Assembly: GCA_030740435.1 (NCBI GenBank) | Contig: JASLXG010000198.1 | Span: 1 to 57,386 of the forward strand | Length of the DNA stretch: 57,386 bases | Reading direction: 5' to 3' | Source of the DNA: Alphaproteobacteria bacterium | GTDB lineage: Bacteria; Pseudomonadota; Alphaproteobacteria; UBA2966 | Shown: positions 1 through 57,386 of the stretch, piece by piece | Position numbering within the stretch: the first letter of the stretch is position 1 | Layout of the letters: the number at the start of each line of letters is the position of its first letter | The notes under the pieces: generated by a model | What the model was told of the DNA's origin: nothing | Databases searched by the model: none | The model's input: the letters and a program-made list of their open reading frames with translations, nothing else | Program-made: the position numbers and the translations under genes

Positions 1-153
1 GGCATGACCATAGACACGCCGATGGGCAGCCTGACGGTCGACGCCAAGTCGCATCAGGCCAACACCGGGCAGTTCTGGGGTCCCATGAAGAAGCAGCCGG
101 GCAAGAAGTACCGCATGATGGACCCGGTATCCTTCATTCCGTCGCCCAAATAG
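1..153 (+). CDS. Branched-chain amino acid/urea-type ABC solute-binding protein, C-terminal end only
   Basis: The window opens inside this gene; 50 codons and a TAG stop remain in frame 1. The peptide runs from GMTIDTPMGSLTVD to SFIPSPK. A segment of this kind (a 'TP.G...VD...H....' stretch followed by a short tail near the C-terminus) is typical of Peripla_BP_6 proteins of the LivK/UrtA/AmiC type. Its position immediately before livHMGF supports this. It would bind the solute in the periplasm. Nothing can be said about ligand residues or a signal peptide because the rest of the gene is outside the window. Confidence 0.8.
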   Translation, partial: GMTIDTPMGSLTVDAKSHQANTGQFWGPMKKQPGKKYRMMDPVSFIPSPK

Positions 154-164
154 GCAGCACCAAA

Positions 165-187
165 TAGGCGGGGATTTTCCCCGCCTA
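165..187 (+). terminator. Hairpin after the binding-protein gene
   Basis: A perfect 9-bp stem (TAGGCGGGG at 165-173, CCCCGCCTA at 179-187) closes a 5-base ATTTT loop 12 bases after the stop codon. No T-tract follows. It is more likely a 3'-end stabilising or partial-termination hairpin that lets the binding protein be made in excess over the permease genes, as is common in such operons. Confidence 0.6.
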
Positions 188-201
188 ACCTGATACCTAC
201 C

Positions 202-243
202 GCAGTCCCTCCGGTCAGCGCGACCGGGGGGCTGCGGGACTGC
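202..243 (+). other. Second, branched inverted repeat upstream of livH
   Basis: GCAGTCCC (202-209) pairs with GGGACTGC (236-243). Inside it CCGGTC (211-216) pairs with GACCGG (222-227) around a 5-base loop. Together with the hairpin at 165-187 it makes a strongly structured leader before livH. Role unknown; an intercistronic stability element or a REP-like unit is possible. Confidence 0.5.
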
Positions 244-258
244 CTATCGGGGGCCATT

Positions 259-294
259 GGGGTTCCCCGTGGGGTCCCCAGTAGGGTCCCCAGT
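259..294 (+). repeat. Three 12-bp tandem repeats before livH
   Basis: Three units of the form GGGGTYCCCMGT lie head to tail at 259-270, 271-282 and 283-294. An upstream in-frame ATG at 257 reads through them (a VGSP-type repeat), but the well-placed ribosome site and hydrophobic start at 317 argue that they are untranslated leader sequence. Confidence 0.6.
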
Positions 295-316
295 GGGGCC
301 CATCGAGGGTAACTTC

Positions 317-1219
317 ATGAGTATGCTTGCCAACCCGACATTCGTTTTCTACCAGTTCATGAATTCCATTTCGCTGGGCATGAACATGTTCATCATCGCT
401 GCCGGGCTGTCGCTGATTCTCGGCGTGCTCAGGGTGATCAACTTCGCCCACGGTGCCTTTTTCATGTTCGGCGCCTACGTCTGCTTGTCGGTCGTCACTT
501 ACCTGAACGAGGCGGCCGGCAGCTTTTGGCTCGGCGTGGTGGCGGCCGCCGTGGTGCTGGCCGCCATGGCCCTGGTGGTCGAGCGCGGCTTTCTTCATTA
601 CCTTTATGAACGCGAACACCTGACCCAGCTTTTGTTCACTTTTGCCGTGGTGCTGATCATCGGCGACTTGGCCAAGATGATCTGGGGTGTCGACATGTAC
701 AACGTGCCCTACCCCTACGGCCTCGATGGCGCCGTGGACTTCGGCTTTGCCCTCTATCCGATCTATCCCCTGGTGCTCTCCGGCATCGGTGTGGCGGTCG
801 CCGTGGGCATGTGGCTGGCGCTTTCCAAGACGCGCTGGGGCCGCATCATCCGGGCCGCGACGCAAGACCGCGAGATGCTGGCGGCGCTGGGCATGAACGT
901 GCCCATGGTCTACACCGGCGTCTTCGTCATCGGCTCGGCCCTGGCCGGTATTGGGGGTGCTTTGGCGGCACCCAGGGTGGCGGTCTCGCCGGGCATGGAC
1001 GCGACCATCATCATCGAGTGCTTCATCATCGTCATCATCGGCGGCCTGGGCAGCCTGTGGGGCAGCTTCCTGGGCGCCCTGGCGTTTGGTTTCGTGACCA
1101 TGTTCGGCACCGTCATCTTCCCCGACTGGGAGTTGGTGCTGGCCTACGTGATGATGCTGGGCATTTTGCTGTGGCGGCCCTGGGGGCTGTTTGGACAGCC
1201 GGAAGAGGACAGCCACTGA
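317..1219 (+). CDS. livH: LivH-type ABC permease
   Basis: Inner-membrane permease subunit of a branched-chain-amino-acid-type (HAAT) ABC importer, 300 aa. The protein is a series of hydrophobic helices with the family's early 'LSLILGVLRVINFAHGAFFMFGAY' region (near residue 30 to 55), and GGLGSLWGSFLGAL near the C-terminus, the EAA-like contact with the ATPase. I chose ATG 317 because GAGGG lies about 8 bases upstream and the protein then starts at MSMLANPTF, normal for the family. The upstream ATG at 257 would add a low-complexity leader. It overlaps livM by one base (TGATG). The substrate cannot be read from the permease. Confidence 0.9.
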   Translation: MSMLANPTFVFYQFMNSISLGMNMFIIAAGLSLILGVLRVINFAHGAFFMFGAYVCLSVVTYLNEAAGSFWLGVVAAAVVLAAMALVVERGFLHYLYEREHLTQLLFTFAVVLIIGDLAKMIWGVDMYNVPYPYGLDGAVDFGFALYPIYPLVLSGIGVAVAVGMWLALSKTRWGRIIRAATQDREMLAALGMNVPMVYTGVFVIGSALAGIGGALAAPRVAVSPGMDATIIIECFIIVIIGGLGSLWGSFLGALAFGFVTMFGTVIFPDWELVLAYVMMLGILLWRPWGLFGQPEEDSH

Positions 1220-2157
1220 TGCAAGCGATACCCAAACGGCTGCTTCTCGGATCGGCGCTGGTGCTGCTGCTGCTGGCCTTGGTGCCGACGCTGGGCTCGA
1301 AATACCTGGTCGACCTGAGCACCGAGATCATGATCTATGTGCTTTTTGCTCTCAGCCTCAACGTACTGGTCGGCTATTCGGGCAACATCACTTTTGGCCA
1401 CGCCGCCTACTTCGCGATCGGCGGCTACACCTGCGCCATCCTGCTCACCACCTACGGCTGGCCGCTGATCATCAGCTTCCCGGCGGCAGTGTTGCTGGCG
1501 GGCTGTGCCGCCGCCTTCGTCGGCTACTTCTGCATCAAGCTGACCGATATCTACTTCGCCATGCTGACGCTGGCTTTCGGCATGCTGATCTGGGCCATCG
1601 CCTTCAAGTGGCGCCCCGTCACCGGCGGCGATGACGGCTTTGTCGGCGTCGACGTGCCGGCCTTCATCGGCGACCGCTTTTCCTTCTTCTATTTCACGCT
1701 GGTGGTGGTGGGGCTGTCGGTGGCGCTGCTATGGCTGATCTGCCATTCGGCCTTCGGCCGCACCTTGGTGGCGGTGCGCGAGAACCGCATGCGGGCCGGC
1801 TTCGTTGGCGTCAATACGATGCGTTTGCGCCATGCCGCCTTCATCGTCGCTGGCACCTTCGCCGGCATCGCGGGCGCGCTGTTTGGCATGTACAACCACG
1901 GCGTCTACGTCGAATCGGCGTTCTGGACGGAATCCGGCCAGGTCCTGATCATGGCGCTGCTGGGCGGCCTCTATTCCTTCTTCGGGCCGGCGCTGGGGGC
2001 GGCCGTGCTCTATACCCTGCAGGTCGGCATCAACCAGTACACCGAATACTGGCCCATCGTGCTGGGCGTGATACTGCTGGCCATCCTGATGTTCCTGCCC
2101 GACGGCCTGATCGGCCTGGCCCAGAAGATCCGTACCCAGTTCATCCGCAAGGCCTGA
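1219..2157 (+). CDS. livM: LivM-type ABC permease
   Basis: Second membrane subunit of the HAAT importer, 312 aa. Family landmarks are LFALSLNVLVGYSGNITFGHAAYFAIGGY near residues 35-65 (split here for reading: LNVLVGYSGN, then FGHAAYFAIGGY), and GTFAGIAGALFG and ALLGGLYSFFGPALGAA in the C-terminal half. About 8 to 10 hydrophobic segments are visible. The start codon at 1219 overlaps the livH stop, so translation is probably coupled. A longer open frame upstream in the same phase is a shadow of livH. Confidence 0.9.
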   Translation: MQAIPKRLLLGSALVLLLLALVPTLGSKYLVDLSTEIMIYVLFALSLNVLVGYSGNITFGHAAYFAIGGYTCAILLTTYGWPLIISFPAAVLLAGCAAAFVGYFCIKLTDIYFAMLTLAFGMLIWAIAFKWRPVTGGDDGFVGVDVPAFIGDRFSFFYFTLVVVGLSVALLWLICHSAFGRTLVAVRENRMRAGFVGVNTMRLRHAAFIVAGTFAGIAGALFGMYNHGVYVESAFWTESGQVLIMALLGGLYSFFGPALGAAVLYTLQVGINQYTEYWPIVLGVILLAILMFLPDGLIGLAQKIRTQFIRKA

Positions 2158-2160
2158 GCC

Positions 2161-2937
2161 ATGGCAGCAGAAATCGTCCTGGAAACCAAAGACGCCTTCA
2201 AGTCCTTCGAGGGTTTCGTCGCCATCCGCGACGTCTCGATCGATCTCAAAGAGGGCGAAAAACACGCCATTATCGGCCCCAACGGGGCCGGCAAGACGAC
2301 GCTTTTCAACCTCATCACCGGCCATCTGAAGATGGACCACGGCTCGGTCCACTTCGGGGGCCACGACATCACCGGCACGGAACCGCACCAGGTCGTCAAG
2401 CTGGGCCTGGCGCGCTCGTTCCAGCGCATCAACATCTACCCCCGCATGACGGTCTTCGAGAACGTCCAGGTGGCGCTGATCGCCCGCGACGGCCGCTCGT
2501 TCCACATGTTCTCGCTGGGCTACAACCTCAATCGTGATGAAACCGGCGAGCTTTTGCAGCTGGTCGGCCTGCACGATACGGCCGACGAGATTGCCGGCGA
2601 ACTGGCCTACGGCAAGCAAAAACAGCTCGAGCTGGCCATCTCGCTGGCCAGCCAGCCGCGGGTTTTGCTGCTCGACGAGCCCACCGCCGGCATGTCGCCG
2701 GCCGAAACCGTCCAGGCCATGGAGCTGATCAAGCAGATTACCGAGGCGCGCGGCCTGACGCTGCTGTTTACCGAGCACGACATGGGCGTGGTGTTCGGCA
2801 TCGCCGACCGCATCTCGGTCTTGCATCACGGCGAGCTGATCTTTTCCGGGCCGCCCGACCACGTGCGCGAGGACCCGGAAGTCCGCCGCGTCTATCTGGG
2901 CGAAGATTACAAGGCGGAAGATCATGGCGCAGCTTGA
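2161..2937 (+). CDS. livG: LivG-type ABC transporter ATPase
   Basis: Cytoplasmic ATPase of 258 aa. Walker A is GPNGAGKTT near residue 40. The signature region reads AYGKQKQLELA rather than LSGGQ, which is usual for LivG. Walker B is VLLLDEPTAGM. The long insert after Walker A (MTVFENVQVALIAR...) and the C-terminal FSGPPDHVREDPEVRRVYLG are characteristic of LivG. It starts three bases after livM and its 3' end overlaps livF by 14 bases, so it belongs to the liv operon. Confidence 0.92.
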   Translation: MAAEIVLETKDAFKSFEGFVAIRDVSIDLKEGEKHAIIGPNGAGKTTLFNLITGHLKMDHGSVHFGGHDITGTEPHQVVKLGLARSFQRINIYPRMTVFENVQVALIARDGRSFHMFSLGYNLNRDETGELLQLVGLHDTADEIAGELAYGKQKQLELAISLASQPRVLLLDEPTAGMSPAETVQAMELIKQITEARGLTLLFTEHDMGVVFGIADRISVLHHGELIFSGPPDHVREDPEVRRVYLGEDYKAEDHGAA

Positions 2938-3634
2938 AGTCAACGACATCCACACGTCGTACGGTCTCAGCGAGGTGCTGTTCGGCGTCTCGCTGATCGT
3001 CGAGCCGGGCGAGGTGGTGGCGCTGGTGGGCCGCAACGGTGTGGGCAAGACCACGACCATCCGCTCCATCGCCGGCCTGACGCCGCCCAAGCAGGGCAGC
3101 GTGCGCTGGATGGACCAGGACATCACCGGCCTGCCGAGCCACCGCGTCGCCAAGCTGGGTATCGGCTGGGTGCCCGAGGACCGGCGCATCTTTCCCGAGC
3201 TGACGGTCTGGGAGAACCTCGACATCGCCCGCCGGCCACCCCTCGACGGCAACGGCGTGGGCTGGGATGAAGAACAGGTCTTCGAGCTTTTCCCCGACCT
3301 CAAGGACATCCTCAGCCGCAAGGGCGGTGTGCTCAGCGGCGGCCAGCAGCAGATGCTGACCATCGCGCGGAGTCTGATGGGCAACCCCAAGCTGTTGCTG
3401 CTGGACGAGCCCTCGGAAGGCCTGGCGCCGCTGGTCGTCGAGAACTTGCGCGACAAAGTGCAGATGCTCAAGCAGGGCGGCATGTCGATCATCCTGGCCG
3501 AGCAGAACCTGGGCTTCGTGCTGCACCTCAGCGACCGCGTGCACATTCTGGAGAAGGGCGAGATCCACTATTCCGGCACGCCCGGCGAGCTGCGCGCCAA
3601 TCCCGATATTCAGACCAAATATTTGACGGTTTGA
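2924..3634 (+). CDS. livF: LivF-type ABC transporter ATPase
   Basis: Second ATPase of the importer, 236 aa, pairing with LivG. Walker A GRNGVGKTT, signature LSGGQQQMLTIARSL, Walker B LLLLDEPSEGLAP, and the typical LivF ending (YSGTPGELRANPDIQTKYL) are all present. The ATG lies inside the end of livG. It completes a normal livKHMGF set with no missing subunit. Confidence 0.92.
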   Translation: MAQLEVNDIHTSYGLSEVLFGVSLIVEPGEVVALVGRNGVGKTTTIRSIAGLTPPKQGSVRWMDQDITGLPSHRVAKLGIGWVPEDRRIFPELTVWENLDIARRPPLDGNGVGWDEEQVFELFPDLKDILSRKGGVLSGGQQQMLTIARSLMGNPKLLLLDEPSEGLAPLVVENLRDKVQMLKQGGMSIILAEQNLGFVLHLSDRVHILEKGEIHYSGTPGELRANPDIQTKYLTV

Positions 3635-3646
3635 GGGGTGGCGGTG

Positions 3647-5416
3647 ATGAAGGGCGGTGAGCTGATCGCCGAATTCCTCAAGGCCGAGGGATTTCCCTAC
3701 GTTTTCGGCGTCTGCGGCCACGGCACGGTGGGCCTGCTGGACGCCCTTTACGACGTGAGCGACAGCGTGCCCCTGATCTCGCCGCGCCACGAGCAGGTCG
3801 CCGGGCACATGGCCGACGGCTATTTCCGCGTCGCCCACAAGCCGGTGGCGACGCTGACCTCGTGCGGCCCGGGTTCGGCCAACATGGTCATGGCGCTGGC
3901 CAACGCGCTGGCCGATTCCTCGGCCTTCCTGGCCATAACCGCCAACGTGCCGACCCAGCAATTCAACCGCGGCCCCTTCCAGGAGATCCACCGCCACAAC
4001 GCCGCCGATTTCCCGGCCGTGGTGCGCCCCGTGGTCAAGCGCAGCTTCCAGCCCACGCGCGTCGACATGCTGCCGCTGGCGCTGCGCCAATCAGTCGAGA
4101 CCATGCTCGGCGGCCGTCCCGGACCGGTGCAACTGGATGTGCCCTTCAACGTCTTCCAGGAATCGGACGAGGTCGAGCTGGAGCGCTGCACCACCAATCC
4201 GCGCCGTGCTGGTGCGGCGCCCGAGGACATGGTCCGGGCCGTCGACATGCTGCTGGCGGCCGAGCGCCCGGCCGCCTTCATCGGCCACGGCGTTACGCTG
4301 GCCGAGGCCGGGCCCGAGCTCACGGCCCTGGCCGAGGCCCTGGAGCTGCCGGTGATCTCCTCGCCCAACGGCATGGGTTGCCTGAGTATGGACCACCGGC
4401 TTTCGCTGGGCTTCATCGGCCGCAACGGCGCCTTCCCGGCCAACCAGGTGGGGCGGCACGCCGATCTGGTGCTGGCAATCGGGGCGCGCTTCGACGACCG
4501 TTCGGCGTCCTCGTGGCTGCCCGGCTATTCCTGGAATTTTCCCTCGACCAAACTCATCCAGGTCGACGTCGACATCGACGAGATCGGCCGCAACTACAGC
4601 GCCGATCTGGGCCTGGTGGCCGACGCCCGGGTTTTCCTGCGGCAAATGCTGGCCGAGCTCGAAGGCCGCGGCGCGGCGCGGCCAGAGCGCCGCCGGTGGC
4701 TTGATATGATCGAAGGCTGGCGGGCCGAATGGCAGGCCTTCGTGGGGCCCAATTTCGACATCCATTCCTCGCCCGTGCGCCCCGAGCAGGTGGTCGCCGG
4801 CTGCCGCCGGGTGCTGCCCGACGAGGCCATCATCTCGCTCGATTCGGGCGTCCATCACAATTGGTTCATGCAGTTCTGGGAGGCCCGCCAGCCCCAGGCC
4901 ATGCTCAACGCCTGGGGCTTTTCGGCCATGGGTTTCGGTGTCAGCGGCATCCTCGGCGCCAAGCTGGCCCGGCCCGAGCGGCCTTGTGTCTCGATCTGCG
5001 GCGACGGTGGCTTCATGATGACGCCGCACGTTCTGGCCACCGCCGTGGAATACGACATTCCCGCCGTCTGGGTGGTCTGGAACAACTTCGCCTGGGGCGC
5101 CATCCGCGACATCCAGTACGGCATGTTCGAAGGCCGCGAGATCGGTACCGGATTCTATGCCGGTGCCAACCGGACGCCTTACAACCCCGACTTCGCGGCC
5201 CTGGCCCGGGCCCATGGCGCAGACGGCGTGACGGTCAAGGATTCGCGGGATTTCGAGGGTGCCCTGGAAGCCGCCGTGGCCTCGGGCAAGCCTTGCCTCC
5301 TGGATGTCCACGTCGACGCCGAGGTCAGGCCGCCGGCCACCGGAAGCTGGCGCCTGCCGCCCCTGCCGGCCAAGGACCCGGTCTATGGCAAGCCGCTGAC
5401 GGCCGAGGAGATTTAG
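3647..5416 (+). CDS. Thiamine diphosphate-dependent enzyme, acetolactate synthase-like
   Basis: A ThDP enzyme of 589 aa with the three-domain layout of acetolactate synthase/benzoylformate decarboxylase. Seen in the sequence: PRHEQVAGHMADGY with the catalytic glutamate that activates ThDP; the central domain with IGARFDDR; and the C-terminal ThDP/Mg motif GDGGFMM...NN. I prefer ATG 3647 (GAGGGG about 8 bases upstream) over GTG 3638. True acetolactate synthase would need a regulatory subunit gene, and none is nearby. Position after livF and before a dehydrogenase suggests a lyase or decarboxylase acting on the imported compound. The substrate is unknown. Confidence 0.75.
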   Translation: MKGGELIAEFLKAEGFPYVFGVCGHGTVGLLDALYDVSDSVPLISPRHEQVAGHMADGYFRVAHKPVATLTSCGPGSANMVMALANALADSSAFLAITANVPTQQFNRGPFQEIHRHNAADFPAVVRPVVKRSFQPTRVDMLPLALRQSVETMLGGRPGPVQLDVPFNVFQESDEVELERCTTNPRRAGAAPEDMVRAVDMLLAAERPAAFIGHGVTLAEAGPELTALAEALELPVISSPNGMGCLSMDHRLSLGFIGRNGAFPANQVGRHADLVLAIGARFDDRSASSWLPGYSWNFPSTKLIQVDVDIDEIGRNYSADLGLVADARVFLRQMLAELEGRGAARPERRRWLDMIEGWRAEWQAFVGPNFDIHSSPVRPEQVVAGCRRVLPDEAIISLDSGVHHNWFMQFWEARQPQAMLNAWGFSAMGFGVSGILGAKLARPERPCVSICGDGGFMMTPHVLATAVEYDIPAVWVVWNNFAWGAIRDIQYGMFEGREIGTGFYAGANRTPYNPDFAALARAHGADGVTVKDSRDFEGALEAAVASGKPCLLDVHVDAEVRPPATGSWRLPPLPAKDPVYGKPLTAEEI

Positions 5417-5419
5417 CTT

Positions 5420-6370
5420 ATGGCCAGGATACTGGTGACCGGTGCGGCCGGCTTCATCGGCGCCGAAGTGGTGCAGGCGCTGGCCGGCCGCGGCGACGAA
5501 GTCACGGCCTTCGATCTGGTGCTGAGCCCCAAGCTCGCGGCCCTGGAAGCGGCGCATTCCGGCGTTTCCGTGGTCCTGGGCGAACTCACCGAATGGCCGG
5601 CGCTATGCGACCTGATGCGGCCCCAGGCGCCCGACGGCGTCATCCATTGCGCCGCCGTGGTCGGCGTGCTGGCCTCGGTGCAGGCGCCGGCCAAGACTTT
5701 CAAGGTCAATGTCGAGGGCAGCTTGAATCTCTTCGAAGCCATGCGGCTCTATGGCGTCAAGCGCCTGGTGCACATGAGCACCGAGGAGACCTATGGCCAT
5801 TTCCAGGCGCCCTTGATCGACGAGAACCACCCCCAGAACCCGATCATGGCCTACGGCATCTCGAAGCTGGCGGTGGAGCACCTGGGACGCAGCTACGGCG
5901 TGCTTTATGGCTTGGAGGTGATCAACACGCGGGTCTGTTGGGCCTATGGCCCGACGCTGCCCCGAGCCCGCGTGCCCAAGACCATCATCGACGCGGCGCT
6001 GGCCGGGCAGCCCTTGCACCTTCCCTGGGGCGGCGACATGGCCGTCGACCACAGCCATATCGACGACGTGGTGGCCGGGATTTTGGCCGCCCTCGACCTT
6101 GCCGAGCATCCCTTCGACGCCTACAACATCGCCAGCGGCGAGGCCACCAGCGTGGCCCAGATCGTCGAGATCGTGAAGCAACTGGTGCCCGGCGCCGAGC
6201 TCTCGGCGGCGGCCGGCGAATACCAGCACGGTGACACCGGCACCTCGGCCTTTGCCGTCGCCAAGGGAGCGCTGGATATCAGCCGAGCCCGCGAGGTGCT
6301 GGGTTATGCGCCCAAATTCGACATCCGGCGCGGCCTCGCGGCCTACGTCGATGCCCTCAAGAACGCCTGA
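5420..6370 (+). CDS. NAD(P)-dependent epimerase/dehydratase (extended SDR)
   Basis: An extended short-chain dehydrogenase of 316 aa. The Rossmann motif GAAGFIG is at residues 8-14. An STEETYG stretch follows, then the catalytic YGISK near residue 150 and HIDDVVAGILAALD typical of sugar-nucleotide epimerases. It starts 3 bases after the ThDP gene and is followed 14 bases later by a cupin, all on one strand. In this context it more likely oxidises or epimerises a catabolic intermediate than builds a surface sugar. Substrate unknown. Confidence 0.75.
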   Translation: MARILVTGAAGFIGAEVVQALAGRGDEVTAFDLVLSPKLAALEAAHSGVSVVLGELTEWPALCDLMRPQAPDGVIHCAAVVGVLASVQAPAKTFKVNVEGSLNLFEAMRLYGVKRLVHMSTEETYGHFQAPLIDENHPQNPIMAYGISKLAVEHLGRSYGVLYGLEVINTRVCWAYGPTLPRARVPKTIIDAALAGQPLHLPWGGDMAVDHSHIDDVVAGILAALDLAEHPFDAYNIASGEATSVAQIVEIVKQLVPGAELSAAAGEYQHGDTGTSAFAVAKGALDISRAREVLGYAPKFDIRRGLAAYVDALKNA

Positions 6371-6384
6371 GCCACGAGGTCCAT

Positions 6385-6750
6385 ATGTTCGAGCGCAACG
6401 GAGCCACGATTCGCAACATCGCCGAGGTGCTGTGGGAGACCCCGCCGGCGCACTACGACGCTCACTCCAAGATGCTGGTAACCCCGGCCAGCCACGCCAC
6501 CAAGTTCCACGACTTCCGCATCTCGAGCTACCAGCCCAAGGGCTACGTGGCACCCCACACCCACCAGATGCAGGAGCAGATCTACCACTTCCTCGAGGGC
6601 GAGGGGCTGATGGAACTCGACGGCGAACGCCGCGTGGTGGGCCGCCACGACACCGTCTTCATCCCGCCCGGCGTCGAGCACGCGGTCTACAACTCGGGGC
6701 TCGTCGATCTCGTCTTTTTGGTCATAACCAGCCCACCGAGCGACGACTGA
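6385..6750 (+). CDS. Small cupin-domain protein
   Basis: A single cupin_2 domain of 121 aa. Motif 1 is visible as APHTHQMQEQIYHFLEGEG (two His and one Glu metal ligands), motif 2 as PPGVEHAVYNSG (third His). It should bind one divalent metal in a small beta-barrel. It is last in the liv-ThDP-SDR run, so it may be an isomerase or lyase for the same pathway, or a sensor-like accessory. It ends 13 bases before the convergent flavoprotein gene. Confidence 0.75.
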   Translation: MFERNGATIRNIAEVLWETPPAHYDAHSKMLVTPASHATKFHDFRISSYQPKGYVAPHTHQMQEQIYHFLEGEGLMELDGERRVVGRHDTVFIPPGVEHAVYNSGLVDLVFLVITSPPSDD

Positions 6751-6763
6751 TTAGCCGATTTCG

Positions 6764-8287
6764 CTACTCCAAATCCGCCGTCGTGACCTCGAAGGCGGCG
6801 CGCCGCCCGGCGCGGCGGCCCGAGGTGAAGGCCCAGGCCAGGTGGTGGCCGTGGCCCTTGAGCAAAAGCCCGCCCTGGCCCGTGGCACCGGCGGCGAATA
6901 AGCCCGGTATGGGCTGGTCGCCCTGGTCCAGCACGCGGTGCTCGCTGTCCACCACCAGGCCGCCCTCGTTGTGCACGAAGACGCTGCGCACCGGACCCAG
7001 GGCATAGAACGGAGGATTCTCAAGCTTGGGCCTTTGCTCGCCGAGGGCGGTGTTGTGCTCAGCGATAGCAGCTTCCAGAACGCCTGGCTCGACGTCCAGC
7101 TTGGCCGCCAACTGGGCCCAACTGGCCCCCGTGTTGTAGACATCGGGGCGGTTGCGTCGGTAATCGGCCATGTGAGCGTAGGCCACGCTGGGGGCGGTCG
7201 AGATGAAGTGGGGCCAGGCCGAGAATTTTTGCGCGATCTGTTCGTCGACGACGATGTAGCCGACCTTGTCGGGCTGGTCGGGAAGCGCCAAGGCCGGGCC
7301 GTCGAGCTCGTCGCAAAAGCGCTTGCCCAGCTTGTTGACCAGCACCGCACCCTCGTCGAAGAGCGCCGGCGTCGGTGCCAGGGCGGTGGTCAAGAAGCTC
7401 AGCACGAAGGGCCTGAGCAGCCACTGCGGCAGGTTGCCCATGGACCATTCCATCAGCGCCGCCAGCGGCCCCCAGGGTGGCAGGCGGCCGACCAGGCCCT
7501 CGCCCTCGGGCGCGATGAAGCGGATCTCCGGCCCCAACGCCTGGTCACCGTTGACGATGCGGCCGCCCAGTTCGATGGCCATGACCTGGCCGTCACCGGT
7601 GGCCGTGGGGTTGACGCCCTCGACCTTGGCCGCCTGGGCCGAGATGTATTCGGCCTTGAGCTCGGGGCTGTTGGTGAAGTCGCCGGCCGTCAGCACGATG
7701 CCGCCGCGGCCCAGGAAACGCTGGGTGCCGGCCGGCCCTGCGCAAGCCACGCCGATCACCCGGCCGCTTTCGACGATCAGGGTGTTGGCGCGCAAGTTCT
7801 TGCGCACATCGACGCCGTGGCGCCGGGCGTAGCGCTCGAGGTGGTAGATGTAGGCCTTGGAATTGGGCAGCACGGTGTGCATGCGCGGCTTGCGGTGCGG
7901 CGGCTCGGGCACCGGGCCGTGGAAGCGGATGCCCTTGTCCAAGAGCCACTGGAAGGTGTCCGGCATCTCCTGGCAAAGCAGCCAGCGCAGCTCTTCGTTG
8001 TCCAGGTGGGCCACCTCGGGGGCGAACTTGGGCATGTCCTCGAAGTGCTCGAGCGGGCTGTCCTGGATGCCTTCACGGTGCTGGTGGCGGGTGTTACTGG
8101 CGGTGATCGAGCCGATCGACCAGGCCGTCGAGCCGCCCAATTCGGGGTTCTTCTCCAGCAGCACCACATCACGTCCCAAGGCCCGCGCCTCGATGGCCGC
8201 CGCCAACCCCGTGCCGCCACCGCCGACCACCACCACGTCGACCTCGGCCGGTGCGCCCGCCTGCTCTGCCGCCGCCTTCCCGACCAT
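6764..8287 (-). CDS. FAD-dependent oxidoreductase, fumarate reductase/ketosteroid dehydrogenase-like flavoprotein
   Basis: A 507-aa FAD_binding_2 protein. The dinucleotide motif VVVGGGGTGLAAAIEA lies near residue 20, followed by LLEKNPELGGST. The C-terminal region GLFAAGATGQGGLLLKGHGHHLAWAFTSGRRAG carries the second FAD-binding stretch. The mid-region (PALALPDQPDKVGYIVVDEQ) belongs to the mobile substrate-capping domain. The family reduces or desaturates C-C bonds next to a carbonyl or carboxylate. No signal peptide is seen, so it is probably cytoplasmic. It stands alone, separated from the upstream operon by a hairpin. Confidence 0.75.
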   Translation of the reverse strand: MVGKAAAEQAGAPAEVDVVVVGGGGTGLAAAIEARALGRDVVLLEKNPELGGSTAWSIGSITASNTRHQHREGIQDSPLEHFEDMPKFAPEVAHLDNEELRWLLCQEMPDTFQWLLDKGIRFHGPVPEPPHRKPRMHTVLPNSKAYIYHLERYARRHGVDVRKNLRANTLIVESGRVIGVACAGPAGTQRFLGRGGIVLTAGDFTNSPELKAEYISAQAAKVEGVNPTATGDGQVMAIELGGRIVNGDQALGPEIRFIAPEGEGLVGRLPPWGPLAALMEWSMGNLPQWLLRPFVLSFLTTALAPTPALFDEGAVLVNKLGKRFCDELDGPALALPDQPDKVGYIVVDEQIAQKFSAWPHFISTAPSVAYAHMADYRRNRPDVYNTGASWAQLAAKLDVEPGVLEAAIAEHNTALGEQRPKLENPPFYALGPVRSVFVHNEGGLVVDSEHRVLDQGDQPIPGLFAAGATGQGGLLLKGHGHHLAWAFTSGRRAGRRAAFEVTTADLE

Positions 8288-8357
8288 GGCATCCGCCTTT
8301 CTTCAGGGACCGCCAGACTCCCCCCGCGATCCTAACCGAGATCACCCCAAACCCACA

Positions 8358-8381
8358 AAACCCGCGGTTTCCCGCGGGTTT
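8358..8381 (-). terminator. Hairpin terminator candidate downstream of the PrpD-like gene
   Basis: A perfect 10-bp stem (AAACCCGCGG at 8358-8367, CCGCGGGTTT at 8372-8381) with a 4-base loop. Read on the minus strand the loop is GAAA, a stable GNRA tetraloop, and the stem is followed by TTTTGTGGGTTT. The tail is only moderately T-rich, so termination may be partial. Confidence 0.55.
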
Positions 8382-8449
8382 CGGCCCCAGTCGGCCCGGG
8401 TGCGACGTACCTGCCCGAGCCCGGCCGCCGTGACGTTTGCCTCCCTGTT

Positions 8450-8478
8450 GAACTTGCCAGCCCGAATTCAAGTTCGGG
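8450..8478. promoter_or_regulatory. Nested inverted repeats, possible operator
   Basis: GAACTTG (8450-8456) is inverted as CAAGTTC (8469-8475), and CCCGAA (8461-8466) as TTCGGG (8473-8478). The two palindromes overlap, so they cannot both be hairpins at once. Such symmetry upstream of the flavoprotein gene fits a regulator-binding site, but no regulator is adjacent. Confidence 0.3.
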
Positions 8479-8603
8479 TCATTTTTCGTCTCGAGGCGAC
8501 CGGCTCATACTCTCTCGTGGGTGATTTCGGACTCTAACCTCATGGCAGCCCGCGTCAACGCATTTTTCGTGCGTTTTCGTCCCGCAACGTGAAACGATAT
8601 TCG

Positions 8604-9932
8604 TTATTGCCTGGGAATGAGCCGGCGCACGTCGCCCAGGGTTTCGAGAGCCAAAACGTCGCCATGCACCTGGGCCGCCTGGTCCCGGCTCCAGGCCCGG
8701 GCCGTGAGCTCGAAATACTTCTCCTCCAGCTCGTCCGCCGCAAAGGGCAGCTCGGGCTCGCCGCGGGCGTTCTCCACGCTCTCCGTCCGGCGTCCGCCGC
8801 CCTGCCAGACCACCGTCACCCGGGCCGTCCGGCGCTCCGGCTCAGCCGCCGTCATAGCCGGGTCTTCGGTGAGTGAGATCCGCGCAGCCAATTCGAGTAT
8901 CGCCGGGTCCGAGAATTTTTCCGCGGCGAAGGCGGCCGTGCCGCTGGCGCCGCTGACGATGCTGGTGGCCAGGGCGAAGGGGATGGAGAAACGGCTGGCC
9001 ATGGCGTTCCTGGGCCGGGCCTCGTCCAGCGCCGCGGCCAGGCCATAGGTCTCGACCTCGATGGCGGCGATGGCGGCCGCTTCCAGCGGCTGCTGGCGGC
9101 CGATGGCGGCAAGGGCGTCCAGCGCGGCGTGGTTGTAGCGGCAGCAGGCGTGGCGCTTGAAGTAATTGCGCCGGATCTCCCAGCTCCCGCCCAGGCCGGC
9201 CGACAATATCTCGGGCCGCCAGCGCTCCGACAGCACCCGGCCGAACACCGCCCCCAGGGCGTCGCTCTCGCCGACGAATCCGGCTTCCACCAATTCCTGA
9301 ACCTGAAGGCCGGTGCGCCCGGCGAAGCCGGCGAAGCTGTTGCGCACGGTGCCGCCCTCGAGCATGGTGCCGACGCTGGTGCCGAGACAAAGCGGAGCCG
9401 CCACCTCGAGGCTGCGGCGAAAGGCGCCGGCATCGGCGCCGGCCAATTTGGCCACGGCCACGGCAGCCCCCAGCGTGCCCCAGGTGCCGTGGGGGTGCAT
9501 GGCGGGCCTGAGCTCGGCCGCCCGGCCCACCCGCACCGCCACCTCGTAGCCCAGCAGCACGGCCAGCAGAAGCTCGGCCCCGGATTTGCCCTGGCCCTCG
9601 GCGTAAGCCAGGGCCGCCGGCAGCACGTGGATGCCGGGATGGCCGCGGCAAAAGCGATGACCCTCGTCGACCTCGAGCACGGTACCGGCGGTGCCGTTGA
9701 GGAAGGCGGCGCGCTCGGGCGTGGTGCGGAGGCTGGTGCCCAGGACGCTGGCCGGGCCGGGGGTTGTGGGATGGCTGGCGAGCGCCGTGATCTCCGGCTC
9801 CAGCGATCCGGCGACCATGGCCGCGATGCAATCGGCGATGACCAGCCGGCTGTGGTCGAGATCCTCGGCGGCCACCTCGTCGAGCCGTGCCGCGGCAAGG
9901 AAGGTGGCCAGCTTGTCGAGGTCTTGGCTCAC
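8604..9932 (-). CDS. MmgE/PrpD family protein
   Basis: A 442-aa protein of the MmgE/PrpD family, whose known members are 2-methylcitrate dehydratase, cis-aconitate decarboxylase and iminodisuccinate epimerase. Family landmarks include the N-terminal 'IADCIAAMVAGS' helix, EVDEGHRFCRGHPGIHVLPAALA with paired His residues, and YFKRHACCRYNHAALDA. Start is GTG and overlaps the amidase stop (GTGA), so it is translationally coupled. As last gene of the oligopeptide-type operon it more likely handles a dicarboxylate or amide breakdown product than propionate. No prpB/prpC is nearby. Confidence 0.8.
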   Translation of the reverse strand: MSQDLDKLATFLAAARLDEVAAEDLDHSRLVIADCIAAMVAGSLEPEITALASHPTTPGPASVLGTSLRTTPERAAFLNGTAGTVLEVDEGHRFCRGHPGIHVLPAALAYAEGQGKSGAELLLAVLLGYEVAVRVGRAAELRPAMHPHGTWGTLGAAVAVAKLAGADAGAFRRSLEVAAPLCLGTSVGTMLEGGTVRNSFAGFAGRTGLQVQELVEAGFVGESDALGAVFGRVLSERWRPEILSAGLGGSWEIRRNYFKRHACCRYNHAALDALAAIGRQQPLEAAAIAAIEVETYGLAAALDEARPRNAMASRFSIPFALATSIVSGASGTAAFAAEKFSDPAILELAARISLTEDPAMTAAEPERRTARVTVVWQGGGRRTESVENARGEPELPFAADELEEKYFELTARAWSRDQAAQVHGDVLALETLGDVRRLIPRQ

Positions 9933-11353
9933 GCCGGTCGGCGCTCGAACCAGGGCCGGGCGCTCTCGAGTTGCGCCGCCAGGCGGAACAAGAGCGCCTC
10001 GTTGCCGTAGGCCGCGACCAGTTGCGAGCCCATGGGCAGGCCCGTCTCGCTCCAGTGCAGCGGCACGGTGCAGGCGGGCTGGCCGCTGACGTTGAAGAGC
10101 GAGGTAAAGGGCGAAAAGCCGAACAGCCGCTCGCGGTAGGCGGCCATGTCGTCGGTCTCGGTGGCGAGCTCGCCGATGGCCACCGGCGGCTTGGCCAGGG
10201 TCGGCGTGAGCAAGACGTCGTAGCGCTCGAAAAAGGGCGCGATGCGGCGGCCCGCCTTGTGCAGGGCCTGGATGGCGGCGGCATAGTCGGGCCCGCTGGT
10301 ACGGCGTCCCGCCTCGACCATGGCCAGCGAGACTTTCTCGAGGTCGTTGCCCCCAGCCCGGCGGCCCAACTCGGCCTCGCGGCCGGCCACCAGGTTGGCG
10401 ACGTTGGCCGAGACGATGGTCATGAAGGCGGTGCCGACGAGTTCGTCCTCGACTTCGGGCTGGTCCTCGACCACCTCGTGGCCAAGTTGGGCTAGCAACT
10501 TGGCGCTATCGACGACCGCCGCCCGCACCTCGTCGGCCACCGGCTCGGTATTGGGCCGCGTGGTCAACAGGGCGATCTTCAGTCGGCCTGGGTCGGCGCC
10601 CACTTCGTCGAGGAAGGGCCGCGCCTTGGCTGGTGCCACGTAAGGCGCACCGGCATCGGCGCCTTCGGTGGCATCGAGCATGGCGGCGCTGTCGCGCACG
10701 CTGCGGCTGATCACGTGTTCATGGGCCAGCCCCGACCAGCCCTCGCCCCGGTCGGGGCCCATGGGATTGCGGGCCCGGGTCGGCTTGAGGCCAAACAGGC
10801 CGCAGCACGAGGCCGGGATGCGAATCGAGCCGCCGCCGTCGCTGGCATGGGCCAGCGGCACCATGCCACTGGCCACCGCCGCCGCGGCGCCGCCCGAGGA
10901 GCCACCGGCCGTGCGCTCCGGATTCCAGGGATTGCGGGTGGCTCCGAAGAGGGTGGGCTCGGTCGAGACGTTGATGCCGAACTCGGGCGTCGAGGACTTG
11001 CCGCAGATCACCAGGCCGGCCCGGCGGTAGCGCGCCACCAGTTCGCTGTCGTGGTCGCTGTGCTGGTCGGCGAAAAAGCGTGAGCCGTTGCTCAGCACGC
11101 TGTCCGCGACCGGCGCGTTGAGGTCCTTGATCAATATCGGCACGCCCTTGAAGGGGCCGTCGGGAAGGCCCGCCGCCAGGGCCGCGTCAGCCTGGTCGTC
11201 GAGACGCAGGCAGACCGCATTGACGGCCGGGTTGCGCGCCTCGATGCGGCCGCTGGCGGCCTCGTAGACCTCCTCGGCCGTGACTTCGCCGCGGGCCACG
11301 AGTTCGGCCAGGCCCAGGCCATCGTAGTCTTGGTATTCGGCGAATGCCGCCAT
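9929..11353 (-). CDS. Amidase signature family hydrolase
   Basis: A 474-aa amidase-signature enzyme. The Ser-cisSer-Lys triad is visible: lysine in [11 protein letters not shown] (near residue 79), and the glycine/serine-rich loop [15 protein letters not shown] with the nucleophile region further on at [17 protein letters not shown]. There is no GatB or GatC partner nearby, so it is a catabolic amidase rather than the glutamyl-tRNA amidotransferase subunit. It sits between MlrC and the PrpD-like gene and may hydrolyse an amide imported by the adjacent Opp-type transporter. Confidence 0.85.
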
Positions 11354-11382
11354 GGGCTCCTCCCTGCCGTCTTCTCCCGGCT

Positions 11383-12879
11383 CTAATCGGGGCTGTTGAT
11401 GTTATCCAGCGGATAGATCGGGCGGCGCAGTTTCTCGAAGGGAAAGAGCTCGTAGTCCGAGCTGCAGACGCCGGGGCCGGCCACCAGCACGATGTGGGCG
11501 GCGAGCTCGCCAAAGCCCGCCCGGAAATGCTGGCGCGACTTGATGAGCAGGTATTTCTTGGCCCGGGGATCGATGCCGGCGTGGCTGAAGACGCCGGTAT
11601 CGAAAGGCTCCATGCGCCTTGAACTGACCACGATCTCCATGGTTCCGGCCTCCAGCACGGCCGTGCGCCCCATATCCAGCGTCATGCCGGTCATCATCGG
11701 GCCGGTGACGGTGAAGCGACCGTCGGTGATGCGCCGCACCGCGCCTGAAATCGCCAACGGCTCGCCTTTCAGATTCATGGCCGGCACGTCGGTCTTGCCG
11801 CCGAGTTCCAGATCGACGGTTTGGCCCACCCCGGCGGCGATCATGCGCTCCACCGAGGGCGGGTCCCAGATGGGACCGACGGCGACGTCAACGAGACCCT
11901 GGCGCATGACCTCGGCCAGCACCGCCATGGTGTCCTGGTTGCCCCCGGCACCGGCGTTGTCGCCGTGGTCGACCAGCACGATGGGGCCGCCCTCGAGCTC
12001 TCGCGCCCGGGCGATCGATTCCGCCGGCGCTTCGATCTCGAAGACGAAATCGGCCCGGCGTTGCCAGGCCAAATCCATCAGCTCGGCCAGCAGTTCGCCG
12101 GCCGCCAGGTCGTCGCCGTCGCCGACCACCAGGCCCGAGAGCCCGACGTGGGGGATGTCGGCATGGGGAAAGCCGCCAAACAGCGAAGCCGCCAGCACCC
12201 GGCTGCTGGCCTCGGCCGCCATGGCGGCGTCCATGATGTCCTTCATGGGCTGCTGGGCCGGGGTCTGGCGCAGCATGTGGGTGATCATGGGCAACGAACG
12301 CCAGGCCATGCGCGGCCGAACCTCACCCGCCAGGGCGCGCATCAAGAGGCGCCCGGCGCGTTCGCCGGTCTGGTACATGTCGACGTGGGGATAGGTGCAA
12401 TAGCCGGCGATCACGGTGGCGTTCTCGACCATGCGGGCCGAGAGGTTGGTGTGGAAATCGAGCGAGACGGCGATGGGAAGGTCAGGCGCGATGGCCCGCA
12501 GCCGGCTTAGCAACTCGCCCTCGCCGTCGTCATGGCTCTGGGAAACCATGGCGCCATGCAGGTCGAGCAAAAGCGCATCGCAGCCCGCCGCCACGGCCTC
12601 GGCGATGGCCGTCGCCACGTATTCGAAGGCGGCGTCGGCCACCGGGCCCGAGGGGTGGGCATTGGCGGCGATGGGGAAGACCAGTTCGGCACCTTGTTCG
12701 CGGGCGATGTCGAGGTAGGCGGCGACCGGGTTGTTGGTGCCCGAAAGCGCCGCGACCGCGGCCTCGCCGCCCGCCGGTTCGCCGCCTCCGGAGACGAAGT
12801 CGAAAGCTTCGAGAGGTGTTGGCAGCGGCGAGAAGGTGTTGGTCTCGTGGCGGAAGATGGCGGTGACGAAGCGCTTCAT
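11383..12879 (-). CDS. M81 family metallopeptidase, MlrC-like
   Basis: A 498-aa MlrC-type protein. The N-terminal half carries the family's FRHETNTFSPLPT opening, LLLDLHGAMVSQSHDDGEGELL and VSLDFHTNLSARMVENATVIAGYCTYPHVD, with histidines and acids that bind zinc. The C-terminal half ends with DNINSPD. In microcystin degraders MlrC is a peptidase for the linearised toxin, but the family is widespread in Alphaproteobacteria next to peptide transporters, with unknown substrates. Its ATG overlaps the OppF stop by one base (TGATG). Confidence 0.85.
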   Translation of the reverse strand: MKRFVTAIFRHETNTFSPLPTPLEAFDFVSGGGEPAGGEAAVAALSGTNNPVAAYLDIAREQGAELVFPIAANAHPSGPVADAAFEYVATAIAEAVAAGCDALLLDLHGAMVSQSHDDGEGELLSRLRAIAPDLPIAVSLDFHTNLSARMVENATVIAGYCTYPHVDMYQTGERAGRLLMRALAGEVRPRMAWRSLPMITHMLRQTPAQQPMKDIMDAAMAAEASSRVLAASLFGGFPHADIPHVGLSGLVVGDGDDLAAGELLAELMDLAWQRRADFVFEIEAPAESIARARELEGGPIVLVDHGDNAGAGGNQDTMAVLAEVMRQGLVDVAVGPIWDPPSVERMIAAGVGQTVDLELGGKTDVPAMNLKGEPLAISGAVRRITDGRFTVTGPMMTGMTLDMGRTAVLEAGTMEIVVSSRRMEPFDTGVFSHAGIDPRAKKYLLIKSRQHFRAGFGELAAHIVLVAGPGVCSSDYELFPFEKLRRPIYPLDNINSPD

Positions 12880-13880
12880 CAGCGCACCGGCGAGACCTTG
12901 TCGTCGGAGACCTGGTGGCAGGCAACGGAATGTCCGCCCAGGTCCCGCAGCAGTGGCGTCTCTTCGCGGCAGAGCGGCTCGGCGAAGGGGCAGCGAGCGG
13001 CGAAGCGGCAGCCCGGCGGCGGATCGATGGGGCTGGGCGGATCGCCCTCCAGCTTGATGCGGTCGCGGGCACCGCGCAGTGCCGGATCGGCCGAGGGCAC
13101 GGCCGACAGGAGGGCGTGGGTGTAGGGGTGCAGCGGCTCCTTGAACAGCGTCAAGCGATCGGCCTGTTCGACGATCTGGCCCAGGTACATGACGGCGATC
13201 TCGTCGCAGACGTACTGCACCACGCCAAGATCGTGCGAGATGAAAAGGTAGGTGAGGCCGAATTCCTTTTGCAGCTTGATCAGCAGGTTGAGGATCTGGG
13301 CCTGGATGGCGACGTCGAGCGCCGACACCGGCTCGTCGCAGACGATCAGGTCGGGGTTGGTGGCCAGCGCCCGGGCCACACCGATGCGCTGGCGCTGACC
13401 GCCCGAGAACTGGTGCGGAAATAGCGCCTGCTGTTCCGGCCTGAGGCCGACGTTGCGGAAAATCTCGGCCACCCGTTCGTCACGTTCGCCGGGCTCGCCT
13501 ATGTCCATCAGGTCCAAGGGCTCGCGCACGATGCCGCCGGCCCGGGTGCGCGGGTTGAGGGACGAATAGGGGTCCTGGAAGATGATCTGCATGCGCCGGC
13601 GCAACTGCCTGAGCTGGTCGCCCTCGAGCGTCGCCAGGTCGGCCTCGCCTAGCCGCATACTGCCCGAGGTAACCTCGACCAGGCGCAACACGGCCAGTGC
13701 CGTGGTGGTCTTGCCCGAGCCCGATTCGCCGACCAGGCCGAAGGTGGTGCCGCGCTTGACTTGGAAGGAAACCCCGTCGACCGCGTGGACCTGCGAGGGC
13801 TGGGCCATCATGTGCTTGCGGGGCAGCGGGAAGTGGACCTTGAGGTCGCGCACGTCAAGCAGGTTGTCGTCCGTGCTCAT
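12879..13880 (-). CDS. Oligopeptide/dipeptide ABC transporter ATPase, OppF/DppF type
   Basis: A 333-aa ATPase. Walker A GESGSGKTTTA, signature FSGGQRQRIGVARAL, Walker B LIVCDEPVSALD. The C-terminal oligo_HPY segment contains CRFAARCPFAEPLC, a cysteine cluster typical of this subfamily. I chose the start at 13880 (MSTDDNLLDVRDLK) because it overlaps the oppD stop as ATGA. The open frame continues upstream, but that extension is an Arg/Pro/Ala-rich shadow of oppD. It works with OppD, OppB and OppC. Confidence 0.9.
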   Translation of the reverse strand: MSTDDNLLDVRDLKVHFPLPRKHMMAQPSQVHAVDGVSFQVKRGTTFGLVGESGSGKTTTALAVLRLVEVTSGSMRLGEADLATLEGDQLRQLRRRMQIIFQDPYSSLNPRTRAGGIVREPLDLMDIGEPGERDERVAEIFRNVGLRPEQQALFPHQFSGGQRQRIGVARALATNPDLIVCDEPVSALDVAIQAQILNLLIKLQKEFGLTYLFISHDLGVVQYVCDEIAVMYLGQIVEQADRLTLFKEPLHPYTHALLSAVPSADPALRGARDRIKLEGDPPSPIDPPPGCRFAARCPFAEPLCREETPLLRDLGGHSVACHQVSDDKVSPVR

Positions 13881-14887
13881 GCCGCCTCCTCGAGCAGCCA
13901 ACACGCCGCGACGTGGCCCGGGCGCACATCGTGGGGTGGCGGCATGGCCTGGCGGCAGCGCTCCATGGCCTGGGCACAGCGCGGTGCGAAGGGGCAACCC
14001 GCCTTGCCCAGCTCGGTCAGCGCCGGCACCACGCCGGGGATCTCCATCAGGGGCTGGCGCTGGGCCGGCGGCTCGGCCAGCAGATGGGGCACGCAGACGA
14101 TCAGGCCCTGGGTGTAGGGGTGCTTTGGGTTGGCCAGGATCTCGTCCACCGGGCCTTCCTCGACCTTGCGCCCGGCGTACATCACCACCACGCGTTGGGC
14201 CATCTCGGCGATCGCTCCCATGTCGTGGGTGATCATGATGATCGAGGTGCCGGTATCGGCCTGGAGTGCGCGCAGGAGATCGAAGATCTGGGCCTGCACG
14301 GTGACGTCGAGTGCCGTGGTTGGTTCATCGGCGATCAGCACGCGGGGCCGACAGGTCAGCGCCATGGCGATCATGACACGCTGGCGCATGCCGCCGGAAA
14401 GCTGGTGGGGAAACTCGGCGACGCGCTTTTCCGGGGCCGGGATGCCGACCTGATAGAGCATCTCGACGGCCCGGTCGCGGGCCTCGCGGGCCGATAGTCC
14501 TTCGTGCAGGCGGGCCGTTTCGGCGATCTGGTTGCCCACCGAATATACCGGGTTGAGCGACGTCATGGGCTCCTGGAAGATCATCGATATCTCGTTGCCG
14601 CGGACCTCGCGCATGCGGGGCTCGCTGGCTTCGAGCAGGTTCTCGCCGTCGAGCAAAATGCGGCCGGCGGCGATCTGGCCGGGCGGGATCGGCACCAGGC
14701 CCATGACGGCCAGCGCCGTCATGCTCTTGCCGCAGCCCGATTCCCCGACCACGCCCAGGGTCTCGCCCGGGGCCAGGGCGACGCTGAGGTCGTCGATCAC
14801 CCGGGCCATGCCGTCGCGGGTCTTGAACTCGACCGCAAGGCCCTCGATGGCGAGCAGGGAAGGCTGGGGGGGCTGCTCTGGGCTCAT
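13877..14887 (-). CDS. Oligopeptide/dipeptide ABC transporter ATPase, OppD/DppD type
   Basis: A 336-aa ATPase. Walker A GESGCGKSMTALAVMGL, signature LSGGMRQRVMIAMAL, Walker B VLIADEPTTALDVT. The C-terminal segment CPFAPRCAQAMERC is the Opp-type cysteine motif. The start overlaps the stop of the oppC-like gene by four bases. All five transporter subunits are present in one operon. Confidence 0.9.
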   Translation of the reverse strand: MSPEQPPQPSLLAIEGLAVEFKTRDGMARVIDDLSVALAPGETLGVVGESGCGKSMTALAVMGLVPIPPGQIAAGRILLDGENLLEASEPRMREVRGNEISMIFQEPMTSLNPVYSVGNQIAETARLHEGLSAREARDRAVEMLYQVGIPAPEKRVAEFPHQLSGGMRQRVMIAMALTCRPRVLIADEPTTALDVTVQAQIFDLLRALQADTGTSIIMITHDMGAIAEMAQRVVVMYAGRKVEEGPVDEILANPKHPYTQGLIVCVPHLLAEPPAQRQPLMEIPGVVPALTELGKAGCPFAPRCAQAMERCRQAMPPPHDVRPGHVAACWLLEEAA

Positions 14888-15783
14888 CGCTCCCTCAGCT
14901 TGGGATTGAAGGCGTCGTTGAGGCCGTCGCCGATCAGGCTCATGGCCAGCACGGTGAGGAAGATGGCGACGCCGGGAAAGGTCACCATCCAGGGGTAGTC
15001 CAACAAAAAGTCGCGATTGTCGCCGATCAGCTTGCCCCAGCTCATGACGTTGGGGTCGGAAAGGCCGAGGAAACTGAGCGCCGCCTCGAAGAGGATGGCG
15101 ATGCCCACGGTCAGCGCCGCGTTGACGATCAGCGGCGGCAGCGCGTTGGGCAGGATGACGCGCCAGATGATGCGCCGGTCGCGGGCTCCGATCGAGCGCG
15201 CCGCCTTGACGAATTCGAGTTCGCGAATGCGCATGAACTCGGCCCGGGCCAGGCGGGCGACGCCGGTCCAGCTGACCACGCCGATGGCGATGGCCACGGC
15301 CTCCAGGGTCGGTGAAAACAGCGACACCAGCACCATGGCCAGCAGCAAGGGCGGCAGCACCTGGAAGAACTCGGTCACCCGCATCAGGATCTCATCGACC
15401 CAGCCGCGGTAGTAGCCGGCCAGGGCGCCGATGGTCAGGCCGATGAAAATGGTCAGACCGGCGGCGGCGCCGCCAACCGCCAGGGTGGCGCGGCTGCCGT
15501 AAACGATGGAGACGAAGAGGTCGCGTCCCAGAGCGTCGGTACCGAGGATGAAGCCATCAGCGCCCGGTGGCGAGAACGGCGTCCAAACGATGTCGAAGGG
15601 ATCGCCGCTGATCAGTACCGGCGCCAGCAGAGCCGATGCCACAATCAGCAGGAAAACCAAAAAGCCGGCGATGGCAGCATAATTGCGCGAATAGGCCTTG
15701 AGGAATTCGACGAAGGGATGCTCGATGCGAATGGGCTCGACATCTAGGTACTGGGGGGCGGGGGTTTGCTCGAGCTCTGCCAT
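14884..15783 (-). CDS. Oligopeptide/dipeptide ABC permease, OppC/DppC type
   Basis: A 299-aa inner-membrane permease. The N-terminal domain before the first membrane segment (FVEFLKAYSRNYAAIAG) and the phrase ILGTDALGRDLFVSIVYGSR are OppC hallmarks. The EAA loop reads EFVKAARSIGARDRRIIWRVILPN. The ending WMVTFPGVAIFLTVLAMSLIGDGLNDAFNPK is the usual C-terminus of this family. Start at ATG 15783. Confidence 0.9.
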   Translation of the reverse strand: MAELEQTPAPQYLDVEPIRIEHPFVEFLKAYSRNYAAIAGFLVFLLIVASALLAPVLISGDPFDIVWTPFSPPGADGFILGTDALGRDLFVSIVYGSRATLAVGGAAAGLTIFIGLTIGALAGYYRGWVDEILMRVTEFFQVLPPLLLAMVLVSLFSPTLEAVAIAIGVVSWTGVARLARAEFMRIRELEFVKAARSIGARDRRIIWRVILPNALPPLIVNAALTVGIAILFEAALSFLGLSDPNVMSWGKLIGDNRDFLLDYPWMVTFPGVAIFLTVLAMSLIGDGLNDAFNPKLRER

Positions 15784-15795
15784 GGTCGCTCGTCC

Positions 15796-16779
15796 CTAGG
15801 CCGTTCTCGACATGCGGATGCGCGGGTCGATGATGCGGTAGGCCAGGTCGGTCAGCAGGTTGAAGACGATCACCACCATGGCCGAAAAGAACAGAATTCC
15901 CATGATCGTCGGCGTATCGCCGCGCAGGATCGATTCGAAAGCCAGCGTACCCAGTCCCGGCCAGGTGAAGACCGTCTCGATCACCACGGCACCGGAAAAG
16001 AGGTGCGAGAACTGCAGCCCGGCGATGGTCACCACCGGGATCACGGCGTTGCGCAGCGCGTGTTTGTAGACCACTTTGCGCCGGCCCAGCCCTTTGGCCC
16101 GGGCCGTGCGGATGAAGTCGGAACCCAGAATGTCCATCATGCTGGCCCGCGCCAGGCGGCTGTATTGCGCCAGGTAAATGGTCGAAAGCGATAAGACCGG
16201 CAGGAACAGGTGATGGGCCACGTCGAGGTACCAAAGCCAGGTGCCTTTCTCCGTCAGGGGATCGACCAGCCCGGAAAGCGGCATAATCTCCAGCATCGCC
16301 ACGAAGAGTACGATGAGCAGAAAGGCGGTCCAGAATACCGGCGCCGAGAATCCCACCAGCGCCAGGATGGTGATGAAATGGCTAAACATACCGTTTGGCT
16401 TCTGCGCCGCGATGACGCCGAATAGTGTGCCGACGAGGATGGCCAGCACCAGCGCCGTCACGACCAGCAGCAGCGTCGGCCCGACGCGCTCCAGAATGAG
16501 GTCGGCGACCGGCAGGTTGAAATAGAAGGACTGGCCCAGATCGCCCTGCATGACCTTGCCGACATAGGTCAGGAGCTGGACGTAGAAAGGCTGGTTGAGG
16601 CCGTAGCTGCGCCGGATTTCGGCCATCACCTCGGCGCTGGCGCCGCCGCTTTCGCCGGCGATGGTCTCGGCAATATCGCCGGGTACCAGCGAGAGCAGGA
16701 CAAAACTGAAAACGACCACCGCCAACAAAAGAGCGCAGGCATAAAAGAGGCGCTGCAGGATGATGGTGAAAAGGCGCAT
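15796..16779 (-). CDS. Oligopeptide/dipeptide ABC permease, OppB/DppB type
   Basis: A 327-aa inner-membrane permease. It begins with the family's single helix (LQRLFYACALLLAVVVFSFVLL), then a periplasmic loop. The EAA region is DFIRTARAKGLGRRKVVYKHALRN. It ends TDLAYRIIDPRIRMS, the standard OppB ending. It lies directly after the hairpin that separates it from the binding-protein gene. Confidence 0.9.
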   Translation of the reverse strand: MRLFTIILQRLFYACALLLAVVVFSFVLLSLVPGDIAETIAGESGGASAEVMAEIRRSYGLNQPFYVQLLTYVGKVMQGDLGQSFYFNLPVADLILERVGPTLLLVVTALVLAILVGTLFGVIAAQKPNGMFSHFITILALVGFSAPVFWTAFLLIVLFVAMLEIMPLSGLVDPLTEKGTWLWYLDVAHHLFLPVLSLSTIYLAQYSRLARASMMDILGSDFIRTARAKGLGRRKVVYKHALRNAVIPVVTIAGLQFSHLFSGAVVIETVFTWPGLGTLAFESILRGDTPTIMGILFFSAMVVIVFNLLTDLAYRIIDPRIRMSRTA

Positions 16780-16811
16780 GTGGATCCCGGTCTCTGGATT
16801 ACGACAGTGCA

Positions 16812-16845
16812 GTGGAGGGGAATTCTTTCACGAATTCCCCTCCAC
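16812..16845 (-). terminator. Long perfect hairpin between binding-protein and permease genes
   Basis: A 14-bp perfect stem (16812-16825 with 16832-16845; GTGGAGGGGAATTC and its complement) closes a 6-base loop. There is no T-tract, so it probably protects the 3' end of the binding-protein transcript and lowers expression of the downstream permease genes rather than stopping transcription completely. Confidence 0.7.
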
Positions 16846-16856
16846 CGGTACCGCCG

Positions 16857-18449
16857 CTACTGCTTGATGTAGGTCTCGTCCCAGGGCGCCGAGGTTCCCC
16901 AGATCGAATTGATCGGCGGATTGCCGACCCGCTCGTTGTTGTAGACCGTGTGGTAGGGCGAGGCGTTGATGTAGGCGATGGGCGCCTCGTCGACGATCAT
17001 TTTCTGCATTTCGGCGTACAGCGCCTTGCGCTTCCCGAGGTCCAGCTCCTTGCCCGCCTTTTCCATGATGGCGTCGATGGCGTCGTTCCTGAACTGCTGG
17101 GTGTTGTGCCAGGGCACGCCCTTGCGGATGTTCGACGACTGGTAGGTACGGTGCACGCCGATCACCGGGTCGCCCCAGTTAAAGACCGAATCCAGGGTCA
17201 TGTCGAAGTTGTGGCTGGTTACGGTCTTGAGCCAGGCCCGGAAATCGGACGAGGCCTTGATGGTGACGGCGATGCCGGCCTTCTTGAGCTGCGCCTTGGT
17301 CAGCTCCGCCCAGCGCTTCCACAGCGCACCGCCGGGGATGAAATCGAGCGTGGTCTTGATGCGCACGCCGTAGGCATCCGGCTTGTAGCCGGCGGCATCC
17401 AACAGCGCCTTGGCCTTGTCGAGATCGTAGTTGTAGTGATTGACGTCGGCCGAATAAAAGACGCTGCCGGGATGGATGGGGCCGGTGGCGCGCTGGGCGA
17501 AGCCCTGATAGAGCACCTTGAGCAGGAACTTCTTGTCGAGCGCATAAGCAAAGGCCTGGCGCACGCGCTTGTCGTCGAAGGGCTTCCTGGCGGTATTGAA
17601 AGCCAGCCAGTTGAGCGGGCCGATGGCCGAATAGCCGTTCGGCGTTAGCGAGAGGTGCTTGCTTTTCTTATACCGCGTCAGTTCCTGGGCATCGGCAGCG
17701 AAAGCCGTGAAGTCGGCCTTGCCCTTTTCCAGGGCGATGATGCGGCTCGTCGATTCCGCCATCTTCTTGTAAACGATGCGGTCGACATAGGGCCTGCCCT
17801 TGAGGAAATATTTGTCGAAACGCTCCAGGATGATGTGCTCGCCGGGCTTGAATTCCTTCAGCTTGAAGGCGCCCGAACCGACGATGTTCTGGCTGTTCTG
17901 CGGATGCTTGCGGATGTTATCCGTCTTGCCGTAGACGTGCTTGGGAATGACCACGCCAAGCTGCGACGACATGGCCAGCAGGATCGCCGGATGGGGCTTG
18001 GAAAGCCGCAGGATGGCGGTGTGGGGGTCGGGGGTATCGACCTTGGTCACCGGTGCATACATGGGCTTGAAGGGGTGGTTCTTCTGGTAGGTGGCGATCG
18101 AGAAGGCGACGTCCTCCGAGGTGATGGGGTGGCCATCGTGGAAGACCGCGTTCTTGCGCAGATTGACGCGCACCGAAAGGCCGTCGTCGGCGATCTTCCA
18201 GCTTTCCGCAAGGTAAGGCTGCGGGTTCCATTGGGCGTCAAAGCGCAGCAGTGCCGCGAACAACTGGGTGCCGGGGATGCCGGTCGGCGTGCCCGAGGCG
18301 ATGGCCGGATTGAAGTGGCCGCCGATGATGCGGTAGATGAAGGTCAGCGTGCCGCCTTGTTTGGGCTCGGCCGCGCTGGCCGGGCCGGCCAACACCAGAG
18401 CCATGGCCGCGCCGGCGATGGCGGCGGTCAGGATTCTTTTGGTTTTCAT
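16857..18449 (-). CDS. Extracellular solute-binding protein, family 5 (peptide/nickel type)
   Basis: A 530-aa periplasmic protein of the DppA/OppA class (SBP_bac_5). From the chosen ATG (18449, preceded by GGAGA) it has a Sec signal peptide: MKTKR, a hydrophobic stretch rich in Ala/Leu/Val, and a likely cut after ASA near residue 27. Further landmarks are the AESWKIADDGLSVRVNLRKNAVFHDG region and NPHDP-like VHRTYQSSN segment. The open frame upstream of the signal peptide is not needed. It delivers ligand to the adjacent OppBCDF-like complex; ligand type is unknown, though MlrC, amidase and M20 neighbours suggest a peptide or amide. Confidence 0.88.
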   Translation of the reverse strand: MKTKRILTAAIAGAAMALVLAGPASAAEPKQGGTLTFIYRIIGGHFNPAIASGTPTGIPGTQLFAALLRFDAQWNPQPYLAESWKIADDGLSVRVNLRKNAVFHDGHPITSEDVAFSIATYQKNHPFKPMYAPVTKVDTPDPHTAILRLSKPHPAILLAMSSQLGVVIPKHVYGKTDNIRKHPQNSQNIVGSGAFKLKEFKPGEHIILERFDKYFLKGRPYVDRIVYKKMAESTSRIIALEKGKADFTAFAADAQELTRYKKSKHLSLTPNGYSAIGPLNWLAFNTARKPFDDKRVRQAFAYALDKKFLLKVLYQGFAQRATGPIHPGSVFYSADVNHYNYDLDKAKALLDAAGYKPDAYGVRIKTTLDFIPGGALWKRWAELTKAQLKKAGIAVTIKASSDFRAWLKTVTSHNFDMTLDSVFNWGDPVIGVHRTYQSSNIRKGVPWHNTQQFRNDAIDAIMEKAGKELDLGKRKALYAEMQKMIVDEAPIAYINASPYHTVYNNERVGNPPINSIWGTSAPWDETYIKQ

Positions 18450-18477
18450 CTCGTTTCTCCCTGTGATTGCAAAAATT

Positions 18478-19764
18478 TCATAACTCATCCAAACCGCACC
18501 AATCGGCCACGAATAGCGCGATGGTCTCGGTGATGCGGCGTACGCTGTCAAGTTCGACGCACTCGTTGAAGCCGTGCACGTCGCGGGCAAGCGGCCCGTA
18601 GACCAGGCCGGGAATGTCGGCATAGAGGCCGAAAAAGCGGGCATCCGTGGTGCCGGTACCGGCTCGGCCCTCGAGTTCCTGGCCGTGCACCCGCTTGTGG
18701 CAGGCTTCCAGCAGCGCCACCGGTTCCTCGGCGTTCTCCAGGATATAGCCCTCGGCCAGGAACCCGTGATAGGCGATCTGGGGCGGGTTGTTGCCCATGA
18801 AGGGATCGCCGGCCGCGGCTTGGCGGATGCAATCCTCGAGCTCGCGGCTGCGCGCCTTGATGTCGTTGTCGGCGAAGATGGCGGCGCGCAGGTCGAAGAC
18901 GCACTGGGCCGGTACCGAGGCCGGCCACTCGCCGCCCGTGATATTGCCGATATTGAAATTGATGGGGTGCGCGAGATGGGCGTGGTGGGGGTGGCGGTCT
19001 TTCTCGGCGTTCCACTTTTCCTCCAGCACCTCCAGCGCCGCGATCAGGCGAAACGCCGCCTTGATGGCGTTGTTGCCCTTTTCGGCGTAAGCCGCGTGGG
19101 CCGGCAGGCCGCGCACCGTGATCTGCATCCAGATGGTGCCGGTTTGGGCCTCGCCCAGGGTGCCGCCCGAGGGCTCGGGGATGATGGCGGCATCGGCCCG
19201 GTAGCCGCGTTGCAGACATGCCAGCGCGCCGTTGCCGGTGCATTCCTCCTCGATCACGGACTGGATGAAAAGATCGCTGGCCGGCTGGTATCCGACACTT
19301 TTCAGGGCCTTTAGGGCGTAAAGGCAGCAGACCAGCCCGGCCTTCATGTCGCCGGCGCCGCGGCCATAGAGCCAGCCCTCCTTCTCGCGGGCCTCGAAGG
19401 GCGGCGAATTCCACATGTCGTGCGGGCCCTCTGGTACCACGTCGATGTGGCCGTTGAGGATCAGGCTTTTGCCCCGGGGCGAGGCCGCCCGGTGGCTGCC
19501 GACGACGTTGAAGGCGTTGTCGTAGGAAATAGACACCGGTGAGAAGCCGGGCAGATGCTCCAGGTCCTCGATGCGCACCTGCCAGCGGTCGACGTCGAGG
19601 CCCTCATCGCGGAATGCCCGGGCCATGAAGTCCTGGGCCGTGTGTTCCTGGCCCCTGAGCGAGGGATAGCCCACCAGCTCGGCGGTAAAGCGCACCTGGT
19701 CGGCGAAATTGGCTTCTACGGCCTCGCCGATGCGTGCAGCGTTGTCAGCCACCGCGCCCTTCAT
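18478..19764 (-). CDS. M20 family deacylase, ArgE/DapE-like
   Basis: A 428-aa zinc amidohydrolase. The first metal motif is NGHIDVVPEGP, the second GRGAGDMKAG, then VIEEECTGNGA with the catalytic glutamate pair, and a late His in the C-terminal region (ARDVHGFNECV). The family removes acyl groups from amino acids (ArgE, DapE) or cleaves carbamoyl compounds. It is the first gene of the Opp-type operon (28 bases before the binding-protein start), which suggests it processes the imported compound. Confidence 0.85.
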   Translation of the reverse strand: MKGAVADNAARIGEAVEANFADQVRFTAELVGYPSLRGQEHTAQDFMARAFRDEGLDVDRWQVRIEDLEHLPGFSPVSISYDNAFNVVGSHRAASPRGKSLILNGHIDVVPEGPHDMWNSPPFEAREKEGWLYGRGAGDMKAGLVCCLYALKALKSVGYQPASDLFIQSVIEEECTGNGALACLQRGYRADAAIIPEPSGGTLGEAQTGTIWMQITVRGLPAHAAYAEKGNNAIKAAFRLIAALEVLEEKWNAEKDRHPHHAHLAHPINFNIGNITGGEWPASVPAQCVFDLRAAIFADNDIKARSRELEDCIRQAAAGDPFMGNNPPQIAYHGFLAEGYILENAEEPVALLEACHKRVHGQELEGRAGTGTTDARFFGLYADIPGLVYGPLARDVHGFNECVELDSVRRITETIALFVADWCGLDEL

Positions 19765-19830
19765 GGACCGGGCCCCCCTTCCGGTGCGGGTTTCGCTACC
19801 AGTGCGAGTCTAGGGTAATTCATGCCCGAT

Positions 19831-21180
19831 TCACAGACATAGCGGGATCTCTGCCCTCAGGGTGGCCACCATTTCGTCGAGATCGTCTTCAGCGGCGATC
19901 AGGGCCGGTGCCAGGATCGCCGTGTCGCCCGTCATGCGCAGCACCAGGCCGGCTTCCCAGCAGCGCTTGAGCAGCCTATGGCCGCGCTGGCCGGGCACTT
20001 GGCCGGGCGCCATCTCGACGGCTGCCAGCAGGCCATAGCCGCGGATGTCGCTGACCGCGTCCAGGTCCTGCAAGGCAAAGACGCGTTCGAGGAAACCGGC
20101 CGACAAGGCCTGGCCGCGGGCAAACAGGTCCTCGTCGCGGTAGAGATCGAGCGTCGCCAGCCCGGCCGCCGTGGCCGCCGGGTGGCCGGAATAGGTGTAG
20201 CCGTGGAAGAACTCCACGCTGCCCTCGGCGCCGGCCCCGATGATGGTTTCGTAGATCTCGTCCGCCAGCGCCACCGCTCCCATGGGTATGGTGCCGTTGG
20301 TCAGCGCCTTGGCCATGGTCATGAGGTCGGGGGTAACGCCGAAGGACTGGGCCCCGAAGGCCTCGCCGGTGCGCCCGAAGCCACAGATCACTTCGTCGAA
20401 AATGAGCAAGATGCCGTGGGCGTCGCAGATGGCGCGCAGCCGCTCGAGATAGCCCTCGGGCGGCACCAGCACACCGGTCGAACCGGCGATGGGCTCGACG
20501 ATGCAGGCGGCGATGGTGTCGCCGCCGTGGGTCGCCACCAAGCGTTCCAGGTCGTCGGCCAGGTCGCCGCCAAGCCGGGGCCGGCCGACCGAGAAGCGCT
20601 GTTCCGGGAGCCAGGTGTGGCGCATGTGGTGGACGCCGGCAAGGCCGGCCCCGAAGCTCTCGCGGTTCTTGACCATGCCGCCCACCGAAAGGCCGCCGAA
20701 GTTGACGCCGTGGTAGGCGCGCTCGCGGCCCACCAGGCGGAAGCGCTGGCCCTGGCCGCGGGCGCGCTGGTAGGCCAGTGCCAACTTGAGCGCCGTGTCG
20801 ACGGATTCGGAGCCTGAGTTGGTGAAGAAGACGTGGTTCAAGGGATCAGGCGTGAGATCGGCGAGGCGCCTCGCCAGTTCGAACGAACCGGGGTGGCCGA
20901 ACTGGAAGTGCGGCGTGTAGTCGAGCTCGGCAAGCTGGGCCGTCACGGCCTCGATGATGGGCCGGCGGCAGTGCCCGGCGGCATGGGTAAAGAGGCCGGA
21001 GCAGCCGTCCAGCAGCTTGTCGCCCCGAGGGTTCCAGTAATGCATGCCCTCGGCCCGCACCAACAGGCGGGGATCGGCCTTGAAGTCGCGGTTGGCCGTG
21101 AACGGCATGAAGAGGTGTTCGAGGCTGGCGTTGGTGGCCCCGCTGTTCTCGCCCGCAGATACCGCTGTCAGCTCGTTCAT
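19831..21180 (-). CDS. Class III aminotransferase, beta-alanine:pyruvate transaminase-like
   Basis: A PLP omega-transaminase of 449 aa from ATG 21180. The N-terminal LFMPFTANRDFKADPRLLV and NHVFFTNSGSESVDTALKLALAY regions closely follow beta-alanine:pyruvate transaminases. The PLP site is seen as IFDEVICGFGRTG and the Schiff-base lysine in MAKALTNGTIPMGAV. The open frame upstream of 21180 is a shadow. It is divergent from a MocR/PdxR-type regulator that probably controls it. A taurine:pyruvate transaminase role was considered because of Xsc in the window, but the sequence resembles the beta-alanine enzyme more. Confidence 0.85.
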   Translation of the reverse strand: MNELTAVSAGENSGATNASLEHLFMPFTANRDFKADPRLLVRAEGMHYWNPRGDKLLDGCSGLFTHAAGHCRRPIIEAVTAQLAELDYTPHFQFGHPGSFELARRLADLTPDPLNHVFFTNSGSESVDTALKLALAYQRARGQGQRFRLVGRERAYHGVNFGGLSVGGMVKNRESFGAGLAGVHHMRHTWLPEQRFSVGRPRLGGDLADDLERLVATHGGDTIAACIVEPIAGSTGVLVPPEGYLERLRAICDAHGILLIFDEVICGFGRTGEAFGAQSFGVTPDLMTMAKALTNGTIPMGAVALADEIYETIIGAGAEGSVEFFHGYTYSGHPAATAAGLATLDLYRDEDLFARGQALSAGFLERVFALQDLDAVSDIRGYGLLAAVEMAPGQVPGQRGHRLLKRCWEAGLVLRMTGDTAILAPALIAAEDDLDEMVATLRAEIPLCL

Positions 21181-21275
21181 GACGATGCCCCGCCCTTGTT
21201 GCCTCGGCCGACAAACGCTAGCCTCGCAGGCTGGAGCACCGATAGCGCCAGATAGGGGATTCCGACGGGGCCAGC
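21181..21275. promoter_or_regulatory. Divergent control region between the aminotransferase and its likely regulator
   Basis: Ninety-five bases separate the two divergent starts, so both promoters must lie here. An inverted repeat AGCCT-CGC-AGGCT (21220-21232) and two GATAG repeats (from 21241 and 21251) are visible. MocR-type regulators commonly bind repeated sites in such regions. I cannot assign -35/-10 boxes reliably. Confidence 0.4.
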
Positions 21276-22778
21276 ATGCGCCATTCGCTTTTCCACATCC
21301 GGCTGGTGCCGGGAAAAAGCATCCAGGCGCAGATCCGCGAGCGCCTGGTGGCCGACATTGTCGACGGCCGCTTGGTCGCCGGTACGGCGATGCCCTCTTC
21401 ACGCCGCCTGGCCGAAGCCCTTGGGGTGTCGCGCAACACCGTGGTGCTGGTCTATGAACACCTGGTCGACGACGGTTTCCTCACTTCGCGCCAGCGCTCT
21501 GGCTACTTCGTGGCCGAAGGCATCCAGGATGACCGTGCCCCCGGCACCAGCCATGGCCCCAGCCAAGCCCCCAGCCAAGCCCCCAGCCAACCCCACGACG
21601 GCCCCGACTGGGAACGGCGCTTTCGGGTCCGCCCGACGCGCCAGTCAAACGTCGAAAAGCCTTCGGCTTGGCAGGACTACGAGTTTCCTTTCGTCTACGG
21701 CCAGGTCGACCTCGATCTCTTTCCCATCGGTGCCTGGCGCGAGTGCACCCGCCAGGCGCTGGGGCGCAAGGAGATGGCCTGGTGGATGTCGGACAATTTC
21801 GCCGAGGACGACGAAGCGCTGGTCGAGCAGATCCGCGAGCGCTTGTTGCCGCGCCGCGGCATCTTCGTCAAATCGGATGAGATCCTGGTCACCCTGGGGG
21901 CCCAGAACGCGCTTTACCTAATCGCCAGCCTGCTGGTCACGCCGGATGCCACGGTCGGCTTCGAGGAGCCGGGCTATGCCGATGCGCGCAATATTTTCGG
22001 CCTCTGCACCCAGCATGTGGTGCCGCTGGCGGTCGATGCCGGCGGCCTGCCGGTGGATGAACGCCTGTCCGCCTGCCAATACCTCTACACCACGCCGAGC
22101 CACCAGTTGCCCACCGCCGTGACGCTGCCCATGGCGCGGCGCGAGGCGCTGCTGCAAGCCGCCGGCCGGCACCGTTTTCTGATTATCGAGGACGATTACG
22201 AGAGCGAGACCAATTTCGCCGAACGCCCCATGCCGGCACTCAAGTCGCTGGACGAGGCTGACCGCGTGCTTTACGTGGGCAGCTTGTCCAAGGTGCTGTT
22301 CCCCGGCCTCAGGCTGGGATTCCTGGTGGGCCCGCCCGAGTTCATCGCCGAGGCCCGGTCGCTCAGGCGCCTGATGCTGCGCCACCCGCCGACCCACATG
22401 CAGCGCACGGCGGCGCTCTTTATAGCACTAGGGCATTACGATTCGCTGATCCGGCGCCTGCACAAGAACTATCGCCAGCGCTGGCAGGTCATGCACCAGG
22501 CGCTCGAGCGCCACCTGCCGGAGACTTTGATCCCGGCCACCTTCGGGGGCTCGTGCTTCTGGCTCACCGGCCCGGCGCGGCTGGATGCCGACGAGTTGGC
22601 TGGCCGGGCACTGGCGCAGGGCATCATCATCGAGCCCGGCCGCGTCTTCTTCGCCGCTCCCGAACCACCTGCCAACCATTTTCGCCTGGGTTTCTCGTCC
22701 ATCCCCGAAGATCGCATCGAGCCCGGCATCGTCGGCCTGGCCGAACTCATGCGCGACCAGCTCCGCTCCGCCGCCTGA
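21276..22778 (+). CDS. MocR/PdxR-type GntR-family regulator with aminotransferase domain
   Basis: A 500-aa fusion. Residues ~10-80 form a winged helix-turn-helix of the GntR type (PSSRRLAEALGVSRNTVVLVYEHLVDDGFL). A Pro/Ser/Gln linker built of 4-residue repeats follows (from ~95). The rest is a class I aminotransferase fold with the PLP lysine in GSLSKVLFPGLRLGFLVG. Such proteins sense PLP and an amino compound. Being divergent from the class III transaminase, it most likely activates that gene and represses itself, as with PdxR, TauR and GabR. Confidence 0.88.
   Translation: MRHSLFHIRLVPGKSIQAQIRERLVADIVDGRLVAGTAMPSSRRLAEALGVSRNTVVLVYEHLVDDGFLTSRQRSGYFVAEGIQDDRAPGTSHGPSQAPSQAPSQPHDGPDWERRFRVRPTRQSNVEKPSAWQDYEFPFVYGQVDLDLFPIGAWRECTRQALGRKEMAWWMSDNFAEDDEALVEQIRERLLPRRGIFVKSDEILVTLGAQNALYLIASLLVTPDATVGFEEPGYADARNIFGLCTQHVVPLAVDAGGLPVDERLSACQYLYTTPSHQLPTAVTLPMARREALLQAAGRHRFLIIEDDYESETNFAERPMPALKSLDEADRVLYVGSLSKVLFPGLRLGFLVGPPEFIAEARSLRRLMLRHPPTHMQRTAALFIALGHYDSLIRRLHKNYRQRWQVMHQALERHLPETLIPATFGGSCFWLTGPARLDADELAGRALAQGIIIEPGRVFFAAPEPPANHFRLGFSSIPEDRIEPGIVGLAELMRDQLRSAA
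21558..21593 (+). repeat. Three 12-bp tandem repeats inside the MocR-type gene
   Basis: Three units CCCAGCCAAGCC, CCCAGCCAAGCC, CCCAGCCAACCC encode PSQA, PSQA and PSQP in the interdomain linker. The repeat could change copy number without breaking the frame and so vary linker length. Confidence 0.8.
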
Positions 22779-22788
22779 GAAATGCGGG

Positions 22789-25700
22789 TCAAAGGCTGAA
22801 ATAGCGGGCCTGCGGATGGTGCACGACGAAGGCGGACGTGGACTGCTCCGGGTGCATCTGGCCTTCCTCGCCGATGACTATTCCCAGCCGCTCGCCACCT
22901 AGCAAGTCGAGAAGCCGGCGCTGATCGGCAAGGTCGGGGCAGGCGGGAAAGCCGAACGAGTAGCGCGCGCCCCGATAGCCCTGGCGGAGAAGTTCCTCCG
23001 TCTCCGCGGCGTCCGCATCGGCGATACCGAGCTCTGTTCGGATAAGTTGGTGCACGTACTCGGCCAGGGCCTCCGTCATCTCGGCGGCGAGGCCGTTGAG
23101 ATATAGATAATTCTGATAGCGGTCGGCTTCGAACCATTGCTGCATCACCTGGCCCACCCGTTGGCCCATGGTCACCGCCTGAAGCGCGATGATGTCCCTC
23201 TGCCCGCTGTCGGCGGTGCGGAAGAAGTCGCTGATGCAAAGACCGTCCGCCCGTGCCTGCCTGGGGAAAGCGAAGCGCGTGGCCTCGGTTTCTGCGTCTT
23301 CCCCGAACAGCACCAGGTCATCGCCTTCGGCGGCGCAGCGCCAGAACCCATAGGCGGCCTTGGGCTGCAAAATGGCCTCATGCTCGCAGGTCTTGAGCAG
23401 ATGCTGCAGGATCGGCCGGGCTTCCTTGAAAGCCCACTCCCGCCACTGCTCGGCCGAACGGTCGCTTGATTTGAAGCCCCAATGGAAGCGAAACAGCACC
23501 GCTTCGTCGAGCAACGGCACCAGGGTCCGCGGCGCTATCTCCTCGATCACACGGCTGCCCAGAAAGGGCGGCTCGGGCACCTTCACCTGGGCCTGCAATT
23601 CGGCCCGGCGCAGGCGGATTTCCTCGAGGTCCACGGGCCGCGCCTGCTTCGCCGGCGCCGGCCGGGACGGCCTCTCGGGCTGTGCCTCGCGGACCTCCGT
23701 CAGGTGATCATCGAATTCATCCTCGACCACCATGTCCATGAAGCGCAGGCCGTCGAATACGTCGCGGGCGTAGACCACGCGCCGGCACTCGTAGGCCTCG
23801 GCGCAGTCCTCGTCGACAAACCGCCGGTTCAACGCCGCCCCGCCGACCAGCACCGGCAGATCCATGGCCTGGCGGGTCATTTCCTTGAGATTCTCCCGCA
23901 TCACCAGCGCCGAAGCGAGCAGCAACCCCGACATGCCGATGGCGTCGGCACCATGTTCGTCGGCGGCTTGGATGATGGCATCGATGGTTTGCTTGGAGCC
24001 CAGGTTGACGACCCGGTAGCCGTTGTTGCTGAGCAGGACATCGACCAGGTTCTTGCCGATATCGTGGACGTCGCCCTTTACCGTGGCCAGCACGATGCAT
24101 CCCTTGCCGACATTGCTGGCCCTGTCCATGAAGGGTTCGAGACAGTTCACGGCGGCTTTCATGGTTTCCGCCGACTGCAATACGTAGGGCAGCGGCAACT
24201 TGCCTTCGCCGTAGAGGTTGCCGACCGACTTCATGCCGTCGAGCAGGACATTGTTGATGATGTCGAGCGGCGTCCGGTCCTCCAAGGCCTCGGCGAGATC
24301 GTCGTCGAGGCCCGGGCGGTCGCCCTCGATGATGCGTCGTTTCAGCCTTTCCGCCACCTCGGCAGGAGGCTCGGCGCTGTCGCCGCCGCCCACCGCGCGC
24401 CCGGCAAAGCGGGCGGCGAACGCGGCCACATCCGGGGCGGCGGCGAATATGAGCTCGCGGGCCGCCCGCGCGTCGTCCGCCTCCAGTTGCAACACGGGCA
24501 GGGTGCCTGCGCTGTCGACGATGGCCGCGCTCAGGCCGCGTTCCGCCGCCTCGTGCAAAAACACCGATTCCAGCACCTGCCGGGCCGCCGCTTCGAGGCC
24601 GGCCGAGACGGCGCCGATTTCCAGCACCACCTGGCAGTCGGGCAACTCGCCGCGAATGGCCGCCACCGCCGCCAGGGTCTCGGGGCAATCGCCATCGCCC
24701 ACGGGCGCGGCCACCGGGTCGATGAGAAGATCGGCCGCCGCCAGGCCGTGAACGCCGCAGGCCAGGTCATGGAGCTCCCGGGCCAGGCCGAGCCTGTCCC
24801 CGGCGCTCGGCGCCGGGCCCTGTTGGTCGCTGGTGCGGGCGATGACGGCACTACCGAAGCGGCGGGCGAGCCGCAGGCGCTCGGCGGCCGTTTCCTGGCC
24901 CCCGGCGAGATCGATGGCCTTGATCACCGCCTTGCCGCCATAGAGTTTGAGGGCCGTTTCCAGGACCTCGGCATCCTCGGAAGCGACGACCAGCGGCGCC
25001 GCCACCGCCGTCCGCAGGTGGTCCACCAGGGCTGCCATGGCGCCGGCCTCGTCGGCGCCGGCGAAAGCGGTGCCGACCTCCAGGGCCTGGCTGCCGGCGC
25101 GCTCCTGGCGCCGCGCCAGGGCGACGCAGGAGTCCCAGTCGGCGGCCTCCTGGGAGGCGCGAAAAGCTTCCGAACGGGCGGCGTTGCACTGTCCGCCGAT
25201 GGCCAGGACGCCGTCATCGCGCCCCAGCGGCAGCCGCGAATAGAGCGAGGCCAGGGCGGCCACGGGATAGATCCGGCGGCGCACGGCGGCCGGCCGATGG
25301 CTGCCACGGGGTGCGCGCCGGCGCAGCATGGCGTCCAGCGCCGCCAGGTGGCCGTCGCCGGTGCCGCAGCAGCCGCCGACGAAGGTGACCCCGTCGCGTT
25401 CGATGAAGCGCTCCATCCAGGTCGCCAGCTCCGCCGCTTCCAGCGGATAATGGGTGCGGCCCTCGACCAGTTGGGGCAAGCCGGCGTTGGGCTGGACGCC
25501 GATCAGTCCGGGCCAGTTTTGCCCCAGCCATTCGACGTGCGGCGCCATCTCCTGGGGCCCGGTGGCGCAATTGAGACCCATCATCGGCACGTCGAGGGCC
25601 GCCGCCGTCGTGGCCATGGCGGCGATGTCGCTACCCACCAGCATGGTTCCATTGGTCTCGACGGTGACCTGCAGCAGGATGGGGAGATCCTTGCCGGCCT

Positions 25701-26235
25701 CCGCCAGCGCCCGCTTGGCGCCGTTGACGGCGGCCTTGACCTGCAGGGGGTCCTGGCAGGTGATGATCAGGATGGCGTCGACGCCGCTGGCCATGTGGCC
25801 GGCGCACTGCAGGACGTAACCCTGCTCCATGGTGTCGTAGTCGATATGTCCCAGGCTGGGCAGTTTGCTGCCCGGACCGATATCGCCGAGCACGAAACGC
25901 GCCCGCCCGTCACCACGGAAGGCCTCGACCGCCTCGCGGGCCAGCTCGCCGGCCTCCTTGTTGAGGGAAAAGGTCTCCTCGGCCAAGCCGAACTCGCCCA
26001 GCGTCACCGGATTGGCGCCGAAGGTGTTGGTCTGGATCATGTCGGAACCGGCTTCCAGGAAGCCCATGTGGATGCCGCGGATGACGTCGGGGCGGTAGCG
26101 GGTGAGGATGTCGGTGCAGTTCTCAAAGCCCCCGAAATCCTTTTCCGCATCCAGATTGAGCGGCATGACGCTGGTCCCCATGCCGCCGTCACAGAGCAGA
26201 ACCCTGTCCGCCAGGATATCGAGCAGATGCGGCAT
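22789..26235 (-). CDS. metH: Cobalamin-dependent methionine synthase-like protein with a degenerate pterin domain
   Basis: A 1148-aa protein with full MetH layout from ATG 26235. Residues 1-310 are the homocysteine S-methyltransferase domain with all three zinc cysteines (C223 in MGLNCATGP, C289/C290 in GGCCGTG). Residues ~320-600 are a pterin-barrel relative. Residues ~620-780 bind B12, with the cobalt-ligand His724 in GDVHDIG. The C-terminus is the AdoMet reactivation domain (GYRGARYSFGFPACPD). The oddity is the pterin barrel: normal GERTN, LDxxxDY, DST, NSxN, IDEEG and SNxSFGL motifs read GGQCN, LEVGTAF, ASED, KAID, SDQQG and GAVSAGL. Normal methyl-tetrahydrofolate binding is doubtful, so the gene name describes homology, not proven function. 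Confidence 0.85.
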   Translation of the reverse strand: MPHLLDILADRVLLCDGGMGTSVMPLNLDAEKDFGGFENCTDILTRYRPDVIRGIHMGFLEAGSDMIQTNTFGANPVTLGEFGLAEETFSLNKEAGELAREAVEAFRGDGRARFVLGDIGPGSKLPSLGHIDYDTMEQGYVLQCAGHMASGVDAILIITCQDPLQVKAAVNGAKRALAEAGKDLPILLQVTVETNGTMLVGSDIAAMATTAAALDVPMMGLNCATGPQEMAPHVEWLGQNWPGLIGVQPNAGLPQLVEGRTHYPLEAAELATWMERFIERDGVTFVGGCCGTGDGHLAALDAMLRRRAPRGSHRPAAVRRRIYPVAALASLYSRLPLGRDDGVLAIGGQCNAARSEAFRASQEAADWDSCVALARRQERAGSQALEVGTAFAGADEAGAMAALVDHLRTAVAAPLVVASEDAEVLETALKLYGGKAVIKAIDLAGGQETAAERLRLARRFGSAVIARTSDQQGPAPSAGDRLGLARELHDLACGVHGLAAADLLIDPVAAPVGDGDCPETLAAVAAIRGELPDCQVVLEIGAVSAGLEAAARQVLESVFLHEAAERGLSAAIVDSAGTLPVLQLEADDARAARELIFAAAPDVAAFAARFAGRAVGGGDSAEPPAEVAERLKRRIIEGDRPGLDDDLAEALEDRTPLDIINNVLLDGMKSVGNLYGEGKLPLPYVLQSAETMKAAVNCLEPFMDRASNVGKGCIVLATVKGDVHDIGKNLVDVLLSNNGYRVVNLGSKQTIDAIIQAADEHGADAIGMSGLLLASALVMRENLKEMTRQAMDLPVLVGGAALNRRFVDEDCAEAYECRRVVYARDVFDGLRFMDMVVEDEFDDHLTEVREAQPERPSRPAPAKQARPVDLEEIRLRRAELQAQVKVPEPPFLGSRVIEEIAPRTLVPLLDEAVLFRFHWGFKSSDRSAEQWREWAFKEARPILQHLLKTCEHEAILQPKAAYGFWRCAAEGDDLVLFGEDAETEATRFAFPRQARADGLCISDFFRTADSGQRDIIALQAVTMGQRVGQVMQQWFEADRYQNYLYLNGLAAEMTEALAEYVHQLIRTELGIADADAAETEELLRQGYRGARYSFGFPACPDLADQRRLLDLLGGERLGIVIGEEGQMHPEQSTSAFVVHHPQARYFSL

Positions 26236-26351
26236 GGGCTGACCTCGCTTTTCACGGGGAAACGCCGGCCAACATACGCCGGGCCGCGGCAATTGAGGAA
26301 CCGCAAAAGAAACTGATAGGTTCGTGCATCGCTTAGGGAAGGGGAAGGACC

Positions 26352-27563
26352 ATGACGGACGCTGCCAGCCAGGGACCACTAAGCGGCCGTCGGGTTGTGG
26401 AACTGGGATCGACCGTGGCGGCGCCCTTTTGTGGGCGCCTGCTGGCCGATTTCGGAGCCGAGGTCATCAAGGTGGAACCCATCGACGGTGATCCGCTGCG
26501 CTCCATGGGCCGGCAACACCAGGGAAAATCCCTCTACGCCGCCAACATCTTTCGCAACAAGCGGCTGATATCGGTGGATCTGAGAACCCCTGACGGTCAG
26601 GAGATCGTGCGCAAATTGGCCGCCGCCTGCGACATCCTGATCGAGAATTTCCGCCCCGGCAGGCTGGAGGAGTGGGGCCTGGGCTATGACGAGCTCTCCG
26701 CCCTCAACCCCGGTATCATAATGGTCCGCATCTCGGGCTACGGCCAGACCGGTCCGTATCGTACGCGCCTGGGCTACGGCGTCACCGCCGAGGCGGTCAG
26801 CGGTCTCAGGGAAATCACCGGCGATCCGGACCGGCCGCCGCCGCGCATCGCGATTTCCCTGACCGACGACATCACCGGGCTTTACGGCGCGCTGGGTGCC
26901 ATGATGGCGCTTTTGCATCGCCAGCAGACGGGCCAGGGACAGGTCATCGACGCGGCGCTTTACGAAGGCGCCTTCAGTTTCATGGAGCCCCACATCCCGG
27001 CTTATTCAATGCTGGGTGAGGTGGCGAAAAGGGCCGGCTCGGCGCTACCGAACCATTCGCCCAACAACCTCTACCCGACGTCGGCCGGCGGCTATATCCA
27101 TATTGCCGCCGCCAATCAGGGGACTTTCCGGCGCCTGGCCAAGCTCATGGGATCCCCGGCCCTGGTCGAGGACCCGCGCTTCGCCACCGGCATCGAGCGC
27201 GGGCGCAACGCTGACGAGTTGGATGCCATCGTCGCCGCCTGGACGGCTGACAAGGATCTCATGGAGTTGGAGAAGCAACTGGTCGAGGCCGAAATCCCGG
27301 CCGCCCGCATCTACTCCGTTGCGGACATCTTCGAGGACCCCCATTTCCGCGCCCGCGACATGCTGCTCGAGATGCCGGACGCGGATTTCGGCCAGGTGAC
27401 GCTGCCCGGCATCGTTCCCAAGCTCTCGCAAACACCGGGAGGGGTGCGCTGGACGGGACGGCGGATCGGCGAGGACACGCGTGCCGTGCTGGCTGAGATT
27501 GCCGGAATGTCGCAAGACGAGATCTCAAGCCTGGAAACGGCGGGGGTTATTTTCTGCGGCTAG
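26352..27563 (+). CDS. CaiB/BaiF family CoA-transferase
   Basis: A 403-aa family III CoA-transferase. It opens with LSGRRVVELGSTVAAPFCGRLLADFGAEVIKVE, the standard start of the family, and has NKRLISVDLRTPDGQEIVRKL. The catalytic aspartate is expected in SLTDDITGLYGALGAM near residue 176. These enzymes move CoA between carboxylic acids. GGGGAAGG precedes the ATG. It is divergent from the MetH-like gene (116 bases) and convergent with the biotin carboxylase; the two stop codons share the palindrome CTAG at 27560-27563. The donor and acceptor are unknown. Confidence 0.88.
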   Translation: MTDAASQGPLSGRRVVELGSTVAAPFCGRLLADFGAEVIKVEPIDGDPLRSMGRQHQGKSLYAANIFRNKRLISVDLRTPDGQEIVRKLAAACDILIENFRPGRLEEWGLGYDELSALNPGIIMVRISGYGQTGPYRTRLGYGVTAEAVSGLREITGDPDRPPPRIAISLTDDITGLYGALGAMMALLHRQQTGQGQVIDAALYEGAFSFMEPHIPAYSMLGEVAKRAGSALPNHSPNNLYPTSAGGYIHIAAANQGTFRRLAKLMGSPALVEDPRFATGIERGRNADELDAIVAAWTADKDLMELEKQLVEAEIPAARIYSVADIFEDPHFRARDMLLEMPDADFGQVTLPGIVPKLSQTPGGVRWTGRRIGEDTRAVLAEIAGMSQDEISSLETAGVIFCG

Positions 27564-28921
27564 CGGGAATCGAGCCACGTCGTGTGGATGCGGCTGGCGA
27601 GGAAGTCGGGGTGCTCCAGGATCCAGCGGTGGAAGGGGATGGTGGTGTGGACGCCGTCGACGCCGAAACCGGCCAGGGCGGTCGCCGCCCGGGCCACGGC
27701 GTCATCGCGGTCGTGGCCGTGGACGACGAGCTTGCCGAGCAGGGAATCGTAATAGGGTGGGATCGAATAGCCCTCGAAGACATGGGAATCGAGGCGAACG
27801 CCTGAGCCGGCCGGTGGCCGCCAGCGCTCCAAACGGCCCAACGAGGGCATGAAACCGTTGGCTGGATCCTCGGCGTTGAGGCGGAATTCGATGGCGTGCC
27901 CGGCGATTTTCGGCCGGTCCTGGGCGAACGAGAGCGCCTCGCCGCCGGCGACCCGCAATTGTTCGGCCACCAAATCGAGGCCGGTTACCATCTCGGTGAC
28001 CGGATGTTCCACCTGAATGCGGGTGTTCATTTCGATGAAGAAAAATTCCCGGCTGTCTGTGTCGTAGATGAACTCGACGGTACCGGCGCCGACATAGCCG
28101 ATCTCCCGGGTCAGCGCCTCGGCGGCCTCGCACATGCTGGTTCGGATGGCCTCGTCGAGCACCGGCGAGGGGGCCTCCTCGAGCAGTTTCTGATGGCGGC
28201 GCTGTAGGCTGCAGTCGCGCTCCCAGAGATGCCGGGCGTTGCCCTGGGAATCGCCGAAGACCTGGACCTCGATATGGCGGACGGTGGGAAAGTAACGTTC
28301 GAGATAGATGCCACCGTCGCCAAAGGCAGACGCCGCCTCGCCGCTGGCTTGCGCGAACAAGGCCTCGAAGGGGTCGCTTTCGCCGACGATCCGCATACCC
28401 CGCCCGCCGCCGCCCGAGCGCGCCTTTAAAAGCAAGGGGAAACCGATATCCGCCGCCGCCTTGGCCGCCTCGCGGCCGTCGCTGAAGGCCTCGCCTGAGC
28501 CGGGAGGCACCTTCAATCCGTAGCGCTCCGCCGTTTGGCGCGCCGCCACCTTGTCGCCCATCAGGGCGATGGTATCGGCCGAGGGACCGATGAAGGTCAG
28601 ACCTGCATCGGCGCAGCGGCTGGCGAACTCGGCATTCTCGGCCAGGAAGCCGTAGCCCGGATGCAGGCCGTCGCAGTCGCGAGAGCGGGCCACGTGCAAT
28701 AGCGCAGCGCTGTTGAGATAACTCTCCGAGCTCGGTGGCGGGCCGATGCAAACGGCGCTGTCGGCCGCCCAGACATGCGCCGAGCCTGCATCCGCCGTTG
28801 AATGCACCGCCACCGTCTCGATATTGGCCTGGCGGCAGGCGCGCACGATGCGCAGCGCGATCTCGCCCCGGTTGGCCACCAGGATCCGTTGCAGTCCTGG
28901 CTTTTTGCGCCCTGCCGCCAC
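27560..28921 (-). CDS. Biotin carboxylase subunit (AccC/PycA-like)
   Basis: A 453-aa ATP-grasp biotin carboxylase. It starts RILVANRGEIALRIVRACR, has the ATP loop KARSGGGGRGMRIV, ERYFPTVRHIEVQV, and FIEMNTRIQVEHPVTEMVTG with metal- and biotin-site residues. It carboxylates biotin on a carrier protein using ATP and bicarbonate. The start is GTG, 7 bases from the CoA-transferase B stop. It is the last gene of the 12-gene operon whose carrier and carboxyltransferase lie three to four genes upstream. It could serve a pyruvate-type or another acceptor rather than acetyl-CoA, because no AccA/AccD or PccB-type carboxyltransferase is present. Confidence 0.88.
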   Translation of the reverse strand: MAAGRKKPGLQRILVANRGEIALRIVRACRQANIETVAVHSTADAGSAHVWAADSAVCIGPPPSSESYLNSAALLHVARSRDCDGLHPGYGFLAENAEFASRCADAGLTFIGPSADTIALMGDKVAARQTAERYGLKVPPGSGEAFSDGREAAKAAADIGFPLLLKARSGGGGRGMRIVGESDPFEALFAQASGEAASAFGDGGIYLERYFPTVRHIEVQVFGDSQGNARHLWERDCSLQRRHQKLLEEAPSPVLDEAIRTSMCEAAEALTREIGYVGAGTVEFIYDTDSREFFFIEMNTRIQVEHPVTEMVTGLDLVAEQLRVAGGEALSFAQDRPKIAGHAIEFRLNAEDPANGFMPSLGRLERWRPPAGSGVRLDSHVFEGYSIPPYYDSLLGKLVVHGHDRDDAVARAATALAGFGVDGVHTTIPFHRWILEHPDFLASRIHTTWLDSR

Positions 28922-28927
28922 CTAGGT

Positions 28928-29614
28928 TCAGAGCTCCGGGCAACAGAGCGGCGCGCAGTCGGCAGCACGTTGCAGCGGCGCCCCGGTGCGGGCCTGCAGG
29001 GCCCCGAGATCCATGCCGTCGAGCATCTCGCGCACCACCAGCCCGTCGTCGCCCACATCGATTAGCGCCAGATCGGTGAAGATGCGCTTGACCACGCCCG
29101 GCCCGGTCAGCGGCAAGGTGCATTGGTCGAGGATGCGGGGCTGTCCGTCGGGGTCACTGTGCGACATCAGCACCCAGATGTTGCGCGCCCCGGCGGTCAG
29201 GTCCATGGCGCCGCCCACGCCCGGCGGCTGGCTGTTGTCTTCGAGGCTCCAATTGGCGATATCGCCATGCCGCGATACCTGGTAGGCGCCCAGCAGCCCG
29301 TAGTCCAGATGGCCGCCGCGGATCATGTCGAAGGCCTCGGCCTGGTTGAAGATGGCGGCCCCGGCAAGCAGGGTGACCGGTTGCTTGCCGGCATTTATGA
29401 GGTCCCAGTCCTCCTCCCCCTCGGGCGGTCGCGGCCCCATGCCCAGGAGGCCGTTTTCGGTGTGGTAGAGCACTTCTTTGTCGGCCGGCATGTGGTTGGC
29501 TACCAAGGTCGGCAGGCCGATTCCCAGGTTGACGTAGCTGCCGTCCGGAATCTCCCGGGCCGCCCGCCAGGCGATCTGATCGCGGCTCAGGGGCTGGCTT
29601 CGGAGCCCACTCAT
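28928..29614 (-). CDS. 3-oxoacid CoA-transferase, subunit B
   Basis: A 228-aa family I CoA-transferase beta subunit of the PcaJ/ScoB/AtoA type. The catalytic glutamate is visible in HTENGLLGMG, and VNLGIGLPTLVANHM and PPGVGGAMDLTAGARN are family motifs. I chose ATG 29614, which overlaps the alpha-subunit stop (ATGA); the open frame extending upstream is a shadow. The pair would move CoA from succinyl-CoA or acetyl-CoA to a carboxylic acid. Confidence 0.9.
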   Translation of the reverse strand: MSGLRSQPLSRDQIAWRAAREIPDGSYVNLGIGLPTLVANHMPADKEVLYHTENGLLGMGPRPPEGEEDWDLINAGKQPVTLLAGAAIFNQAEAFDMIRGGHLDYGLLGAYQVSRHGDIANWSLEDNSQPPGVGGAMDLTAGARNIWVLMSHSDPDGQPRILDQCTLPLTGPGVVKRIFTDLALIDVGDDGLVVREMLDGMDLGALQARTGAPLQRAADCAPLCCPEL

Positions 29615-30282
29615 CGGCGCTCTCCCGTAGGCACCACGCGGTCGACGTAGATGCCTGGTGTCACCACCTGTTGGGGTTCGATCTCCCCCAACTCGACGAT
29701 CTCGCGAACCTCGGCGATGCAGAGGTCGCCGGCCGCCGCCATCATGGGATTGAAATTCCGCGCCGTGTGACGATAGGTGAGATTTCCCCAGCGGTCTGCG
29801 CGGTCGGCCCGGATCAGGGACACGTCGGCCCGCAGGCCATATTCGAGGACGCACTCGACGCCGTCGAAGGTGCGAATCTCCTTGCCTTCCGCGAGCCGCG
29901 TGCCGATGCCGGTGGGCGTGTAGAAGGCGGCGATGCCGGCACCGCCGGCCCGGATGCGCTCAGACAGCGTGCCCTGGGGGACCAGCTCGAGCTCGATCTT
30001 TCCCTGGCGGTAGAGATCGGCGAAGACCACCGATCCCGCCGTCCGCGGAAAGGTGCAGATGACGCGGCGCACCCGCCCCTTGGCCATCAGGGCGGCCAGG
30101 TCCTGCTCGCCGCTGCCGGCGTTGTTGGCGATGACGGTGAGGCCGCTGGCCCCCTGTTCGACCAGGGCGTCGACCAGGTTGACCGGATTGCCGGCGGTGC
30201 CGAAGCCGCCGATCATTACGCTTGCGCCATCGCCGATGTCGGCAACGGATTCGGCAATGGATGCCATCCTCTTGTCGATCAT
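29611..30282 (-). CDS. 3-oxoacid CoA-transferase, subunit A
   Basis: A 223-aa alpha subunit of the PcaI/ScoA/AtoD type. GDGASVMIGGFGTAGNP near the start and FYTPTGIGTRLAEGKE in the middle are family landmarks. It pairs with the following beta subunit. Together with the CaiB/BaiF gene nearby, the locus carries two unrelated CoA-transferases, so acids are likely handled as CoA esters. The real substrate is not readable. Confidence 0.9.
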   Translation of the reverse strand: MIDKRMASIAESVADIGDGASVMIGGFGTAGNPVNLVDALVEQGASGLTVIANNAGSGEQDLAALMAKGRVRRVICTFPRTAGSVVFADLYRQGKIELELVPQGTLSERIRAGGAGIAAFYTPTGIGTRLAEGKEIRTFDGVECVLEYGLRADVSLIRADRADRWGNLTYRHTARNFNPMMAAAGDLCIAEVREIVELGEIEPQQVVTPGIYVDRVVPTGERR

Positions 30283-30302
30283 GGGCCCGGCCTATCCCGG
30301 CG

Positions 30303-31757
30303 CTATTTCCACAGCTCGATCTTCAGCGCGCCCTTTTCGATGGAGACGTGGGGCAGCGTGGAGGTCGAGGCGATTTCGCGGATCAATTGGAGATCCGGCG
30401 ATTCGCCAGGGGCGTGGTCAGGACCTTCCGCCGCCGCCGCAACGATCTCGTCGACCAGGTTGTCCGGGAAGGCCTGGCGCAACAACAGCTCGTCCTCGCC
30501 GGCGGCGGGGTAGCGCCGGCGCAGCCCTGGCAGTGTGGCCTCGGGCTCTCCACCATAGGGCAGGATGGTCTTGGCGCCGTTTTCCATGATGCGGTCCAGC
30601 ACCTCGGGCGCCACCGGTGCCAGCAGCTTGCCGTAATGCCCCAGCGCATATTTCTTGACCTCGTCGGGAATTCGTTTGTAGCGCTCCCCCTCGATGACGT
30701 TGAGGGCGGCCTGGACGCCGATGAACTGGGAGAACGGCGTGACCTGGATGGGCCAGCCCAGTTCCTCGCGCACCCGGGTGCTTTCGCTCAGCACCTCGTC
30801 GACCTTGTCTCCCAGCCCGGCCGCCTCGAGCTGGGCCACCAGGTTGCTCAGCACCCCACCCGGCACCTGATGGCCGAAGTTGGAGGCGTCGAAATCCTGG
30901 GGCCGGCCCAGCGGCTTGTCCTCGGCCAGGGCGATGGCCTCGAAATGCCGGCTGACCTCGTCGATCAGGCCGTCGTCCAGGTCAACATCGTAACCGAGAT
31001 AACGCAGGTTGCGCGCCGTGGTCTGGACCGACGGTGGGGCGTTGCCGTCGGCGATGGGCGAGATGCAGGTGTAGAGGTGGTCGACGCCCTGCTTCACGGC
31101 CTCGATCTGGGTGCGCTGGGCCAGGCCCACCAGGTTGTGCACGTGAAGGCCCAGCGAGACCTCGCCGATTTCCCGCTTCAGCGCCGGCACTAGGGTGGCG
31201 GCGCGCTCGGAGGTCAAAATTCCGCTGGTGTCCTCGATCATCAGCGCATCCACCTGGCAACGATCGAGGAACTCGCGGGCCTTCTCGACGTAAAGCTCGT
31301 CGGTGTGGATGGGGCTATCGCTGAAGATCAGCCAGCCCGTGGTGTGGGCGCCCAGCTTCTTGGCGTGCAACAGGCTGTCGACCAGGTTGTCGAGATCGTG
31401 CAAGCCGTCGAAGGCGATGAAGCGGTCGATGCCGTTGGCCATCAAGCGCTCGACCCAGAGGCAGGCGATGTCGGTGGGTTGCAGCTCGAACGAGAGCGCG
31501 CATTTGCTGCGGATCAGGGCCTGCAAGGGGGTTTTGGTCATGCGTTGCTTGAGCGCACGCAGGCGGGCCCAGGGGTCTTCGGCGAGGAATCGCACGCAGG
31601 TATCGAACTGCACCGCGCCCATGACCTCGATCACATCGAAGCCGGAGCGGTCCATCTTTTCCGCCACCGGCAACATCATGGGCGTCGACATGCGGGTCGC
31701 CCACAGGCACTGATGGCCGTCGCGCAAGGTGGTGTCGACGATCTTCACTGCCGGCAT
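30303..31757 (-). CDS. Carboxyltransferase-domain protein (OadA/PycB-like) with altered active site
   Basis: A 484-aa TIM-barrel carboxyltransferase related to pyruvate carboxylase/oxaloacetate decarboxylase. It opens KIVDTTLRDGHQCLWATRM, keeps FDTCVRFLAEDPWARLRALK, the metal histidines H205 and H207 in GLHVHN, and VPGGVLSNLVAQL. However, the normally invariant lysine of the IKDMAG motif is glutamate here (IEDTSG, E175). The pyruvate-site RGxN reads RSKC, and NDxRN reads HDLDN. It sits next to the biotin carrier, so it still seems part of a biotin system, but the acceptor or even the reaction is probably not pyruvate carboxylation. Confidence 0.75.
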   Translation of the reverse strand: MPAVKIVDTTLRDGHQCLWATRMSTPMMLPVAEKMDRSGFDVIEVMGAVQFDTCVRFLAEDPWARLRALKQRMTKTPLQALIRSKCALSFELQPTDIACLWVERLMANGIDRFIAFDGLHDLDNLVDSLLHAKKLGAHTTGWLIFSDSPIHTDELYVEKAREFLDRCQVDALMIEDTSGILTSERAATLVPALKREIGEVSLGLHVHNLVGLAQRTQIEAVKQGVDHLYTCISPIADGNAPPSVQTTARNLRYLGYDVDLDDGLIDEVSRHFEAIALAEDKPLGRPQDFDASNFGHQVPGGVLSNLVAQLEAAGLGDKVDEVLSESTRVREELGWPIQVTPFSQFIGVQAALNVIEGERYKRIPDEVKKYALGHYGKLLAPVAPEVLDRIMENGAKTILPYGGEPEATLPGLRRRYPAAGEDELLLRQAFPDNLVDEIVAAAAEGPDHAPGESPDLQLIREIASTSTLPHVSIEKGALKIELWK

Positions 31758-32218
31758 CAGTCGGGCTCGATCAGGATCAGCGGCTGGTCGTAGGCCACCA
31801 GGGCGCCGTTCTCGACCAGGATTTCCTTGACCGTCCCCGAGACCCCGGCGGCGATCGAATTGAAGAGCTTCATGATCTCGATCAGGCAGACGGTGTCATC
31901 GGCCGCCACCCTGTCGCCGACCTCGCAGAACGGCGGCTCCTGGGGCGCGGGCGCGCGGAAGACGGTCCCCACCATGGGCGCGGAAACCACGAATAGGCCC
32001 TCGGGAACCGCCACGGGCGGTACTTCGACCTGAGCCGCCGGGCTCGCCGGGCTCGCCGGGCTCGCCGGGTTCGCCGGGGGGGCGCCGGCCAGCGGTGCCA
32101 GGGGGCGGTTTTTGCTGGCCCTGATGCGCAGGTCATCGAACTGGATATCGACTTCTTCGTAGGCCGATTCCTCGACGATCTCGAGGATGCGTTTGATGTC
32201 GCTGATGGTTGTCGGCAT
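31757..32218 (-). CDS. Biotin carboxyl carrier protein (AccB-like)
   Basis: A 153-aa carrier from ATG 32218. The biotin lysine lies in CLIEIMKLFNSIAAG near residue 115 (classic EAMKM is EIMKL here). An N-terminal AccB-type helical segment (ISDIKRILEIVEES) is followed by a Pro/Ala/Ser linker encoded by 9-bp tandem repeats. It carries carboxybiotin between the biotin carboxylase and the carboxyltransferase gene, whose start overlaps its stop by one base (TGATG). Confidence 0.9.
   Translation of the reverse strand: MPTTISDIKRILEIVEESAYEEVDIQFDDLRIRASKNRPLAPLAGAPPANPASPASPASPAAQVEVPPVAVPEGLFVVSAPMVGTVFRAPAPQEPPFCEVGDRVAADDTVCLIEIMKLFNSIAAGVSGTVKEILVENGALVAYDQPLILIEPD
32040..32075 (-). repeat. 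Four 9-bp tandem repeats in the biotin carrier linker
   Basis: GGGCTCGCC occurs three times perfectly (32040-32066) and once as GGGTTCGCC (32067-32075). On the coding strand these give the Pro-Ala-Ser/Asn linker. Copy-number change would only alter linker length. Confidence 0.8.
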
Positions 32219-32276
32219 GTCAGGGCGGCCCCGGTGGGTACTAGTCACCGCGAGTGTACATGGTTTTGTTCGGCAT

Positions 32277-33125
32277 CTACTTTTCGAGTTTCATGTCCGA
32301 ATCGGTCAAGAGGAATTCCTGGGCCATAATCAGTTCCATCAGGTGTTCAGCCAGCTCGATCTGCGCCGATTTCGCGCCCGCGCCCTGGGCCGCTGAAAAT
32401 TGCCCTTGCCACCAACCGAAGAGGCTGGCGAGCATGGCCTGGTCGAGAACCGGAACCGCCAGCGCCACGCTGTTGCACAAGTCGCCATTGCCGCCGAGCA
32501 GGGCGGAATCCATGTCGAACATCTCGGCCGTGAGGGAGAGCGACGGCCGTTCGGGCGAGGACCGCGTGCCGCGGCTGATCACCGTGCCCTGGGCCTTGTT
32601 GAGCAGCACCCTGCTGCCGGCCCGGATGGTGCCGAAAAGCGCCACCGACCCGGAAGCGGGGAGAGGGGAATCGTAAACGTACATTCTGGCGAATTGAAGC
32701 TGCCCTATGGTGAATTCGGATCGGTAGGTGTCTCCTTCCACGGACAGGCATTCCACCTCGATTTTCTTCCCCTCGATCAATTCGAGCAGCAAGTCGGAAC
32801 CGCTGAATGTCGATTCCGGGTCCTTGCTTTCCTGGTCGGCGAAGACCAGCGTATCGACCAGGCCCAGGCGTTCGTTGGGGGCCGGGCCGGGAAAGCCCTG
32901 GATGCCGTTGAGCCAGATCTTTTCCGCCCGCGTGAACACCCCCCGTTCCGCCACCGGCACCACCAGCATGGCCGACGAGCCGGAGATCGGCGCCTGGTAG
33001 GCAATGGTGACGACGTCGACGTCTTGGGATGTGTTCCGGCCCAGCTCCGCCGCCGTCACCACCTTGGCCTGGCCGGCCTCGATGCGGGCGTTGATCAGGG
33101 CGATGTCCTTGCCGCCGGCCGGCAT
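32277..33125 (-). CDS. COG1900/DUF39 paralogue without ferredoxin domain
   Basis: A 282-aa protein clearly homologous to the larger COG1900 protein at 34468-35793. Shared features are DVDVVT near residue 36, the ISGSSAMLVVPVA/MSGTSAMLVIPVA segment, WLNG, KIEVECL with C126, and a matching C-terminal tail (FLLTDSDMKLE / FLLNDSSLEMKH). It lacks the cysteine-rich ferredoxin insert and the RNDYQNY region of its partner. COG1900 proteins in methanogens take part in sulfur transfer to aldehydes. Being paired, the two may form a heterodimer with one electron-carrying and one plain subunit. The start overlaps the previous stop by one base. Confidence 0.7.
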   Translation of the reverse strand: MPAGGKDIALINARIEAGQAKVVTAAELGRNTSQDVDVVTIAYQAPISGSSAMLVVPVAERGVFTRAEKIWLNGIQGFPGPAPNERLGLVDTLVFADQESKDPESTFSGSDLLLELIEGKKIEVECLSVEGDTYRSEFTIGQLQFARMYVYDSPLPASGSVALFGTIRAGSRVLLNKAQGTVISRGTRSSPERPSLSLTAEMFDMDSALLGGNGDLCNSVALAVPVLDQAMLASLFGWWQGQFSAAQGAGAKSAQIELAEHLMELIMAQEFLLTDSDMKLEK

Positions 33126-34462
33126 CAGTTTTCCCCTGAATCCCAGTCGGGGGTGATGGCCTCCGAGATGTGCACCACGCGTTGGCCGAGTCCAAAGCGT
33201 TCGATGTTGTCGATAAGCTGGATCAGGCATCCCGGGCAGCCGGTGACGACGACATGGGCCTCGCTGCGGGCGATGGACTGGACTTTGGTCGCGGCGATCT
33301 GCCGTGAAAGCTCTTGGTGCTCCAGGCTGAAGGCGCCGGCGAAACCGCAACAGCCGTTGTCGTCCGATTCAATGAATTGTTCGCCGAAGACGTGGCGCAG
33401 GATTTGTCGCGGCTGATGGCGCACGTCCTGGTGAAAGGCCAAATGGCAGGGTTCGTGGTAGGTCACCCGGGTGCCCTCGGGCAGCGCCGAACGGAAGGGC
33501 AGGGGTTTGAATTCGGCCAGCTCCAACAACAGTTCCGAAATGTCGCGCACGGCGCCGCCGAAGGCTTCGAAGCGCTCGCGCTCGGCGTCGCTGTGCGCCA
33601 GGTTGCCGGCCCAGCCTTCCTTGAGGGTGGAGCCACAGGTGGCGCATCCGGTGACCACCAGGTCGGCCTCGAGAGCGGCGAAAACGTCGAGGTTATGAAG
33701 CGCCATGCGGCGCGCTGTTTCCAGGTCGCCGGCGGCCAGCAGGGGAATGCCGCAGCAGCTCTGATCCTGGGCATAGACGACCTCGACACCCAGGTGGTTG
33801 AGTGCGCCGATCAAGGCCTTGCCCACTTCCGGGAAGCTGAACTCGGTGGCGCAGCCGGGGAAGAAAGCGACGCGAAGGTGGCGATCCTCGCTGCCCTTCG
33901 CGGGCGCATGGATGTCGCCGATCTGCTCGCCCAGGAACTTGCCGGCGATAGCGGGGAAGTGCCGCCCGCCCAGGCCCGGGAAGAACCAGGGCAGATGGCG
34001 GATCTTGCCGGCGGCCTCCGACGGCAGGTGATGGATCTTGCCGTCCGCTTCGCGGCTCGTCGGCAGCATCCATTGCCAGCGCGCCGCCGTCCGCAGCGCC
34101 TTGGCCAGGCTTTCCTTGTCCTTCATCAGCCTGCGGAAAAGGGTTCTTTTGACCATGGGCAGCCCGTTCTGGCGCACCAACTCGGCCCGCGCCGCCATGG
34201 TCACGACGTCGGTGCGGATGCCGTGCGGGCAAACCGTGGTGCAGCGCCGGCAGAGCAGGCATTTGCTGAAACGATCCCGAACTCCCGCGATCAGTTCGTT
34301 GTGGTCGTCAAGCACCTCCTTGAGCAGATGGTTGCGCCCTCGCGATACGTAGTTCTCATCGGGCTCCCTGGCGTAAACCGGGCAGGCCTGGAGGCACAGG
34401 CCGCAGGCCACGCACTTCTCCGCCTCGTCGCGAATGCGTTCTATTTGGGCCAGGCTAGGCAT
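33125..34462 (-). CDS. HdrD/GlcF-like iron-sulfur oxidoreductase
   Basis: A 445-aa cytoplasmic protein with two N-terminal 4Fe-4S motifs (C17-C20-C23-C27 and C68-C71-C74-C78, the latter CLLCRRCTTVC) and two CCG domains. The CCG cysteines are in FFPGCATEF...QSCCGIPL...TGCATCG, and in HEPCHLAF...NGCCGFAG...TGCPGC. This is the layout of glycolate oxidase GlcF, GlpC, LldE and heterodisulfide reductase HdrD. It would carry electrons between a dehydrogenase and a disulfide/thiol or quinone. Lying between the two COG1900 genes, it is a good candidate to supply or accept electrons in their sulfur reaction. Confidence 0.8.
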   Translation of the reverse strand: MPSLAQIERIRDEAEKCVACGLCLQACPVYAREPDENYVSRGRNHLLKEVLDDHNELIAGVRDRFSKCLLCRRCTTVCPHGIRTDVVTMAARAELVRQNGLPMVKRTLFRRLMKDKESLAKALRTAARWQWMLPTSREADGKIHHLPSEAAGKIRHLPWFFPGLGGRHFPAIAGKFLGEQIGDIHAPAKGSEDRHLRVAFFPGCATEFSFPEVGKALIGALNHLGVEVVYAQDQSCCGIPLLAAGDLETARRMALHNLDVFAALEADLVVTGCATCGSTLKEGWAGNLAHSDAERERFEAFGGAVRDISELLLELAEFKPLPFRSALPEGTRVTYHEPCHLAFHQDVRHQPRQILRHVFGEQFIESDDNGCCGFAGAFSLEHQELSRQIAATKVQSIARSEAHVVVTGCPGCLIQLIDNIERFGLGQRVVHISEAITPDWDSGEN

Positions 34463-34467
34463 CGCTC

Positions 34468-35793
34468 TCAGAGGTTCCAGTGTTTCATTTCCAGGGAAGA
34501 ATCGTTGAGCAGGAAAGCGCCTTCATCCATCAGCTCCTTGAGGTACTCGGTGAGGATCTGGGCGCGCCGGCGGTTGGACTGGCGGAACAGCACCGGAATC
34601 CGGCGCCCGAAGGCCGGGATGTCGCCGATGCTTCCCTGGGGCACCTGCCCCTTGCCGGTAAACGCCCCGCCCAGGCAGTTGGCCGTACAGGCACCGCAGG
34701 CGACGCACAGGCTCTGGTCGATTTCCTTCTGGCGCCACGAGATCGCTCCCATGGGGCAGTAATATTCGGCCGGGCACTGGAAGGCGCAATGGATGCAGCG
34801 CTCGGCCAGGAACTCGACCTCCAGGGGGGCGCCTTGCCAGAGATCGGCGTAGGTGGCGTTGACCAGCGGGATGCGATCGCCGATGTCGGCGATCTTGAGG
34901 GCGATGTTCTCGTCCAGGCACCACGACAGGTCGGCGATGACCTCGGCATCGGTGATGGGAAAGGGCACGGCGATGCCGTTGGTCACCTCGACCCCGAAGC
35001 TGGTCTTGAAACCGCCCATGAACTCCGGATCCATGCCGAACATGTCGGCCGCCAGCGAGATCGCCCGCATTCCCGGAGTGCTGCGCGTGCCATAGCCGAT
35101 CAGGGTTCCCGGCACCTTGTTGACGAGGATTTTCATGCCCGCCTTGAGGACCTTGGCACGGCGGTCGTTTTCCAGGGGATTGAGCTCGCCGCTGCCGCTC
35201 GCCGTCATGCCCTTGAGCCGCGGCATCGGCCGGCAGGCGAATATCGACTTCGGATTTTGGCGATACGAGGGATGGTCGTTGACGTTGGCGAAGGCCGTGT
35301 AGTTCTGGTAGTCGTTACGGAAATTGTAGAGGCGGGCGAAATCGAGATCCTCGATGGTGAACGATGTCAGGATCGTCCGGTCGTCCGTGGTCAGGCATTC
35401 GACCTCGATTTCCCGGCCCTCGACGATGTCGCGCAAAAGGTGGCCGCCGCCGTAGCGGCCCGGATAGTCGACGCTCTCCTCGGTGCCGAAAATCACCGTA
35501 TCGACTTTGCCCGTGCCTTCGGCGGGGTGGGAGCCGGGAAAACAGGGGACGCCGTTCAGCCACATCCGCTGGGCTCGGGCGAACGCGCCCGCGGCGGCCA
35601 CCGGGATGACCAGCATGGCCGAGGTTCCCGACATGATGGCGCGGGTGGCGGTGGTCACCACGTCGACGTCCGAGACCTTGAACTTGTAGCCGTTCCTGAC
35701 CTCCTTCTTGAATTCGCTGGCCGTCATGACGACGGCATCGCCGCGCCTCAGCTTGGCGTTGATCTCGGCGATGGTCTTGGTTTGGGAAGACAT
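34468..35793 (-). CDS. COG1900/DUF39 protein fused to a ferredoxin domain
   Basis: A 441-aa protein. Residues 1-325 match the COG1900 family (homocysteine biosynthesis/aspartate-semialdehyde sulfurtransferase group): VDVVTTATRAIMSGTSA, YGGGHLLRDIVEGREIEVECL, NFRNDYQNYTAFAN, and GTLIGYGTRSTPG. Residues 333-373 hold two 4Fe-4S motifs (C333, C336, C340, C346 and C363, C366, C369, C373). In methanogens, COG1900 works with a separate NIL/ferredoxin protein; here the ferredoxin is built in. The cysteines I recall as conserved in methanogen members (in GPMCSSGA and GTDCYP contexts) are not at those places, but C133 in IEVECL is shared with the second paralogue. Function is therefore by homology only. 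Confidence 0.72.
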   Translation of the reverse strand: MSSQTKTIAEINAKLRRGDAVVMTASEFKKEVRNGYKFKVSDVDVVTTATRAIMSGTSAMLVIPVAAAGAFARAQRMWLNGVPCFPGSHPAEGTGKVDTVIFGTEESVDYPGRYGGGHLLRDIVEGREIEVECLTTDDRTILTSFTIEDLDFARLYNFRNDYQNYTAFANVNDHPSYRQNPKSIFACRPMPRLKGMTASGSGELNPLENDRRAKVLKAGMKILVNKVPGTLIGYGTRSTPGMRAISLAADMFGMDPEFMGGFKTSFGVEVTNGIAVPFPITDAEVIADLSWCLDENIALKIADIGDRIPLVNATYADLWQGAPLEVEFLAERCIHCAFQCPAEYYCPMGAISWRQKEIDQSLCVACGACTANCLGGAFTGKGQVPQGSIGDIPAFGRRIPVLFRQSNRRRAQILTEYLKELMDEGAFLLNDSSLEMKHWNL

Positions 35794-35805
35794 CAGTGCG
35801 CTCGC

Positions 35806-36567
35806 TCAACCGGCCAGCTCGATTTGGCCCCAGGCCGCCAGCTTTCCGCCGGCCACGATGACGACGCCGTCAACGCCGATCTGCCGAGCCCGGGCGACGC
35901 CGACGGCAAGATCGGCCGGCCCTTGGACGACGTTGGCGACGGCGGTGGCGGCGGCATCGGCCAGCGCCGCCGAGGGCGCCACCGCCATCACCGCGTCGGC
36001 CCGGCCAAAACTCAGCGAGGGGCCCGTGGTTCCCGACGAGGTGCCTATGCCAAGGGCCTCGGGTGATGGCGGCAGGGCGATGCGCATGCCCTCGAATTCC
36101 GAGTCCTCGGCCAGCAGCAGCATCTGCCTCGGGGCCAGGGAGCGGACGAAGATATCCCCACCGTTCTCGACGATGACGTCACGGCTCCGAGGCCCGAGCT
36201 CGCGGCCGACGAATTCGGCGATGGCCCCGGCCACGGCCGCCATCGGTCCGACGCCGGCCTGGGCACCGGCGGCGATCATGGCGCCGACGATGTCAGGCGC
36301 CGCCGCATCGCGCTCCAGGGGAACCAGGGCCCTGGCGAAATTCGGATGGCCGGCGATGTATTGCTCGATTCGCGCCCGGTAGCGCCGCACCAGGGTGTCG
36401 GCGCGCTGGTCCAGATCGACCATCGCCGAGACCAGGATATCCGTCTCCTTGACCCGCACCCGGGCCGCCACCAGATCGCCCGAGGCCACGGCCTGGCGAT
36501 AGGCCGCGGCGCCCAGGGAGGTGGGCGGGAAGCGCCCATCAGCGCTCGAAGGGCTTGATCTCGACAT
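35806..36567 (-). CDS. UPF0280/COG2122 family protein (ApbE-like)
   Basis: A 253-aa UPF0280 protein. Diagnostic stretches are VRVKETDILVSA, IEQYIAGHPNFARALVPLE, AGVGPMAAVAGAIAEFVG and VIVENGGDIFVRS, plus the later SGTTGPSLSFGRADAV. The fold is related to the FAD-dependent flavin transferase ApbE. In Methanosarcina a COG2122 protein was needed, with COG1900 and a ferredoxin, for homocysteine formation from sulfide. Its presence with two COG1900 genes strongly suggests the same type of chemistry. Its start overlaps the ferredoxin gene by 29 bases; a shorter start is possible because the first ~15 residues look poorly conserved. Confidence 0.8.
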   Translation of the reverse strand: MSRSSPSSADGRFPPTSLGAAAYRQAVASGDLVAARVRVKETDILVSAMVDLDQRADTLVRRYRARIEQYIAGHPNFARALVPLERDAAAPDIVGAMIAAGAQAGVGPMAAVAGAIAEFVGRELGPRSRDVIVENGGDIFVRSLAPRQMLLLAEDSEFEGMRIALPPSPEALGIGTSSGTTGPSLSFGRADAVMAVAPSAALADAAATAVANVVQGPADLAVGVARARQIGVDGVVIVAGGKLAAWGQIELAG

Positions 36568-37012
36568 CTCCCATCTCGCGCAGGCGTTTCTCGTTGAGGG
36601 CGAAGGCGATGTCGGACGGGCGCCCGAAGAAGATCGTCTTCATGGTGCAACGGGTGGCGCAGGCCGGCCACAGTCCCTGTTCCAGGCGGCCGGCACAGCT
36701 GTCGCACCAGGCCTTGCCAGTCCAGCGCTGGCGGCTGGAAGGACAGGTGATCCAGAAATTGTAGTCGTCTTGGTACTGGCACGGGGTTTCGCAGTGCCGG
36801 CAGGCCAGCGGCAGCACGAAGGTCGGACCGCCGTCGTCCCCGGCCACCAGGATGGGCCGGAAGGCGCCGTGTTCCAACTGGCAGGCCAATTGGCAGGCGC
36901 CGCAGGCGATGCAGCGGTCCAGGTCGACCATCATGACTAGCTCGTCAGGATCGCAAAGTCCCGGGTCGAAGGTCTCCTGCCCCATTTGCTGGCCGACGAA
37001 TACGAGCTTCAT
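36539..37012 (-). CDS. 4Fe-4S dicluster ferredoxin, DmsB/HybA-like electron-transfer subunit
   Basis: A 157-aa protein from ATG 37012, overlapping the oxidoreductase stop by four bases. Cysteine motifs CIACGACQLACQLEH, CRHCETPC, and CDSCAGRLEQGLWPACATRC fit the four-cluster electron-transfer subunit of DMSO-reductase-family enzymes. No signal peptide or membrane anchor is seen, so it is cytoplasmic. It would connect the molybdopterin subunit to another carrier, perhaps the Fe-S proteins encoded next. Confidence 0.85.
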   Translation of the reverse strand: MKLVFVGQQMGQETFDPGLCDPDELVMMVDLDRCIACGACQLACQLEHGAFRPILVAGDDGGPTFVLPLACRHCETPCQYQDDYNFWITCPSSRQRWTGKAWCDSCAGRLEQGLWPACATRCTMKTIFFGRPSDIAFALNEKRLREMGDVEIKPFER

Positions 37013-39174
37013 GGGCGCATTCCTCCGGCCTCGAGGAATTCGATCAGCCGGTGGCGCGCCTCTTCCCCGTCCTGCTCCGGCCGGCGCACCAGCACCCGGG
37101 CAAAGGGATCGGCGGCCCTGGCGAACAGGGACCGCGGATGGAAGGCGTCGAGACCGTGCGGGCACCAGACCACCCGGGGATCGAGGCGGCTGTCGGGGCA
37201 CGAGGTGCCGCTGATGCGACCTCTTTCGTTCTCGACAACCACCGGCTCGCCGCTGCCGATGCCCAGCAGCTTGGCGATTCGCGGATGCAGCCGCACCGGC
37301 GGCGGCGCCGTGGCGCGGTCCACGTCGGAGACGAAAAACCCGAAGTCCCGGATGGCATCGACCAGCACCCCGGTGGTCAGCATCAAGGGCATGTGGTCGT
37401 CTTCGTCGTCGGCGTCGCGGCCGGCTATGGCCGGATAGCCCACCTTGCCCGTGGGCGTCGGGAAGCGCCGGTCGCTTAGCGGGTAGGCCCGGCGGCGGCG
37501 GAACAGGATGTTTCGGCCGCGCACGTCGCCGCGGCCGAAGCGGTCCTCCTCGAAGTCGAGGTCGCCCTCGTCGACGGAGGGCCACAAGAGGCCGCCCGGC
37601 GGGTTCTTTTCGGGATCGAGAGCCGCCACCGAGGCGGCCCGGGTCAAGGGGTTTCGCTTGAGGAAGAAGTCGGCGGCGGCCCGGGCATCGACGCCGCCGT
37701 CGTCGCCCAGCCAGGGGAGGGCAGCCGCCAGCCCGCAGGCGCCGGCCAGATCGGTCCAGAATTCGAGCCCCGAGCGGCATTGCTCCGGCGCTTGTGCCAC
37801 GGCGTTGCACCATTGCAGGGCGCGGCCGTTTCCCGTGGCCACCAGGGCGGAATGCTCGAACCAGGAACTCATCGGCAACGACACCTGGGCGCGCTTGCGG
37901 GTGTCGTCGGCATAGGACGAGAGATGCACGACGAAGGGAATCTTCTCGAAGGCCTGCCGCGTTTGCCGCCCGCCGGCCAGGTCGGCGTAGGGGTTGCCGT
38001 GGCAGATGGCGGCGCCGACGGCCGTTGCCGGGTCGAGAAGAATCTCTTCCAGGCTACGCCCCGGGGCGGTGTTTTGCGGCGCCGAAAACGGCGAGGCGCT
38101 CAGCAGGTTCAAGCCGCCGCCGGGAATTCCCAGTGACCCCCGCAGGCAGACCAGCGCCCCGGCCAGGCACAGTTCCTCGTCCGAGAGGAATTGCCGCGTG
38201 CCCCAGTCGGCGGCCAGAACCTGCAACGGTTTGCTGCGCCCGATCAGCCCGGCCGCCTCGAGCAATTGCTGCGCCTCGAGCCAGCAGTCGGCGGCCACGC
38301 GGTCCGGCGGGAACAAGGCTACCTCCCTTTCGAGACGGCCGAAGTCCATGTCGTCGAGAGAGTTCCGGTCGATCCCGTCCTGGCCATAGAGCAGGTGAAT
38401 CAAACCCTTGAGCGCCGTGGCGTGACTGCCCGGTTTGACCTGCAGGAACAAGTCAGCCTTGGAAGCCGTCATGGTTTCCCGGGAATCGATGACGATCAGG
38501 GCGGCGCCACGGTCGCGGGCGTCGATCACGGGTCCGAAGGTGATGGGGTCGGAGGCGGCCGGGTCGGAGCCAAGAACCACGATGCAGCGGCTGTTGCACC
38601 AGTCCCGTGGCGAATTCGTCAGCAACTGCGACGCGGCAACGCCGAACATCTCGCTGATCTTTCCGCTAGCGCCGAAAGGGCTGGGAAAAGATGTATAGGG
38701 ATTGTTGGGAATGGCCAAATTCTCACAGAACCAGGCGCCCGCCAGCAGGTGATCCGTGGGCGCCGTTTCCGATCCGAAGACGAAAATCGATTCCTTGCCG
38801 TGCTTCCCGGCAAGCCGCAGAAGGGCTTGAGCGGTGAACTCGATTGCCTCCGGCCATGCCACAGTCTTGAACGGCGCGTCCGGGCTTTCCCTGATGCCGA
38901 GTTCGGTCAGCCTGTGCGGGTTCTTCAGGTGATAGAGGCCGAGCAGGCCCTTGGGGCAGAAAGACCCCTTGTTGGCGGGGTGGTCCTCGTCGCCGAAAAC
39001 ATCGACGATCTCGTCGCCCTTCAGGAAAACCTTGATTCCACATCCCGCCGGACAGCCGCAGCAGGTCGTCCTGCGCAGCGTGTCGTAGGGCCGAACAGAT
39101 TCCTGCTTTTTGCCGAGGGTCGTCCGGGTTTGCTTTGCCACAGCGCTCATTTCACAAGTCTTGTGGTCTTTCAC
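37009..39174 (-). CDS. Molybdopterin oxidoreductase catalytic subunit (DMSO reductase family)
   Basis: A 721-aa protein. The N-terminal 4Fe-4S motif is C38-x2-C41-x3-C45-x27-C73 (CCGCPAGCG ... SFCPKG). The middle has RCIVVLGSDPAASDP and LIVIDSRETMTASKADLFLQVKPGSHATAL, both Mo-cofactor regions. The C-terminus is a dinucleotide-binding domain (VRLHPRIAKLLGIGSGEPVVVENERG). No twin-arginine signal is seen, so it is cytoplasmic. At the place where formate dehydrogenases have Cys or Sec I see none (NNPYTSFPSPFGASG), which argues against formate dehydrogenase. The GTG start at 39174 is used; ATG 39150 is an alternative. It is first in the 12-gene operon. Substrate unknown. Confidence 0.8.
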   Translation of the reverse strand: MKDHKTCEMSAVAKQTRTTLGKKQESVRPYDTLRRTTCCGCPAGCGIKVFLKGDEIVDVFGDEDHPANKGSFCPKGLLGLYHLKNPHRLTELGIRESPDAPFKTVAWPEAIEFTAQALLRLAGKHGKESIFVFGSETAPTDHLLAGAWFCENLAIPNNPYTSFPSPFGASGKISEMFGVAASQLLTNSPRDWCNSRCIVVLGSDPAASDPITFGPVIDARDRGAALIVIDSRETMTASKADLFLQVKPGSHATALKGLIHLLYGQDGIDRNSLDDMDFGRLEREVALFPPDRVAADCWLEAQQLLEAAGLIGRSKPLQVLAADWGTRQFLSDEELCLAGALVCLRGSLGIPGGGLNLLSASPFSAPQNTAPGRSLEEILLDPATAVGAAICHGNPYADLAGGRQTRQAFEKIPFVVHLSSYADDTRKRAQVSLPMSSWFEHSALVATGNGRALQWCNAVAQAPEQCRSGLEFWTDLAGACGLAAALPWLGDDGGVDARAAADFFLKRNPLTRAASVAALDPEKNPPGGLLWPSVDEGDLDFEEDRFGRGDVRGRNILFRRRRAYPLSDRRFPTPTGKVGYPAIAGRDADDEDDHMPLMLTTGVLVDAIRDFGFFVSDVDRATAPPPVRLHPRIAKLLGIGSGEPVVVENERGRISGTSCPDSRLDPRVVWCPHGLDAFHPRSLFARAADPFARVLVRRPEQDGEEARHRLIEFLEAGGMRP

Positions 39175-39440
39175 TTAAGCTCGATCCTGCCGCTTCGCCG
39201 GATACTTGGCAAGCCAGCAGGGGCGCCGTCCCCGCAACAATCGGGGCCTTCGAGGAAGACCACAATATCTCTAGGGCAAATTCCGTTGGACGTTCGGCAA
39301 GGCAACACCTAATCTGATGGGTATCGCTGACGTCATTTTACTTGCGGTTGAGATTGGTTTTTCTCACACGGTAGCGTCGGCGTTCGTTGGCGAGGGGAGC
39401 GCGCAACGAAGACAACACCAACAAACAAGGGGCCGATGCC
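39175..39440. promoter_or_regulatory. Divergent region between the Mo-enzyme operon and the TRAP genes
   Basis: These 266 bases separate two divergent transcription units, so promoters for both must be here. I see no convincing gene. A small inverted repeat TGAGA-TTGGTTTT-TCTCA lies roughly 90 bases before the TRAP start. The arrangement suggests shared control of the operon and the transporter, but no regulator gene is adjacent. Confidence 0.4.
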
Positions 39441-40748
39441 ATGAAAAAGATACCGGAGTTCGTCAGCACCAAGGAATCCGCGGCCAAGGTAAGTCGCCTT
39501 TCGGAAGAGGTTCTCGACACCACAGAAGATCTTGAGGTCAAGCTGTCGGGGGTATCTCGGCGCGATTTCATGCGCATCAGTTCGCAATACGGCATGACGG
39601 CGACCTATGCCGCCGCCGCGGCCATGGGTGGGATGTTCTCGGCCGAAGCCCTGGCCCAGACCGCCAACACGAAGTACCAGAAGAAATTCGCCACCAAGGC
39701 CAAGCATGTCCTGAAACAGGGCTCCGTGTTCCGCTGGGAGCATACCAAAGTGCAGCGCGCCGGAATCTGGGAATTCTGCCAGGATCTCGAGGAACGGACC
39801 GACGGTGAGATCCGGGTCGAGATTCTGCCCGGAAATTCGGTCTGCGCCGAGCCGGTCTGCATTCAGAAAACCATGCAGGGCGTGCTCGACATCGGCACCT
39901 CCTCGACGCAGAACGCCTCGGGCATCGTGCCCTGGCTGAACGCCTTGGATTTTCCCTACATGTTCCAGTCGGCGGGTCAGATCTATCACTTCCTCTTCAA
40001 CCCGAAATCGGAGCAACTGTTCCGCAAGGTCTATCGCGAGAAATACAAACTCGAAACGCTGTGGTCGCTCTGTGAAATGCGTCAGCTTTTTATGGGCATG
40101 AAGTGGAAGGACAAGCCGCCGATCACCAACATCGGCATGCTGGCCGGCACCAAGAACCGGGTGACCAATACCCAATTGGGCCGCATCGCCATGCAGCTGA
40201 TGAAGCTGAACCCGGTGCCGGTGGCCTGGGTCGAGACCCTGGACGCCATGAAGTCGGGCCTGATCGACGGCATGGAGACCTGGACCTCGGCCTGCACCGC
40301 CTTCAACATGGCACCGGTGGTGTCGCAGTACGTGGGTCTGAAGTTCATTCCCGGCACCGAGCATTCGGCGATCCGGGTGCAGACCCTGGACAAGCTCGGC
40401 AGCCGCCTCGCGGAAGAGGTCATGGAAGCCGGCTACCAGGCCCAGGCGAGGGTCATGTACAATAACGAAGCCGGTCTCGTGACGATCTCCGGCGAAACCC
40501 CGCATCCCTCGCCGGACAGCATTTTCGGCAAGGCCGGCACGGTGATGAACTTCTTCTCGGACGCCGCCCTCAAGGAAGCCGAGGAGATCGCCAGTCCGAC
40601 CCGGCCCGAATACAACAAATGGCACGAGAAGCTCAACAAATTGGGCGGCTACGATGTCTACAAGGAGATGTTGCCGGTGGTCCGCGAATATCCCAAGGAC
40701 AAGCGGGCCATCGATGTCGAGCCCCGTCGTTGGTGGAAATCAGCCTAG
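39441..40748 (+). CDS. TRAP transporter solute-binding protein, Tat-exported (DctP family)
   Basis: A 435-aa DctP-family binding protein. The twin-arginine motif SRRDFM is at residues 39-44, followed by an Ala/Gly/Met hydrophobic stretch and a likely cut after AEALA near residue 72. The 38-residue region before the twin arginines is unusually long. Mature landmarks include VRVEILPGNSVCAEPVCIQKTMQGVLDIGTS (split: ILPGNSVC, QGVLDIGT) and NRVTNTQLGRIAMQLMKLNPVPVAW. ATG 39441 is chosen over the upstream in-frame ATG 39387. It should bind an organic acid or sulfonate in the periplasm for the next two genes. Confidence 0.88.
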   Translation: MKKIPEFVSTKESAAKVSRLSEEVLDTTEDLEVKLSGVSRRDFMRISSQYGMTATYAAAAAMGGMFSAEALAQTANTKYQKKFATKAKHVLKQGSVFRWEHTKVQRAGIWEFCQDLEERTDGEIRVEILPGNSVCAEPVCIQKTMQGVLDIGTSSTQNASGIVPWLNALDFPYMFQSAGQIYHFLFNPKSEQLFRKVYREKYKLETLWSLCEMRQLFMGMKWKDKPPITNIGMLAGTKNRVTNTQLGRIAMQLMKLNPVPVAWVETLDAMKSGLIDGMETWTSACTAFNMAPVVSQYVGLKFIPGTEHSAIRVQTLDKLGSRLAEEVMEAGYQAQARVMYNNEAGLVTISGETPHPSPDSIFGKAGTVMNFFSDAALKEAEEIASPTRPEYNKWHEKLNKLGGYDVYKEMLPVVREYPKDKRAIDVEPRRWWKSA

Positions 40749-40763
40749 GCACTATGGCGGAAA

Positions 40764-40789
40764 GGGAGGGCGCCCCAGGGCGCCCTCCC
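40764..40789 (+). terminator. Hairpin between TRAP binding-protein and membrane-subunit genes
   Basis: A perfect 11-bp stem (GGGAGGGCGCC at 40764-40774, GGCGCCCTCCC at 40779-40789) with a 4-base CCAG loop, followed by AGTCGTTTTG. It lies 15 bases after the binding-protein stop and probably lowers expression of the membrane subunits relative to the binding protein. Confidence 0.7.
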
Positions 40790-40903
40790 GAGTCGTTTTG
40801 AAGATGGCGGCGGGCTGATTTGACGCCTTGAGCCGGTGCCGGACGCGGCGGCCGTTAGGCTCGTTGTGGAAATCGATCAACCGCCTACGAAGGGAACGGG
40901 ATC

Positions 40904-41440
40904 ATGCCGACAAGCGTCAGGAATGCCTTGCGCTGGCTGGACCAGAATCTCGAGAAAACGATCCTGGTCAGCGCCTTCGCTGTCTGTGCCGGAATCGTCG
41001 CCGTCGAAGTGTTTCGGCGCTACGTCTTCAAGCTGCAGGCGCCCTGGAGCACGACCATTCCGTCCTACCTGTTTCTCTGGCTGACCTGGATCGGCGCCGC
41101 CTATTGCGTGCGCATTCGCACGCATCTCTGTTTCGGCGAAATTCGTGACCGTTTGGCGCCGTTTTGGCAGTTCGTCCTGATCCAGAGCGATTACGCGCTT
41201 TATCTGGTTTTCGGCCTGGTGGTGATCTACTGGTCCTACGACCTTGCCGCGCTGCACTACAACATCGAATCCATTGTCCCGGGCACCGACGACCTGCCGA
41301 GCTGGATTTTCTACAGCGCCACGCCCCTGGGCTGGGGGCTGCTGCTGTTTCGCGTTGCCCAGAACGTCATCGACGACGTGCGCGATTTCCGCGCCGGCAA
41401 ACCGCCCCAGGTGCGCGGCACCCTGGCGATCAGCGATTGA
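40904..41440 (+). CDS. TRAP transporter small membrane subunit (DctQ family)
   Basis: A 178-aa membrane protein with four hydrophobic segments. The family motif EVFRRYVFKLQAPWSTTIPSYLFLWLTWIGAAYCVR (residues ~34-70; key parts RRYVF, APWS, W-TWIGAA) is clear. It pairs with the large DctM subunit encoded 11 bases downstream and completes a three-part TRAP importer driven by ion gradients. Confidence 0.9.
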   Translation: MPTSVRNALRWLDQNLEKTILVSAFAVCAGIVAVEVFRRYVFKLQAPWSTTIPSYLFLWLTWIGAAYCVRIRTHLCFGEIRDRLAPFWQFVLIQSDYALYLVFGLVVIYWSYDLAALHYNIESIVPGTDDLPSWIFYSATPLGWGLLLFRVAQNVIDDVRDFRAGKPPQVRGTLAISD

Positions 41441-41451
41441 GGGGGCGGATC

Positions 41452-42747
41452 ATGCTGACATTATTGATCAGTTTTCTGGCCATGGTGTTCTTCGCCCTGG
41501 GCACGCCGATCCTGCTGGTCATTGGCCTGTGGGTCGTGGGCATGCATTTGGTCTTCGAATTTTCCTTGGCCAACCTGGGCGGCACCATGTTCGAAAGCCT
41601 CAACAGCTACGCCCTGTTGGCGGCGCCGCTGTTTATCCTGACCGGAGATCTCATCAGTGCCGGCGGCATCGCCAGGCGCATGTCGGATTTCGCCATCGCC
41701 CTGCTCGGCTGGTTGCGCGGCGGGCTGGGCATGGCCTCGATCGGCGCGGCCGGCATGTTCGCCGCCATCAGCGGCTCGAACTCGGCGACCACGGCCACCA
41801 TCGGCTCGATCACCTATCCCGCCATGGTCGAGAACAACTACGAAAAACACTTCTCGGCCGCCACCGCCGCGGCCGGCGGCACCGTCGGCATCATCATCCC
41901 GCCCAGCATCCTGTTTATCGTCTACGGCTATTTGATCAGCCTGCCGATATCCGAATTGTTCCTGGCCGGCATCATCCCGGGGATCATGATGGTGGTCGCC
42001 ATGATGTTGGCCTGCCACCTGGTCAGCCGCAAGCACGGCTATGGCCACATTGCCCGCTTTCGCTGGACGCTGCTTTTCAAAACCTTTCCCGGGGCCGCCA
42101 TCGGCGGCATGGCCATTGTCGTTGTGCTCTATGGCATCTACAGCGGCATCTGCTCGCCGACCGAGGCCTCGGCGGTGACGGCTGTCTACTGTCTTCTTGC
42201 CGGCCTCTTCCTGACCCGCGAGACCAAGTGGCGCAACCTGCACAAGATCTTTTTCCGCTCCGCCATCATCGTCGGCATCCTGATGCCGCTGGTCGCAGTT
42301 TCCATCGTCATGCAGGAGATTCTCTCGGTCATGGGCGCCAAGGCCTTCCTCGAGGGCGCGCTGCAACAATTGGGCGGCTACTACCCCATCCTGTTCGCCA
42401 TGATGGGCATGATCCTGCTGGCCGGGACGCTGCTGGAATCGGTGCCCAATACCATCATCCTGGCGCCTATCTTGGCGCCCATCGCCGCCACCATCGGGGT
42501 CGACCCCTTCCATTTCGCGGTGATTTTCCTGATCGGCGACGCCATCGGCTTCATCACGCCGCCCTATGGCTTGAACCTATACGTGGCCTCGGGGATTACC
42601 GGCCTGCCCTATTTCAGGATCGTCCGCCGAGTCATACCCTATCTGTTGTCGCTGCTGGCAGTTTGGGTGATCGTGGCCCTGATTCCCATACTGTCCACCT
42701 TCATGGTTCAGTTCGCCGGCCTGGCCGGAGCCGGCTTGACGGAATAA
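41452..42747 (+). CDS. TRAP transporter large membrane subunit (DctM family)
   Basis: A 431-aa, roughly 12-helix permease from ATG 41452. Typical motifs are LLAAPLFILTGDLISAGGIARRMSDF, GAAGMFAAISGSNSATTATIG, and FHFAVIFLIGDAIGFITPPYGLNLYVASGI near the C-terminus. A longer open frame in phase upstream is a shadow of the small subunit gene. Transport direction is inward. Xsc follows in the same orientation after 117 bases. Confidence 0.92.
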   Translation: MLTLLISFLAMVFFALGTPILLVIGLWVVGMHLVFEFSLANLGGTMFESLNSYALLAAPLFILTGDLISAGGIARRMSDFAIALLGWLRGGLGMASIGAAGMFAAISGSNSATTATIGSITYPAMVENNYEKHFSAATAAAGGTVGIIIPPSILFIVYGYLISLPISELFLAGIIPGIMMVVAMMLACHLVSRKHGYGHIARFRWTLLFKTFPGAAIGGMAIVVVLYGIYSGICSPTEASAVTAVYCLLAGLFLTRETKWRNLHKIFFRSAIIVGILMPLVAVSIVMQEILSVMGAKAFLEGALQQLGGYYPILFAMMGMILLAGTLLESVPNTIILAPILAPIAATIGVDPFHFAVIFLIGDAIGFITPPYGLNLYVASGITGLPYFRIVRRVIPYLLSLLAVWVIVALIPILSTFMVQFAGLAGAGLTE

Positions 42748-42864
42748 GGAACGCGGGCTAGCCCGTCTTGGACCGGCCAATTGGGGCCAACTGGTTCTAA
42801 CGGCCGGGCTCTCCCGGGGCCACCGTTGGGCTACACTCGTTGCCCCCACCCCAGGAGAAATCCC

Positions 42865-44634
42865 ATGACCCGGATGACGACCGAGGAAGCCTTCGTGAAA
42901 GTCTTGCAGATGCATGGCATCGAGCATGCGTTCGGCATCATCGGCTCGGCCTTCATGCCGATTTCCGATCTCTTCCCCAAGGCCGGCATCAAATTCTGGG
43001 ACGTGGCGCACGAGACCAACGGCGGCATGATCTGTGACGGCTACACCCGTGCCAGCGGCAAGATCGCCATGGCCATCGCCCAGAACGGGCCCGGCATCAC
43101 CAACTTCGTGACGCCCATCAAGACCGCCTACTGGAACCACACGCCGATGCTGCTGGTGACGCCCCAGGCCGCCAACAAGACCATCGGCCAGGGCGGCTTT
43201 CAGGAAGTCGAGCAGATGGCCGTCTTCAAGGACATGGTCTGCTACCAGGAAGAGGTGCGCGATGCCTCGCGCATGGCGGAGGTTCTCAACCGGGTGATCG
43301 AGAAGGCATTGCGGGGCTCGGCCCCGGCCCAGATCAACGTGCCGCGTGATCTCTGGACCCAGGAGATCGACATCGAGCTGCCCCAGATCGTGCGCATCGA
43401 ACGCCCGGCCGGCGGGGCCGCGGCTCTGGCCCAGGCGGCACAGCTGTTGTCGGACGCCAAGTTCCCGGTGATTCTGTCAGGTGCCGGCGTGGTTCTCGGC
43501 GATGCTATCCCGGCCTGCCAGGCTTTGGCCGAGAGGCTGGATGCACCGGTGGCCAGCGGCTACCAGCATAACGACAGCTTCCCCGGCAGCCACCCCCTGG
43601 CGGTCGGCCCGCTGGGCTACAACGGCTCCCGCGCGGCCATGGAACTGATCGCCAAGGCCGACGTGGTCCTGGCCCTGGGCACCAGGCTCAATCCCTTCTC
43701 GACGCTGCCCTGCTATGGCCTGGACTACTGGCCCACCGAGGCCAGCATCATCCAGGTCGACATCAATTCCGACCGCATCGGCCTGACCAAGAAAGTAAGC
43801 GTAGGCATTTGCGGCGACGCCAAACTGGTGGCCGAGCAGTTGTTGGCGGGCCTCGCACCGAGCGCCGGCGACAAGGGGCGCGAGGAACGCCAGGCGCTCA
43901 TCCATCAGAGCAAATCGGCCTGGCTGCAGACACTGAGCTCCATGGACCACGAGGACGACGATCCCGGCACCACCTGGAACGCCGATGCCCGCGAGCGCGA
44001 TGCCGACCTGATGTCGTCCCGCCAGGCCTGGCGTGCCATCCAGGCCGGCCTTCCCGAAAACGCCATCATCTCCAGCGACATCGGCAACAACTGCGCCATC
44101 GGCAATGCATATCCCACGTTCGAGGAAGGGCGGAAATACCTTCCGCCCGGCCTCTTCGGGCCCTGTGGCTATGGTTTCCCGGCCATCCTGGGGGCCAAGA
44201 TCGGCTGCCCCGAGGTGCCCGTGGTGGGCTTCGCCGGCGACGGCGCCTTCGGAATCTCGATGAACGAAATGACCTCGTGCGGGCGCGACGATTGGCCGGC
44301 CGTCACCATGGTGGTGTTCCGCAACTACCAATGGGGGGCCGAGAAGCGCAACTCGATCCTCTGGTACGACAACAATTTCGTCGGCACCGAGCTCAATCTC
44401 GACGTGAGCTACGCCAAGATCGCCGAGGCCTGTGGCCTGAAAGGGGTGCAGGTGACGACGTCAGGCGATCTCACGGCGGCGCTGCAAGAGGCCTGCATGG
44501 CGCAACAGGGCGGCACGACGACCTTTATCGAGGTCCTGCTCAACCAGGAACTCGGCGAGCCCTTCCGCCGCGACGCCATGAAGGCGCCGGTGGTGGTGGC
44601 CGGCATCGATGCGGGCGACATGCGGCCGCAATGA
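42865..44634 (+). CDS. xsc: Sulfoacetaldehyde acetyltransferase
   Basis: A 589-aa ThDP enzyme. It converts sulfoacetaldehyde and phosphate into acetyl phosphate and sulfite, the desulfonating step for taurine, isethionate, sulfoacetate and related C2 sulfonates. The N-terminus [37 protein letters not shown] and [19 protein letters not shown] are near-identical to known Xsc as I recall them. The ThDP motif is [12 protein letters not shown]...[17 protein letters not shown] sits 8 bases before ATG 42865. No phosphotransacetylase, sulfite exporter or sulfite dehydrogenase is in the window. It follows the TRAP genes, suggesting sulfonate uptake. Confidence 0.92.
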
Positions 44635-45683
44635 GCGAAACCATCCTGCTCGACCTGGCCGGCCTGCCCTCGGGGTTCAAAGACATCGAGCACCTGGAAG
44701 AGGTCATGACCCGGCCGTCCGCGGCCCTGGTCGACGACTTGGGGGCGCTGGATGGCGATATTTTGATTCTGGGCGTCGGCGGCAAGATGGGGCCGACGCT
44801 GGCCCGCCTGGCCAGGCGCGCGGCGCCCGATAAGCGCGTCGTCGGCGTCGCCCGCTTTAGCGAGCCCGGGCTGCGCGAGCGCCTGGAAAGCCAGGGCATC
44901 GAGACCGTCGCCTGCGATCTGCTCGACCGCCAGGCCGTGGCCGCCTTGCCCAAGCTCGAAAACGTCATCTTCATGGCCGGGCGCAAGTTCGGCACCTCGG
45001 GCGCCGAGGAGATGACCTGGGCCATGAACGTGCTGGTGCCGGGAATCGTCGCCGAGGTTTTCGCCGGATCGCGCATCGTCGCCTTCTCCACCGGCTGCGT
45101 TTATCCCTACACGGACGTGCTGCACCAGGGCTCGCGCGAAGACGACGGGCCCATGGCGCCGGCCGGCGAATACGCCAACTCCTGCGTCGGCCGCGAGCGC
45201 ACGTTCGAGTATTTCTCCCGGATCCACGGCACGCCGGGCCGCATCATCCGCCTCAACTACGCCATCGACATGCGCTATGGCGTGCTCCACGACGTGGCGC
45301 TGAAGGTCCGTGGCGGCATCCCCATCGACGTGGGCATGGGGCATGTCAACGTGATCTGGCAGGGCGATGCCAACAGCCAGGTGCTGCGGGTCTTGCGCCA
45401 CTGCACGAGCCCGCCCCAGCCCCTCAACGTCTCGGGCCCCGAGACCATCAGCATCCGGGCGCTGGCGCGGCGTTTCGCGGATCTCCTGCAAAAACCCGCC
45501 GACATCGTCGGCCACGAGGCGCCCAGCGCCTGGCTGGTCAACACTGGCAAAGCCAGTGGCCTATTCGGCTATCCCGCGATTTCGCTCGAGCGCATGACCT
45601 CCTGGGTTGCCGACTGGCTGGGCCGCGAGTTGCCGACGCTCGACAAACCAACCCACTTCGAGGCCCGTGACGGAACGTACTAA
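44631..45683 (+). CDS. NAD-dependent epimerase/dehydratase-like protein, copy 1
   Basis: A 350-aa atypical SDR. The nucleotide-binding region is [17 protein letters not shown] rather than GxxGxxG at the very N-terminus, because ~45 residues precede it. The catalytic region includes [10 protein letters not shown] and [18 protein letters not shown]; the usual YxxxK is not evident (Y-ANSCVGRE). It overlaps the xsc stop (ATGA), so it is coupled to xsc. A close paralogue lies at 49779-50834. Its physical coupling to xsc might be coincidental to function; the other copy lies between DapA-like genes. Confidence 0.72.
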
Positions 45684-46566
45684 GTTATCCGAGGTGCGGC
45701 TGACAACCGCCGACGCCGCCGAGGCGGTGGCGCTGTCGGCCGAGGCCGGCTGGAACCAGACGGTCGACGACTGGGCCCTGATGCTGGATTTCGGCCACGG
45801 CTTCGGCCGCCGCCGGCACGGCCGCCGGCGCGGCCGGCTTTTAGCTTCGGCTGTCGTGCTGCCCTATCCGCCGTTCGCCTGGATCGCCATGGTGCTGGTA
45901 ACCAAGGACTGGCAGCGCCGCGGTATCGCCACCGAACTCTTGCGCACCTGCATCATCGATGCCCAATCCCACGGCCTGGTACCCGGCCTCGACGCCACGC
46001 CGGCCGGCAGTCTGGTCTACCGGCCGCTGGGATTCGCAGACGTCTACAGCCTGACCCGCATGCGGGCCGAGGCGGTGGCCGGGGTGGTGGCAGCGGCAGG
46101 CTCCCAAGGCCCGATCCGCGCCATGACAGTGGCCGATCTCGACGCGGTGGCGGCCTTCGACCGCAAGCTCTTCGGCGCCGACCGGGGCCAGGTGCTCAGG
46201 CACCTCTTCGCCCGCCAGCCCGGCCGCGCCTTCCTGGCCGAGGCGCACGGTGGGGTCAGCGACCCTGTCACTAGTGACCCTGTCACTGGCTACGTGCTGG
46301 CCCGCGAGGGCCGCGAGGCGACCCAGATCGGGCCGCTGGCGGCCCCTGATCGGACCATCGCCTGCGCCCTGGCCGCCGCCGCCCTCGAGGGCCTCGAGGG
46401 CCCCGTCTACCTCGATGTGGGCGACCGCCACGCCGGCTTCAGCGCTTGGCTCGGCGCGGCGGGCTTCGCCCCCCAGCGCCCCTACACCCGCATGATCATG
46501 GGCCGCGCCGAGCCCTACGACGACGCCCACCGCCAATATGCCATCGCCGGCCCGGAGCTGGGCTAG
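45667..46566 (+). CDS. GNAT family N-acetyltransferase
   Basis: A 299-aa protein with an N-terminal GNAT domain: [22 protein letters not shown] carries the acetyl-CoA-binding Q/R-x-x-G-x-A motif, and [15 protein letters not shown] follows. The C-terminal half resembles the second domain of YitH-type proteins. The start is uncertain: GTG 45667 overlaps the previous gene by 17 bases, GTG 45694 is the alternative. A 15-bp tandem repeat lies inside the gene at 46261-46290. The substrate is unknown. Confidence 0.7.
46261..46290 (+). repeat. 15-bp tandem duplication in the GNAT gene
   Basis: GACCCTGTCACTAGT (46261-46275) is followed directly by GACCCTGTCACTGGC (46276-46290), 13 of 15 bases identical. 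It encodes DPVTS then DPVTG and keeps the frame. It lies in a loop-like region and looks like a slippage duplication. Confidence 0.75.
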
Positions 46567-46679
46567 CTAGGTCTCCGTTTTTCGGGACTCAGTTTCGTCC
46601 AGAAACCCACTCCGACCCCAGTTTCTAGAAACCCACTCCGACCCCAGTTTCTAGTTTCTGATCGCTGGCCCGGAGCTGG
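46543..46679 (+). repeat. Duplicated end of the GNAT gene flanking a tandem-repeat insert
   Basis: The 19 bases at 46543-46561 (ATCGCCGGCCCGGAGCTGG) recur at 46661-46679 with one change. The second copy lies outside the gene, after the 26-bp tandem repeat. This suggests a segmental duplication or insertion that split the original gene end, which now terminates earlier. Confidence 0.65.
46601..46652. repeat. Two perfect 26-bp tandem repeats
   Basis: The unit at 46601-46626 is repeated exactly at 46627-46652. Each begins AGAAAC and ends GTTTCT, so unit ends are inverted complements, and the reverse strand carries an ACTGGGGTCGGAGT core. Similar GGGGTC(A/G)GAGT motifs are, as I recall, widespread in proteobacterial intergenic regions near IS200-like/REP-associated transposases. 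No transposase is present here. Confidence 0.75.
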
Positions 46680-46713
46680 TTGAGCTAAACGAATCGGCAC
46701 CCGTGGGCCGCCC

Positions 46714-46748
46714 AAAAAAAACCGGCCACCCGGAGGCGGCCGGCCGGT
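46714..46748 (-). terminator. Rho-independent terminator for the NMT1-type binding-protein gene
   Basis: On the minus strand an ACCGGCC...GGCCGGT stem (arms 46742-46748 and 46721-46727) is followed by an uninterrupted run of eight T (46714-46721). It lies ~43 bases after the stop of the gene at 46791. This is the clearest minus-strand terminator in the window. Confidence 0.8.
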
Positions 46749-46790
46749 CAGCCCGGGGGGGGAGGGCCAACCTAGAACAACGTTGGCGCC

Positions 46791-47789
46791 CTACTTGGGC
46801 AGCTTGACGCTCTTGTCGATGAATTCGTTCGAGTAGTGCTGGGTCACGTCGAAGGGCTTGGCCAGGTAGGACTTGAAGATCTCGTAGGACTTGGCCATAC
46901 GGCCGGGGTCCATGTAGCCGAGCCCCACGCCGGTCGAGATTTCGTCGGTCATGAGCTCCTTGACCAGACCCCAGTTGGCGGTCTCGTTGGCGGCTTTCAG
47001 GCCCTTGTTGGCCTTCACCAGGGCCTGGATGCAGGGCGCCGCGTTGGTGGCGCAGGCGTGGAAGGCCTTCTGCGTCACCTTGACGAAGGCGGCCACGGCG
47101 GCCCGGTTGCCGGCCAGGAATTTGCCGTTGGCGATGATCGAGTTGCCGTAGGGGTTGACGCCGTGGGCCTTGCCCGAGACGTAACCCATGTCGGCGCCCA
47201 GCTTGGCCTGGAAGATGTGGTGGATGTTGTAAAAGGACGTGGTGACGTCGATCGAGCCCGAAAGCAGCGCCGCCAGCTTGGCGTTGGGCTTGATGTTGAC
47301 CCAGGTTACCGATTTCACGCCGATGCCGACGTTGGTGGCGAAGGCCGGCCACATCTGGCGGGCCGCGTCCCAGGGCGGGTTGCCGATCTTGCGCCCGGCG
47401 AAATCCTTGGGCCCCGAGATGCCCTTCGATTTGAGCCAATAAAAGCCGTAGGGCGAGTTGGCGTAGACGTTGTAGACGGCCACCATCTTGCCGCCCTTGG
47501 CGATGGCGGCGAAGACCGGCGGCATGTCGGCGAGACCGATCTGGGATTTGCCGATGCCGGTGCGCTGGGCCGAGAAGCCCGAGCCCTTGCCCTGCTCGAT
47601 GTTGAGATCGATGCCGGCCTTGGCGTACCAGCCCTGGCTCTGGGCATAGTAGTAGGGCGCGTGGTCGCCACCGGCGATCCAGTTGAGAATGAAGTTGACC
47701 TCGGTGGCCGCGCCGGCGCTGCCGGCCGAGCCGGCCGCAAACGCAAAAACGACCGCAGCCGCCGCTGCGCTCCTCAGCAGATAAGCCAT
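46791..47789 (-). CDS. NMT1/THI5-like ABC solute-binding protein (SsuA/TauA/ThiY class)
   Basis: A 332-aa periplasmic protein. From ATG 47789 (GGGAGGGGG upstream) it has a Sec signal peptide: MAYLLRS, an Ala/Val/Phe stretch, cut after GAA near residue 27. The mature start VNFILNWIAGGDHAPYYYAQSQGWYAKAGIDL is typical of NMT1-family proteins, as is IGLADMPPVFAAIAKGGKMVAVY. These bind thiamine precursors, nitrate, sulfonates or aromatic acids. It is divergent from the TetR gene. The likely permease and ATPase partners are at 52044-53588 on the other strand. Confidence 0.85.
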   Translation of the reverse strand: MAYLLRSAAAAAVVFAFAAGSAGSAGAATEVNFILNWIAGGDHAPYYYAQSQGWYAKAGIDLNIEQGKGSGFSAQRTGIGKSQIGLADMPPVFAAIAKGGKMVAVYNVYANSPYGFYWLKSKGISGPKDFAGRKIGNPPWDAARQMWPAFATNVGIGVKSVTWVNIKPNAKLAALLSGSIDVTTSFYNIHHIFQAKLGADMGYVSGKAHGVNPYGNSIIANGKFLAGNRAAVAAFVKVTQKAFHACATNAAPCIQALVKANKGLKAANETANWGLVKELMTDEISTGVGLGYMDPGRMAKSYEIFKSYLAKPFDVTQHYSNEFIDKSVKLPK

Positions 47790-47867
47790 GTTCCCCCTCC
47801 CAAGATGTTTCCGGATCCGTTTGCTCAGCTTACCCGTTGACGCCGCCCGGTACATCTTCTATTTGGA

Positions 47868-47883
47868 GTAACCATTCGGTTAC
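47868..47883. promoter_or_regulatory. Palindromic operator candidate for the TetR regulator
   Basis: GTAACC-ATTC-GGTTAC, a perfect inverted repeat with 6-bp arms, sits in the divergent region between the binding-protein gene (start 47789) and tetR (start 47906). A palindrome with the same GTAAC/GTTAC core and the same 4-base spacer occurs at 48575-48592. Confidence 0.65.
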
Positions 47884-47905
47884 ATAACAACGTATAGGCC
47901 GCCGC

Positions 47906-48583
47906 ATGCAGGCTGTCAACAAGATACCGGGGCGACGCGGCGGCGGCAGGGCCGGCTCACGGCGCCAGCCCGAAAAAACCCGCCAGCAGATCCTCAAGGC
48001 GGCCCTGGTGGAGTTCTCGCAAAAGGGCCTGGGCGGTGCCCGCGTCGATGCCATCGCCAACCGCGCCGACGTCAACAAGCGCATGATCTATCACTACTTC
48101 GGCAACAAGGACGAGCTCTTCAGCGCCGTCCTGATTCACGTCTACGAGGCCTTCCGGCAATATGACGCGAGCCTCACGGTGGCCGATTTGGATCCCGTCG
48201 AGGCCATGCGCAAGCTGGTCGACTACACTTTTACCTACGTGCTGGAGAATCGCCATTTGGTGGCGCTGCTCAACAGCGCCAACCTGCACGGCGGGCGGCA
48301 CTTGCAGAATTCGACCCGCATCCGTGAGCTCTATTCGCCGCTGATCGACATGATCGCGGCGCTGCTGCTGCGCGGCGAGCGTAGCGGCATCTTCCGCACC
48401 GGCATCGACCCGGTGAACCTATACATCTCAATCGCCAGTCTGGCGTATTTCTATTTCTCCAACATCCACACCCTCTCGGCCGTTTTCGGCCGCGACCTGG
48501 AGGATCCGGCGATGATCGAAAGCCAGCGCCACCACGTCGTTGAACTGGTGCTCGTTTCGCTGCGCTCGGGCGATAGTAACTAA
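47906..48583 (+). CDS. TetR/AcrR family transcriptional regulator
   Basis: A 225-aa regulator. The N-terminal helix-turn-helix reads TRQQILKAALVEFSQKGLGGARVDAIANRADVNKRMIYHYFGNKDELF (key parts ILKAALVEFSQKG, IANRADVNKRMIYHYF). A basic leader precedes it. The C-terminal domain resembles RutR-like (TetR_C_ 'Tetracyclin repressor-like, C-terminal') proteins with SIASLAYFYFSN. It is divergent from the binding-protein gene and flanked by two matching palindromes, so it probably controls both directions. Confidence 0.88.
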   Translation: MQAVNKIPGRRGGGRAGSRRQPEKTRQQILKAALVEFSQKGLGGARVDAIANRADVNKRMIYHYFGNKDELFSAVLIHVYEAFRQYDASLTVADLDPVEAMRKLVDYTFTYVLENRHLVALLNSANLHGGRHLQNSTRIRELYSPLIDMIAALLLRGERSGIFRTGIDPVNLYISIASLAYFYFSNIHTLSAVFGRDLEDPAMIESQRHHVVELVLVSLRSGDSN

Positions 48584-48592
48584 GCAGTTACT
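48575..48592. promoter_or_regulatory. Second palindromic operator candidate, overlapping the tetR stop
   Basis: AGTAACT-AAGC-AGTTACT, a perfect inverted repeat with 7-bp arms, lies across the tetR stop codon and ~84 bases before the DapA-like gene. It matches the upstream palindrome (GTAACY-N4-RGTTAC). The regulator could thereby control its downstream catabolic genes as well as the divergent binding-protein gene. Confidence 0.65.
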
Positions 48593-48675
48593 TCCCCATT
48601 GACTCCTGTCCGCTTTTGGCGATTATCGGCATCGCTGCGAAAAAAAGCTTTGCCTTTCAGCAGGAGGACATCGTC

Positions 48676-49776
48676 ATGGGCCAGCACAAATCGGATATTC
48701 CCGCCGAGGTCATGGAGGTGTTGTGGCAAGGCTGCGTCATTCCGGCCCATCCCCTGGCGCTCGACGCCGAACGCCAGGTCGACTTCCGCCGCCAGAGAGC
48801 GCTCAGCCGCTACTACCTCGATGCCGGCGTCGGCGGCCTGGCCGTCGGCGTCCACACCACCCAGTTCGCCATCCGCGACCACCGGCTCTATGAGCCCGTG
48901 CTGGGCTGCGCCGCCGAGACCGTGGCGGACTGGGCCCAGCGGCCGGTGCTGATGGTCGCCGGCCTCACCGGCCGCAGCGAACAGGCGGTGGGCGAGGCCC
49001 GCTCGGCGGTGCGGCTGGGCTACCACGCCGGGCTGCTCAGCCTGGCCGCCTGGAAGGACGTGCCGGAGCCCGAGATCATCGAGCACTGCAAGAGGGTGGC
49101 CGAGGAAATCCCGCTGTTTGGCTTCTACCTGCTGACCGAATGCGGCGGTATTCCCTTGTCGGCCGATTTCTGGCGCCGTTTCGCCGAAATCGACAACGTC
49201 ATCGCCATCAAGATCGCGCCCTTCGACCGCTACGGCACGCTCGACGTGGTGCGCGGCGTGGTCGAGGCGGGTGCCGAAGATCGCATCGCGCTCTATACCG
49301 GCAACGACGACCACATCGTCGCCGATTTGCTCACGCCCTTCACGCTGAAGCGGGGCAACGAATCCGTCACCGTGCGCATCCGCGGCGGTCTGCTGGGCCA
49401 CTGGGCCTTCTGGACCAAAAGCGCCGTCGAGATGCTGGCCCGCATCCACACCGCGGTCGATAGCGGCGCCATCGATCCCGAGGTTCTGGCCCTGGACGCC
49501 ATGGTCACCGAGGCCAACGGCGGCATCTACGACGCGCCCCACGAGTTCGCCTCCTGCGTCCCCGGCGTGGCCGAGGTGCTGCGCCGCCAGGGCCTGCTGG
49601 AGACCACGCTTTGCCTTAACCCGGACGAGGTGCTGGCGCCCGGCCAGCTCGCGGAAATCGACCGCGTGCTGGCCAGCTACCCTGAGTTGGGCGACGACGC
49701 CTTCGTGGCCGCCAACCTGGAACGCTGGCTGGGCGAAGGCGATGAGGTCTTGCGGGCCACCGGCACCGGGGACTGA
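48676..49776 (+). CDS. DapA-superfamily aldolase-like protein, copy 1
   Basis: A 366-aa TIM-barrel protein related to dihydrodipicolinate synthase/N-acetylneuraminate lyase. The Schiff-base lysine is placed in NVIAIKIAPFDRY; other landmarks are GVGGLAVGVHTTQF and IALYTGNDDHIVADLL. It is longer than classical DapA (~290 aa), with an extra C-terminal region. The catalytic YN motif is replaced by GFYLLTECGG. GGAGG lies 8 bases before ATG 48676, which decides the start. A ~65% identical paralogue is at 50951-52030. Probably a catabolic aldolase or dehydratase; substrate unknown. Confidence 0.78.
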   Translation: MGQHKSDIPAEVMEVLWQGCVIPAHPLALDAERQVDFRRQRALSRYYLDAGVGGLAVGVHTTQFAIRDHRLYEPVLGCAAETVADWAQRPVLMVAGLTGRSEQAVGEARSAVRLGYHAGLLSLAAWKDVPEPEIIEHCKRVAEEIPLFGFYLLTECGGIPLSADFWRRFAEIDNVIAIKIAPFDRYGTLDVVRGVVEAGAEDRIALYTGNDDHIVADLLTPFTLKRGNESVTVRIRGGLLGHWAFWTKSAVEMLARIHTAVDSGAIDPEVLALDAMVTEANGGIYDAPHEFASCVPGVAEVLRRQGLLETTLCLNPDEVLAPGQLAEIDRVLASYPELGDDAFVAANLERWLGEGDEVLRATGTGD

Positions 49777-49778
49777 AG

Positions 49779-50834
49779 ATGGCAGCCAGCGAGGCCGTTC
49801 TGCATCCTGCCATGTTCCCCGAGAGCTTTGCCGACGAGGACCATCTCGAAGATTTCATGTCGACGCCCTCGCAGGCCCTGATCGACGACCTGGCGGAACT
49901 GGACGGCGACATCGCCGTGCTGGGCTGCGGCGGCAAGATGGGGGTGACGCTGGCCCGCATGGTCAAGCGCGCGGCGCCCGACAAAAGGGTTCTTGGCGTC
50001 TCGCGCTTCAGCGAGCCGGGCCTGGAGCAGAAGATGGCGTCCTGGGGTGTCGAGACGCAGGCCTGCGATCTTTTGCAGCGCGATGAAGTGGCGGCCATCC
50101 CCAAACTGCCCAACATCATCTACATGGCGGGCAAGAAGTTCGGCACCGAAGGCGCCGAATCCTTCACCTGGGCCATGAACACCTTCGTGCCGGGGCTGGT
50201 CGGCGAGGCTTTTCCCGAGAGCCGCATCGTCGCCTTCTCGACCATCCTGGTCTACCCCTACTCCAACGTCCACCACCAGGGCTCGGTCGAGGGCGACCCG
50301 CCCTATGCCACATCGGGCGAATACGCCAACTCCTGCGTCGGCCGCGAACGCACCTTCGAATACTATTCCCGCACCAACGGCAACCCAGTGCGCAACATCC
50401 GCCTGGCCTACTCCATCGACATGCGCTACGGCGTGCTGCACGAGGTCGCCGGCCAGGTCTTCCGTGGCGAGGCCATCGACATCACCACCGGCAGCGTCAA
50501 CGTGATCTGGCAGGGCGATGCCAATTCGCAGATCGTGCGCACGCTGCGCCACTGCACCAGCCCGGCCACGCCGCTGATCGTCTCGGGCCCCGAGACCATC
50601 AGCATCCGGGCCCTGGCCCATTCCTTCGGTCGCCGCCTGGGCAAGGAGCCCAAGTTCACGGGAGCCGAGGCCGAGACCTGCTGCCTGGTCAACGCCGGCC
50701 ACTCCGCCGACCTCTTCGGCTATCCCATGGTGCCGCTGGAACGCATGGTGACCTGGATCGCCGACTGGGTGTCGGGCGACAAGCCGAGCTGGAACAAGCC
50801 CTGCCACTACGAGGTGCGCGACGGGGTTTTTTGA
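49779..50834 (+). CDS. NAD-dependent epimerase/dehydratase-like protein, copy 2
   Basis: A 351-aa protein closely matching the product of 44631-45683, with shared [45 protein letters not shown] and [11 protein letters not shown]. It starts 3 bases after the DapA-like gene and is followed by a strong terminator. The pairing with a DapA-like gene on each side suggests a two-step oxidation/cleavage of a sugar acid or similar compound. Catalytic Tyr/Lys positions are not the usual YxxxK. Confidence 0.75.
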   Translation: MAASEAVLHPAMFPESFADEDHLEDFMSTPSQALIDDLAELDGDIAVLGCGGKMGVTLARMVKRAAPDKRVLGVSRFSEPGLEQKMASWGVETQACDLLQRDEVAAIPKLPNIIYMAGKKFGTEGAESFTWAMNTFVPGLVGEAFPESRIVAFSTILVYPYSNVHHQGSVEGDPPYATSGEYANSCVGRERTFEYYSRTNGNPVRNIRLAYSIDMRYGVLHEVAGQVFRGEAIDITTGSVNVIWQGDANSQIVRTLRHCTSPATPLIVSGPETISIRALAHSFGRRLGKEPKFTGAEAETCCLVNAGHSADLFGYPMVPLERMVTWIADWVSGDKPSWNKPCHYEVRDGVF

Positions 50835-50876
50835 GGCCAAGGAGTTTCATGCGTCACTCCCTCCTAAATGACGCAG

Positions 50877-50915
50877 CCCCGCCACCATGCCTCGCCATGG
50901 TGGCGGGGTTTTTTT
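50877..50915 (+). terminator. Strong rho-independent terminator
   Basis: A perfect 13-bp stem (CCCCGCCACCATG at 50877-50889 and its complement at 50896-50908) with a 6-base loop is followed by seven T (50909-50915). It ends the tetR-dapA-SDR transcript. The following DapA-like gene therefore needs its own promoter, and an AT-rich TAGTATATT lies at ~50933-50941. Confidence 0.9.
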
Positions 50916-50950
50916 GCCGCTCGGCGGCTATTTAGTATATTCGCCACGCC

Positions 50951-52030
50951 ATGCCGCTCCATCGCACCGACCTTGATCCCGAGAGCCTGGCCCTGTTGCG
51001 CCGGGGCGCCGTGATTCCGGCCCATCCCCTGGCGCTCGATGCCGGCCGCGACCTCGATACCCGGCGCCAGCGGGCGCTCAGCCGCTATTATCTCGATGCC
51101 GGGGCCGGCGGCCTGGCGGTGGGCGTTCATACCACGCAGTTCGAGATCCGTGAGCGCGGGCTTTATGAACCGGTGCTGGAGTTGGCGGCCGAAACGGCGG
51201 CGGATTGGTGCCGCCGGCCGCTGTTTCTGGTGGCCGGCCTGGTTGGGCTTACCGACCAGGCGGTAGATGAGGCTCGGACGGCCGTGGCGCTGGGCTACCA
51301 GGCCGGCCTCTTGAGCCTGGCGGCCTGGCGGGGCGCCGGCGAGGACGAGATCGTGGCCCATTGCGCCCGCGTCGCCGAGGAGATCCCGCTGGTCGGGTTC
51401 TATCTCCAGCCGGCGGTGGGGGGCGTGCTGTTGGCGCCCTCGTTCTGGCGCCGCTTCGCCGCCATCGACAACGTCGTGGCCATCAAGATCGCGCCCTTCA
51501 ACCGCTACCGCACGCTGGACGTGGTGCGCGGGGTGATCGAGGCCGAGGCGCAGGATCGCATTACGCTGTACACCGGCAACGACGACCGCATCGTGCTCGA
51601 CCTGTTGGCGCCTTTCCGCCTCAGGCACCAGGGCCGCGAGGTCGAGGTGCGCATCCGGGGCGGTCTGCTGGGCCATTGGAGCGTCTGGGTACAAAACGCC
51701 GTGCGTTTGCTCGAACGCGCCCAGGCCGCCGTTGCCGCCGGGCCGCTGGATCCCGAACTCCTGGCGCTGGACAGCCAGGTCACCGACTGCAACGCCGCCT
51801 TTTTCGACGTGGCCAACGATTTCCGCGGCTGCATCGCCGGCTGCCACGAGGTGCTCAGGCGCCAGGGCTTGCTGGCCGGCACCTGGTGCCTCGATGCGGA
51901 CGAGGGCCTGAGCCCTGGCCAGGCGGCCGAGATCGACCGCGTGCTGGCGGCCTATCCGCACCTCAATGACGACGACTTCGTGGCCGCCAACCTGGAACGC
52001 TGGCTGGCCTCGCCTGGCCAAACCCTCTAA
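50951..52030 (+). CDS. DapA-superfamily aldolase-like protein, copy 2
   Basis: A 359-aa paralogue of the 48676 gene, with the same IPAHPLALDAGRDLD..RQRALSRYYLDAG opening (long shared blocks), Schiff-base lysine in NVVAIKIAPFNRY, and TLYTGNDDRIVLDLL. The nucleotide sequences are also nearly the same around the start, so duplication looks fairly recent or conversion has occurred. It lies after a terminator and before the SsuC-like permease gene. It may act on a related substrate or form a mixed complex with copy 1. Confidence 0.78.
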   Translation: MPLHRTDLDPESLALLRRGAVIPAHPLALDAGRDLDTRRQRALSRYYLDAGAGGLAVGVHTTQFEIRERGLYEPVLELAAETAADWCRRPLFLVAGLVGLTDQAVDEARTAVALGYQAGLLSLAAWRGAGEDEIVAHCARVAEEIPLVGFYLQPAVGGVLLAPSFWRRFAAIDNVVAIKIAPFNRYRTLDVVRGVIEAEAQDRITLYTGNDDRIVLDLLAPFRLRHQGREVEVRIRGGLLGHWSVWVQNAVRLLERAQAAVAAGPLDPELLALDSQVTDCNAAFFDVANDFRGCIAGCHEVLRRQGLLAGTWCLDADEGLSPGQAAEIDRVLAAYPHLNDDDFVAANLERWLASPGQTL

Positions 52031-52043
52031 AGTCGCCGGCCGC

Positions 52044-52808
52044 ATGGAAAAGCTCTCCGAAAACCTCCGGCGCTACGTCCTGATCGTCGCCATCCATCTC
52101 GGGGTGGTGCTGGTCTGGTACCTCTTCGTGGTGATCTGGGAGGTGCCGGAGTTCGTCATGCCGACGCCGGCCGACACTTTGATGTCGCTGGGCGAAGACT
52201 ACAACTGGCTGCACAACACCATGATCACCGCCGGCGAGGTCTTCGGCGGCTATCTGCTGGCGGTGGCGGTGGGGGTGGGGCTGGCGCTCTTGTTTTCATG
52301 GTCGCCCAAAGTGGACCGGCTGTTCATGCCCTTGATCGTCAGCCTCAACATGATCCCCAAGGTGGCGCTGGGGCCGCTTTTCATCGTCTGGTTCTCCTAT
52401 GGTCTCGGCCCCAACATCATCATCACCTTTTCCATCTGCTTCCTGCCGGTGCTGATCACCACGGCCCGGGGGCTGAGGGAGGTCGAGCCCGACCTCATCG
52501 ACCTGGTGCGCTCGCTCAGGGGCTCGCGCTGGCAGATCTTCACCAAGATCCAACTGCCGGGCTCGCTGCCCTATGTCTTCTCGGGCATGAAGGTGGCGGT
52601 GGTGCTGGCCGTGGCCGGGGCCATCGTCGGCGAATTCATCGCCTCGGAGGAGGGGCTGGGCTACCTCATGATGCAGGTCCAGGTGACGCTGGATACCGCC
52701 GCCATGTTCATGGCGGTGCTGATGATCACCCTGGTGGGCGTCGTGCTCTACGGTCTGGTGCTGCTGCTGGAGCGCCTGTTCGTGGTGCAGGACGCGCGGG
52801 TCGAGTAG
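52044..52808 (+). CDS. SsuC/TauC-type ABC permease
   Basis: A 254-aa inner-membrane permease from ATG 52044. About six hydrophobic segments are present. The family's EAA region is seen as RSLRGSRWQIFTKIQLPGSLPYVFSGMKVA and GEFIASEEGLGYLMM follows. The open frame upstream of 52044 overlaps the DapA-like gene and is not needed. It would work with the ATPase gene 3 bases downstream and most likely with the NMT1-type binding protein at 46791-47789. Confidence 0.88.
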   Translation: MEKLSENLRRYVLIVAIHLGVVLVWYLFVVIWEVPEFVMPTPADTLMSLGEDYNWLHNTMITAGEVFGGYLLAVAVGVGLALLFSWSPKVDRLFMPLIVSLNMIPKVALGPLFIVWFSYGLGPNIIITFSICFLPVLITTARGLREVEPDLIDLVRSLRGSRWQIFTKIQLPGSLPYVFSGMKVAVVLAVAGAIVGEFIASEEGLGYLMMQVQVTLDTAAMFMAVLMITLVGVVLYGLVLLLERLFVVQDARVE

Positions 52809-52811
52809 GCC

Positions 52812-53588
52812 GTGCAGAGCACCTCCCGCCAGCCCTTCATCCAGCTCTCCGGGGTGCGCAAGGTATTTCCCACCCGGGGCCAGGAGTTCGTCGCCGTCTC
52901 GGACGCCACCTTCGACGTTTTCGAGGGCGAGCTGGTGTCGCTGGTCGGGCCCTCGGGCTGTGGCAAGACGACGCTGTTGAAGATCCTGGCCGGGCTTTAC
53001 CAGCCCGACGGCGGCAGCGTGCGCATCGGCGGCAACGGCGGCGACTTCGATCCGGCCCGCGATATCGGCATGGTCTTCCAACAAGCGCTGTTGCTGAAAT
53101 GGCGCAGCATTGTCGACAACGTGCTGTTGCCGGCCGAGATCCTCGGCCTCTCCATGCGCGAAAGCCGCGAGCGAGCCCTTGATCTCCTGGACATGGTGGG
53201 GCTGGCGGAGTTCGCCCAAAGCTATCCCCACGAGCTTTCCGGCGGCATGCAGCAGCGCGCCGCCATTGCCCGATCGCTGGTCCACGATCCCAAATTGATC
53301 CTCATGGACGAGCCCTTCGGGGCGCTCGACGCCATGACGCGCGAGCGCATGAACCTAGAGTTGCTGCGCATCTGGCAGCGCGCCGGCAAGACCATCGTCT
53401 TCGTCACCCACGGCATCCCCGAGGCCGTCTTTCTGGGCACGCGCGTAGTGGTGCTGACGGCCGGTCCGGCGCGCATGGCCGACCTCATCGAGATCGAATT
53501 GCCGCACCCGCGGACGCTCGATCTCAGGACCCACGAAGCCTTTGGGGACTACACCCGCCGGGTCTATCGCCTCTTCGGCATGGAGTGA
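52812..53588 (+). CDS. SsuB/TauB-type ABC transporter ATPase
   Basis: A 258-aa ATPase with GTG start. Walker A GPSGCGKTT, signature LSGGMQQRAAIARSLVHDP, Walker B LILMDEPFGALDAMTRERM, and the H-loop VFVTHGIPEA. This is the nitrate/sulfonate/taurine/thiamine-precursor ATPase group. Together with the preceding permease and the divergent NMT1-type binding protein it completes an importer. Confidence 0.9.
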   Translation: MQSTSRQPFIQLSGVRKVFPTRGQEFVAVSDATFDVFEGELVSLVGPSGCGKTTLLKILAGLYQPDGGSVRIGGNGGDFDPARDIGMVFQQALLLKWRSIVDNVLLPAEILGLSMRESRERALDLLDMVGLAEFAQSYPHELSGGMQQRAAIARSLVHDPKLILMDEPFGALDAMTRERMNLELLRIWQRAGKTIVFVTHGIPEAVFLGTRVVVLTAGPARMADLIEIELPHPRTLDLRTHEAFGDYTRRVYRLFGME

Positions 53589-53591
53589 GCT

Positions 53592-54743
53592 ATGAGCGAA
53601 CACCGCCTGGGTATCATCATGAACGGCGTCACCGGGCGCATGGGCAGCAACCAGCACCTGGTGCGCTCGATCCTGGCGATGCGCGAGGCGGGCGGCGTGA
53701 CGCTCGACGACGGCCGGCGCATCATGCCCGACCCCATACTGGTGGGCCGCGACCTCGACAAGCTCGAGGCCCTGGCCGTTGCACACGGCATCGAGCGCTG
53801 CACCAGCAACCTCGAGATCGCCCTGGCCAACCCCCAGGATACGCTTTATTTCGACGCCGTGACGACGCCCCGGCGGGCCGACAACCTGCGCGCCGCCATC
53901 CTCGCCGGCAAGGACGTCTACTGCGAAAAACCCAGCGCCGCGACGCTCGAGGAAGCCCTCGACGTTTACCGCCTGGCCGAGGACGCCGGCATCCGCCACG
54001 GCGTCGTCCAGGACAAGCTCTGGCTGCCCGGGATGCTCAAGCTCAAGGGCCTGATCGACGAGGGCTTCTTCGGACGCATTCTCTCGGTGCGCGGCGAGTT
54101 CGGCTATTGGGTCTTCGAAGGCGACGACCAGGCCGCCCAGCGGCCCTCGTGGAACTATCGCAAGGACCAGGGCGGCGGCATCATCCATGACATGCTGTGC
54201 CACTGGCGCTATCTGCTGGATGGCCTCTTTGGTGGGGTCAGGCGGGTGAGCTGCCTGGGCGCCACCCACGTGCCCAGGCGCTGGGACGAACAGGGCGAGG
54301 CTTACGACGTCGATACCGATGACGCGGCCTACGCCACCTTCGAGCTCGAGGGTGGTGCCATCGCCCACTTCAACAGCTCCTGGTGCGTGCGCGTGCGCCG
54401 CGACGATCTGCTGACGCTGCAGGTCGACGGCACCGAGGGCTCGGCCGTGGCCGGGCTCAGGCACTGCCGCATGCAGTCGCGCGCCGCCACGCCCAAACCG
54501 GTGTGGAACCCCGACATCGACCAGCCGATAGATTTTTTCGCCGGCTGGCCCGAGGTGCCGGAGCCGGAGAGCTACGAGAACGCCTTCAAGGCCGAATGGG
54601 AGCTTTTTATCCGCCACCTCTACGGCGACCAGCGCTTCCCCTGGGACCTCCATGAGGGCGCCAAGGGCGTGCAGTTGGCCGAGCTCGCCCTGCAGAGCTG
54701 GGAGGAACGCCGCTGGCTCGAGGTGCCCGAGCTGGAGACGTAG
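53592..54743 (+). CDS. Gfo/Idh/MocA family oxidoreductase
   Basis: A 383-aa NAD(P)-dependent dehydrogenase. The nucleotide-binding motif is near the N-terminus (GIIMNGVTGRMGSNQH). The signature CEKPSA follows at ~110, and a His-containing catalytic stretch GGGIIHDMLCHWRYLLDG comes mid-protein. Members oxidise sugars, inositols or related polyols. It is 3 bases after the ATPase and directly before a DUF993 gene and a TIM-barrel isomerase. It likely catalyses the first oxidation of the imported compound. Confidence 0.85.
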   Translation: MSEHRLGIIMNGVTGRMGSNQHLVRSILAMREAGGVTLDDGRRIMPDPILVGRDLDKLEALAVAHGIERCTSNLEIALANPQDTLYFDAVTTPRRADNLRAAILAGKDVYCEKPSAATLEEALDVYRLAEDAGIRHGVVQDKLWLPGMLKLKGLIDEGFFGRILSVRGEFGYWVFEGDDQAAQRPSWNYRKDQGGGIIHDMLCHWRYLLDGLFGGVRRVSCLGATHVPRRWDEQGEAYDVDTDDAAYATFELEGGAIAHFNSSWCVRVRRDDLLTLQVDGTEGSAVAGLRHCRMQSRAATPKPVWNPDIDQPIDFFAGWPEVPEPESYENAFKAEWELFIRHLYGDQRFPWDLHEGAKGVQLAELALQSWEERRWLEVPELET

Positions 54744-54754
54744 GAGACGCAGGC

Positions 54755-55912
54755 TTGCCGACGATAGATCTGCCGCTGGCCGATGGTGGCATCGAGAGTT
54801 ACCTCACCGGGACGCCTGGTGACTTTCCCCGGCCTGACGCCCCTTTCAACCGCGTCGCCTACGCCGCCGTGCACGTCGTCGCCGATCCCCTGGCGGAGGT
54901 CGACCCCTGGCTCGGGGCGGCGCTCGACTGGGAGGCCACGCTGGCCTATCGCCGTTACCTTTGGGACCTCGGCTTGGGCGTGGCCGAGGCCATGGACACG
55001 GCCCAGCGCGGCATGGGGCTCGATTGGCCGAGCGCGCTCGAGCTGATCAAGCGAAGCGTGGCGCAAGCGCCGCCGGGGGCGCTGCTGGCCTCGGGCGCCG
55101 GTACCGACCACCTCGCGCCAGCGCCCGGCGTCACCCTCGACGACGTAATCGCGGCTTACGAACAACAGTGCGCCGCCGTCGAGGCGGCCGGCGGGCGGAT
55201 CATTCTCATGGCCAGCCGGGCCCTGGCCGCCGCAGCCCGCGGCCCCGACGACTATGCCAAGGTCCTGGGCCGCATCCTGGGCCAGGTTCGCGAGCCCGTG
55301 CTGATCCACTGGCTGGGCGAGATGTTCGATTCCGCCCTGGCCGGCTATTGGGGGCACGACGATATCGATCGGGCCATGGCTGTCTGCCTCGAGGTGATGG
55401 CCGAGCACGCCACCAAGATCGACGGCATCAAGGTCTCGCTGCTCGACGACGTTAAGGAAATCGCCATGCGCCGGCGCCTGCCCGAGGGCGTGCGCATGTA
55501 CACCGGCGATGATTTCAATTTTGCCGCCCTCATCGCCGGCGACGACCAGGGCTCGAGCGATGCCCTCCTTGGCATTTTCGACGCCATCGCCCCGGCCGCC
55601 TCGGCCGCGCTGGCGGCGCTGGCGGCCGGCGACCGGGGGCGTTACGACGAGATCCTGGCGCCTACCGTGCCGCTGTCGCGCCACATCTTCCAGGCGCCCA
55701 CGCGTTTTTACAAAACCGGCGTCGTCTTCATGGCCTACCTCAACGGCCACCAGGACCATTTCGCCATGCTTGGCGGCCAGCAATCGGCGCGATCGTTGCT
55801 GCATCTGGCCGAGCTTTTTCGTCTTGCCGACCGGGCCGGGCTGCTGGCCGATCCCGACCTGGCATGCGTTCGCATGAAGCGCTATTTTGTGCTGCACGGT
55901 TTCGGCGAATGA
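54755..55912 (+). CDS. DUF993 family, dihydrodipicolinate synthase-like protein
   Basis: A 385-aa protein with TTG start (GGAGA 8 bases upstream). The phrases AYAAVHVVADPLAEVDPW, LDWEATLAYRRYLWDLGLGVAEAMDTAQRGMGLDW (parts: LDWEATLAYR, GVAEAMDTAQRGMG) and KIDGIKVSLLDDVKE place it in DUF993, a DapA-like TIM-barrel group. The lysine in GIKVSLLD is the Schiff-base candidate. Genes of this family often accompany a Gfo/Idh dehydrogenase and a sugar isomerase, as here. Exact reaction is unknown. Confidence 0.82.
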   Translation: MPTIDLPLADGGIESYLTGTPGDFPRPDAPFNRVAYAAVHVVADPLAEVDPWLGAALDWEATLAYRRYLWDLGLGVAEAMDTAQRGMGLDWPSALELIKRSVAQAPPGALLASGAGTDHLAPAPGVTLDDVIAAYEQQCAAVEAAGGRIILMASRALAAAARGPDDYAKVLGRILGQVREPVLIHWLGEMFDSALAGYWGHDDIDRAMAVCLEVMAEHATKIDGIKVSLLDDVKEIAMRRRLPEGVRMYTGDDFNFAALIAGDDQGSSDALLGIFDAIAPAASAALAALAAGDRGRYDEILAPTVPLSRHIFQAPTRFYKTGVVFMAYLNGHQDHFAMLGGQQSARSLLHLAELFRLADRAGLLADPDLACVRMKRYFVLHGFGE

Positions 55913-55933
55913 TTGCATCTCGGGTAGGGCGCG

Positions 55934-56263
55934 ATGGACATGGAATGGCTGCTCCTGATCGTCTTGCTTGGTAGCGACGATGGCGCGCGCTACGAGCCCA
56001 GACCTTATGCCTGCGAAAAGCAATGCATCGCGGCGGCCCAGGAATTCGTCAGGCAATACCCGGCCTTCGAGTGGCGCGACCACCGCCCATCGGGTGATCT
56101 GCTGGCGCTGGTGATGCGCCCCTACGTGAAATGCCAGCCGAACAGGATGCCGGACGATTCGGCGGAAGGCGAGGCCGTCGGCAAGTCGACGGCAAGCCGG
56201 GCGCCGTGCCCGGTCCCGGCGATGGATTTCCCGGCACACGACAGGGTCGAAGAGGGGCCATGA
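55934..56263 (+). CDS. Small hypothetical protein
   Basis: A 109-aa product with no family I recognise. It begins with a short hydrophobic stretch (EWLLLIVLLGSDD), then PYACEKQCIAAAQEFVRQYPAFEWRDH and a Pro/Ser-rich tail. The two cysteines and hydrophobic start hint at a secreted or membrane-tethered peptide. A damaged duplicate follows immediately, its ATG overlapping this stop (ATGA). Confidence 0.5.
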   Translation: MDMEWLLLIVLLGSDDGARYEPRPYACEKQCIAAAQEFVRQYPAFEWRDHRPSGDLLALVMRPYVKCQPNRMPDDSAEGEAVGKSTASRAPCPVPAMDFPAHDRVEEGP

Positions 56264-56479
56264 AATGGCTGCTGCCGGTCGCAGCGCTTGGTGTCGACGG
56301 TGATACGCCTTACGATCCCATACCCTTTTGCTTCGGAAAACGAGCACATCGCGGCGGCCGAGGAGTTCATCAGGCAGTACAGGGCATTCGAGTGGCGCAA
56401 ACACCGGGAAAAGCCAATCGCGACGTTGCCGGTGGTGCGCTCCTTCGTGAAATATGAACCGGAGGTCGGAAAATCATAG
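56260..56479 (+). pseudogene. Frameshifted tandem duplicate of the small hypothetical gene
   Basis: From ATG 56260 (GGGG upstream) the reading frame gives MKWLLPVAALGVDGDTPYDPIPF, matching the start of the gene at 55934. After ~56325 the match continues in the +1 frame as ASENEHIAAAEEFIRQY-RAFEWRKH and stops at 56479. One extra C or T in the run CCCTTTTG explains the break. It may be a true pseudogene, a sequencing error, or (less likely) a +1 slip at CCC-T. Confidence 0.7.
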
Positions 56480-56520
56480 GTCCGAACCGCCAGCGCCTGA
56501 GCATCAACCAAGCCACGACC

Positions 56521-57303
56521 ATGCCCTGGTCGCTGGCCCAGGCCATCGAGGGCTATGCCCGAGGGGGCGTGCCGGCGATTTCGGTTTGGCGCGACAAGCT
56601 GGCGGAAATGGGGCTGGGGAACGCGGCCCGGCGGCTATCCGAATCAGGCTTGACCGTCACCGGGCTCTGCCGCGGCGGCATGTTCCCGGCCACCGACGCA
56701 GCCGGCCGGCAGGCGGCGCTCGAGGACAACCGGCGCGCCGTCGACGAGGCCGCGGCCATCGGCGCGCGTTGCCTGATTCTGGTGGTGGGCGGCCTGGCGC
56801 CGGGCTCGAAGGACCTGGCCGGCGCCCGGGCCGAGGTCGACGACGGCCTGGCCGAGCTTTTGCCCTATGCCCGCCAGGCCGGCGTGCCGCTGGCCATCGA
56901 GCCCCTGCACCCCATGTACGCCGCCGACCGGGCCTGCGTGAACACGCTGGGCCAGGCCAATGACCTTTGCGACCAACTCGGCCCCGGTGTCGGCGTCGCC
57001 GTCGATGTCTACCATCTTTGGTGGGACCCGGATCTGGAGCGCCAGATCGCCCGGGCAGGGGCCGGGGAACGTATTTTGGCCTTCCACGTCTGCGACTGGT
57101 TGGTGCCGACGCGCGATCTTTTGCTCGACCGCGGCATGATGGGCGACGGCGTCATCGACATCCCCAAGATCCGCGCCTGGGTCGAAGCGGCGGGTTACGA
57201 GGATTTCTGCGAGGTCGAGATCTTCTCGCAGCACGATTGGTGGCAACGCGATCCCGACGAGGTCGTGGCCACCTGCATCGAGCGCCTGGCCACGGCGGTG
57301 TGA
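56521..57303 (+). CDS. Sugar phosphate isomerase/epimerase-like TIM-barrel protein
   Basis: A 260-aa AP-endonuclease-2-fold (xylose isomerase-like) protein. Seen are GLCRGGMFP, LILVVGGLAPGSKDL, PLAIEPLHPMYAADRACVNTLGQA with a metal Glu and His, VAVDVYHLWWDPDLE, and CEVEIFSQHDWW with the last metal ligands. The open frame continues upstream as RLSINQATT, which looks like the real conserved N-terminus, but no ATG/GTG/TTG start is available there. The annotated start ATG 56521 is therefore the first standard codon, not necessarily the true one. It ends the Gfo/DUF993 group. Confidence 0.8.
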   Translation: MPWSLAQAIEGYARGGVPAISVWRDKLAEMGLGNAARRLSESGLTVTGLCRGGMFPATDAAGRQAALEDNRRAVDEAAAIGARCLILVVGGLAPGSKDLAGARAEVDDGLAELLPYARQAGVPLAIEPLHPMYAADRACVNTLGQANDLCDQLGPGVGVAVDVYHLWWDPDLERQIARAGAGERILAFHVCDWLVPTRDLLLDRGMMGDGVIDIPKIRAWVEAAGYEDFCEVEIFSQHDWWQRDPDEVVATCIERLATAV

Positions 57304-57386
57304 AGCCCGCGCGCCCGCGGCGCCCCGCGCCCGGGGGGGCGGGGGGGGGGGGCGGCGAGGGGCCGGGGGGGGGGGGGGGCGGGCCC
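57304..57386. other. G-run low-complexity tail, probable assembly artefact
   Basis: After the last stop codon the sequence consists almost only of G and C with runs of up to 15 G. Nothing codes here. This pattern fits poor base calls at a contig end rather than biology. Confidence 0.7.

Follow-up and report, generated by a model that had tools for sequence, protein, structure and literature searches.

A diverged MetH paralogue near a bacterial marker-16 gene cluster may be a retooled zinc/B12 thiol methyltransferase

The gene at positions 22789-26235 of the window (the whole 57,386-nucleotide stretch analyzed here) encodes a MetH paralogue. Its alignment with other MetHs shows substitutions of the methyl-tetrahydrofolate (methyl-THF) residues, of a glutamate that contacts homocysteine and of the tyrosine used in reactivation, with the zinc cysteines and the B12 loop preserved. 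MetH is a textbook case of a single B12 served by three separate sites. We consider it highly probable that the paralogue has lost the use of methyl-THF, and we propose with moderate confidence that it is a retooled zinc/B12 thiol methyltransferase that no longer transfers methyl groups from methyl-THF to homocysteine. Taken together, the losses at these sites and the presence of a rare coenzyme-M-type gene cluster nearby suggest that the sulfur compound which the paralogue methylates or demethylates is probably a different one.

Gene structure and a second MetH in the genome

The gene and the segments that encode its domains are arranged as follows.

22789..26235, reverse strand: diverged MetH paralogue, 1148 aa, ATG at 26235
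25327..26199, reverse strand: homocysteine-type zinc barrel, aa 13-303; zinc Cys 223, 289 and 290 kept; E158I
24436..25209, reverse strand: pterin barrel, aa 343-600; ligand motifs lost; 6-aa deletion after residue 519
23731..24357, reverse strand: cap and B12-binding domains, aa 627-835; DxHxxG with H724, and S775, kept; Q681P, K774A, T776A
22792..23580, reverse strand: AdoMet reactivation domain, aa 886-1147; Y1096F

The 1148 codons form one open frame without a stop or frameshift, and GC3 ranges from 0.77 to 0.91 along its whole length, which is what coding DNA of a GC-rich genome should show. All MetH domains were detected by Pfam (S-methyl_trans, aa 13-303; Pterin_bind, aa 348-574, 50.6 bits; B12 cap; B12-binding; Met_synt_B12) and follow the Hcy-Fol-Cap-Cob-Act order of MetH; the original prediction had the frame, coordinates, strand and domain order right. 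The score against the NCBIfam metH model TIGR02082 (EC 2.1.1.13) is 991.4 bits, under the equivalog cut-off of 1010.85. The AlphaFold2 model has a mean pLDDT of 91.2, shows both barrels in complete form and is matched best in the PDB by Thermus MetH (TM 0.94); canonical homologues served as the alignment for this run, and the model leans on them. Both barrels are thus predicted to keep their fold, in agreement with the retained barrel pattern that had been proposed from the sequence.

The genome (4.5 Mb) is 98.6% complete with 3.1% contamination. Contamination as the source of the window was rejected, as its tetranucleotide profile correlates at 0.97-0.99 with the other contigs of the genome. 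The second, normal metH that the original prediction had suggested looking for is present: contig C74 encodes a full-length MetH that is 54% identical to the paralogue and has canonical motifs (GERCN, LDLCTAY, VIDSTE, INSINF, TIDESG and GVSNVSFGL). Upstream of it lie metF and a gene for an ArsR-type regulator-methyltransferase, both named from sequence without a family search. Because an ordinary metH with metF occurs in the same genome, the gene at 22789-26235 is a paralogue and not the sole methionine synthase, and transfer of methyl groups from methyl-THF to homocysteine would be left to the C74 enzyme. The genome also encodes a BhmT-like protein (C96), a stand-alone methyl-THF:corrinoid-type barrel (C38) and six MttB-family methyltransferases. 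In one of these MttB-family genes (G000:C35:15138-16546) the coding sequence is broken, through a frameshift or an assembly error, into two segments whose frames differ.

Residue changes at the three substrate sites

The paralogue was aligned with 40 full-length MetHs of Alphaproteobacteria plus one from a cyanobacterium. Relative to the 40 alphaproteobacterial sequences, the pterin barrel departs at 40 of its 100 near-invariant positions and the other domains at 40 of 284 (14%); in a leave-one-out control no canonical alphaproteobacterial MetH exceeded 5% barrel change. With p-values that assume independent columns, the difference holds for deep-invariant columns (23/60 in the barrel vs 25/199 elsewhere, Fisher p=3.6e-5), and within the barrel the losses fall on polar rather than non-polar invariants (29/47 vs 11/53, p=3.8e-5) and on strand ends of the catalytic face rather than other locations (24/42 vs 16/58, p=0.004), with the core residues kept.

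All the barrel motif changes listed in the original prediction were found: GGQCN for GERTN, LEVGTAF for LDxxVDY, VVASED for (M/I)xDSTE, IKAIDL for VNSxN, TSDQQG for TIDEEG and LEIGAVSAGL for LGxSNxSFGL. Not all of the pterin contacts have gone: D506 and D470 are retained. The changes D418A, N439K, K/R356E, N542A, F545A and E348G/R349Q occur together. Position N542 aligns with Asn199 of MeTr, and the Asn199Ala mutant of that enzyme is reportedly severely impaired in catalysis; its structure has been solved (2ogy). In human MTR, methyl-THF is contacted by Asn470, Asp537 and Asn579 plus Arg384 (PMC13376404). Mapped by motif and spacing, with the human sequence outside the alignment, the first three correspond to K439, D506 (kept) and A542 in the paralogue, and Arg384, with less certainty, to E356. 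An enzyme that is still a methyl-THF-dependent MetH and binds folate through an altered residue set would fit the conserved fold and the two retained aspartates, but the combined loss of so many contacts, including the asparagine equivalent to MeTr Asn199, makes such an enzyme very improbable.

The zinc barrel and the B12 domain present a mixed picture. C223, C289, C290 and D16 are kept, as are D722, H724 and G727 of the B12 loop (DxHxxG) and S775, which agrees with the original description of normal zinc cysteines and a normal B12 His724. The claim that both domains are intact is only partly right. E158, the equivalent of the homocysteine-contact residue Glu159 of BHMT, is replaced by isoleucine; it is glutamate in 40/40 canonical MetHs and in the cyanobacterial MetH (L054), that is, in all 41 aligned. 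Among 10 more distant homologue loci, two of which overlap, 9 have glutamate. In BHMT, E159 is part of the lining of the substrate site, and mutating it depletes activity (PMC9713302). The homocysteine barrel is further changed by Q24M, S75N, T195N and E255Q, and the cap and B12 domains carry F675Y and F684Y in addition to Q681P, K774A and T776A.

These observations bear on the reading originally put forward, in which the paralogue is a folate-independent methionine synthase with homocysteine still the acceptor and with its B12 methylated by another corrinoid methyltransferase. The conserved zinc cysteines, D16 and B12 loop would suit such an enzyme, the six MttB-family proteins and the stand-alone methyl-THF:corrinoid-type methyltransferase make methyl-corrinoid donors plausible, and core methionine synthases fed by methyl-corrinoid proteins are known, although of another fold (PMC7857596). 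The acceptor is the weaker part of that reading: with E158I, a homocysteine contact that almost every homologue retains is gone, and the normal MetH would make the role redundant. There is good support for the loss of methyl-THF use; a folate-independent methionine synthase we regard as unlikely.

The AdoMet domain is present, as predicted, but is not fully normal. Position 1096 is tyrosine in 40/40 MetHs and phenylalanine in the paralogue; by alignment offset it matches Tyr1132 of Thermus MetH, and the E. coli equivalent is Tyr1139. This tyrosine has been described as universally conserved, and in the E. coli Tyr1139Phe variant the Co(II)/Co(I) potential is lowered to a level at which reactivation would not be supported (PMC10567725). 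With the Act domain and its R1091 retained, AdoMet could in principle be the stoichiometric methyl donor of an AdoMet:thiol methyltransferase; because Y1096F is the substitution reported to disfavor the Co(II) reduction that this would require, we give that possibility very little weight. As a set, the lost residues argue against a methyl-THF donor, ordinary homocysteine recognition and ordinary AdoMet reactivation, and the conserved zinc thiolate and B12 sites support a reaction in which B12 and a thiol exchange methyl groups.

Divergence, distribution and the marker-16 neighborhood

The branch of the paralogue is about nine times the average length within the barrel (1.115 vs a mean of 0.123) and about three times outside it (0.498 vs 0.169), and its nearest relative is unstable between domains. 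No close match turned up among roughly 700 sampled genomes. Only canonical or distant MetHs were found in the same family (7 genomes) and order (15), among the best-scoring hits, whose motifs were read, in a class sample (385) and in the order of the nearest non-barrel relative (297), and in one contig scan (4 loci) and plasmids. Genomes of the same family show no synteny with 13.5-32.5 kb of the window, only scattered homologues. Among the sampled genomes searched, the variant is known from one example in one genome.

The main rival explanation is decay: the gene would be a redundant copy that is turning into a pseudogene and whose product has little activity, if any. The long branches and the missing orthologues in the related genomes sampled are consistent with decay, and three impaired sites, the reactivation tyrosine among them, could equally mean the same. 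Decay is at odds, however, with the uninterrupted frame and its coding-like GC3 throughout, with a barrel that has kept its core residues and lost polar ones, and with zinc ligands and a B12 loop that are all conserved. We judge decay to be possible but on balance improbable. The proposal of a retooled paralogue draws further on the genes around it.

21276..22778, forward strand: MocR-like regulator, convergent with the MetH paralogue
26352..27563, forward strand: CoA-transferase family III (CaiB), divergent from the MetH paralogue across a 116-base gap
27560-39174, reverse strand: tightly spaced run of about 11 genes beyond CaiB
32277-33125, reverse strand: second, shorter COG1900 protein without ferredoxin insert; start uncertain
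34468..35793, reverse strand: methanogenesis marker 16/COG1900 protein with inserted ferredoxin; TIGR03287 377.9 bits, cut-off 363.95
35806..36567, reverse strand: COG2122 (UPF0280-type) protein; PRK04334 models, below their cut-offs
39387-44634, forward strand: TRAP transporter genes, then xsc
42781..44634, forward strand: sulfoacetaldehyde acetyltransferase Xsc; TIGR03457 944 bits, cut-off 676

The MocR-like regulator is divergent from an omega-aminotransferase (AptA-type), and this pair (19831-22778) adjoins a dipeptide-type ABC transporter and an MlrC-like protein.

The run at 27560-39174 encodes a MoCo oxidoreductase, an Fe-S protein, the COG2122 protein, the marker-16 protein and a CCG-type Fe-S protein; it also holds the second COG1900 protein, a biotin carboxylase/carboxyltransferase set and 3-oxoacid CoA-transferase subunits. 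The marker-16 operon lies about 8 kb from the paralogue, which is outside this transcription unit, with CaiB between them. Xsc is divergent to the operon, and its arrangement with the TRAP transporter genes suggests sulfonate uptake and breakdown.

Besides scoring above the TIGR03287 cut-off, the marker-16 protein has a ferredoxin inserted in its COG1900 domain and a CxxCxxC cluster at 363-373. The shorter COG1900 protein is 48% identical to the marker-16 protein over its N-terminal part. Marker 16 was found above cut-off in one of the 385 class genomes sampled, and matches to the protein in one of 398 phylum genomes; in both cases the genome was this one. In Methanosarcina the methanogenesis marker 16 protein is a coenzyme M synthase (PMC12068725), and by analogy the protein in the window is a putative coenzyme M synthase-type enzyme that would form coenzyme M from sulfoacetaldehyde. 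The original prediction took the nearby COG1900 gene to point to homocysteine; the match to marker 16 and the position of Xsc do not bear this out. Relatives of COG1900 and COG2122 also serve homocysteine formation in Desulfovibrio (PMC5764234), so any substrate assignment here is tentative. ComA is absent, and there is thus no sign of PEP-based coenzyme M synthesis.

Proposed reaction and relation to known methyltransferases

We propose that the paralogue would transfer methyl groups between the B12 that it carries and a thiol activated by zinc, with no requirement for an alpha-amino group on the thiol; a thiol without one would not need E158. The pterin barrel may be only a scaffold or may bind a different ligand. 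As the methyl source we envisage a separate methyl-corrinoid system, the six MttB-family systems being possible suppliers, or a methylated substrate. Because the marker-16/COG2122/Xsc cassette lies so near, a coenzyme M-type sulfonate thiol is the leading candidate partner, although as a substrate it is speculative. In its fullest form, the proposal is that a non-methanogenic bacterium has turned MetH into a single-chain zinc/B12 enzyme for methylating or demethylating a sulfonate thiol, either coenzyme M or one like it, and encodes a marker-16 coenzyme M synthase next to it; this form we regard as doubtful. Retooling in general is favored by the canonical MetH with metF elsewhere in the genome, by a barrel loss specific to polar and catalytic-face positions and by the intact frame; the single example, the lack of co-transcription with marker 16 and the absence of ComA count against it.

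The closest known system is the short alphaproteobacterial MetH (TIGR02082), which the paralogue resembles in domain order, identity (about 54%), zinc cysteine triad, DxHxxG motif and predicted fold, and from which it differs in the pterin contacts, the homocysteine glutamate, the reactivation tyrosine and its sub-cut-off score. Betaine-homocysteine methyltransferase and MmuM (PF02574) have a zinc barrel homologous to its first domain, but they lack B12 and keep Glu159. With the core methionine synthases MesA-D the paralogue shares the idea of folate-free thiol methylation from a methyl-corrinoid; those enzymes are MetE-type single-barrel proteins without a B12 or activation domain of their own and keep their homocysteine residues (PMC7857596), whereas the Pfam and fold matches of the paralogue are to MetH/BHMT and not to a MetE-type single catalytic barrel. 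The soluble coenzyme M methyltransferases and fused corrinoid proteins (MtaA/MtbA, MtsA, MtsDFH) resemble it in the proposed chemistry, a zinc-activated thiol and a methyl-corrinoid. They belong to the UroD superfamily, the fold of which is unrelated, and we claim no membership for the paralogue: it has no Pfam UroD match, and its best fold matches are MetH barrels. Type 1 mlp clusters were considered as a parallel and rejected as to family, as mlp proteins are also of the UroD superfamily.

If the proposal is true, a natural paralogue with zinc and B12 sites kept and all three substrate sites changed would show how the modular MetH can be repurposed, and would point to an undescribed methyl-sulfur reaction in sulfonate-handling bacteria. 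The marker-16/Xsc neighborhood provides a concrete, testable substrate hypothesis for the paralogue.

Follow-up and report, generated by a model that had tools for sequence, protein, structure and literature searches.

The closest described systems are the biotin-dependent ketone carboxylases HpeCBA of Rhodococcus rhodochrous GD02 and XccBCA of Aromatoleum aromaticum EbN1, in which, as far as the accessible text of their reports goes, the biotin carboxyl carrier protein (BCCP), biotin carboxylase (BC) and carboxyltransferase (CT) are separate subunits, as they are in the operon considered here. HpeCBA, a phosphophenylethanone carboxylase, carboxylates 4-phospho-acetophenone with a kcat of 2.4 per second, and its beta-keto-acid product is then CoA-activated and cleaved, according to the accessible part of its description (PMC9618137). 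The host used to produce HpeCBA was R. jostii RHA1 rather than E. coli. The CT of HpeCBA itself would be of the OadA type, an assignment that rests on synteny, and the subunit letters for BC and CT differ between the two papers. Acetone and acetophenone carboxylases (Acx, Apc) also carboxylate ketones with ATP, but in the accessible parts of their accounts, and to our knowledge, they are not biotin enzymes and are unrelated to the CT described below. In the better known CTs of pyruvate carboxylase (PC), OadA and transcarboxylase 5S, the barrel holds a metal-binding lysine, and in several accounts this residue, once carbamylated, is a ligand of the metal. For oxaloacetate decarboxylase, a further role has been proposed, in which lysine 178 takes up the substrate carboxyl and, thus carbamylated, hands it on to biotin (PMC2881705, accessible text).

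The window is the whole stretch of alphaproteobacterial DNA that was analyzed, 57,386 nucleotides long. Its CT gene (30303..31757; minus strand, like the CT residues and the operon genes located below) is an open reading frame of 484 codons with an ATG start and no internal stops, assigned to the OadA type from its HMGL-like and PYC_OADA domains, its solved relatives and its model. The protein contains the motifs DTTLRDGHQ (8-16), RSKC (83-86), FDGLHDLDN (116-124), IEDTSG (174-179), LHVHN (204-208) and VTPFSQ (339-344). A first-pass annotation had read a glutamate at the place of the metal-binding lysine, and this is what was found: residue 175 has the codon GAG (31233..31235) and is aligned by HMMER with the lysine of LKDMAG in Vibrio cholerae OadA (2nx9), Lys178 by row count, as it is with the lysine of PC and 5S. 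The same annotation was right that the DTTLRD and HVH motifs of the metal site are kept, as Asp13 of LRD (31719..31721) and His205-Val-His207 (31137..31145) are present; we take their roles as metal ligands from the 5S and PC structures. Thr340 of the VTP motif (30738..30740) is the counterpart of the PC proton-transfer threonine.

The best solved relatives of this CT are OadA (2nx9), the beta subunit of a two-subunit pyruvate carboxylase (PC-beta, 5ks8) and 5S (1rqb). An AlphaFold model built from an 18-sequence alignment (mean pLDDT 88.2, pTM 0.85) aligns with 5ks8 at Z 50.3, with 2nx9 at 46.5, with 5S at about 46 and with aldolases at about 35. The model puts Glu175 where barrel strand 171-176 ends on its C-terminal side, and the HxH motif where strand 201-206 ends, which are the usual places of the metal site. 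The window CT shares with OadA, 5S and PC-beta a fold that superposes along some 435-450 residues at Z 46-50, the PYC_OADA domain with its TIM barrel, the Asp and HxH ligands, Arg83 and Thr340. It differs from them in having Glu for Lys, no fused biotin domain, a ketone-type gene context and scores far below the equivalog cut-offs: 371 against 756.5 bits for OadA, 278 against 827 for 5S and 194 against 965 for PC. The domain model NF006761 is the only model of PC/OadA/5S type that it passes (414 against 402 bits).

DRE-TIM lyases have an xxDTxG strand and hold their metal with an Asp and two His. The IEDTSG strand of the window CT resembles theirs, and it had been proposed that the protein might catalyze a non-carboxylating DRE-TIM reaction, which would make it an aldolase, a lyase or a Claisen-condensing enzyme; a decarboxylase can be considered along with these. 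Its best NCBIfam score among such lyases and synthases is a weak match to 4-hydroxy-2-oxovalerate aldolase, at 53 bits against a cut-off of 286, and in the list of similar folds the aldolases come after the carboxylases. The PYC_OADA domain, the Z scores of about 46-50 to carboxyltransferases compared with 35 to aldolases, and the BC and BCCP genes of the operon all argue against such a reaction, which finds no support here and is very improbable.

The CT gene belongs to a head-to-tail row of genes running from 39174 to 27560, closely spaced and overlapping in several places. The row begins with a formate-dehydrogenase-like molybdopterin oxidoreductase (37009..39174; TIGR01591 161.6 bits, below the cut-off of 666), followed by an iron-sulfur protein, a UPF0280-like protein (35806..36567; NF003323 246 bits, below the cut-off of 271), an HcyBio protein with a ferredoxin domain, of methanogenesis marker 16 type (34468..35793; PF01837 277.9 bits; TIGR03287 377.9 against 363.95), a CCG-domain iron-sulfur protein that is GlpC/LdhH-like by domain and family models (33125..34462), and a second HcyBio-family protein directly upstream of the BCCP gene (32277..33125; PF01837 107.9 bits; start placed at an ATG that shares bases with the stop codon of the gene before it, within a listed ORF 32277-33350). 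Then comes the carboxylase unit, in the order BCCP-CT-ScoA-ScoB-BC, its genes either overlapping or separated by no more than about 20 bp. It is composed of BCCP (31757..32248; motif EIMKL, Biotin_lipoyl domain, TIGR00531 126.7 bits against 115.2, E. coli BCCP 4hr7 as solved relative), the CT, subunit A of a 3-oxoacid CoA-transferase of the ScoA/PcaI family (29611..30282; TIGR02429 330 against 128.5 bits), its subunit B (ScoB; 28928..29614, CoA_trans domain, start placed at the ATG that overlaps the scoA stop, listed ORF 28928-29854) and BC (27560..28921; about 41-45% identity to six pyruvate carboxylases over their BC region). A separate BCCP, BC and OadA-type CT therefore stand in one operon, as in the Hpe and Xcc systems, and ScoA and ScoB supply beta-keto-acid-using enzymes alongside them. 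No thiolase and no kinase or phosphatase gene like those of HpeCBA proper were matched in the 24-44 kb part of the window. Compared with Hpe, the window operon is thus without kinase and phosphatase, and a CoA-transferase replaces the ligase.

On the plus strand lie a CaiB/BaiF-type CoA-transferase (26352..27563; CoA_transf_3), a TRAP solute-binding protein (39387..40748; DctP domain, 637 bits to the protein of relative L062, further relatives in L021, L022 and L032) and a TRAP large permease (41164..42747; DctM domain). A MetH-type cobalamin methionine synthase adjoins the operon (22789-26379), and a thiamine-pyrophosphate enzyme is found behind the TRAP genes (42781-44634). A promoter scan stayed at chance (1 found, 1.2 expected) and terminators were little above it (11 found, 8.0 expected). 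HcyBio-type proteins put sulfide onto aldehydes, making thiols, and a link of such thiol/carbonyl exchange to ketone carboxylation is conceivable. As conserved partners of the CT the HcyBio genes were rejected: of 41 relatives only the window's own genome has them, a search of 398 Pseudomonadota genomes gave no further case, and no plasmid carries them.

Relatives of the CT were collected as 43 loci from one genome scan, to which searches in sets of 61, 385 and 398 genomes added more; 98 plasmid records had a match, and 14 loci were taken from these. Residue 175 was no part of the peptide patterns used to pick relatives from genome contigs, so the choice of relatives did not depend on Glu. In the resulting 89-row alignment, this column holds 66 Lys, 13 Glu, 7 Tyr, 2 Gln and 1 Ser, and a profile search of the phylum sample found Lys at the site in all of 27 further Pseudomonadota relatives, most with the IKDMAG of OadA. 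The window CT falls in a clade (SH-aLRT 100) whose 12 proteins, ten with Glu and two with Gln, come from 10 loci, and whose sister clade of 21 rows is all Lys. A sequencing error or lone mutation at residue 175 is ruled out by this 12-row clade. Glu is also found in three Rhodococcus plasmid CTs (L076, L081, L084) in a separate part of the tree, grouped with six Tyr rows. Forcing all Glu and Gln rows into one clade lowered the log-likelihood by 175.8 (p-AU 4.6e-36) in a test set up after the first tree and run on 83 rows, with six long rows (L012, L073, L074, L082, L083, L088) left out, and a single origin is rejected. The swap from Lys to Glu is lineage-wide and repeated. The site needs six state changes on the full tree and four on the reduced one, both trees coming from a quick method with SH-aLRT support only. 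No natural replacement of the lysine in this carboxyltransferase fold was found described in the literature searched, to which most subscription journals were closed.

Other replacements at residue 175 come with changes elsewhere in the metal site. The six Tyr rows that group with the Rhodococcus CTs (L005, L066, L069, L070, L071, L086) have HSNN or HANN, thus HxN, where others have HxH, and two predicted metal ligands have changed together in them, going by the alignment. These Tyr/HxN CTs adjoin a BC gene, and in four of the six cases a thiolase gene too. L088, the CT of a Sulfitobacter dubius plasmid (5983-7464) that is flanked by genes for BC, a TRAP transporter and two copies of BCCP, has LRN for LRD and Ser at the place of Lys; its long branch meets that of L073, which has Tyr, and a third loss of Lys is therefore unsure. 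The two Gln proteins come from two genomes of the window's family, each next to a Glu copy: in L026 (9932-12927) and L027 (8124-11449), the Gln and Glu CT genes overlap head to tail after a BCCP gene. A fused double CT is not claimed for the 1040-residue open frame of L027, as L026 has two separate overlapping genes. The paired copies, and the loss of ligands in the Tyr/HxN rows and L088, would fit a Glu/Gln clade that has given up metal-dependent chemistry, as a metal-free carboxyl-transfer variant or a structural partner subunit. However, Asp13 and both His are invariant in 12 of 12 rows of that clade, and the window CT is the only match of OadA/PC type in a search of its whole genome, which makes this explanation unlikely. 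Because of that single match, there is no OadA/PC-type CT with Lys for which the BC and BCCP of the operon could work; eight BC matches were found in the same genome.

Changes that go with the glutamate can be separated from those that do not. Besides residue 175, the columns E44, C86, H120, W142, Q214, Y229, D237, N239, P241, T247, D288, F289, V302 and V348 are conserved in the Glu/Gln clade and rare in the Lys sister, the clade-specific changes including K175E/Q, N120H, A/V142W, P214Q, H229Y and N237D. His120 (31398..31400) is invariant in the clade, and this position is Asn in 11 of 21 Lys-sister rows and in all ten canonical rows compared, and never His in the Lys sisters. The first-pass annotation had also pointed to altered RGxN and NDxRN motifs. 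Its readings RSKC and HDLDN are correct, but as marks of a Glu enzyme they are rejected: RSK or RSN for RGQ, and Asp, Ser or Gly for the Arg of NDxRN, are common to Lys-bearing sisters, so neither is linked to Glu, and the Arg of RGxN is conserved as R83. It had further named, as a finding that would overturn its reading, another lysine in the metal-site place. The only lysines conserved in at least 11 of the 12 clade rows are K133, K159 and K368, all placed by the model on helices and none at a barrel strand end, and on these modeled positions a replacement active-site lysine appears ruled out.

In the quick tree, the window CT lies apart from OadA and PC in a 54-row clade (SH-aLRT 98) that includes the OadA-type CTs of two hpe-syntenic operons, L083 (Rhodococcus sp. 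JS3073) and L085 (Rhizobium leguminosarum BT01). L085 encodes, in order, a PEP-utilizing enzyme, a PEP/pyruvate-binding protein, BCCP, BC, CT, a HAD hydrolase, an acetoacetate-CoA ligase and an amidohydrolase. This is the gene order given for hpeH, I, C, B, A, D, E, F, and both operons match hpeHI-CBA-D-E, in the accessible text of that report (PMC9618137). These two CTs keep Lys and have lost the Arg of RGxN (TTG), whereas the window CT has Glu and R83. The Lys sister CTs of Betaproteobacteria, Paenibacillus and Actinomycetota (for example L029, L041, L080) are 46-55% identical to the window CT and resemble it in the RSK, RSN or RSR motif and in having BCCP and BC, with ScoAB and thiolase in L041 and L080; unlike it, they keep Lys, never have His at position 120, and have no TRAP transporter matching the window's. 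L080 is close to the window operon, with CT, BCCP, BC, BioY, ScoA, ScoB and thiolase in a row.

Gene context among relatives is of the same kind. Over 44 loci, BCCP is near the CT in 30, BC in 19 and either in 31, and BKACE is found in 10, ScoA with ScoB in 6 and thiolase in 7; 18 loci have at least one of the three. In the plasmid sample, BCCP and BC accompany the CT at all 14 loci, and at five of them there is also a thiolase, ScoAB or BKACE. Eight of the plasmid loci include a gene resembling PPDK, PEP-utilizing enzymes or Tm-1; we have taken these for kinases, which for the Tm-1-like genes is our assumption. In the second Glu lineage, the operon of L076 and L081 is complete, with genes for a kinase, BCCP, BC, CT, an OB-fold protein, a thiolase and a phosphatase. 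What is probably an aryl ketone carboxylase cluster lies on plasmid pBAR1 of Sphingomonas bisphenolicum AO1 (L077, 4067-9485): it consists of BKACE, a Tm-1-like gene, BCCP, BC, a HAD hydrolase and an OadA-type CT whose annotation reads 'biotin carboxyl carrier protein'. At the Lys-type locus L063, the neighboring BKACE scores 460 bits with the 3-oxoadipate model, above its cut-off of 350, so that levulinate would be the ketone at L063. A levulinate-type acceptor for the Glu clade is only a guess, and naming the CT substrate from this BKACE was dropped.

The proposal that the enzyme uses a different acceptor from PC, OadA and 5S is plausible on sequence grounds, given its grouping with ketone-carboxylase-like CTs and its scores far below the three equivalog cut-offs. 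The same evidence bears on the idea that the CT is still a carboxylase of pyruvate or another 2-oxo acid, the anaplerotic enzyme of its genome, with a tolerated change from Lys to Glu. That idea would account for the lack of another PC/OadA-type CT in the genome and for the conservation of R83, Q16 and T340; it sits badly with the low scores, the neighboring 3-oxoacid CoA-transferase, the clade-wide active-site changes and the position in the tree, and we consider it unlikely.

Within the Glu clade itself, partners vary. Parts of a related TRAP transporter occur in L021, L022, L023, L032 and L062, a CaiB-type CoA-transferase in L021, L023 and L062, and BCCP in L021, L026, L027 and L062. The window is the one Glu-clade locus with ScoAB next to the CT, and L032 (Marivibrio halodurans, a culturable strain) the one with a thiolase there. 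In the stretches examined, BC was found in none of nine other Glu-clade loci, and neither BC nor BCCP in L022, L023, L024, L025 and L032. A stand-alone BC with 53-64% identity to the window BC is present in all eight other Glu-clade genomes examined, and in six of them the best BC stands beside another CT, in every case a Lys CT. In L125 (Marivibrio), BCCP adjoins BC but neither has such a CT as its neighbor, and a pyruvate carboxylase lies about 6 kb off, and in L126 the best BC stands alone. Because BC is missing from these nine loci and the BCs of these genomes are mostly beside Lys CTs, most Glu CTs probably borrow a BC, the window being the self-contained case.

Altogether, we think it reasonably probable that the window CT is the carboxyltransferase of a three-part biotin-dependent ketone carboxylase in which Glu175 would directly give the metal the carboxylate otherwise provided by carbamyl-lysine. 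BC would load bicarbonate onto the biotin of BCCP with ATP, and the carboxybiotin would enter the CT barrel. There, the side-chain carboxylate of Glu175 would bind the metal held by Asp13, His205 and His207, with no lysine carbamylation; the ketone would be polarized at this metal, enolized as Thr340 relays the proton, and turned into a beta-keto acid by carboxylation. From this product ScoAB would then make the CoA ester for thiolytic cleavage by a thiolase coded elsewhere. The sequences show how the operon is built, that the other ligands are retained, that Glu runs through the clade and arose more than once, and which genes surround the related CTs; carboxylase activity, a ketone acceptor, Glu175 as direct ligand and this order of steps are inferred. 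Judging from the TRAP transporter and the CoA-transferases, the acceptor may be an organic acid that carries a keto group and is taken up from outside, and since the window has no kinase like that of the Hpe pathway, this acceptor must differ from that of Hpe. Counting against the proposal are the lack of a nearby BC at all nine other Glu-clade loci, five of them without BCCP as well, their partners lying elsewhere and in six of the eight other genomes beside a Lys CT; the confinement of ScoAB to the window and of thiolase to L032; and the Gln copy next to the Glu copy in two genomes, as Gln cannot be a carboxylate ligand.

A different metal site with a glutamate ligand, as first suggested for this gene, is a plausible reading of the kept Asp13, His205 and His207, the clade-wide conservation of Glu, its second origin and the want of a replacement lysine. 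In the amidohydrolase superfamily, too, carbamyl-lysine is exchanged for Glu. The enzyme might also be a ketone carboxylase in which Glu175 is off the metal, as general base or substrate binder, and Asp13 and the two His hold the metal alone. This is a possible though less likely arrangement: DRE-TIM relatives hold their metal with no ligand at this place, and Gln and Tyr occur there among the relatives, but Glu is the commonest replacement and has two origins, as expected if one carboxylate is swapped for another.

What is new is a known kind of enzyme with its metal lysine swapped in a whole lineage. The swap from Lys to Glu is a natural test of what carbamyl-lysine is for, and natural Glu, Gln and Tyr enzymes separate two roles of the lysine, binding the metal and carrying CO2. 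A tentative wider reading, for which the evidence falls short of even chances, is that carbamyl-lysine is dispensable: ketone carboxylases may have dropped it at least three times, to Glu with its Gln offshoot, to Tyr with loss of the second His, and to Ser with loss of the Asp, and yet still transfer CO2 from biotin, some of them perhaps metal-free. If dispensable, the lysine could not be a necessary station for the carboxyl group on its way between substrate and biotin, as was proposed for oxaloacetate decarboxylase. Glu can bind a metal but cannot carry CO2, and if the window operon is active, such a relay is therefore not obligatory in this fold. An active operon would also add to the biotin-dependent ketone carboxylases, of which the literature searched gave only a few cases, all aromatic.
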